This document shows, piece by piece, positions 1 to 35,879 of a stretch of DNA of 35,879 nucleotides. Within the stretch, counting starts at the first letter, position 1. Every line of letters starts with the position of its first letter. The DNA comes from an uncultured bacterium (GTDB lineage: Bacteria; Bacteroidota; Bacteroidia; Chitinophagales; Chitinophagaceae), in NCBI GenBank assembly GCA_903957405.1, contig CAJBPC010000003.1, positions 1 to 35,879 of the forward strand, read 5' to 3'. Below the pieces are notes generated by a model that saw only the letters and a program-made list of their open reading frames with translations, did not search any database and was not told the DNA's origin. A program made the translations under genes and the position numbers.

Positions 1-672
1 GTATACCGGTTCGTCAGGGGATGTGAGCCGGTGGATGAGCGTTTGGAAGTCAAGTGTTTGTGCACCATGCGAAAGAATCAGGATCCCAATGAGAAATCCA
101 AGGTCGGCAAATCGGGTGACGATGAATGCTTTCCTGGCAGCGGCAACGGCGGAGGGCTTCGCATAGTAAAATCCGATCAGCAGGAACGAGGATACGCCGA
201 CAAGTTCCCAGAAGATATACATCTGGAACAGGTTGGAAGACATCACCAGTCCAAGCATCGAGAAGGTGAATAGCGAAAGGAAAGCGTAATACGTGGGGAA
301 GCGGTCCTCCCCTTTCATATAGTCCAGGCTGAAGACATGTACCATCAGGGAGATGAATGTCACTACGACCAGCATCATGACGGAGATGGGATCCAGGAGC
401 ACGCCCATGTCGATGCTGAGGGAAGGGGTGAATGTCAACCACGGGACGCGGAATGGCAAGACTGCGACATGGCTGCCGGCCGGTTTCCCCCAGCTGAAAT
501 AGTAACCGTATGCTATGACCAGCGCTATGGCTGCGGAGATGGCCGACAGCATCGTCCCGAACCAGCCTGCCGTTTGTCCACCGAATTTTTTTCCGAAAAA
601 TGCCAGCACGACGAACCCCAGCAATGGGAGCAGCGGAACCAGTATGATCACAAAATTCTCAGGCATGGTCAT
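1..672 (-). CDS. nuoL: NADH-quinone oxidoreductase subunit L, N-terminal part (truncated by window edge)
   Basis: Own minus-strand translation from ATG at 672/666: M(T)MPENFVIILVPLLPLLGFVVLAFFGKKFGG...GVLLDPISVMMLVVVTFISLMVHVFSLDYMKGEDRFPTYYAFLSLFTFSMLGLVMSSNLFQMYIFWELVGVSSFLLIGFYY; typical NuoL. Open to position 1. Absent from the ORF track because it runs off the edge. Confidence 0.93.
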   Translation of the reverse strand, partial: MTMPENFVIILVPLLPLLGFVVLAFFGKKFGGQTAGWFGTMLSAISAAIALVIAYGYYFSWGKPAGSHVAVLPFRVPWLTFTPSLSIDMGVLLDPISVMMLVVVTFISLMVHVFSLDYMKGEDRFPTYYAFLSLFTFSMLGLVMSSNLFQMYIFWELVGVSSFLLIGFYYAKPSAVAAARKAFIVTRFADLGFLIGILILSHGAQTLDFQTLIHRLTSPDEPVY

Positions 673-785
673 TGCGAATTACGCATCGGAACAGATGATG
701 GAAGGGTGGGATTCCGTATCGCATCCCTATGACCTCTCTTATCCCATGTTCTGCGCGGTGAATGTATTTTTTCTTTGTTCGGTCT

Positions 786-1100
786 TCAATTTTTCAACTC
801 CTCCGCCGCATGCACATCAATGGACTTATGGTTCCAGAACAGATGGATGATGATGGCGATGGCCACGGCCGCTTCAGCCGCCGCGATGGCGATGATGAAC
901 ACCGTGAAGAACAGCCCGTCGAGCCGGTCTGGCCAAAGATATTTGTTGAAAGCGATGAAGTTCAGGCAGACGCTGTTGAGTACGAGCTCCAGGCTCATCA
1001 GCATGGTGATGAGGTTCCGTCTTGTCAGGAACCCGTAGATGCCGATGAAGAATAGCGCGGTACCGATGAACAGCAGATGATCCAGTCCGGGTTCCATCAT
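786..1100 (-). CDS. nuoK: NADH-quinone oxidoreductase subunit K
   Basis: 104 aa, three TM segments, LITMLMSLELVLNSVCLNFIAF and AIAAAEAAVAIAIIIHLF NuoK motifs; operon position. Confidence 0.95.
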   Translation of the reverse strand: MMEPGLDHLLFIGTALFFIGIYGFLTRRNLITMLMSLELVLNSVCLNFIAFNKYLWPDRLDGLFFTVFIIAIAAAEAAVAIAIIIHLFWNHKSIDVHAAEELKN

Positions 1101-1618
1101 GATGACTTTGTTTTAGAGCGCATGGCAATGACGATGCATCCGATCATAGCGGCCAGCAGCAGCATGCTCACCACTTCGAATGGCAGTGCGTATCCATCCT
1201 CCCCAACGCCGAGCATGCGGCGGCCGATGGCCGATACGCCGTTGTCGATCGCCGGATTAGTTGTACCGGAGAACCGATGCCGGAGTACCTGCAGCATGAC
1301 AAGGCCCAAGCCCGTTAAGGCGGCTACGGCCGCAGAGAGCATCCTCGCCCGTGACTGCCTGGGAAGGTCCTCGCCGGATCGCTGGGTGAGGAACACCGAG
1401 AAGATGATGAGTACCGCGATGCCGCCCGCATAGACGACGATCTGCACGGCGGCAACGAACTCATAACGCAACCAAAAATAGATGCCCGCGATGCCCAGCA
1501 AGCTGAGCAACAGGCATATCGCCGCGCGAAAGATCTGCCTGGAAGTCACAGCCATCAAGGCGCTCACAAGGGTGAGGGCGGCGAGCAGATAAAAAACGAT
1601 TGTTTCCCCGTTCATCAT
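1097..1618 (-). CDS. nuoJ: NADH-quinone oxidoreductase subunit J
   Basis: 173 aa, TM protein with VVYAGGIAVLIIFSVFLTQR motif; overlaps nuoK start by 4 bp. Confidence 0.94.
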   Translation of the reverse strand: MMNGETIVFYLLAALTLVSALMAVTSRQIFRAAICLLLSLLGIAGIYFWLRYEFVAAVQIVVYAGGIAVLIIFSVFLTQRSGEDLPRQSRARMLSAAVAALTGLGLVMLQVLRHRFSGTTNPAIDNGVSAIGRRMLGVGEDGYALPFEVVSMLLLAAMIGCIVIAMRSKTKSS

Positions 1619-2091
1619 TCAACCCCCTCCTGGAGTTTGGATTCCGGCTTGTTAAGGATCTTTGTGAGCTGGCTTCTGTCGTAGACGCTGTGCTCGAATG
1701 ACTGTGCCATTTTGATCGCATCCGTCGGACAGGCCTGTATGCAAAGATTGCACATGGTACAAAGTTCTAAATGGTACACGAAGGCATCGACGGCCTTCTT
1801 CCTTTTCCCTTCTGCATTCAGCTCGAACTTGGTGACGATCTTGATGGTGCCATTCGGGCAAGCGAGCTCGCAGGCGGTGCATCCTGTGCAGCGGTGTTCA
1901 TTCTGTCCGTTGTGGGGCATCACGACTTCCCCCCTGAACCGTTCGGGCAGCACCAGCGTCGCACGATTGTCGGGGTACTGCTCCGTGATGATCTCCTTGT
2001 GGTGCGTGAAGTAATACCCGGTCCTGCGCATACCCGAGAGCAGCGAGCCGACAGCCTGTGCGATATCGTTGAAATAATCTTTCAGGAACAT
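1615..2091 (-). CDS. nuoI: NADH-quinone oxidoreductase subunit I (2x[4Fe-4S])
   Basis: 158 aa with CTGCTACELACP and CTMCNLCIQACP ferredoxin motifs; overlaps nuoJ. Confidence 0.95.
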   Translation of the reverse strand: MFLKDYFNDIAQAVGSLLSGMRRTGYYFTHHKEIITEQYPDNRATLVLPERFRGEVVMPHNGQNEHRCTGCTACELACPNGTIKIVTKFELNAEGKRKKAVDAFVYHLELCTMCNLCIQACPTDAIKMAQSFEHSVYDRSQLTKILNKPESKLQEGVE

Positions 2092-2192
2092 GTTTCAATC
2101 ATTTGCATGATGCGTACGTTGTCTTGCGGATCCAAATTCATATTCATTTATTCGTTCCAAATGAGCTAATGGCTTCCCATATCCATTCCTCC

Positions 2193-3269
2193 TTAAAAAT
2201 GCCATTTAAGGATCGCGATGACCGTCACCAGCAGGATATTCACCATGCCGATCGGGAGCAGGTATTTCCATTCGAGGGTGAGCAGCTGGTCGATGCGCAG
2301 CCTCGGGAACGTCCAGCGAAACCACATCATCACGAATATCAGGAAAAACGTCTTGCCAAAAAACCAGATCGATGAAGGGATGTAGTCCATCGCATGGTTG
2401 AACCAATCCAGGCTCCCGATGTGCAGCGGCATCCATCCGCCGAGGAACAGCGTTGCACCGACCGCACAGACGACGAAAACGTTGATGTATTCGGCAAGAA
2501 AAAACAATGCGAACTTCATCCCTGAATACTCCGTGTGGAAGCCCCCGGTGAGTTCCGATTCCGCCTCGGCCATATCGAAAGGCGCGCGGTTCGTCTCGGC
2601 CGTGGCAGCGATGAGGAAAATCACAAAGGCAATGATGGCGGGGATATGTCCCTTGAAGATCCACCAGCCATTGGACTGTGAGGTGACGATATCCGATATC
2701 TGCAGGCTGCCCGACAATACAACGATCGTGAGGATCGAAAGGCCGGCGGAAAGCTCATAGCTCACGATCTGCGCCCCACTGCGCATCGCGCCGAGCAGAG
2801 AATACTTGTTGTTGCTGCTCCATCCTGCCATCAGTATCGCGATCACGTTCAACGAGGAGATGGCGGTGATGTACAACACCCCGATGTTGAGGTCCCATAT
2901 CTGAAAGTCTTTTGCAAATGCTATCGGTGCCAGCAGGAGCATCGCCGCGATCATGGCCACCAAAGGTGCGAGGTTGAACAGGACCCTGTCGACACCATTG
3001 GGCGTCATCCCTTCCTTCACAAGCAGCTTCAGGGTGTCCGCCAGTGATTGCAGCATGCCCTTGGGCCCCACGCGGTTCGGCCCCAGACGGATCTGCATAT
3101 AGGCGGATACCTTCCGCTCCATGATCACCAGCACCAGGCCCAGCATGGCAAAGAGCCCGATGGCAGCCACCCCCACCATCACCATTTCCAACGCCAGCGC
3201 CCAGGCCGGACTGAAGGTCTCGTACAGCCAGGCGTGGATGAGGTCCGTCAATTTTGAAAAACTCCACAT
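2193..3269 (-). CDS. nuoH: NADH-quinone oxidoreductase subunit H
   Basis: Multi-TM; MERKVSAYMQIRLGPNRVGPKGMLQSLADTLKLLVKEG, AETNRAPFDMAEAESELTGGFHTEYSGMKFALFFLAEY are NuoH hallmarks. The ORF extends to 3296; MWSFSKL at 3269 is the likelier start. Confidence 0.96.
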   Translation of the reverse strand: MWSFSKLTDLIHAWLYETFSPAWALALEMVMVGVAAIGLFAMLGLVLVIMERKVSAYMQIRLGPNRVGPKGMLQSLADTLKLLVKEGMTPNGVDRVLFNLAPLVAMIAAMLLLAPIAFAKDFQIWDLNIGVLYITAISSLNVIAILMAGWSSNNKYSLLGAMRSGAQIVSYELSAGLSILTIVVLSGSLQISDIVTSQSNGWWIFKGHIPAIIAFVIFLIAATAETNRAPFDMAEAESELTGGFHTEYSGMKFALFFLAEYINVFVVCAVGATLFLGGWMPLHIGSLDWFNHAMDYIPSSIWFFGKTFFLIFVMMWFRWTFPRLRIDQLLTLEWKYLLPIGMVNILLVTVIAILKWHF

Positions 3270-3381
3270 AACTTTTGAATTACGGTTGGCCGGCATTTTC
3301 CGGCTCTTCCGATACAGGTTTCATATTTAGGTTCCACCTCCACTTTCCATCCTTTCTTGACGACATCGGCCAGCGTATCGT

Positions 3382-4497
3382 CTATCTATCGATATCCGGA
3401 ATGACCAGATCGAAACTCCCCATGATCGCCACCAGGTCACCGATCTTTTGCCCGCGGACCGTATGGTCCAATGCACTAAGGTTCGAAAAACCGGGCGAAC
3501 GAAACTTTATCCTGTAGGGCGTGGTACCTCCTTCGCTGACGATATACACCCCGAACTCTCCCCTGGCCGTCTCGACGCGGGAATAGAACTCTCCCTTCGG
3601 AAGCTTCAGTACGGCTTTGGTCTTGGCCTGGAAATCTCCTTCGGGGATGTTGTCGATCAGCTGCTCGATGATCGAAAGCGATTGCCGCATCTCGACCATC
3701 CGCACCAGATACCGGGAATAGGTATCGCCGTCGGTGGACATGGCCTGCTCAAACTGCAGCTTCTCGTATCCCTCATAAGGATAGGTCTTCCGGATGTCGC
3801 AATCCACTCCGCTTGCCCTCGCAGTAGGGCCACTGCAACCGTAGGAGATAGCATCCTCTTTCGAAAGGATGCCGACACCCTTGGTGCGTGACTTGAAAAT
3901 GGCGTTATGCGTCACCAGTTCGTCGTATTCCGGCAGCTTGTTGCGCAATTGTTTGACGAACGCTTTCACCCGACGATGGAAGTTCGGGTGCAGGTCGAAC
4001 TGCACGCCTCCCGGCACCATGTAATTCATCGTGAGCCTTGCGCCACAGGTCTCTTCCATGATGTCGTTGATCATCTCCCGCTCCCGGAATGCATGGAAGA
4101 AGGGCGTAAATGCTCCGATATCCATTGCCATCGCACCCCACCAGAGGACATGCGATGCGATGCGGGTGAGCTCGTCCATGAGGATGCGTATGACCGCGGC
4201 CCTTTCGGGCACTTCCAGCTGAAGCCCCTTCTCTACGGTCATGGCACAACAGTGGTTGTTGATATGAGAAGAGAGATAGTCCATCCGGCTGGTGGAATAT
4301 ATGAACTGCCGGTACGACAGGCTCTCGCACATCTTCTCGATGGAACGGTGGATATACCCGAGGTGGGGTTCCACCTTCCTGACCGTCTCCCCGTTCAGTG
4401 TGATGACGAGGTGAAGCACGCCGTGCGTCGCCGGGTGCTGAGGGCCGATGTTGATGATGAGGTCGCCCTCATCCGTTGTACCGATTTCTTCAACCAT
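3382..4497 (-). CDS. nuoD: NADH-quinone oxidoreductase subunit D (49 kDa-type)
   Basis: NIGPQHPATHGVLHLVITLNGE...HLGYIHRSIEKMCESLSYRQFIYSTSRMDYLSSHINNH...; ORF extends to 4539 but MVEEIGTTDEGDL at 4497 is a likelier start. Confidence 0.96.
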   Translation of the reverse strand: MVEEIGTTDEGDLIINIGPQHPATHGVLHLVITLNGETVRKVEPHLGYIHRSIEKMCESLSYRQFIYSTSRMDYLSSHINNHCCAMTVEKGLQLEVPERAAVIRILMDELTRIASHVLWWGAMAMDIGAFTPFFHAFREREMINDIMEETCGARLTMNYMVPGGVQFDLHPNFHRRVKAFVKQLRNKLPEYDELVTHNAIFKSRTKGVGILSKEDAISYGCSGPTARASGVDCDIRKTYPYEGYEKLQFEQAMSTDGDTYSRYLVRMVEMRQSLSIIEQLIDNIPEGDFQAKTKAVLKLPKGEFYSRVETARGEFGVYIVSEGGTTPYRIKFRSPGFSNLSALDHTVRGQKIGDLVAIMGSFDLVIPDIDR

Positions 4498-4598
4498 GAT
4501 TGTTGTGTCAGGGTTATGTACCGCGCTTGACAGCACCAAGGATTCATCAGAAAACCATCCTTAAGTGGTGTCTCGCAGCGATGGATTACATGCTACAT

Positions 4599-5054
4599 CT
4601 ACATTTTGATCATATTCACCGGATCATCATAATCCTTCCTCAATGGATATCCGACCCAGTCATCGGGTAGGATCAGATTGCGCAGGTCGGGATGGTCCGA
4701 AAAATGCACGCCGAACATTTCAAAAACTTCTCGCTCATGGAACTCAGCTGTTCGCCAGATATTGCAGACCGTTCCGATTTCCGGAGCCGACCTGTCGAGT
4801 GTCGCTTTCACCACGATGTTGTGGCGATACCGGGTGGATGAGAGATGGTAGACCATCGTCAGATGCGTCTTCCAATCCACACAGGTGAGGCAGAACAGAT
4901 AGTCGAACCACAGGTCTTCCGACTCCCGCAGCATGGCTGCAAAACCAGGCCATTCCGCCGCCGCGACCATGAAGTTCGGCCACTCTCCGCCGGTCTCGGA
5001 AACAAGCTCGGGTTTCCGCTCCGTCAATGCCGCGATGATCTCCTCGTTCGTCAT
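4599..5054 (-). CDS. nuoC: NADH-quinone oxidoreductase subunit C (30 kDa-type), not fused to NuoD
   Basis: 151 aa; VCNIWRTAEFHEREVFEMFGVHFSDHPDLRNLILPDDWVGYPLRKDY signature. Confidence 0.95.
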   Translation of the reverse strand: MTNEEIIAALTERKPELVSETGGEWPNFMVAAAEWPGFAAMLRESEDLWFDYLFCLTCVDWKTHLTMVYHLSSTRYRHNIVVKATLDRSAPEIGTVCNIWRTAEFHEREVFEMFGVHFSDHPDLRNLILPDDWVGYPLRKDYDDPVNMIKM

Positions 5055-5113
5055 GCAAATTGATTCACTGTGTTAACAGAATTGCCCCTCATGATCCGTT
5101 CCTTACCTGTCAT

Positions 5114-5656
5114 TCATTTCAGCGTGCTTCCATCTATCTCGATCCGTTCGCGCTTCCCTCCGCTTTTGATCTTTTCCTGCAAGGTGATCAGCGCATGCAG
5201 CAATGCCTCAGGTCGGGGCGGACAGCCAGCCACGTAAACGTCTACCGGGATCACGTGATCAGCGCCTTTCACCACGGAATAGGTATTATAGAAGAATGGT
5301 CCGCCACTGATCGCACATGCACCCATGGCGATCACGTATTTGGGATCGGCCATCTGGTCGTACAGCCTTTTAAGCACAGGTGCCATCTTATTGACGATGG
5401 TGCCGGCGATGATGATCAGATCAGCCTGCCGGGGTGTGGCACGGGCGACTTCGAACCCGAACCGGGAGAAGTCATACCGCGCACCCGCTGTCGACATCAT
5501 CTCGATGCCGCAGCAGCTGGTCGCAAAAGTCAGCGGCCACAGCGAATTGCTGCGTGCCCAATTGATGACATCCTCAAGAGGCCCTGACAGGATGCCGCCA
5601 CCGGCGGTCTCTTGCACCAGGCCCGGGAACTTCGCGGGTTGTGTTTCTGCACTCAT
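5114..5656 (-). CDS. nuoB: NADH-quinone oxidoreductase subunit B
   Basis: [18 protein letters not shown] and [11 protein letters not shown]...[12 protein letters not shown] cluster N2 ligands. Confidence 0.96.
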
Positions 5657-5693
5657 GCGTTGACTTACTTAAATATGTTTTCAACAGGGCCGG

Positions 5694-6044
5694 TCATACC
5701 CATTTCAATGCGCCTTTCTTGTGCGCATACAAGAACCCTATGAATAGTATGAAAAAGAATATGACGATCTCCACCAATGCGATCCACCCCACCTGTTGCA
5801 CTGCGACGGCCCAGGGATAGAGGAATATCAACTCCACATCGAAGATCAGGAATATGAGCGCGAAAAGATAATAGCCGACATTGAACTGTATCCATGTCTG
5901 CCCCCTGGTGGGGATTCCGCATTCGTAGGGTTCACCCTTCTGCGGATTCCATGTGGCCTTGAGTACCGTTCGGGAAACAAGTATCGCAATGACGGAGAAA
6001 GTCACCGCAGCCATTATCAGGACAATCATGGAAGCCGGACCCAT
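5694..6044 (-). CDS. nuoA: NADH-quinone oxidoreductase subunit A
   Basis: 116 aa; YECGIPTRGQTWIQFNVGYYLFALIFLIFDVELIFLYPWAV signature. Confidence 0.95.
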   Translation of the reverse strand: MGPASMIVLIMAAVTFSVIAILVSRTVLKATWNPQKGEPYECGIPTRGQTWIQFNVGYYLFALIFLIFDVELIFLYPWAVAVQQVGWIALVEIVIFFFILFIGFLYAHKKGALKWV

Positions 6045-6268
6045 AGTTGATTTCGTTGATCGTCCGGGTACATCGACTGACCCGGGCGTGTGATATTACG
6101 AATATAAGCAACCCATGCAAAATATTAAGCAATTTGATCCATACGGATGAGTAAGCTTGTCCTTAAAAGTGATGGATGTCATGATTCACCATGTCCGGGA
6201 CTTCCCAAAACAGATGCCCCGCAACCAAGGGTGCAGGGCATGGGGGTAAAGAGGTGGGAAAAAGCGGT

Positions 6269-6706
6269 CTATTGCTTTTTGACGAATCGCATCATGTTGA
6301 CATCTCCCATCTTCAGGTTGAGCGTATTGCCCTCTGTGATGGTCCAGGAATCGACTTTCGACAGGATGCTCATGAAAGTGGATTCCCCCTGCCCTTCACA
6401 GAACATCTTGGTCATGGCCATTGGATCGGCAAAACTGATCTTACTGCCACTGGCGGTGAGTTTCCCGTTGAAATTATTGCAGCTGGTATTCCCGGTCACC
6501 CTTCCGCCCGCCACATCGAAGGCGATAAAGGGCTTTCGGTCGGGGTACAACCCCTCGAAGGCGATGCGCGGACCGGAGATGAAGTTCAATTCCCATGTAC
6601 CATTCAGCTCGTTCAGATCCGCCATCTTTGTGGGTGTTTTTTTTGTGCTGTCGCATGATGCGAAGATGCCTGCGAACATGATGAAAGCGAAAAGAGTTCT
6701 TTTCAT
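6269..6706 (-). CDS. META-domain (HslJ-like) lipoprotein
   Basis: SPII-type signal (FAGIFASC) and NELNGTWELNFISGPRIAFEGLYPDRKPFIAFD...GRVTGNTSCNNFNGKL...MTKMFCEGQGE META-like pattern. Confidence 0.8.
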   Translation of the reverse strand: MKRTLFAFIMFAGIFASCDSTKKTPTKMADLNELNGTWELNFISGPRIAFEGLYPDRKPFIAFDVAGGRVTGNTSCNNFNGKLTASGSKISFADPMAMTKMFCEGQGESTFMSILSKVDSWTITEGNTLNLKMGDVNMMRFVKKQ

Positions 6707-6943
6707 GGCGATGCTTTTTATCGTTTAATGACTAAAAATAGATGATTTGTCCCTCTTTCGGATCCTCTCAGCGCACAACTTTGGGTGTTCGGAAATACAT
6801 TATCATGTACGGGCCGGAAAACGGAAACTATGAGCGGTGATGGTGCAATGTCCTTTATGGCTGTGCCATTTGCTTCAAGAAGGCGGATCCACAACATTTC
6901 TTCGGAAGCACGGTCAAGTGGAGCTGGCACAGTGATGCAAACA

Positions 6944-8179
6944 TCAGGGTTTCTTTCCGGATATCCGCTTCTGCATCCTGATATATTCCATAGGCATGCA
7001 GCCTTCCCGCTTACTGAACGCGTTTGAAAAAGCATTCATGGAGATGAACCCAGACTGGCTTGCGAGTGTCTTCAAACTGAGATCAACTGCTTCCGGATTT
7101 CCTATGAGTTCTTTGACATATTCCACCCGATAATGGTTGACGTATTCGTTGAAGTTCATTCCAAACTCCTGGTTGATCACAGCAGATATAAAACCGACCG
7201 GGATATTCGTGGCGGCAGACATGGAGGGAAGTCCGTATCCGGCTGTCAGAAAAGGCTTATTGCTTTTCAACTCATCAACGATCCGGGAAAGACAAACTGC
7301 TTTTTGGGCATCGGAAATGACTATGCCATCACCCATCTTTCCAGGGCCGTCAGCAGCCCCGGACGGGTCGGGTGGAGCGCTCTCCCTTAAAGGCATCCTT
7401 CCCTGGAATCCATAGAGAATATTAGGATTAAAAAAAATAATGGCTCCGGTGATGAACAAGATGAGTGCGGCCTCAACCGTACTCATGATGTAGAGGTTAT
7501 AGGCGGGTGGCTTACCGACCGAGAACCAGTGCATCATCAGTGTCAGGATGATGATCACATTGAAGCTGAAGAACAAGAACAGCCAGCGGAACAGTATCTC
7601 GTTGTGGCGAATGTTCACATAACGCCCTTCGGTCCCGCCTTTTAAAAGCATACGACCCGAGAGGAACAACATCCCGAAATTATACAGCAGGATCAATATC
7701 GGGTGTACGTTCGGCGGCAGAATACCTTCTTTTTGCTGTATGCCCATATTCATATTGCTTAGGAAGGTCTCCACCTGCAGCGACTTTTCGGCAATATCAA
7801 CAGTGTAGAACGGAATCATCTCCACATAAAATAGCAATGTGGGCAGAAATAGAGCCAAGTCATACCGCCGGGCCCTTTGTTCTCCGAATAGTACAGCGCG
7901 GACATAAAGAAACACCATCACCCCGGGTAAGTAGAGTAAAGGTCTAGTGATCCGGAACAGGTAAGGGACTTTTAGGATAAGGGTACTGTCGGTGAGAAAA
8001 TTCTGTACACAAAAAAACGACAGCATCAGGATGTAGGCAGCAAGCAAGCGGCTGACATGCCGCTGGTTCATATTGAAAAAAACCAGTGCGATTGACAACA
8101 CCAATCCCAGCAATGATGCCGATATGAATAATATGGAAACTGGACCGACCTCCATGAGTATGCAGTTGTGCAATATCAT
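6944..8179 (-). CDS. AraC-family regulator with N-terminal multi-TM sensor domain
   Basis: 411 aa; about 7 hydrophobic segments in the first ~240 aa, C-terminal AraC HTH-like MNFNEYVNHYRVEYVKELI...LSLKTLASQSGFISMNAFSNAFSKREGCMPMEYIR. Alternative start MEVGPVS at 8155. Confidence 0.85.
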   Translation of the reverse strand: MILHNCILMEVGPVSILFISASLLGLVLSIALVFFNMNQRHVSRLLAAYILMLSFFCVQNFLTDSTLILKVPYLFRITRPLLYLPGVMVFLYVRAVLFGEQRARRYDLALFLPTLLFYVEMIPFYTVDIAEKSLQVETFLSNMNMGIQQKEGILPPNVHPILILLYNFGMLFLSGRMLLKGGTEGRYVNIRHNEILFRWLFLFFSFNVIIILTLMMHWFSVGKPPAYNLYIMSTVEAALILFITGAIIFFNPNILYGFQGRMPLRESAPPDPSGAADGPGKMGDGIVISDAQKAVCLSRIVDELKSNKPFLTAGYGLPSMSAATNIPVGFISAVINQEFGMNFNEYVNHYRVEYVKELIGNPEAVDLSLKTLASQSGFISMNAFSNAFSKREGCMPMEYIRMQKRISGKKP

Positions 8180-8222
8180 GAATTATGCAATAAGTATGAT
8201 ACTATTCGTGAACACGAAGATG

Positions 8223-8714
8223 TCAGATCTGAGAACCCGGTCGGGAGAGTTCCTCCAGTTGTTTGGATAAGTCATATTGCAGATCATCATGGAGTGTGGC
8301 GATGCCCTGCTTGATTTTTTTGATCTGATTGCCATACAGGTTCAACAATACCTGATTGCGTTCCAGTTCAATGCCACTTCGATTCAGGAGGCTGCAGAAG
8401 TGGATGAGCAGTTCCGCTTCCGCCTGTCGGGAGCCGGAAAATCGAATGTATTTGCTGGTGAGTCGGAGGGTCTTCCGGATCGTCTTCTTCGCCTGATAGA
8501 GATGGCGGGGGTTGATGTCGAGCATGGATGCATCCATCTCGAGCCTGACGCCCGCAACATAACCGGAAAGGTCATGTGCCTCGAAAAGCAGATAGGTCAG
8601 CAGTTCCTTGTTCTCCTTTTTGAAGCGGGCGAGGCGCTGTATGATGTCCACCAACTGCTTCTGAGGCAGCACCTCCAGTTCGTCACGGATCTCCTTTACG
8701 GTGGCGGCATTCAT
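8223..8714 (-). CDS. Conserved-looking hypothetical protein, helical
   Basis: 163 aa ORF of charged helical composition; position and codon usage consistent with coding; no family recognised. Confidence 0.6.
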   Translation of the reverse strand: MNAATVKEIRDELEVLPQKQLVDIIQRLARFKKENKELLTYLLFEAHDLSGYVAGVRLEMDASMLDINPRHLYQAKKTIRKTLRLTSKYIRFSGSRQAEAELLIHFCSLLNRSGIELERNQVLLNLYGNQIKKIKQGIATLHDDLQYDLSKQLEELSRPGSQI

Positions 8715-8763
8715 GATCCTTCGAAACTACGGCAGTTTCGCATGTCGACAAAGAAAAGGCAGG

Positions 8764-8967
8764 CTACGGTTTTGGCAGATCGCATCCGTCATCCAGGCAT
8801 CTCCTTGGACGAAAGAAGCCGGAGACAATAAACGCCACGCCGAAAACCATCACCGGCCATGAACCATCCTTGACATAGGCGATGCCCACGCCGAGGAATA
8901 TCACACCCAGCACCCAGCGCAATATGCTGCTGAACAAAACCAGTTTACGGTCATTCATGGATTTCAT
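8764..8967 (-). CDS. Small two-TM membrane protein with Cys-containing tail (RRCLDDGCDLPKP)
   Basis: 67 aa; two hydrophobic segments; start overlaps the stop of the upstream TauE/SafE gene by 4 bp. Confidence 0.65.
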   Translation of the reverse strand: MKSMNDRKLVLFSSILRWVLGVIFLGVGIAYVKDGSWPVMVFGVAFIVSGFFRPRRCLDDGCDLPKP

Positions 8968-9767
8968 TTAATCGGAAAGAATAATTGTTGCGTGATGATA
9001 TATACGCCCATCACCAAGACGAACCATCCAAATCCTTTTTTCAATTTGTCTCCGTCGATTTTTTTACTCAGGGCATCCCCCAGGAATATTCCCACAACGG
9101 CCAGCGTTGTGACGATGATCAGCAGGCGCCAGTCCATCTTCATGTGTGAAAGATCTCCCGTGAATCCTATCAGGGATTTTGCGGCGATGATCAGCAGGGA
9201 TGTCCCCACTGCTTGTTTCATGGGGAGTTTGCTCAAGAGCACCAGTGCCGGGATGATCAGGAAACCTCCACCCGCACCGACAAGACCGGTCAATACGCCC
9301 ACGACAGCCCCCTCCAGGAGGATCAGTGGATAGTTGAATACCTGCGCACCGTCTTCGTCTTCATGTGTTTTTTTCTTCTCGCGGATCATGGACATGGATG
9401 CCGCTACCATCAGTATGGCGAAGAACAACATCATCAGGATCGGTTTCGTGATTGCCAATCCCCCGACGGTAAAGAGCTCATCCGGGATTTCCGGTATGAC
9501 GTATTTGCGGGTGGCATAGACCGCGATGATGGAAGGCACCCCGAAGATCAGGGCGGTCTTCAGATTCACCAGTCCCTGCCGGTATTTCGGCAATGCCCCT
9601 ACAAGGCTGGTGGTACCGACAATGAAAAGTGAATAGGCGGTCGCAGAAATGGGATCGACGCCCATCAGGTATACCAGAACGGGAACGGTAAGGATCGATC
9701 CGCCACCACCGATGAGTCCGAGTGAGATGCCAATGATCAGCGATGCGATGTAACCTACGATTTCCAT
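8964..9767 (-). CDS. Sulfite exporter TauE/SafE family permease
   Basis: GISLGLIGGGGSILTVPVLVYLMGVDPISATAYSLFIVGTTSLVGALPKYRQG ... LTGLVGAGGGFLIIPALVLLSKLPMKQAVGTSLLIIAAKSLIGF duplicated motif. Confidence 0.92.
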   Translation of the reverse strand: MEIVGYIASLIIGISLGLIGGGGSILTVPVLVYLMGVDPISATAYSLFIVGTTSLVGALPKYRQGLVNLKTALIFGVPSIIAVYATRKYVIPEIPDELFTVGGLAITKPILMMLFFAILMVAASMSMIREKKKTHEDEDGAQVFNYPLILLEGAVVGVLTGLVGAGGGFLIIPALVLLSKLPMKQAVGTSLLIIAAKSLIGFTGDLSHMKMDWRLLIIVTTLAVVGIFLGDALSKKIDGDKLKKGFGWFVLVMGVYIITQQLFFPIK

Positions 9768-9814
9768 ATATGTATTTCTGAATGCAAAATTGCAAAGAAC
9801 CTCGTGAGCGATCC

Positions 9815-9828
9815 GTGATATTTATCAC
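9815..9828. promoter_or_regulatory. Candidate CRP/FNR-superfamily binding site upstream of TauE/SafE gene
   Basis: GTGATATTTATCAC = GTGA-N6-TCAC, a palindrome except for the central 2 bp, ~48 bp upstream of the TauE/SafE start (9767). Confidence 0.45.
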
Positions 9829-9969
9829 CCAAAGGCATCATGCGGTGACATACCAGTTATTTATTTCATTGAAAAAGAGAACCATGACCACCGTCATTTT
9901 TTGGGCATATGACCTGAACGACCTTTACAAGGAATGATTCGCAAAGCTTAACCTTTTAAATGGAATGCC

Positions 9970-10215
9970 ATGAAAACAACTGGAAAGATCATCACAGCGG
10001 CGGCAGCAGGGATTGCCGCCGGTGCGGTAGCAGGGCTGCTTTTAGCACCGAAGTCAGGCAAAGAGACAAGGGATATGTTGCAAAAAAAGGGCAACAAACT
10101 CACTGACAAAATGAAGGATGGTGTGAAGGAGGGAAAAGACACCATGTCCGGTATCCGTGAAAAAATCGAAGAAAGCTTGAAGGATGTGAACCACAAAGTG
10201 GGTGGGGTGATCTGA
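9970..10215 (+). CDS. YtxH domain-containing protein
   Basis: 81 aa; IITAAAAGIAAGAVAGLLLAPKSGKETRDMLQ then lysine-rich amphipathic helix. Confidence 0.88.
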   Translation: MKTTGKIITAAAAGIAAGAVAGLLLAPKSGKETRDMLQKKGNKLTDKMKDGVKEGKDTMSGIREKIEESLKDVNHKVGGVI

Positions 10216-10223
10216 GTGGAAAA

Positions 10224-10287
10224 AAGTCAAAAATCAAGGTTGGATCGTGGCAATTGTTTCACAACTTCCAACCTTGATTTTTGACTT
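10224..10287. terminator. 21-bp perfect inverted repeat between convergent genes (probable bidirectional terminator)
   Basis: AAGTCAAAAATCAAGGTTGGA (10224-10244) / TCCAACCTTGATTTTTGACTT (10267-10287), 22-nt loop. Confidence 0.7.
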
Positions 10288-10299
10288 CAATGTATTTCT

Positions 10300-11085
10300 T
10301 TACCAGCTGCCACCGGCGCCGCCACCGCCGAAACTACCGCCACCGAAGCCGCCGAAGCCACCGCCGCCACCGCCACTGCCGCCGCCCCATCCGCCGCCAC
10401 CACCACTTGGCGGGAACCACATGGTGCTAGGGCCGTTCCAGTTGCGATATCCCCGTCGGCTCATGAAGGAACCGCCACCACCGCCGCCTTTCATGCGGGA
10501 GATGATGAAGATAATGATCATAAGCACGATGATCGATCCGAGAATATTGCCGCCTTCTCCTTTTTTACCTCTTTTGGAATACCCTGCGGGGGGGGTGTAT
10601 TCTCCAGCCGCAGCCCGAATGACCGCGTCCGTGCCATAATCCAACCCTCGGTAGTAATCATTACCCCTGAAGTTGGGCAGGATCTCATCTTCCACGATTC
10701 GTTTTGCGGTGATATCGGGGATGGCGCCTTCCAGGCCGTAACCGACGGCGATGTACACCTTGCGATCGTTCTTTGCGACCAGGACGACAATCCCGTTGTT
10801 GAATTCCTTGTTACCCACTCCCCATTGACGGCCGAGTTGGAAAGCCACATCGGAGATATCGTAGTCCCCCGTCGTTGGGATGATGACTACGGCTATCTGG
10901 TTGGATGTCGTGTCGTCGTAGAGTGCCAGTTTATCTTCAAGCGCCTGTTGTTGGTCCGCCGAAAGGGTTCCTGTCAAGTCTACCACCAATCGAGCGGGAC
11001 TTGGTGCCGGCGGGATGATTTTTTCGATCTGTGCGATCGTCATCTGCGCGAGCAGGAGCAATATGGGGACAAGGATTTTTCTCAT
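10300..11085 (-). CDS. TPM-domain (YgcG-like) protein with Gly-rich C-terminus
   Basis: Signal peptide, LVVDLTGTLSADQQQALEDKLALYDDTTSNQIAVVIIPTTGDYDISDVAFQLGRQWGVG...NGIVVLVAKNDRKVYIAVGYGLEGAIPD, TM, GGGGGG tail. Confidence 0.92.
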   Translation of the reverse strand: MRKILVPILLLLAQMTIAQIEKIIPPAPSPARLVVDLTGTLSADQQQALEDKLALYDDTTSNQIAVVIIPTTGDYDISDVAFQLGRQWGVGNKEFNNGIVVLVAKNDRKVYIAVGYGLEGAIPDITAKRIVEDEILPNFRGNDYYRGLDYGTDAVIRAAAGEYTPPAGYSKRGKKGEGGNILGSIIVLMIIIFIISRMKGGGGGGSFMSRRGYRNWNGPSTMWFPPSGGGGGWGGGSGGGGGGFGGFGGGSFGGGGAGGSW

Positions 11086-11546
11086 CAGTTTCCGAAAACG
11101 ATATTGTCAGGGAGTTCGTTCTTATCCTCCTGTTGGTAAGGGAAATGCTCGACAAGGGCTGTTCCGATGTCTCTCACGATATCGATGATGCCATCCACAT
11201 GATGTGCCGCATTAAAAGATTGAAGGATTTTTGCGACCTCCTGTTTCCAGTAGTCCGTACCCACGATCCTATGAATGCCTTCATCTCCAAAGATGGCAAG
11301 CTGATGATCCTTCATGGCCACATAAAGCAACACACCGTTTCGGTCTTCAGTCCTCTCCATCTGGAGGCCGAAAAACACTTCAGCGGCACGATCCACGGGA
11401 TCGACGAAGCGACAACGGCTTTCAATGAACACCCGTATTTCTCCGCTGGTGCGACACTCTGCCTCGCGAATGGCTTCAACGATGCGGAGTTCATCCGCTG
11501 CCGTGAAAAAACTTTTGGCATTTCGCCGATTGAAAAATAACGGCAT
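11085..11546 (-). CDS. TPM-domain protein
   Basis: ECRTSGEIRVFIESRC...DRNGVLLYVAMKDHQLAIFGDEGIHRIVGTDYW; stop overlaps the next start by 1 nt (TGATG). Confidence 0.85.
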   Translation of the reverse strand: MPLFFNRRNAKSFFTAADELRIVEAIREAECRTSGEIRVFIESRCRFVDPVDRAAEVFFGLQMERTEDRNGVLLYVAMKDHQLAIFGDEGIHRIVGTDYWKQEVAKILQSFNAAHHVDGIIDIVRDIGTALVEHFPYQQEDKNELPDNIVFGN

Positions 11547-11558
11547 TGTGGCGTTGGG

Positions 11559-12158
11559 TTATTTTGCGTTGAAGTCAACCGCAGGAGCCTTGTCAGCACC
11601 TTGATCAGCGGCAAAATAGCCTTTTTCCTTGAAGCCGAACATCGATGCAAATATGATGTTGGGGAAGGTCTTGACCGTGGTATTGAAGGACTGCACGGCG
11701 GTATTGAAATCGTTGCGTGCCACTTTGATCCGATTCTCGGTACCTTCCAACTGCACTTGCAGGTCACGGAAATTCTGATTTGCTTTCAGGTCCGGGTACT
11801 TCTCAATGGTCACGAGCAAACGGCTCAACGCGCTCGACAATTGTCCTTGTGCTTCCTGGAATTTCTGGATATTCTCCGGTGTGAGGTTTGTCGGGTCGAT
11901 GGTGGTAGCCGTGGCTTTTGCCCTTGCGTTGATCACTGCCTCGAGTGTGGATTTTTCGAAATCCGCTGCGCCTTTGACGGTATTCACCAGATTAGGGATC
12001 AGATCGGAACGACGCTGGTATTCGCTTTGCACATTGCCCCATTTGCTTTTCACATTCTGGTCTTGGGTTACCATGCCGTTGTAGCCGGAACAGCCGCAAC
12101 CACCGAGCAGGAGTATTAGGCCGATGACGATGATCAGGCCGAGATTCTTGGAGTTCAT
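11559..12158 (-). CDS. lemA: LemA family protein
   Basis: YNGMVTQDQNVKSKWGNVQSEYQRRSDLIPNLVNTVKGAADFEKSTLEAVINARAKA...LLVTIEKYPDLKANQNFRDLQVQLEGTENRIKVARNDFN. Confidence 0.96.
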   Translation of the reverse strand: MNSKNLGLIIVIGLILLLGGCGCSGYNGMVTQDQNVKSKWGNVQSEYQRRSDLIPNLVNTVKGAADFEKSTLEAVINARAKATATTIDPTNLTPENIQKFQEAQGQLSSALSRLLVTIEKYPDLKANQNFRDLQVQLEGTENRIKVARNDFNTAVQSFNTTVKTFPNIIFASMFGFKEKGYFAADQGADKAPAVDFNAK

Positions 12159-12256
12159 GTCTGTAAAAATGATTTTAGTTATGTACTAAGATATGCATTT
12201 GCTTAAAACCGTTGCATGGCCATACATCAAGATGTTGCCATTGCAAAGATAAGGTG

Positions 12257-13462
12257 TCATGTGTGGCTGGTGATGGCTGCAATCCCGGGAAGTTCTTTTC
12301 CTTCAAAATATTCCAGCAGCGCACCGCCACCGGTGGAGACATAACTCACCTGGTCATTGAAACCGAAGCGGTTGACAGCCGCCACGCTGTCGCCCCCACC
12401 CACAAGGGAGAATGCCCCGCTGGATGTGCTCTCCGCGACGGCTTCAGCAATGGCTTTCGTTCCAGACTGGAATTTCTCCATTTCGAACACCCCCATGGGG
12501 CCGTTCCACAGGATGGTTTTACTCCTTTTGATGACTTCGGCAAAGGCCTTCGACGCTTCCGGACCGATATCAAGGCCCATCCATCCGTCTGGTACAGCAT
12601 CGGAGGATACGATATCGGTGGCTGCGGCTGCATCGAACTTGTCGGCGATGACGGAATCCGAAGGCAGATGAATATTCACGCCTTTCTGTTGGGCCTTTTC
12701 TATGATATCGAGGGCTGTCTGTAGGCGGTCATCTTCACAGAGAGAATTTCCGATCTTGCCCCCTCGAGCCTTGATGAAAGTGTAGGCCATACCGCCTCCG
12801 ATGATGATGTCTGTCGCCCTTTCAAGCAGGTTCTCGATGATCAGGATCTTGTCAGACACTTTGGCTCCTCCGATGATCGCCACGAAGGGTTTTTCGGATT
12901 GATGCAGTACTTTTTCTGCACTGGCCACTTCAGCTTCCATGAGCAGACCGAACATCCGCCTGTCGGCCGGGAAGAAATCTGCAATGACGGCCGTGGAGGC
13001 ATGTGCCCGGTGTGCGGTGCCAAAGGCATCGTTCACGTATGCATCTGCAAGCCAGCTGAGGTTTTCCGCAAAGCCTGGGTCACCGCTCTCCTCCTCCTTG
13101 TAAAACCGGAGGTTCTCCAGCAGCAGCACTTCTCCCCCCCGGAGCATGCTTGCCGTGAGGTGTGCCTGTTCTCCGATGCAGTCACCGGCGAACAGCACGG
13201 GCACATTCTTGCCCAGGAGCGCAGACAGGTGCGGCAGGAGATGCTTCAGCGAGTATTTTTCCGAAGGCCCGTCTTTTGGACGCCCGAGATGGCTCATCAG
13301 GATCACCGACCCGCCATCGGCAAGGATCTTGCGGATGGTGGGAAGCGCAGCCGTCATGCGCGTATCGTCCGTCACTTCGAATGCCTCGTTCAGCGGGACG
13401 TTGAAATCAACCCGGACGAGGGCCTTTAGGCCTTTGAAATTGAATGAGGAGAAAGTCGCCAT
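12257..13462 (-). CDS. pgk: Phosphoglycerate kinase
   Basis: [69 protein letters not shown] motifs. Confidence 0.97.
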
Positions 13463-13499
13463 ATGGATATTTTTTCACCACTAAAGGAATGAAGGCAAT

Positions 13500-13537
13500 A
13501 AGGTCTCGCTGAGTGTTTCAATACCCGGCGAGACCTT
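13500..13537 (-). other. Intercistronic stem-loop between gapA and pgk
   Basis: AAGGTCTCGC (13500-13509) / GCGAGACCTT (13528-13537), perfect 10-bp arms, 18-nt loop; no strong U-tract. Confidence 0.5.
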
Positions 13538-13561
13538 TCATACGCTTGCGCGCCTGAGGGT

Positions 13562-14575
13562 TTATTTGGAGATCAGTTGCGCGAAGTAGTGCACCGTCCG
13601 CACCAGCTGGCTCACATAGCTCATCTCATTATCGTACCAGGCGACGGTCCGCACCATCTGGGTGTCGCCAACATGAATGACCTTTGTCTGCGTGGCATCA
13701 AAGAGCGAACCATAGGAGATGCCTATGACGTCACTGCTCACGATTTCGTCCTCCGTATAGCCAAAGCTCTCATTGGCTGCGGCTTGCATTGCGGCGTTGA
13801 CCTCTTCGACGGTGACTTTCTTTGAAAGCACCGTTGTCAGTTCTGTCAGCGAACCGGTGAGTGTCGGAACCCGCTGTGCGGTGCCGTCAAGCTTGCCCTT
13901 AAGGCTTGGGAGCACCAATCCGATGGCCTTGGCTGCGCCGGTGCTGTTCGGAACGATGTTCTGTGCAGCGGCACGGGCCCGGCGAAGGTCTCCTTTAGGG
14001 TGAGGGGAATCGTGGGTGTTCTGGTCGTTGGTATAAGCATGTACGGTCGTCATCAGACCGGCCATGATGACATAGTTGTCTTCCAGCACCTTGGCCATCG
14101 GAGCAAGGCAGTTCGTGGTACAGGATGCACAACTGATGATCGTCTCACTGCCATCCAATACATCGTGGTTAACATTATAGACGATGGTCTTCAGGTCGCC
14201 GGTGGCCGGTGCTGAGATGACCACTTTCCGGGCACCCGCAGTGATATGTGCGGAAGCCTTGTCCTTGTCTGTGAAAAAACCCGTGCATTCCAACACCACA
14301 TCCACATCATGCGCACCCCACGGAATCTGTGCCGGGTCTCTTTGAGCATAGATCATGACCTCTTCACCATTCACGGTGATGGACTGCTCCGAAGCCTTCA
14401 CATCTGCATCAAAGCGGCCCTGGGCGGTATCGTATTTCAACAGATGCGCCAGCACCTTCGGACTCGTCAGGTCGTTGATGGCAACCACATCGATGCCTTG
14501 CATATTATAAATCTGGCGGTACACGAGTCTGCCGATACGTCCAAATCCGTTGATGGCTACTTTTACTGTGCTCAT
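13562..14575 (-). CDS. gapA: Type I glyceraldehyde-3-phosphate dehydrogenase
   Basis: [35 protein letters not shown] active site, [18 protein letters not shown]. Confidence 0.97.
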
Positions 14576-14759
14576 AGCTGAAAACTGTGTTTAGTCGTTT
14601 TAAAAAGTACACGAAAGTAAAGAATTGATGTTTACCCATAAGGTGATTTTTTACAGGATCAACCCTCCCAGGGGGCAACCCCGCTGGAAATCGCCCTGTC
14701 AAGTGACATCCTGTGGATTTTACAAGAATATAAAAGTACAGGATTCTTTCATGAAAAAT

Positions 14760-14790
14760 TTTGATGAAATACCTCAGGGTCTTATCTTTG
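14760..14790 (+). promoter_or_regulatory. Bacteroidota-type promoter for tRNA-Glu
   Basis: TTTG (14760-14763) - 19 nt - TATCTTTG (14783-14790), matching the TTTG-N19-21-TAnnTTTG consensus; tRNA starts 16 nt downstream. Confidence 0.8.
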
Positions 14791-14805
14791 CACACCTTTA
14801 AACAA

Positions 14806-14880
14806 GGCCCGTTGGTCAAGCGGTTAAGACGCCTCCCTTTCACGGAGGAATCACGAGTTCGATTCTCGTACGGGTCACCA
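14806..14880 (+). tRNA. tRNA-Glu (anticodon UUC)
   Basis: GGCCCGT...ACGGGTC acceptor pairing with one G-U, anticodon arm CCTCC-CTTTCAC-GGAGG, GAGTTCGATTCTC T-arm, encoded CCA. Confidence 0.95.
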
Positions 14881-14883
14881 GAC

Positions 14884-14910
14884 AAACCAGGCATTCCGCC
14901 TGGTTTTTTT
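14884..14910 (+). terminator. Rho-independent terminator of tRNA-Glu
   Basis: AAACCAGGC-ATTCC-GCCTGGTTTTTTT hairpin plus T-tract directly after the tRNA. Confidence 0.88.
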
Positions 14911-15138
14911 ATGCTCCTCGGGCAGTGGTCATCGGATGCCGGCAGCAGACCATCCCCCTGTTTGAAATATGATTAAAAAAACCTATTTTTAATATTGTTG
15001 CGTGCATGTCATGCTTTTGATTGAAGCCATGCGTCGATGGAGCCAATGACTCCAGATGCCAAGCACACCACGCAGTCGCCACCTTTTCCCAGCGTCGTTC
15101 GCGCCCCATCCCCATCCAATGAATGCCAATGCTGCAGG

Positions 15139-15156
15139 CTTTCAGTTCACTGAAAG
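15139..15156. promoter_or_regulatory. Palindrome upstream of the 1083-aa membrane protein (candidate operator)
   Basis: CTTTCAGT-TC-ACTGAAAG, perfect 8-bp arms, ~76 bp upstream of the start at 15232. Confidence 0.35.
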
Positions 15157-15231
15157 TGCGACAGCCAACCGAAAGACACCCATACAAATTTCGGCAGACC
15201 CGGCATAACTCAAAAGAACCAACCCGTACAC

Positions 15232-18200
15232 ATGAAAACAACGAATGAAGCCCGGATGGGTATCGTTCCGAAGTTCCCTTTCAGAAAGGAGAACATCATT
15301 TTCGTATTCTTATCCGCCATCATCGCAGGAATGGCATCGATCCTTCTCGTGCAGAGATTCCTGGCACTACCCATCGATTACGCTGATTTCCTGGTCGGCA
15401 ACATGAGCTGGCATGGACAGACAAGGCTTCAGGACATCGTCAGCCTGCCGGCCTTTGTCATAGGATTTATCCTCGCCGGCCGGATCAGTATCAAAATTTT
15501 CTCAGACATCTCGCTGGCAGGCGGACAAGTGTATGAGAATGAACTCACCCAAGTACTCTCATGGTGGCTCATCCCAATGGCCGGACTCTTCGGAGGACTC
15601 CTCAGTCAGCAACCGACGGCCATGCTCTTCACGCTTCCCCTGGCACTTGCCGGACTGATCGCGACGGTCACGGCAGCACACCTGAACCTCCGACACCGGC
15701 AGCTCATGGCCACCGAGATCGGCACAGGCGTGCTGGCAGCCATGATGTTGGCAATCTTACCGGCAGGCATCTCCGCCCTCCTGGACCGTCTGCAGGCCTT
15801 CCCCCTCATGCCGGGCATCAGGGGTGGGATGCAACTCATTTTCTTCACATACCTGGCAGCCTGCATGCTGTTTTTTTACCTGGTGGCGAAGAAACCCGAA
15901 CTCTACAAAAAGCATCTCGCACAGGTAGTCGTGATTCCGCAGGCCGCAATCATACTTTTCTACCTGCTCATCATCCCTGACATGCACGTTGGTGAAACCG
16001 GACAATATGCGATTCCCTTCAGGGAATGGCTGCCGCTGTTGAGCATTGCACTCATGGGGATCGCGGGAAGAGACCTCTTCCAGAGATGGAAACAGTACAA
16101 GGATGCCGAGAACAATGACCTCGGCAAGCTATGCTCGCCTTGGGCCATCTTTGCGGTTGTCATCCTGCTCAAGACCGGAACGACTTCGCCTCCCGTGATC
16201 TCTTCAGATGATTTCCAATATGGTGAAAGCCTTTTAGGCTGGTGGAGCTACCGAGAGTTCGGCATGGTTCCTTACATCGATTATTTCCCGCCCAATGGAC
16301 TCTTCGTCGATGATTTGGCAGGCTTCTTCTCTTGGGTGTTTTTCGACGGCACGGCGGGTACGATCGATGAATCGCTACGGCTCATCATGACATTGACCCT
16401 GCTCGCTGCATTCATCGGTCTGCACAAAGCCACCAGGAGCATCGGCCTGTCGCTCGTGTCGGTATTGTTTTTTGCCTACAGCAATATGTACTGGAACAGT
16501 CTGAACTTTTTGCTTCTCGTGCCGCTTTTCACCCTTTTTCTGAAATATCCCGCAGATCCCGATTCCAGAAAATGGCTGCTGGCATGGCCTGCAATCGGTA
16601 TTCTACTGGTCCTGCTCGCACCCTCTCAGGGTTATATTTTCCTGTTGGCATCCCTGCCCGCCCTCATATACCACCTGCGGCACGCCGTTGCTGGAAAGCT
16701 ATCGAAAAAAACCATCTATATCACAGCCGGCATCGGACTGCTGAGCCTCGCTACACCCATACCCCGGATGCTTTACAGTGCCATTCGCCATTTGGTTGAG
16801 AAAATTGCCATCTATCCTCTTAGTTTCGGGACCGACTGGACAAAGGGCTATCTCACCGTTGCCGGCAATGACATCCCGTTGCTGAATTACATCCTGCTGG
16901 ACTTCTTCAGGATGAGTTGGATATGGGTCCTGTTGGCCGGATGCATCATATTCATGTTACTGATCCATAAAAGACGGCACTGGCAATACCTGGCACTCGT
17001 CGCATTGCCTGCGACATTGTTCATCCTGCTGATGACAGGTTATGCCATGGGTAGAATGGATATCCTCAACTCCTCCGGGCCCGGCATCCTAAGCAGTTTT
17101 TCCCTCACGATCCTCCTACCATTGTTGCTGGCGCCACTGCTCGCCAGATACCAAAAGATCCTGATGGCATCACTCATCGCATTTTTCTGTGCGGGAATTG
17201 GCAATCACCATCTCGGCTGGAGTGGACTGGGCAACGCATTGGAAAAAAACGAGGCTTTCAACCTCGCCGCTGCCGGGAAGATCGGAATCAACAACGTCGG
17301 ACTTGCGGAAATAGACCCACAGCATGCCGACAGACTCCTTCGCGTGAACGCCAACCTAAAAAAATACCTGAGGTACAGGGAACCCTACCTCGACCTCACC
17401 GGCAATAATGCGCATTACATGTATTTCGACAGACCCCCTGCCATGTCACTGACCGCACCCGTGAACCTGGTGTCTATTGCGCAACAGGAAAGGGAAGTGT
17501 CCAGGCTCAGGCAGGATCCGCCACAAATAGCCTTGCTGATGGCCGATAACAAAAGGGTTGGCGAGGGCAAACTGGCACTCAGGAACCATATACTCTATCG
17601 CTTTGTGCTATCAAGGTATCGGGCAGAACTGCACGACGGATATGTCTTCGCCTTTCTCGATACGGCAAGGCTTTCCACTGCCGCCATGACATTCATGCCC
17701 AGTGACCGAACCGATTCGGCATGGCTGAAAGGTGTGCACAGAAGACTTCCAGCAGTGATCATCAGGGATACCCTCGCCATAAAATTCCTGCGAACAGGAG
17801 ACAGGATCATTCTGCCTGACGGAAAGCCCGCACAGATCGGCAGGATCCTGCCTAAAGAGCAGGTGGTATGGCTTGACGGGAATTATTTTTCCCCGACCGC
17901 TTTTGATTCACCCAACCCCGTGCGGGTTATACTTGATGATTCCAGAAAGGCCGAACTGTCATGCCGACTGATGCAGCTGGCATGCTCCGACGAAGACCTG
18001 GCCCAGCTGCCGGTGACATGGGGACGATCCGCGAACAGCCTTGACAATCGGATGACACTGGTCCACACTTTCGATACCGGCAAGATCATATTGAAAAACA
18101 TCCGTTTCGAAAAGGGAGGATATCAACCCATGGATGACTCATCCTACATGGAGTTCCAACTTGCCGGAGCCGCCCTGAACGGCAAGCAAGCCGGACTGCT

Positions 18201-18483
18201 GAGTTTTGATTTCACGTCGATCGCAGCTGACTTGCCGGCACGCCGCATGCGCATCTCCTGGCTATCGGATGACAACAAGGAATGCGGAGCCGGTCAAAGC
18301 CTGATGATGACGGCCGCCAACGGCAGGCTGATCGTGCCGCTCGACGGATTCCCTTCGTGGCTCAATGCGAAAAAAATCTCAGCCATTCGCATCGAAATGG
18401 ATGAAACACCCGGGAGCAGTGCTTTCAACATCGCAAATATCCGTCTGGAACAGCGGATCATGACGACGACAGGGCTTGACTGA
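15232..18483 (+). CDS. Large multi-TM protein, putative GT-C-like glycosyltransferase with C-terminal soluble domain
   Basis: 1083 aa; many TM segments; SSDDFQYGESLLGWWSYREFGMVPYIDYFPPNGLFVDD resembles PMT/ArnT-type luminal motif; non-TM region from ~650 aa onward. Confidence 0.6.
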   Translation: MKTTNEARMGIVPKFPFRKENIIFVFLSAIIAGMASILLVQRFLALPIDYADFLVGNMSWHGQTRLQDIVSLPAFVIGFILAGRISIKIFSDISLAGGQVYENELTQVLSWWLIPMAGLFGGLLSQQPTAMLFTLPLALAGLIATVTAAHLNLRHRQLMATEIGTGVLAAMMLAILPAGISALLDRLQAFPLMPGIRGGMQLIFFTYLAACMLFFYLVAKKPELYKKHLAQVVVIPQAAIILFYLLIIPDMHVGETGQYAIPFREWLPLLSIALMGIAGRDLFQRWKQYKDAENNDLGKLCSPWAIFAVVILLKTGTTSPPVISSDDFQYGESLLGWWSYREFGMVPYIDYFPPNGLFVDDLAGFFSWVFFDGTAGTIDESLRLIMTLTLLAAFIGLHKATRSIGLSLVSVLFFAYSNMYWNSLNFLLLVPLFTLFLKYPADPDSRKWLLAWPAIGILLVLLAPSQGYIFLLASLPALIYHLRHAVAGKLSKKTIYITAGIGLLSLATPIPRMLYSAIRHLVEKIAIYPLSFGTDWTKGYLTVAGNDIPLLNYILLDFFRMSWIWVLLAGCIIFMLLIHKRRHWQYLALVALPATLFILLMTGYAMGRMDILNSSGPGILSSFSLTILLPLLLAPLLARYQKILMASLIAFFCAGIGNHHLGWSGLGNALEKNEAFNLAAAGKIGINNVGLAEIDPQHADRLLRVNANLKKYLRYREPYLDLTGNNAHYMYFDRPPAMSLTAPVNLVSIAQQEREVSRLRQDPPQIALLMADNKRVGEGKLALRNHILYRFVLSRYRAELHDGYVFAFLDTARLSTAAMTFMPSDRTDSAWLKGVHRRLPAVIIRDTLAIKFLRTGDRIILPDGKPAQIGRILPKEQVVWLDGNYFSPTAFDSPNPVRVILDDSRKAELSCRLMQLACSDEDLAQLPVTWGRSANSLDNRMTLVHTFDTGKIILKNIRFEKGGYQPMDDSSYMEFQLAGAALNGKQAGLLSFDFTSIAADLPARRMRISWLSDDNKECGAGQSLMMTAANGRLIVPLDGFPSWLNAKKISAIRIEMDETPGSSAFNIANIRLEQRIMTTTGLD

Positions 18484-18549
18484 AGAGGATATACCACGGA
18501 TGAGGCTGAGGCGAGTCTTGGATGAACCTCGCGTTTGACAATACTGATC

Positions 18550-18604
18550 GAAGGATCCTTCCCGTATGGGCATTTCATACAGAAAGGATCCTTCTTTATT
18601 TTCG
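18550..18604 (+). terminator. Terminator downstream of the 1083-aa gene
   Basis: GAAGGATCCTTCCCGTATG-GGCATTT-CATACAGAAAGGATCCTTC (17/19 arm match) followed by TTTATTTT. Confidence 0.75.
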
Positions 18605-18608
18605 GTTA

Positions 18609-18625
18609 ATACTAACCGTTAGTAT
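18609..18625. promoter_or_regulatory. Candidate operator upstream of the plus-strand lyase genes
   Basis: ATACTAA-CCG-TTAGTAT perfect inverted repeat, ~120 bp upstream of the lyase start 18746. Confidence 0.4.
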
Positions 18626-18745
18626 CACGCAGGCTGCGCAACGATGGTAAACGCGACATGCTCAGAGGATAGCGAGGATCGCGAAAACCCGATTTTTCTT
18701 TTTCACCCCCATGTTGTAATTTTTACCTTCAAACCATTCCTCCAC

Positions 18746-20635
18746 ATGAAGCCATCCCTGAAAACCTGCATGCTGTTATTTTTTATGTATCTGAGCGGCG
18801 CGCTGCTGCAAGCCCAGGAAGGACCCGTGGCAGCCGATTTCAAGATGCCCCAACATCCGAGGATCCTCCTGTTTGCCGGCGAGGAGCAGGGCATTCGGAA
18901 TGCCGTATCCGGGGATCCGGAATGGCAGGCCATCCATGAGGCCATCCTGAGGGAGTCGGATAATATCATCGGACTGGAACCCATCAAACGCATACAGATC
19001 GGAAGGCGCCTGTTGGACAAATCCCGGGAAGCGCTGCGAAGGGTCTTCATGCTCTCGTACGCATCCAGGACGACCGGCGAAAAAAAATATTTCGTCAGGG
19101 CGGAAAAGGAGATGCTCGATATTGCGGCATTCAGCGACTGGAACCCGTCGCATTTCCTTGATGTTGCGGAGATGACCATGGCCATGGCCATTGGATACGA
19201 CTGGCTGCATGACAAACTGTCGGCGGCGTCGAAGACAGCCATCCGCGACGCGATCATGAAGAAAGGCCTGGAGCCCTCTATGGAGCCGCGTTACAGCAGT
19301 TGGCTGAAGGCCGAGCACAACTGGAATCAGGTATGCAACGCCGGCATGACCTATGGCGCCATGGCGCTCTACGAGGATCATCCCGTCTTCGCCAGGAATA
19401 TCATCAACAGAGCCATCGGGTCGATCGTGCTGCCCATGAAGGATTACGGCCCCGACGGCGTCTACCCTGAGGGGTACGGTTACTGGGGTTACGGCACCAG
19501 CTTCAACGTGATGTTCCTCAGTGCCATTGAGAAGCTATTTGGAAAAGATTTCGGACTGACCGGCGCACCCGGATTCCTTCAGTCCGGCAGGTTCATGGAG
19601 TTCATGACCGGCCCTTCCGGCAGCCCCTTCAATTATTCGGATGCCGGGAATAACGGAGGATTTCATCCCGCCATGTTCTGGATCGCGGATAAGGTCGGCG
19701 ACCCTTCTATCCTATGGGAAGAACGCAGATTTTTGAAAAATTACGGAGTCGACAGGCTCGTGGGCGACAGACTGTTACCGGCCATCATGCTTTGGCGCAA
19801 CGGACTGAAGATGGACAAGATCACGGAGCCGAAAATAAATATGTGGGTCGGCATGGGAAAGAATCCCGTCGCCATGATGCGTACCTCATGGACAGATCCG
19901 AATGCGATCTACCTCGCGATGAAAGGCGGTTCGGTATCCGTCAACCATGCACACATGGATATCGGATCATTCATCATGGAGGCCGATGGGGTGCGATGGG
20001 CGATGGACTTCGGCATGCAGAATTATGAATCCCTGGAATCCAAAGGCATACAACTTTTCGGAAGGGCGCAGAACGCTCAAAGATGGAGTGTGTTCCGCCT
20101 CACCAACCTTGTCCACAACACATTGGCGGTGGACAACCAGCATCAGATCGTCACAGGCACGGCGCCGATCGTTGCGCATAGCTCAGCCCCGGCATTCATG
20201 CACGCCGTCACCGACCTCTCAGAGATCTACAACGGGCAGGTGGCAAAGTCTGTACGCGGCATCGCCCTCGTCAACAAGCGGTTTGTGGTGGTACGCGACG
20301 AGGTCAAGACACTCGACCGGGAGACGACCATCCGATGGACCATGCTCACCCCGGCGGATGTGAAGATCTCCGGACCTGACAGGGCGATACTGACAAAAGA
20401 CGGAAAGACCATGCTGCTGCAAGTGGACGCACCCGGCAAAATGCAGATGCGCACTTGGTCCACGGATCCGCCAAACAGTTATGATGCCCCAAACCCGGGC
20501 ACCACACTCGTGGGATTCGAAGTGAAAGTGCCGGCAAATACCGAAACGGCCTTCACGGTGAAGCTGATCCCAGGAGGCAAGGCAGGCAAGGCGAAGATGA
20601 AGGTCCAACCATTGGACAGCTGGAAAAACCATTGA
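18746..20635 (+). CDS. Heparinase II/III-like polysaccharide lyase, secreted
   Basis: Signal peptide from MKPSLKTCMLLFFMYLSGALLQAQ; alpha-toroid EHNWNQVCNAGMTYGAMALYED; GGSVSVNHAHMDIGSFIMEADGVRWAMDFG; beta-sandwich C-terminus. ORF opens at 18644. Confidence 0.82.
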   Translation: MKPSLKTCMLLFFMYLSGALLQAQEGPVAADFKMPQHPRILLFAGEEQGIRNAVSGDPEWQAIHEAILRESDNIIGLEPIKRIQIGRRLLDKSREALRRVFMLSYASRTTGEKKYFVRAEKEMLDIAAFSDWNPSHFLDVAEMTMAMAIGYDWLHDKLSAASKTAIRDAIMKKGLEPSMEPRYSSWLKAEHNWNQVCNAGMTYGAMALYEDHPVFARNIINRAIGSIVLPMKDYGPDGVYPEGYGYWGYGTSFNVMFLSAIEKLFGKDFGLTGAPGFLQSGRFMEFMTGPSGSPFNYSDAGNNGGFHPAMFWIADKVGDPSILWEERRFLKNYGVDRLVGDRLLPAIMLWRNGLKMDKITEPKINMWVGMGKNPVAMMRTSWTDPNAIYLAMKGGSVSVNHAHMDIGSFIMEADGVRWAMDFGMQNYESLESKGIQLFGRAQNAQRWSVFRLTNLVHNTLAVDNQHQIVTGTAPIVAHSSAPAFMHAVTDLSEIYNGQVAKSVRGIALVNKRFVVVRDEVKTLDRETTIRWTMLTPADVKISGPDRAILTKDGKTMLLQVDAPGKMQMRTWSTDPPNSYDAPNPGTTLVGFEVKVPANTETAFTVKLIPGGKAGKAKMKVQPLDSWKNH

Positions 20636-20761
20636 AAGCCACCCTGCCAGTCCCGCATCTCCTAGTGTGCACAGCATAAGCGGACAAGTTGGTACGACAC
20701 CACCTTGCAGCGGATTTTTCATCATCCATAAAGAAAAGCATCAGCATAAGAACCCTTCCAT

Positions 20762-23527
20762 ATGAACAGGATTTTTTCACGCCCTATTCGGGCCGCCAGG
20801 TTCGCATGGACCACCACAATGGTCATCCTGATTTTTTCCGGGACCATGACAGCACAACGGGTGCATCCGCATATCCTTGTACGACCCGAGGACAAGCCGG
20901 TCATCCTGAAAAAAATCAGTGAACAAGACTGGGCGAGGCTGGTGTATGACGAGATGCGGAAAGAAATCGCCCCGTATGTTGTCCGCCACCGCACCGACCC
21001 TGAATGGATCCTTAGCCGGTACCTCATGAACCGCATTCCGGGCAAACGATACACCCAATTCATTTCAGATGCCGAAGGAACGGCACTGACGGGATATGCC
21101 GGTGATGCGCCCTTCCCCACAGTTCGCGTTGCGCCCCATAAGCGTCCACCGATAAGCGCGGACGGGTACGGCTACAAGATGCCCGCCATAGAAGAGCTCC
21201 TGCCCTACGACACATCCATGACGATGATGATGCAAAGCACTGCGCCCGGAGGGAGAATGGAAAGGGTGGATCCGCAGACCTATGTGGACAACATCAACGG
21301 AGGCATCAACGAACTCGCCCTGCAGGCATCCGTGATCTACTGGCTCAGCGGGGATGAATCATACGCGCGGTTTGCAGCGGATATCCTCGTGCAATGGGCC
21401 AGGGGCGCCTACCACCAGTCACCCATCACGGGACCTTGCCGCACGGGTTTCCTTTCGATACAGACGCTGGGCGACGGCAGCTATGAGGCCATGCCGCTGA
21501 TACACGACTTCCTGTATGACTACCTAAGGAAAAATAAATATGAGACGAAATGGTTCGAGCCCGTCTTCGACAAGATGGCACACACGATGACCTTCAGGGG
21601 ATTCTGGAACAATAATTGGTTCGCGGCGCAAAGCATCATGATGGTTTTCTCCGCGCTCGCGCTCGAAGACGAGAGCCGGCGGGATTTCTACCTCGACTTC
21701 TACCTCTCGAAAGACACCATCAGCGGCGCATGCGGGCACCTCGCCCTGCCATCCGTAGTGAGCAAATGGCTCACCCCCGACGGACACTGGAAAGAACCCG
21801 GCGGATACCACAATTTTCCAGTGGGCAATCTGCTTCTGTCTGCAGTCGCCATGGAAAAAAACGGACATGATGTCTTTCGCCGATTCCCCGAACTGTTCAA
21901 GGCGTCGCATGTGATGCTCAAATATGCATTCCCCAACCTCATGAACCCCACATTCGGAGACACCGGCCCGTCATCGCAGAGTCCGGGATCATTGGAGATC
22001 GGAATGGCAATGGCGGAAAAATATCATGACACATCAGCAAGGCAACTGGCTTCGGTCCTGCAGGTGTTGATCGATAACAAACGCTATGAGAGAAGATCGG
22101 CGGGACTGTACGGACTGCTGACCCACCTGCCCGAACTTCCGAAAGCAGACACTAACGGTTACGCATGGCCGAGGAGCGGGGAGCTTGATTTCGCGAAGGC
22201 CTACCTTCAGCGGAACGGTACCGATAAACAGTCCGGGCTGATGTACATCGTACAGGGCGGCACATACAACCACAACCATGCGAACGGCATGTCCGTCGAG
22301 TTGTACGGTGCCGGCATGATCATGGGTCCAGACCCCGGAAACGGCCCCACATACGAGGCTCCGCTGCACGTACAATACTACACGCAGTGGGCCGCACACA
22401 ACACCGTCACCGCCGGCGGCGTGTCATCACCCATACCGGTCTTCAAAGGCGGAGGTGGCACAAAGCAGATCGGAGCGATCTCCCTGAAGGCGATGGAGCC
22501 CATGGCGGGAAAGGATGCCGTCTCCCCCAACCATTCATTCACCGATACCAGGTACAAGGACAAAGCAACGGGAGCGCTTCAGCAAAGAACGCTTGCCATC
22601 ATCCGTACCAGTCCGACGACCGGTTACTATACCGACATATACCGTTCCGCACATCCCGGCAGCAACGAATACGTATACCACAACATAGGGAACGCATTCC
22701 AGTGGCTCGATTCGGCGAGGATGCCGCTGCGCTCGGTTCCGACAGACTTCCCCCTGAGTAAAAAACCCATTGACCCTCCCGGATTCCGATTTATAAAAAA
22801 CATGCAGTCCATCGGTAGATCCGATAGGGGTGTGATCGCTTCCTTCAGCATCAGGGGAGACGATGCAGCGGAGAAAAATATGCAGGTGCATTTCGCTGCA
22901 GCAAAAGGCAGGACCTATTACAATGGATTGGCCCCCGAGGCGAAGACGACCGATCCTGCTTACCGAAAATGGAAGATCCCGACCATCATCGCACGTCAGG
23001 AAGGAGAGGCATGGAAGCGACCATTCGTGGCAGTGTACGAACCCTTCACGGGTGAAGGCAAGCACACGATCGAAGAAATATCCGTCCTGGAATTATCTGA
23101 CCCCGGAGACTTCACCGTACTGCAGGTGAGGCACCGCGACAACGGCAAGGAACTGATCTTCCAGTCAGTGGATGGGACGAGATCGTATCAAAAAGGAGCA
23201 TGGCGGTTCACCGGCCGATTCGGTGTCGTCGGACTGAAAGGAGACCAGCCCGAATACATGTACATCGGGAGCGGATCTGCCTTGGCATACGGGACATGGT
23301 CGATACAGATCCCTTCAGGTGAAGGCGCGGCGGAGCTGAGATTTTCCAACGGCCATGTGCACATCAGCTGCAACCAGGAAACAAGCATCGCGATGGATGG
23401 CAAAAAGCCAGGATCCGTCAGACTTTTGAAAAATGGCGTCGGCATACCCCTTGCGATGCAACAAACAATAAGCGGCGTACGCTTCTCCGTACCCGCCGTT
23501 TCTGACGCACTGTTGATCATAGAATGA
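20762..23527 (+). CDS. Heparinase II/III-like polysaccharide lyase, secreted, large
   Basis: 921 aa; signal peptide, alpha-toroid (NNNWFAAQSIMMVFSALAL, GGYHNFPVGNLLLSAVAM), YIVQGGTYNHNHANGMSVELYG and YTQWAAHNTV resembling HepII/III catalytic regions. Confidence 0.75.
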   Translation: MNRIFSRPIRAARFAWTTTMVILIFSGTMTAQRVHPHILVRPEDKPVILKKISEQDWARLVYDEMRKEIAPYVVRHRTDPEWILSRYLMNRIPGKRYTQFISDAEGTALTGYAGDAPFPTVRVAPHKRPPISADGYGYKMPAIEELLPYDTSMTMMMQSTAPGGRMERVDPQTYVDNINGGINELALQASVIYWLSGDESYARFAADILVQWARGAYHQSPITGPCRTGFLSIQTLGDGSYEAMPLIHDFLYDYLRKNKYETKWFEPVFDKMAHTMTFRGFWNNNWFAAQSIMMVFSALALEDESRRDFYLDFYLSKDTISGACGHLALPSVVSKWLTPDGHWKEPGGYHNFPVGNLLLSAVAMEKNGHDVFRRFPELFKASHVMLKYAFPNLMNPTFGDTGPSSQSPGSLEIGMAMAEKYHDTSARQLASVLQVLIDNKRYERRSAGLYGLLTHLPELPKADTNGYAWPRSGELDFAKAYLQRNGTDKQSGLMYIVQGGTYNHNHANGMSVELYGAGMIMGPDPGNGPTYEAPLHVQYYTQWAAHNTVTAGGVSSPIPVFKGGGGTKQIGAISLKAMEPMAGKDAVSPNHSFTDTRYKDKATGALQQRTLAIIRTSPTTGYYTDIYRSAHPGSNEYVYHNIGNAFQWLDSARMPLRSVPTDFPLSKKPIDPPGFRFIKNMQSIGRSDRGVIASFSIRGDDAAEKNMQVHFAAAKGRTYYNGLAPEAKTTDPAYRKWKIPTIIARQEGEAWKRPFVAVYEPFTGEGKHTIEEISVLELSDPGDFTVLQVRHRDNGKELIFQSVDGTRSYQKGAWRFTGRFGVVGLKGDQPEYMYIGSGSALAYGTWSIQIPSGEGAAELRFSNGHVHISCNQETSIAMDGKKPGSVRLLKNGVGIPLAMQQTISGVRFSVPAVSDALLIIE

Positions 23528-23542
23528 ACCCCAAAAAAGAAA

Positions 23543-25672
23543 ATGAAAATTAAAATCCGCTCCGCACTTCCCATCGCTTTTAGGTGGGCATTTGCAATCC
23601 TGATGACATGGTTCGCCGATGGAAACCTACAGGGCCAATCTGTCAACGATCTCGAGACCATCAGAAAAAGGATCATCGCCGACCAGCTTGCGCCATCAGC
23701 GGGCAAGGTGGAAGCCATGCAGTATGCGTCCTCCCAGCTTCCAGACGGGAGCTGGGCCGACATCAACTATACCGACACCTCACGCACCGGCTTCCAGCAT
23801 CGTTTTCACTTGGATCGGATGCTGTATCTATCCCGTGCATTCAGAAAGCCCGGCTCCCCGCTGTATGGCGACCCCGCCGTCAGGAAGGCTGCCATGCAGG
23901 CATTGGACCACTGGATCGCAAAGGATTACCAGTGCCAGAACTGGTGGTGGAATGAGATGGGGACACCCGGTTCGATGATCAACACCTTGCTGATATTGGA
24001 CGAGGAACTCTCACCGGCACAACGGAAAGGAGGGCTTAAGATCGCTGCAGGAGCGCGTTTCGACGGCTTCGGCGCAAGGCCGGGAGGCGACCTGATACAG
24101 ATCGCGGGCATGATCGGAAAACAGGCGCTGTTCAAGCGCGACATCGCACTGTTCGACAGCGTCGTGAAAATCATGACAAAAGAGATCAAAGTGTCGGAAG
24201 GAAGGGGTTTGCAGGCCGACATGAGCTTTCACCACAGGACGGACAACGTCATCTCGACCCTTACTTACGGTACCGGCTACGCGCAGACATTCGCATACTG
24301 GGCCTCCAGGATCGCGGGCACGGGATTCTCGTTCCCGGAAGCTTCGACAAAGCTCCTGACCGACTACTATCTGGATGGCATTTCAAAGTCGATGGCATTC
24401 GGGAAATACCCCGATGTCGGTGCCCGAAACCGCGACATGAGCCGAAGGAATGAGGAACACAAAGCATCCTCGGAAACCCCCGCCAACCTTGCCAGGGTGT
24501 CATCCTACCGGAAAAAAGAACTCGAAGAGCTGGTGCGCATCCGAAAAAACGAGCTGAAACCCGACCTGTCATGGAGCCGATTTTTCTGGCATTCGGAATA
24601 TTACACGCACCAGCGCCCGGGATGGTTCGCATCCGTCCGCATGCATTCATCCCGCCAGTACAGCATGGAATCTCCCCATAATGAGGAAGGTTTGCTTCAC
24701 CATCACTTCGCGGATGGATCCAACTTCGTGAGTATGTCGGGAAATGAATATGACGGCATCTTCCCGGTATGGGACTGGCAGAAGATCCCGGGCGCCACCA
24801 TCGTCCAAAAGCCTGCACTGCCTCACTGGAAAGAGATCGCGAAAAAAGGGCTTTCTGATTTTGTGGGCGGTGTCACGAACGGAAGGATCGGAGCGGCAGC
24901 GGAGGATTTCAAGAGTCCTCATGACCCATTGTCTGCACGCAAGGCATGGTTCTTTTTTGAAGATGAGTACGTGTGCCTCGGTGCAGGCATCCGATCCGAT
25001 GCGGCGTATCCGGTATCCACCACCATCGACCAGCGCAACCTTGTCGGGGATGTTCAGATCATAACGGGAAAGGCTAACCTAAAACTGGAAAAAGGCGTGT
25101 CGTCCATGAGGCGCGTGACAGGCATCACCCATAACGGCATCGCCTATGTGTTTCCGGTGATGACCGGCGTACAGGTCAGTGCCGCCATGGCGAAGGGGAA
25201 CTGGCGCAGGATCAACCACCAGGACTGGGCGACGGAAGAAACCGTGGAGAAGGAAGTGTTCACCCTTCGAATAGACCACGGCATCAAGCCGGCGTCTGCA
25301 GTTTATGCGTACATGGTCGTACCGGGTGCAAAGGCGGGGGTAGCACAAAGCTTCAGTGGCCGCAGGCTGCGCATCCTGTCGAACACGCCCTCCCTGCAAG
25401 CCGTTCGGCATGACGGGAAAGGCATTGTCCAGGCGGTGTTCTACAGCCCCGGAACAGTGACGATCGCACCGGGAATGACGCTTACGGTGAGTGGCCCTTG
25501 CATGCTGATGGTGGAAATGGAAGGTGTGAATCTGCGCAGGATGACCGTTTCCGATCCCTCCAGAAAACAGAGATCGCTAACCGTCGAGGTCACCGCACAG
25601 GATACAGTACCCCGCACCGTTAGCCTTCCTGAAGGGATCATGGCAGGCAGCAGCGTGGATGTGTCGCTCTGA
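23543..25672 (+). CDS. PL8-family polysaccharide lyase (chondroitin AC / hyaluronate / xanthan lyase type)
   Basis: NWWWNEMGTPGSMINTLLIL, GLQADMSFHHRTDNVISTLTYGTGYAQTFAYWA, MSRRNE-type motifs; 15 bp after the previous gene. Confidence 0.88.
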   Translation: MKIKIRSALPIAFRWAFAILMTWFADGNLQGQSVNDLETIRKRIIADQLAPSAGKVEAMQYASSQLPDGSWADINYTDTSRTGFQHRFHLDRMLYLSRAFRKPGSPLYGDPAVRKAAMQALDHWIAKDYQCQNWWWNEMGTPGSMINTLLILDEELSPAQRKGGLKIAAGARFDGFGARPGGDLIQIAGMIGKQALFKRDIALFDSVVKIMTKEIKVSEGRGLQADMSFHHRTDNVISTLTYGTGYAQTFAYWASRIAGTGFSFPEASTKLLTDYYLDGISKSMAFGKYPDVGARNRDMSRRNEEHKASSETPANLARVSSYRKKELEELVRIRKNELKPDLSWSRFFWHSEYYTHQRPGWFASVRMHSSRQYSMESPHNEEGLLHHHFADGSNFVSMSGNEYDGIFPVWDWQKIPGATIVQKPALPHWKEIAKKGLSDFVGGVTNGRIGAAAEDFKSPHDPLSARKAWFFFEDEYVCLGAGIRSDAAYPVSTTIDQRNLVGDVQIITGKANLKLEKGVSSMRRVTGITHNGIAYVFPVMTGVQVSAAMAKGNWRRINHQDWATEETVEKEVFTLRIDHGIKPASAVYAYMVVPGAKAGVAQSFSGRRLRILSNTPSLQAVRHDGKGIVQAVFYSPGTVTIAPGMTLTVSGPCMLMVEMEGVNLRRMTVSDPSRKQRSLTVEVTAQDTVPRTVSLPEGIMAGSSVDVSL

Positions 25673-25676
25673 GGTG

Positions 25677-27752
25677 CTATTGCATGATGATCGTCTTGTC
25701 CCTACCGATTTTTTCCTGGGCCTCCTGATTGCCGTTCCCTGCATATGCGTTGTTGCTTACGGACAGGTTGGTTGTCGCATGGGATTCGACACCGTATCCC
25801 GTATTGAACCTTATGACATTGTCATGGACTTTGACGTGCATTGACCCGCGGTGCAGGAATTCCATCATCACCCCGCTGCGGTCGTTTGCCTCTATGAGGT
25901 TTCTGGAAGCACTGATGTTCCGGCTTTCGGAAACCAGCAGACCGAAGTATCCGTTGCGGGCGATCTCGCAGTCTGTCACGGATGCGGTGTCGCAATGGTC
26001 AAGGGCAACGCCGCAGCCATAGGGAGATGTCACCAGCCGGCATCCGCTGACAAGGATATTCCTGACATGTCGGAGCAGCAGGTTATGCTGCAGTCTCGGG
26101 CCGGGGACGATGCTGCTCCCATTCTCACTGAAATCGCATCGATCGATCCTGACATGTTCCGCACCCGCGATATGTACCCCGTCGAAAGTGGCATTCCTGA
26201 CCGTCAGGTTGATGAGTGCGATGTTCTTCATCTGACCTTCGCGCAGGGCACGGAAGAGGATGCCTCCCCGATTGTAGCCGCTCTTGAAAGAGCGGTTCGT
26301 ATTCGGATCTGATCCCGGGTCGGTGCGGTTGGAAACCTCGATCACCAGGTCGCGGATGGTCACATCGTGCATGTCGATGTCAGCATTCACCATCGCTTCC
26401 CTCATACCAGAGGCAGGATCGAGGTGCAGGATCGTGTGAATCCCTTCGCCCCTGATCGTGATGCCGGATGGTATTTTCAATGTTTGAGGGAACGTGTGGA
26501 TGCCATTTTTCAAGACTAAAGAAAGACCTTTTCCGGAGAGCGCGTCGAGTGCCTGCTGGATGGATTGCCCGGGTTCCAAAATGACCGAGCCTGCGGGGAT
26601 TTCCATGTCCGATGGGACTGTTGTCGCACCGCTTATGTATGCGGTTTTAGAAGGCTTGGGAGCCCCCTTATTGGCCATTGGGGATGAGAATGACGCACGG
26701 ACTGCTGTCAGTACGCTCCGGCCGGCTTTCTGCCTCAATGAATCTGCTGCACGTTTCGTCCATGGCATCTCCACCCCTTTGGCGGCATAATGCCGATAGA
26801 CGTATTCATAATTATCCCGAAGCCGTTTTTCCCGTTCAGATATCGTGCAATAGCAATGCGGGTTTTCGCCGAAAAGGAAGCGAGCGGTGTATTCAAAGCC
26901 CAGGGCGATGCGGTCGTCACCGATGGAAAAGAGATCCACTCCTTGCGTGAAAGCGATGCGGGCCGCCCCGGAGAATTCATCCAGTCCCAGCTGCACATGG
27001 CCCTGATCGCGAGGACTCTCCTGACACTGTCCGTTTGGGTAGATGTACTTGAAGATGCCGCCATTGACGGGTGCATGCAGGAAATTATCGACGGCATTGC
27101 TGAATATTTCACGGTTATCGGTGAAGATGCCGATGGCGAGTAAGGAATGGATGATGGCACCATTCCAGTTGCCATTCGCCGTAGGGAAATATTGCCGGAG
27201 CAGGGGATAATGGACTGTCATCAGCATGTGGCTGAAAGCATCGATGGATGCTGGTTTCCAGCCGGCATCGGTGTAGCGCAGGATCTCTGCGGCATTGCAG
27301 AAAAGATAGCCTGTCAGTCCGGCCAGAAGTTTCGCATCGTTGTAGTCAAAATCCCATATCCTTGATGACCATGCGTTGATGATACCAATGGACTTGTCCG
27401 CATAGCGGCGCTCCCCCGTCAGGTACCACATGAGTGCGCAATCGTACGCCATCCGCGCACCATTCATGAGGTCCTCCCCTCCGATATTGGGTTTGGCGTA
27501 TGGACCGCGCAGGACATGGGTGTGCGGTCTGATGGTAAATTCCTTGTCGGCAGATTCCTTCATCCTTTGGAACGCAGCCTTGTAGGGTTCACGACCTTCT
27601 GCGACAAATCTTTTCATCTCGGCAAGGTCTTTGGCAGACTGGTCGATACCGGGATGCAGGAAACCCTGCCCCTTAAGGGTAAGGGCGTTGAAAGTCATGA
27701 TCATCATCAGGATGACTGAAAATACTGAGGGAAGAATTGATCGCTTCATCAT
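25677..27752 (-). CDS. Two-domain protein: alginate-lyase-type (PF05426-like) alpha/alpha domain fused to right-handed beta-helix
   Basis: N-half: GGEDLMNGARMAYDCALMWYLTGERRYADK...NGNWNGAIIHSLLAIGIFTDN...QCQESPRDQGHVQLGLDEFSGAARIA; C-half: repeated short beta-helix coils (VRNATFDGVHIAGAEHVRIDRCDFSENG... NGYFGLLVSESRNISASRNLIEANDRSGVMM). Likely start MMKRS at 27752 (ORF opens at 27794). Confidence 0.82.
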   Translation of the reverse strand: MMKRSILPSVFSVILMMIMTFNALTLKGQGFLHPGIDQSAKDLAEMKRFVAEGREPYKAAFQRMKESADKEFTIRPHTHVLRGPYAKPNIGGEDLMNGARMAYDCALMWYLTGERRYADKSIGIINAWSSRIWDFDYNDAKLLAGLTGYLFCNAAEILRYTDAGWKPASIDAFSHMLMTVHYPLLRQYFPTANGNWNGAIIHSLLAIGIFTDNREIFSNAVDNFLHAPVNGGIFKYIYPNGQCQESPRDQGHVQLGLDEFSGAARIAFTQGVDLFSIGDDRIALGFEYTARFLFGENPHCYCTISEREKRLRDNYEYVYRHYAAKGVEMPWTKRAADSLRQKAGRSVLTAVRASFSSPMANKGAPKPSKTAYISGATTVPSDMEIPAGSVILEPGQSIQQALDALSGKGLSLVLKNGIHTFPQTLKIPSGITIRGEGIHTILHLDPASGMREAMVNADIDMHDVTIRDLVIEVSNRTDPGSDPNTNRSFKSGYNRGGILFRALREGQMKNIALINLTVRNATFDGVHIAGAEHVRIDRCDFSENGSSIVPGPRLQHNLLLRHVRNILVSGCRLVTSPYGCGVALDHCDTASVTDCEIARNGYFGLLVSESRNISASRNLIEANDRSGVMMEFLHRGSMHVKVHDNVIRFNTGYGVESHATTNLSVSNNAYAGNGNQEAQEKIGRDKTIIMQ

Positions 27753-27780
27753 GTGTCGGATGCTGGGGTTAGGAAAACGA

Positions 27781-27815
27781 AAAAGGTCATGCATCCATCA
27801 GACACATGACCTTTT
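27781..27815 (-). terminator. Stem-loop between lipoprotein gene and lyase/beta-helix gene
   Basis: AAAAGGTCATG (27781-27791) / CATGACCTTTT (27805-27815) 11-bp perfect arms; minus-strand 3' side reads CCTTTTTCGTTTT. Confidence 0.6.
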
Positions 27816-27839
27816 CCACTGATGCTTTGGGGTCGATCG

Positions 27840-28832
27840 CTATTTTGTGGTCATGTTATACCGGAGCATGCTGACGACCGCACTGCCGTTCACATTGACC
27901 GAGTTGATAAACACATAGGCCCTGAATTTCTTGTCGGCTGTTTCCACCCAAACACCAGCCTCTGCCCTCAATCCGGTGGCGAAATTGGAAGCGGTGGTGA
28001 GATCCACCTGCTGGAAGTCTTTGTCATCCACGTATATCCCGAATTGCAGACCCGCGAGGTTTCTATCCTGCAGGTTCCAAACTTTAAGAATCTTGCTGTT
28101 GTTGGATACGCCGGCCGGGAGTGTGACACCCGGGAGGTATGCAGGATCGGCGGCTGGGGCCACAAGACCGTGGGTGAATGCGACCGGTGTGGTTCTGTAG
28201 AGGTAAACCAGGTCGATGTTTGCAGCATTCGAAGCGGCGCTGGCGGCATTGTACACCGCCATGTCAGCGATGGAGATGAAGGCCATGTTGTTGTTCGAAA
28301 CGGCAAGGCCCTTTTTGATCTCCATCTTGGAAACGTCATAAGGGCCCATTTTATAGGTCGCGGTTTTGCCGTCAGAGCCAGTTGCGGTGAAAGTGAAGGA
28401 CACCTGTTTGCCCATGGCTTCCTGAGGGACGATGTAGAAATATCGCAGGGAAGCCGCATTCGTATCTACGCTGAAGGTCACTTTCGTACTGTTCCCTGTG
28501 GTTACCGACGGACTACCGACCGTCACAGGCACGTCCACACCGCTGGTGTTGGTGTAGTAGGACCGGTGTTCGAGGTAAGTCCCAGTAGCGCCAGGGATGG
28601 ATGCCTGCACTTCAGCGGAGGCGATCTTGCCGATGGATTTCGGGATGGCCATTGCATAGACGAACTCTATCGGGAGGGATACGATATTCGGCCCCAGCGT
28701 CCGTTTGATGCCATCGCTGGTGATGGTTGATATGGGATCGGGGATCTTGTATTCATCCTTCTCACAGGATGCGAACAGTCCTGCCATCAGCAAACCTGCC
28801 ATATATGTTCTGCACTTGATAATATTGAGCAT
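27840..28832 (-). CDS. Putative surface lipoprotein of the PUL (DUF4466-like?)
   Basis: SPII signal (MAGLLMAGLFASCEKDE), 330 aa, downstream of susCD; family assignment uncertain. Confidence 0.65.
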   Translation of the reverse strand: MLNIIKCRTYMAGLLMAGLFASCEKDEYKIPDPISTITSDGIKRTLGPNIVSLPIEFVYAMAIPKSIGKIASAEVQASIPGATGTYLEHRSYYTNTSGVDVPVTVGSPSVTTGNSTKVTFSVDTNAASLRYFYIVPQEAMGKQVSFTFTATGSDGKTATYKMGPYDVSKMEIKKGLAVSNNNMAFISIADMAVYNAASAASNAANIDLVYLYRTTPVAFTHGLVAPAADPAYLPGVTLPAGVSNNSKILKVWNLQDRNLAGLQFGIYVDDKDFQQVDLTTASNFATGLRAEAGVWVETADKKFRAYVFINSVNVNGSAVVSMLRYNMTTK

Positions 28833-28853
28833 CTTTTTGACTTTGATGGGTGA

Positions 28854-29258
28854 TTATTGGACCTTGACAATGATCTTGTAGGCCTTTCTGACCTTTCTGT
28901 TTCCGGAGACGACGGTGTATGTCTTTGGATTTGCCAGATCGGAGAAGTCTACCTTCCCGACGATCTTAGGATCCAGCTTGCAATCCGAGGCAAGGGTGAA
29001 CTGAGGGTAGAGGTTTTTAAGATCGGTGCCGAAATTCACGGTCACGTCGATGGTCTGAGCCACCGTATCGATGATCGGCACCCCGTTGCGTACGGTTATG
29101 AAATCCGTTCCCAGCAACTCGAAGTTGCTGACGAAGCATTCCGCCCTTGTGGTGATCAGCAATCCATCCTCATCGACCGGAAGGTCTTTTTTGCATGCAG
29201 AGGCAAATGCTGCCAGCAGCAAGATTGCATAGAGTATGGTATTTTTAATACTTTTCAT
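28854..29258 (-). CDS. Small PUL lipoprotein (DUF5018-like domain)
   Basis: 134 aa; lipobox FASACKKD; DVTVNFGTDLKNLYPQFTLASDCKLDP...YTVVSGNRKVRKAYKIIVKVQ. Confidence 0.65.
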   Translation of the reverse strand: MKSIKNTILYAILLLAAFASACKKDLPVDEDGLLITTRAECFVSNFELLGTDFITVRNGVPIIDTVAQTIDVTVNFGTDLKNLYPQFTLASDCKLDPKIVGKVDFSDLANPKTYTVVSGNRKVRKAYKIIVKVQ

Positions 29259-29286
29259 GTCAGTTGATTTTTTTAGGTATTACGGT

Positions 29287-31125
29287 TTAGCGCCAGGGGA
29301 TGTTTTGTGTCAGATTCGGGTTTCTGTCCCTTTCCGTTGGCGGGATCCTGAAGATGTAGTTCTGCTGGTACACCCTGTCGATCGTGTTTTGATAATACCG
29401 TTGTTGTTGTGCGCCCCATGTATCGATCCTCCATACGCCAACGCCTCCGGGAGGTCCCCATGTCTTTTCAATGGCCCTCCACCTGCGAAGGTCAAAACCG
29501 CGATGTCCTTCAGCGACGAGTTCGATGATGCGTTCTTGCTCTATGGCGTCAAAGAAGGCCTGTTTGCTGGCGAATTTATCCGCTTTCAGCGCCGGGAGGT
29601 TGCCCCTGGCGCGTATTTTATTCAGTCCGGCGACAGCATCCGCCAGCGGGCCGCTTACTTCGTTGCTGGCTTCGGCGTACATGAGGAATACATCTGCCAG
29701 GCGCATGACAGGCCAGGCGAAATCCCCTTCTGAACGTCCGAGTCCTTCATAGTTGCGGACAAATTTCCGGAAAATGTACCCGGAATTGGATCCATCCGTA
29801 TTGTACGAGATATATTTCACCCCGCCGATGGTGACGTTGGCTGCCCATGTCCGGTAGATGAACGGGGAGAAGCCTGTGGACTTCAGTGCGGTGAGTCCGA
29901 TGCACATCTCATAATCCCACAAGATGGAGGCCTTCATCCGGTAGTCACGGTTGGCGTAGGAGTTGGGGTTCACCGCGGAGTTGAGCGTTGTGCGTGCAGC
30001 AGCATTTGTCGTCGGATTCAATGGTATCAGCTTGGGGGCGAATTCGCCCGTTGTCGTCAGCTGATAGCGGTCGGCAATCTCATAGCGGGGTGAGGCCCAT
30101 GCTTGAGAGCCTTCGATGGTACGACCTGAGAAGTCCCGCATCAGCTCCTCGCCCTGTGATGGGTTGGTGGGGGTGCCTGAGTGGTTGAAAGCCATGATGA
30201 CTTCGGGATTGCCATTCGCCTTCGGTGTGAAGAGTTCGAAATAGTTCGGCAGGATGTCTGCTTTTCCGAGGGCGTCTATCTGACCCGGATCACCATTTTT
30301 ATAGAGGGTGAGACCGAAATCGTTCATCACGGATTTGAAATCGGCTGCGGACGCTGCGAAGGCCGTCTGTGCCTCACCTGAATTCTGCTGGAAGCCTTCG
30401 AGCTCAGGCCATCCGTTCTTCTTCCAGCTGCCCCAGTAGAGGTTTAGTTTTCCGCGGAATGCGAGGGCTGCGGGCTTGGCGGCACGCCCTACTCCTACCG
30501 CTTTAGCCGGCAGCTTTGCCACGGCGTAGTCGAAGTCGGCCATGATGGAGTCCTTCACCTGGCCGATCGGCAAGCGGGTGAGCTGGGTCACTTCACTGTT
30601 GTCGTATATGATCTTCCCGATATAGGGCACGTCACCCCACATGGAGATCAGCCTGAAGTAGGTCATTCCGCGCAGCAGCCTGGCCTCCGCAATGATCGTC
30701 TCGAGGTTGGCCAGGGATGCACCCGATGCATTGGGCAGCATCTTCAGCGTGATGTTCTCGATCACATAGTTCGCACGGTGTACCGATCCGTAGAGGTACT
30801 GGAAATACTTGTCGAAGCTTGCACCATAACCGGAAGGGTCATAGTTGCCGCCCTGATAGGCATCGCCCCTGAGGATGCTACCGCTCGTGGCGCTGGTGCC
30901 TCTGACGCGGGTGTATTCAGACTGCCCTTCGAAGTAGTAGTCACGGTCGAAGACCGCCCTGGCAGATGCGTAAGCCGACATCAGCGCAATGGTAGCATCC
31001 GCTTCCGTCTTCCAGAATACCGAGGCATCCAGCAAGCCGGTGGGTGTCTGATCAAGCAGCTCTTTCTTGCAGGAGACATGCATCAGCATGATCACGCCGA
31101 GAAAAAGGGTCGTGTATCTTTTCAT
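29287..31125 (-). CDS. susD-like: RagB/SusD family nutrient uptake outer membrane lipoprotein
   Basis: LMHVSCKKELLDQTPTG lipobox; FFDAIEQERIIELVAEGHRGFDLRRWRAIEKTWG SusD C-terminal signature. ORF opens at 31146. Confidence 0.96.
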   Translation of the reverse strand: MKRYTTLFLGVIMLMHVSCKKELLDQTPTGLLDASVFWKTEADATIALMSAYASARAVFDRDYYFEGQSEYTRVRGTSATSGSILRGDAYQGGNYDPSGYGASFDKYFQYLYGSVHRANYVIENITLKMLPNASGASLANLETIIAEARLLRGMTYFRLISMWGDVPYIGKIIYDNSEVTQLTRLPIGQVKDSIMADFDYAVAKLPAKAVGVGRAAKPAALAFRGKLNLYWGSWKKNGWPELEGFQQNSGEAQTAFAASAADFKSVMNDFGLTLYKNGDPGQIDALGKADILPNYFELFTPKANGNPEVIMAFNHSGTPTNPSQGEELMRDFSGRTIEGSQAWASPRYEIADRYQLTTTGEFAPKLIPLNPTTNAAARTTLNSAVNPNSYANRDYRMKASILWDYEMCIGLTALKSTGFSPFIYRTWAANVTIGGVKYISYNTDGSNSGYIFRKFVRNYEGLGRSEGDFAWPVMRLADVFLMYAEASNEVSGPLADAVAGLNKIRARGNLPALKADKFASKQAFFDAIEQERIIELVAEGHRGFDLRRWRAIEKTWGPPGGVGVWRIDTWGAQQQRYYQNTIDRVYQQNYIFRIPPTERDRNPNLTQNIPWR

Positions 31126-31157
31126 ATCGTTCATCGGAAATTTCATTGTTGCAGGGT

Positions 31158-34100
31158 TTAGAAGCTCAGGTTGACTGCTAATGAATAGGACTTGTTGATG
31201 GGGTAAACGTTGTTGTCATCCCCTTGTTTTTCGGGGTCTAGACCGCGGTATCTCGTCATTGTGCCAAGGTTCTCGGCAGAAGCCACCAGTCGGAGGTTTG
31301 AGATGCCGAGTTTCGACAATCCCCTGCCGGGTATGGTATAACCGACTTGTACGTTCTTCACCCTCAGATAGCTCATATCATCCAACCAAAAAGTACTGGA
31401 CTGGCGGTTATTGCCACTGCCACCGAGCCTTGGCCAGCTGCCATCCCGGTTCTCCCATGTCCATGGGTTGTTCCAATGCTCCCAAGAGGCGGCATATCGT
31501 GCATTGTTGAAGTTGGTATTGTTGTAGATATTCAGCCAGTAATCCTTCCGGCCTGTGGCGCCTTGGAGGAAAACCGTGACATCGAATCCCTTCCAGGTAA
31601 CGAAACCATTCAACGCGAAAGTGGTCGTCGGACGCTCTTGCTGGATGTTGGGATAGGCCTTTCTGTCATCCGCAGTGATGCGGCCGTCACCGTTGAGGTC
31701 TTTAAGGAGCACATCCCCCGGTGAGGCGCCTTGCGGTGTGGAATTGTATATGTCCTGCCAGGTCTGGGCGAGTCCTTTGTCTTCATAAGCATACACGAAC
31801 TGGTATGGCATCTCCAGGAAGATGTTGCCTCTGAGCAGCAACGTATTCCATGACTCGAGGTTGTTGTGGTTGTACGCGAAGTTGGCATTCACTCCGTACA
31901 TGAGTTTTCCGATCCTGTCTTTCCAGCTGAGATCGAATTCAACACCGTTGTTCCGCAAGTTCCCGATGTTCGTCCTTGGTGCGGGGCTGTATGCGCCGAT
32001 CAGGAAGATGGAGAACTCAGACGGGCGGTTCATCCCGGAGGTCAGACGGTTGTAATAATCGACGGTGGCCGTCAGCCTGTTATTGAGGAAGGCGAGGTCA
32101 AGGCCCACATTGAGTACGGTGGAAGTCTCCCATGTCAGGAAGCGGTTGATCATCTTGCTGTTGGCGAAACCGCGCTGAACGCTGGATCCGATCACATAGT
32201 TGATGTTTGCCAGGGTCTCTTTCTGTTCGTAGCGACCGACACCGCTGTTATTTCCAAGGCTGCCATAAGACACACGCAGCTTACCGTTGGTCAGGAACTT
32301 GTCCGTGAACCTTTGGATGAATTTCTCCTCTGTGAATTTCCAACCCACCGCCACGGAAGGGAAGAAACCAAAGCGGCTTCCATCCAGGAACTTTGAGGAG
32401 CCATCCACGCGGATATTGGCTTCCAGGAGATACTTGTTATACGCGGTGTAGTTGACCCTGCCGATATAAGACTGCAGTCCTTCCGCTGTGGAGTTGCCGG
32501 AGGTTGACTGGATATCCGTCAGTGCAGCGTTGATCTCCGTCAGGCTGGGATGCAGACGATCATTCCGTGAACTTCCCTGTGAGCGATCATACCAATACTC
32601 CTCGCTGTAAACGAACAGTGCTCCGATGTCATGGTCGCGGCCGATCTTCTTGTTGTAGTTCAGACGACCGGTGAGCATCGTCTTGTATCCGGTGGCAGTG
32701 CTGTTGGATATACCGGCATTTTGGCCCACATAGGTGCGGCTTCCGAAGGATTCTGTCTGGAAGTTGTAGGCCTGGTTCGGTGTATTCGCCGCATACTGAA
32801 ACTGGTTGTAATAGTTGAGGGCATAATCGGCGCGCGCTGTCAGTCCCTTGATGGGCGTCCAGTCAAAATACATCTGGGTATTCGCCTCCTGGCGTGTCCT
32901 CCGCGTGAGGCTGTTGATGTATAAAGTGTAAGGGTTGTAGGCTTGCGGATCCTCGCCATAGGCCATCACACCACCGAAGTTGCCAGACGCCGGATCATAG
33001 GGCAGCAGACCGGAGATGGCATACTGCATATCGTTGCCTGCCGTGTTGGAAGCATCCGGGTCATTGAATCCTTCGTCCAGTGCGAAAACATAATTGGACC
33101 AGTTGCCGTTGAAACGGAAACCGACATTCATGTTGTTCCTGATCTTGGAATCGAAGTTGAAGCGGGCGTTGTACTGCCTGAAATCATTATTGATCTGCAG
33201 CCCTTGTTCATCCTTCACACCGGCGGAGACGAAGAAATTATTCGTCTCGCTGCCGCCAGTGGCCGAGACGTTATAGTTCTGGTAGCGTCCCTGACGCATG
33301 ATGATGTCCCACACATCCGTGTTGGGGAACTTCACCGGATCGATCATGCTTTTTGCCAGCCACTCATCCACCGTGCCATTCCTAAAGAGTTGGTTGCCCG
33401 GCAATGTCGTGACAGCGGTCCTGTTTTGCTGGAGCGTGAGTGCACGGGAATAGTCATCCATGAAGTCTTGTCCGCGTGTGGGCAAGATGATTGAGCTGTT
33501 GCTGACGAAATCCAGCCTGGTTTTCTTCATGCCCTTACCGCTTCGGGTGGTGATCAGGATCACCCCGTTGGCCGCCCTGGATCCGTAGACCGAAGCGGAT
33601 GTAGCATCTTTCAGGACAGATATGGTCTCGATGTCGTTGATGTTGATGCGGTTGATGTCCACATCCGGCATTCCGTCCACTACGATCAATGGACCGGCAT
33701 TGTTGACAGTACCCAGACCGCGGATGATGAGGCTTGCATCGTTATTACCGGCCATGCCGGAAGACTGAACCGCCTGCAGACCCGGCACAAGGCCTGTAAG
33801 TGCGGCGGATGCGTTGGGCAATGCCCGGCTGGTGATCTTTTCATCCACACCTACGGTCGAAACGGAACCGACCAGGTTGACTTTCTTCTGGCGACCGTAA
33901 CCGACCACCACGACATCATTCATGGCCGAAGAAGAAGGCGTCATCACCACGATGTAGGCATCCCGTTGGTCGACTTTAATGGTGAATGACTCATGCGTGG
34001 CCGAAGACAGGAGTATTTCCGCACCGGGATTCGCAATGATCTTGAAATTGCCAAGGGCGTCTGTCGTAGTGCCCGACGCACTCCCCTTGACCATCACGGA

Positions 34101-34253
34101 GATGTTGGCCAAAGGCTCCCCGGCAGGATCTTTCACCGTGCCGGTGATCGTTTTCTGCTGTGCCTGTGAAGCAAGCGAAGAAAAGATCAGAAAAAAAATA
34201 AATGAAAAGACGACCTTGAAGATGGTCGAACTTTTGCATGGATAAAATCTCAT
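31158..34253 (-). CDS. susC-like: SusC/RagA family TonB-linked outer membrane protein
   Basis: ITGTVKDPAGEPLANISVMVKGSASGTTTDALGNFKI; MNDVVVVGYGRQKKVNLVGSVS; SIISVLKDATSASVYGSRAANGVILITTRSGK-type plug; C-terminal LVASAENLGTMTRYRGLDPE...SLAVNLSF. Confidence 0.97.
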   Translation of the reverse strand: MRFYPCKSSTIFKVVFSFIFFLIFSSLASQAQQKTITGTVKDPAGEPLANISVMVKGSASGTTTDALGNFKIIANPGAEILLSSATHESFTIKVDQRDAYIVVMTPSSSAMNDVVVVGYGRQKKVNLVGSVSTVGVDEKITSRALPNASAALTGLVPGLQAVQSSGMAGNNDASLIIRGLGTVNNAGPLIVVDGMPDVDINRININDIETISVLKDATSASVYGSRAANGVILITTRSGKGMKKTRLDFVSNSSIILPTRGQDFMDDYSRALTLQQNRTAVTTLPGNQLFRNGTVDEWLAKSMIDPVKFPNTDVWDIIMRQGRYQNYNVSATGGSETNNFFVSAGVKDEQGLQINNDFRQYNARFNFDSKIRNNMNVGFRFNGNWSNYVFALDEGFNDPDASNTAGNDMQYAISGLLPYDPASGNFGGVMAYGEDPQAYNPYTLYINSLTRRTRQEANTQMYFDWTPIKGLTARADYALNYYNQFQYAANTPNQAYNFQTESFGSRTYVGQNAGISNSTATGYKTMLTGRLNYNKKIGRDHDIGALFVYSEEYWYDRSQGSSRNDRLHPSLTEINAALTDIQSTSGNSTAEGLQSYIGRVNYTAYNKYLLEANIRVDGSSKFLDGSRFGFFPSVAVGWKFTEEKFIQRFTDKFLTNGKLRVSYGSLGNNSGVGRYEQKETLANINYVIGSSVQRGFANSKMINRFLTWETSTVLNVGLDLAFLNNRLTATVDYYNRLTSGMNRPSEFSIFLIGAYSPAPRTNIGNLRNNGVEFDLSWKDRIGKLMYGVNANFAYNHNNLESWNTLLLRGNIFLEMPYQFVYAYEDKGLAQTWQDIYNSTPQGASPGDVLLKDLNGDGRITADDRKAYPNIQQERPTTTFALNGFVTWKGFDVTVFLQGATGRKDYWLNIYNNTNFNNARYAASWEHWNNPWTWENRDGSWPRLGGSGNNRQSSTFWLDDMSYLRVKNVQVGYTIPGRGLSKLGISNLRLVASAENLGTMTRYRGLDPEKQGDDNNVYPINKSYSLAVNLSF

Positions 34254-34335
34254 GGCAGCAGTTTTTAAATTGTTTTCAACCTGACTATAACCCTAATAAA
34301 AAATTAGCAATAGTAATGAAGATATCTCATACCCA

Positions 34336-35523
34336 TTATAGAATCCATTTCTTGTAACGGTGCATTGCCTCCAGAAAATAGTAGTCGCCGTAGGTCAGCG
34401 GCTGGTCGACTTCTGATTTCGCCAGAAGGTGACCCACTCCATGCATGAGGATGAATCCCCCGTTCTCACCCGGCTTAGCCCTATAAGCGTTTGACCCTAG
34501 TTTCAGGATGATCTGTTTGGCCGTCTCGACGTATTTCTTCCGTTCCTTTCCTTTGGTATACCGTGATAGTTCCAGTAAGCCGGAGGCGATGACGGATGCG
34601 GCAGATGCATCGCGCAATGCGTTGGGGATGTCCGGCGCGTTGAAATCCCAGTAGGGGATATTGTCTGATGGCATGTTGGGATGCTCCAATAAGTACTTGA
34701 TGATATTCCTTGCATGGTCGAGGTAGCGCTTATCCTTTTCAAAGCGATACATCATCGTGAATCCATAAAAGCCCCATGCCTGTCCGCGCGACCATGCGGA
34801 GGCATCATTGTAGCCCTGATGGTTCTTGCCTTTGAATGCACCCGTCTCCAGGTCGTAGTCGAGCACGTGGAAAGCGCTGTGATCGGGGCGATAATGGTTC
34901 TTTAGCGTGGCGTTCGCATGGTTCAAGGCGATCTCCCTGAATTTGGGATCTCCACCCTGCTGCGTCACCCAGAGCAACAGCTCGAGGTTCATCATGTTAT
35001 CGATGATGACCGGGCAGTTGAAATTTTGGTTCTTGTTCCAGCTCTGTATCGATTTTATCTGCGGGCGATACCGTGTGATGAGCGACATGGCCGCCGTATC
35101 GATGGTCTTTTTTACAGAAGGGTCCTGGAACAGCCGGTAGGCGTTTCCAAAACTGCAGTACATCATGAAGCCCAGGTCGTGGTTGCCGGTATAGTGCTTC
35201 ATCTTTTCCTGGATGGATAGTCTCTTCTTTGCAATTTCCAACACCTGCCCATCGCCGGTGTGTTCATAAATGTAGAGCATGCTTCCCGGAAAAAACCCGC
35301 TCGTCCACCAACGGGTATCACTTGGGACGACCTTTCCCGTCTCCTTGACGAAACTGCGCGGCATCATGTCAGATGGAACCTGTGCATCCAGCAGTTTGTA
35401 CTGGGCAGCTGCATTGCGGAACTGTTCGTCGATGAACGGCCCCATATCCTGGGCCGTTATTGTTGCGGGAGTAAAAATGACAAAACACAGCACCAATAGG
35501 TGCAGCATGACGAATTTTTTCAT
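34336..35523 (-). CDS. Glycoside hydrolase family 88 (unsaturated glucuronyl hydrolase), secreted
   Basis: RWWTSGFFPGSMLYIYEHTGD, HDLGFMMYCSFGNAYRL, DNMMNLELLLWV, GYNDASAWSRGQAWGFYGFTMMYR; signal peptide from MKKF at 35523. Confidence 0.94.
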   Translation of the reverse strand: MKKFVMLHLLVLCFVIFTPATITAQDMGPFIDEQFRNAAAQYKLLDAQVPSDMMPRSFVKETGKVVPSDTRWWTSGFFPGSMLYIYEHTGDGQVLEIAKKRLSIQEKMKHYTGNHDLGFMMYCSFGNAYRLFQDPSVKKTIDTAAMSLITRYRPQIKSIQSWNKNQNFNCPVIIDNMMNLELLLWVTQQGGDPKFREIALNHANATLKNHYRPDHSAFHVLDYDLETGAFKGKNHQGYNDASAWSRGQAWGFYGFTMMYRFEKDKRYLDHARNIIKYLLEHPNMPSDNIPYWDFNAPDIPNALRDASAASVIASGLLELSRYTKGKERKKYVETAKQIILKLGSNAYRAKPGENGGFILMHGVGHLLAKSEVDQPLTYGDYYFLEAMHRYKKWIL

Positions 35524-35632
35524 GAGCAAGGAAGGTTGTGGGGTGAAAATTAAGGTGAATTGATGATATCCCATAAACATATATGAAGATTTATTTCAGA
35601 CCAAGTCTCGTGCAGTCCGCGTCGATTGAAAA

Positions 35633-35671
35633 CGAAATCGTTTGCGTTATTTTTTTTCGCAACCGATTTCG
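35633..35671. promoter_or_regulatory. Inverted pair of candidate LacI-family operators upstream of the GH88-susCD operon
   Basis: CGAAATCGTTTGCG (35633-35646) and CGCAACCGATTTCG (35658-35671): 13/14 inverted match, each a CG-centred pseudo-palindrome. Confidence 0.5.
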
Positions 35672-35879
35672 ATGAATTTATACGACCGCATTGAGAAACC
35701 ATCCCACTATGGCTATATTCGGAATGTCTTATATGACGGCTTCGCGATTGCGGCCTCCAGTCATTAACCAAATCCGCCATGACGTCTTTTTTTATACCAA
35801 TCCTTCGACAAGATGACAAAACCGCAGTTTACTCATATTGATCGCATACAAATCACAACTCCATGATGATAAAAAGAAC

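Follow-up and report, generated by a model that had tools for sequence, protein, structure and literature searches.

A conserved fusion of a PF05426 toroid lyase-type domain and a right-handed beta-helix in a polysaccharide utilisation locus of Chitinophagaceae

The DNA analysed here (the window, a stretch of 35,879 nucleotides from an uncultured freshwater Chitinophagaceae bacterium) encodes a protein in which a helical toroid domain of the PF05426 (Alginate_lyase) family is joined to a right-handed beta-helix. The parts are of known kinds, and the fused architecture is real and conserved. With a probability of roughly 0.6, we consider the protein to be a secreted polysaccharide lyase, probably periplasmic, whose active site would lie in the toroid and whose beta-helix would form a second module, working in a locus that serves the use of a uronic-acid polysaccharide of glycosaminoglycan or glucuronan type. 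The enzyme type is conserved and seems not to have been characterised, and the uronan locus around it is widespread. It raises the questions of whether a histidine can stand in for the catalytic tyrosine of toroid lyases and which function a beta-helix of the epimerase type takes on once attached to a lyase.

The fusion gene is an open reading frame (ORF) of 705 aa at 25677-27794 on the minus strand, and residue numbers throughout refer to this full-length protein. The initial annotation had given its extent as 25677-27752, of which the lower limit holds and the upper one falls within the ORF near an internal Met-Met, the full ORF ending at 27794. Translation probably starts at Met15/16, which is plausible because an N-terminal extension precedes the Sec-type signal. 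The gene and its parts were delimited as follows.

25677..27794, minus strand: fusion gene with signal region, helical toroid lyase-type domain, linker and right-handed beta-helix (ORF, Pfam, AlphaFold)
27669..27794, minus strand: residues 1-42, an N-terminal extension followed by a Sec-type signal (judged by inspection from a hydrophobic stretch and from aligned relatives whose start lies nearer the signal)
26769..27668, minus strand: N-half, helical toroid, residues 43-342, with the PF05426 core at 26877-27464 (Pfam, AlphaFold, Foldseek)
26589..26768, minus strand: variable linker and start of the beta-helix, residues 343-402 (low conservation)
25680..26588, minus strand: C-half, right-handed beta-helix, residues 403-705, with the mannuronan C5-epimerase A-module as closest fold (Pfam, AlphaFold, Foldseek)

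Membership in both Pfam families was clear: PF05426 spans residues 111-306 (2.3e-10) with 40.8 bits against a gathering cut-off of 22.2, and PF13229 (Beta_helix) spans residues 539-689 (2.1e-15), above its gathering score. The linker was clearly the least conserved segment, with a mean column entropy of 1.90 compared with 0.97 for the N-half and 1.36 for the C-half. The AlphaFold model of the full-length protein, built on a 24-sequence alignment (mean pLDDT 87.5, pTM 0.88), was largely helical to about residue 362 and formed a right-handed beta-helix from about residue 403, and the C-half modelled by itself gave a beta-helix again (pLDDT 86.0). When the full model was searched with Foldseek, (alpha/alpha) lyases (3nfv, BoPL38, A1-III) were matched, as were beta-helix enzymes (AlgE4, AlgE7-type, RbmB); the toroid fold expected of CAZy PL38 was recovered with a target TM of up to 0.63. 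For the C-half, mannuronan C5-epimerase A-modules ranked first (AlgE4, E 4e-10), an AlgE7-type epimerase/lyase reached a TM of 0.70 over the query, and the right-handed beta-helix typical of mannuronan C5-epimerases (AlgE/AlgG) is accordingly a predicted property of this half. Profiles were needed for such relationships at the sequence level, phmmer with the full protein against the PDB having returned a chance match only. The proposal, first made from the letters of the DNA, that an alginate-lyase-type toroid is followed by a beta-helix was thus confirmed by two Pfam families above cut-off and by a two-domain model with both folds, and the domain boundary had been placed correctly.

Both Pfam families were matched by all 24 aligned relatives, which excludes a chance fusion. 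In a tree of 59 toroid domains, whose root was placed for drawing only, the fused proteins formed one clade (support 95/100, recovered in 94% of the bootstrap trees), and a single gain of the beta-helix is likely. A chimeric assembly artefact was ruled out by this clade together with the occurrence of the fusion in at least 24 aligned relatives. A scan of 60 near genomes turned up relatives in 17, all belonging to the window's own genus, and a species-level genome collection yielded 36 loci with relatives, most of the closest of which have both halves; the architecture is kept across Chitinophagaceae, other Bacteroidota and one Kiritimatiellota genome. Toroid relatives lacking the beta-helix are common. 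When 398 phylum members' genomes were scanned with the C-half profile (E 1e-20), the two matches both lay in ORFs of about 700 aa and none occurred outside the fusion, which speaks against a C-half circulating alone. The architecture had been called unusual at the outset; this stands insofar as no description of a toroid joined to a beta-helix was found in the open-access papers searched, but the fusion is conserved in Chitinophagaceae and other Bacteroidota, and fusion to further domains is frequent among PF05426 modules. Other members of the toroid clade carry a DUF4979, CBM_3, ricin-type lectin, fn3 or 3keto-disac_hyd domain.

Two segments of the toroid carry the residues that would matter for catalysis.

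27165..27170, minus strand: Asn209-Trp210, aligned to the carboxylate-neutralising Asn-Trp of PL40 (invariant in 24 fused relatives; profile alignment; PMC12915356)
26997..27023, minus strand: QESPRDQGH, residues 258-266, with His266 at the catalytic Tyr position of related lyases (alignments)

Over 22 divergent relatives, N209, Q258, E259, R262, D263 and H266 were invariant. The profile comparison with the family of the PL40-like neighbour encoded in the same locus (95% probability, E 3.2e-8) placed N209-W210 opposite N285-W286 of that neighbour and H266 opposite the PL40 Tyr. His266 likewise occupied the Tyr position, with Trp210 at the His position, in the alignment to 3nfv and in that to a canonical PF05426 protein of the same genome (L050), an alignment weak by itself. 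Hence, of the signatures of the CAZy families, the Asn-Trp neutralising pair of PL40 is present as N209-W210, the Tyr and His catalytic pair of PL38/PL5 is absent by the alignments to 3nfv and L050, and the PL40 combination of a Tyr acid with a His base supplied by a C-terminal beta-sheet domain is replaced by His266 at the Tyr and by a beta-helix as C-half. An assignment to PL38 by sequence was discarded, as BoPL38 was reached by the 22-sequence profile only at E 0.076 over 37 residues, a figure that concerns the BoPL38 comparison only. By these alignments, the N-half belongs to a divergent PF05426 clade with an altered active site.

In the mechanism that we propose, Asn209-Trp210 would neutralise the uronate carboxylate, Arg262 would stabilise it, and His266, in the place of the usual catalytic Tyr, would serve in beta-elimination as the base or the acid. 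The beta-helix would be a fixed second module of epimerase-like fold, whose conserved Arg, His and Glu residues would most likely hold the polyanionic chain and guide it into the toroid, after which a GH88-like hydrolase would take over the unsaturated oligosaccharides. However, the toroid may be inactive, because the usual Tyr is missing and its His partner is replaced by Trp. A degenerate toroid that no longer cuts, in a protein acting as a carbohydrate-binding or scaffold component of the locus, would agree with these replacements and with RiPL8 of Roseihalotalea indica, in which the PF05426 module is dispensable and without detected function (PMC13027841), an analogy that could count against an active toroid. 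This reading is very unlikely, since N209, E259, R262, D263 and H266 are invariant in the 22 divergent relatives, unlike the residues of a decaying site. Moreover, a protein that combines 3keto-disac_hyd and PF05426 as RiPL38 does (L075) has the QExxRDxxH motif, which suggests that activity is possible with such altered sites, with the proviso that L075 and RiPL38 are different proteins.

The relation to PL40 opens another alternative. In the ulvan lyase Uly1040, roles have been assigned to Asn245-Trp246 and Tyr305, the base His485 is contributed by the C-terminal domain and the cavity lies at the domain interface (PMC12915356). By analogy, the beta-helix could replace the PL40/PL35-type C-terminal beta-sheet domain and give its His570 to the toroid as a catalytic residue, thereby forming a composite site between the halves; the PL40 Asn-Trp pair in the N-half is compatible with this arrangement, as is the full-length pTM of 0.88, which suggests fixed packing. 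Nevertheless, many members of the toroid clade without any beta-helix still keep Asn-Trp and RDxxH, so the toroid does not need the beta-helix, and we regard a composite site as quite unlikely.

Regarding the C-half, two segments deserve to be located.

26292..26309, minus strand: DPNTNR loop, residues 496-501, with D, P, N and R invariant; a low-confidence loop (alignment, AlphaFold)
26082..26087, minus strand: His570-Asn571, an invariant pair in the beta-helix (alignment)

The invariant charged residues of this half are D496, R501, H570, R586, E610, R613 and E635. Catalysis in PL6 lyases depends on a Lys and an Arg. No invariant Lys was found in the C-half among the aligned relatives, and a PL6-type lyase, which the initial annotation had considered as a second cleaving activity, was rejected on this ground. 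The epimerisation that it had also raised fared no better by motif, as all 24 relatives lack DPH, around which the catalytic motif DPH(D/E) of the AlgE and AlgG mannuronan C5-epimerases is built (PMC4444821). The third suggestion, substrate gripping, is likely: the conserved Arg/His/Glu set suggests uronate binding in a candidate groove. A beta-helix with a new, differently built active site is possible. In a bifunctional enzyme, it would be a second active site, either a uronan C5-epimerase or a second lyase, in both cases on the epimerase fold but with another catalytic set near His570, Arg586 and Arg501, and both the best fold matches (AlgE4 and the AlgE7-type epimerase/lyase) and the invariant charged residues, including those of the DPNxxxR loop, are in line with it. 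Nonetheless, the missing DPH and Lys weigh against such an enzyme, and hydrolases and tailspikes use beta-helix folds as well, the Foldseek list being mixed, which makes it unlikely. More broadly, one chain might pair the toroid lyase, with His for Tyr, with an epimerase-fold beta-helix that either has a new catalytic residue set, allowing cutting and C5 inversion, or lends its His to a composite site; we hold this to be unlikely.

The reading of a toroid lyase with a binding module also draws on the genes around the fusion, and the locus was read up to the contig end at 35879.

18644..20635, plus strand: PL35 glycosaminoglycan lyase, closest solved relative GAGase II (8KHV, 848 bits)
20762..23527, plus strand: PL40-like lyase, closest solved relative Uly1040, keeping Asn285-Trp286, Glu345, Tyr349 and His504
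23543..25672, plus strand: PL8-type lyase, closest solved relative chondroitinase AC
27840..28832, minus strand: DUF4466 lipoprotein, probably a surface glycan-binding protein (PF14725, 1.5e-128; lipobox by inspection)
29287..31146, minus strand: SusD-like glycan-binding lipoprotein (Pfam)
31158..34253, minus strand: SusC-like TonB-dependent transporter (profile match)
34336..35580, minus strand: GH88-like unsaturated uronyl hydrolase (PF07470, 9.4e-13)

The SusC, SusD, DUF4466 and fusion genes follow one another in a row, with the GH88-like gene upstream and the PL8-, PL40- and PL35-like lyases on the other strand; a SusC/SusD pair accompanied by CAZymes identifies a polysaccharide utilisation locus, and the same gene block recurs in relatives, some of them with BNR_4 genes. 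The PL40-like neighbour retains those residues for which roles were assigned in Uly1040. In pairwise alignment, the PL8-type neighbour has Asp where chondroitinase AC has Asn175. Beside the locus, at 15232-18483, a membrane-like protein of 1083 aa matched no Pfam or NCBIfam family.

Since the locus holds PL35-, PL8- and PL40-like lyases together with a GH88-like enzyme, a polysaccharide of glycosaminoglycan or glucuronan type is a more probable target than alginate, as far as neighbours can indicate. The label of alginate, taken from the Pfam family name, is therefore probably misleading as to the substrate. Hyaluronan, chondroitin sulfate and heparan sulfate are substrates of the PL35 family of GAGase II (PMC12088678), and RiPL38, a lyase with a PF05426 domain, cleaves the first two of them (PMC13027841). 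The BNR_4 genes of sibling loci and the PL40-like gene would also fit a rhamnose-uronate, ulvan-like target. Pfam scans of genes in the window and in the sampled sibling loci revealed no sulfatase.

The nearest described parallel is the Roseihalotalea indica locus, which contains PL8, PL35 and PL38 lyases (PMC13027841). As in the window, PF05426 occurs there in multi-domain lyases of a SusC/SusD locus with PL8 and PL35, but its partner in RiPL38 and RiPL8 is 3keto-disac_hyd or PL8 instead of a beta-helix. BoPL38 (8BDQ) and 3NFV (BACOVA_01668) have the same toroid fold, with a target-normalised TM of about 0.6, and, unlike the fusion, are single-domain proteins; BoPL38 uses Tyr298 and His243 (PMC13169297), whereas the His266 of the fusion was assigned to the Tyr place by alignment to other relatives. 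With Uly1040 (PMC12915356), the toroid is homologous by profile, via the PL40-like neighbour, and the Asn-Trp pair is shared, whereas the Tyr is exchanged for His266 and the C-terminal beta-sheet domain with its His base for the beta-helix. AlgE4 and the AlgE7-type epimerase/lyase (2PYG, 8JA4) share the right-handed beta-helix of the C-half and are its best fold match, but at about 15% identity, and the C-half differs from them in lacking DPH and in being joined to a toroid.

Other arrangements of these modules were observed. In Bacteroidia, a triple fusion of GH92, PF05426 toroid and beta-helix was found by Pfam (locus L036, 7745-11935), with two further cases by similarity (L035 and L039), and another single ORF (L037, 3610-7554) joins PF05426 toroid, beta-helix and Hepar_II_III lyase. 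A 1020-aa protein of Bacteroides caecigallinarum (L041, 9956-13015) combines a PF05426 toroid with a long C-terminal part without Pfam match, which resembles, as judged by eye, a different beta-helix. The fusion gene at 10022-12105 of locus L033, and that of L060, is broken into two overlapping reading frames by a frameshift or an assembly error. The SusD-DUF4466-fusion block is also present in a locus titled Lachnospiraceae (L034), probably mis-binned Bacteroidota DNA. Finally, in Flavobacterium algicola (L042), a free-standing beta-helix (13122-14318), a weaker relative of the C-half, is encoded directly after a toroid lyase gene of the same clade (10013-12934).
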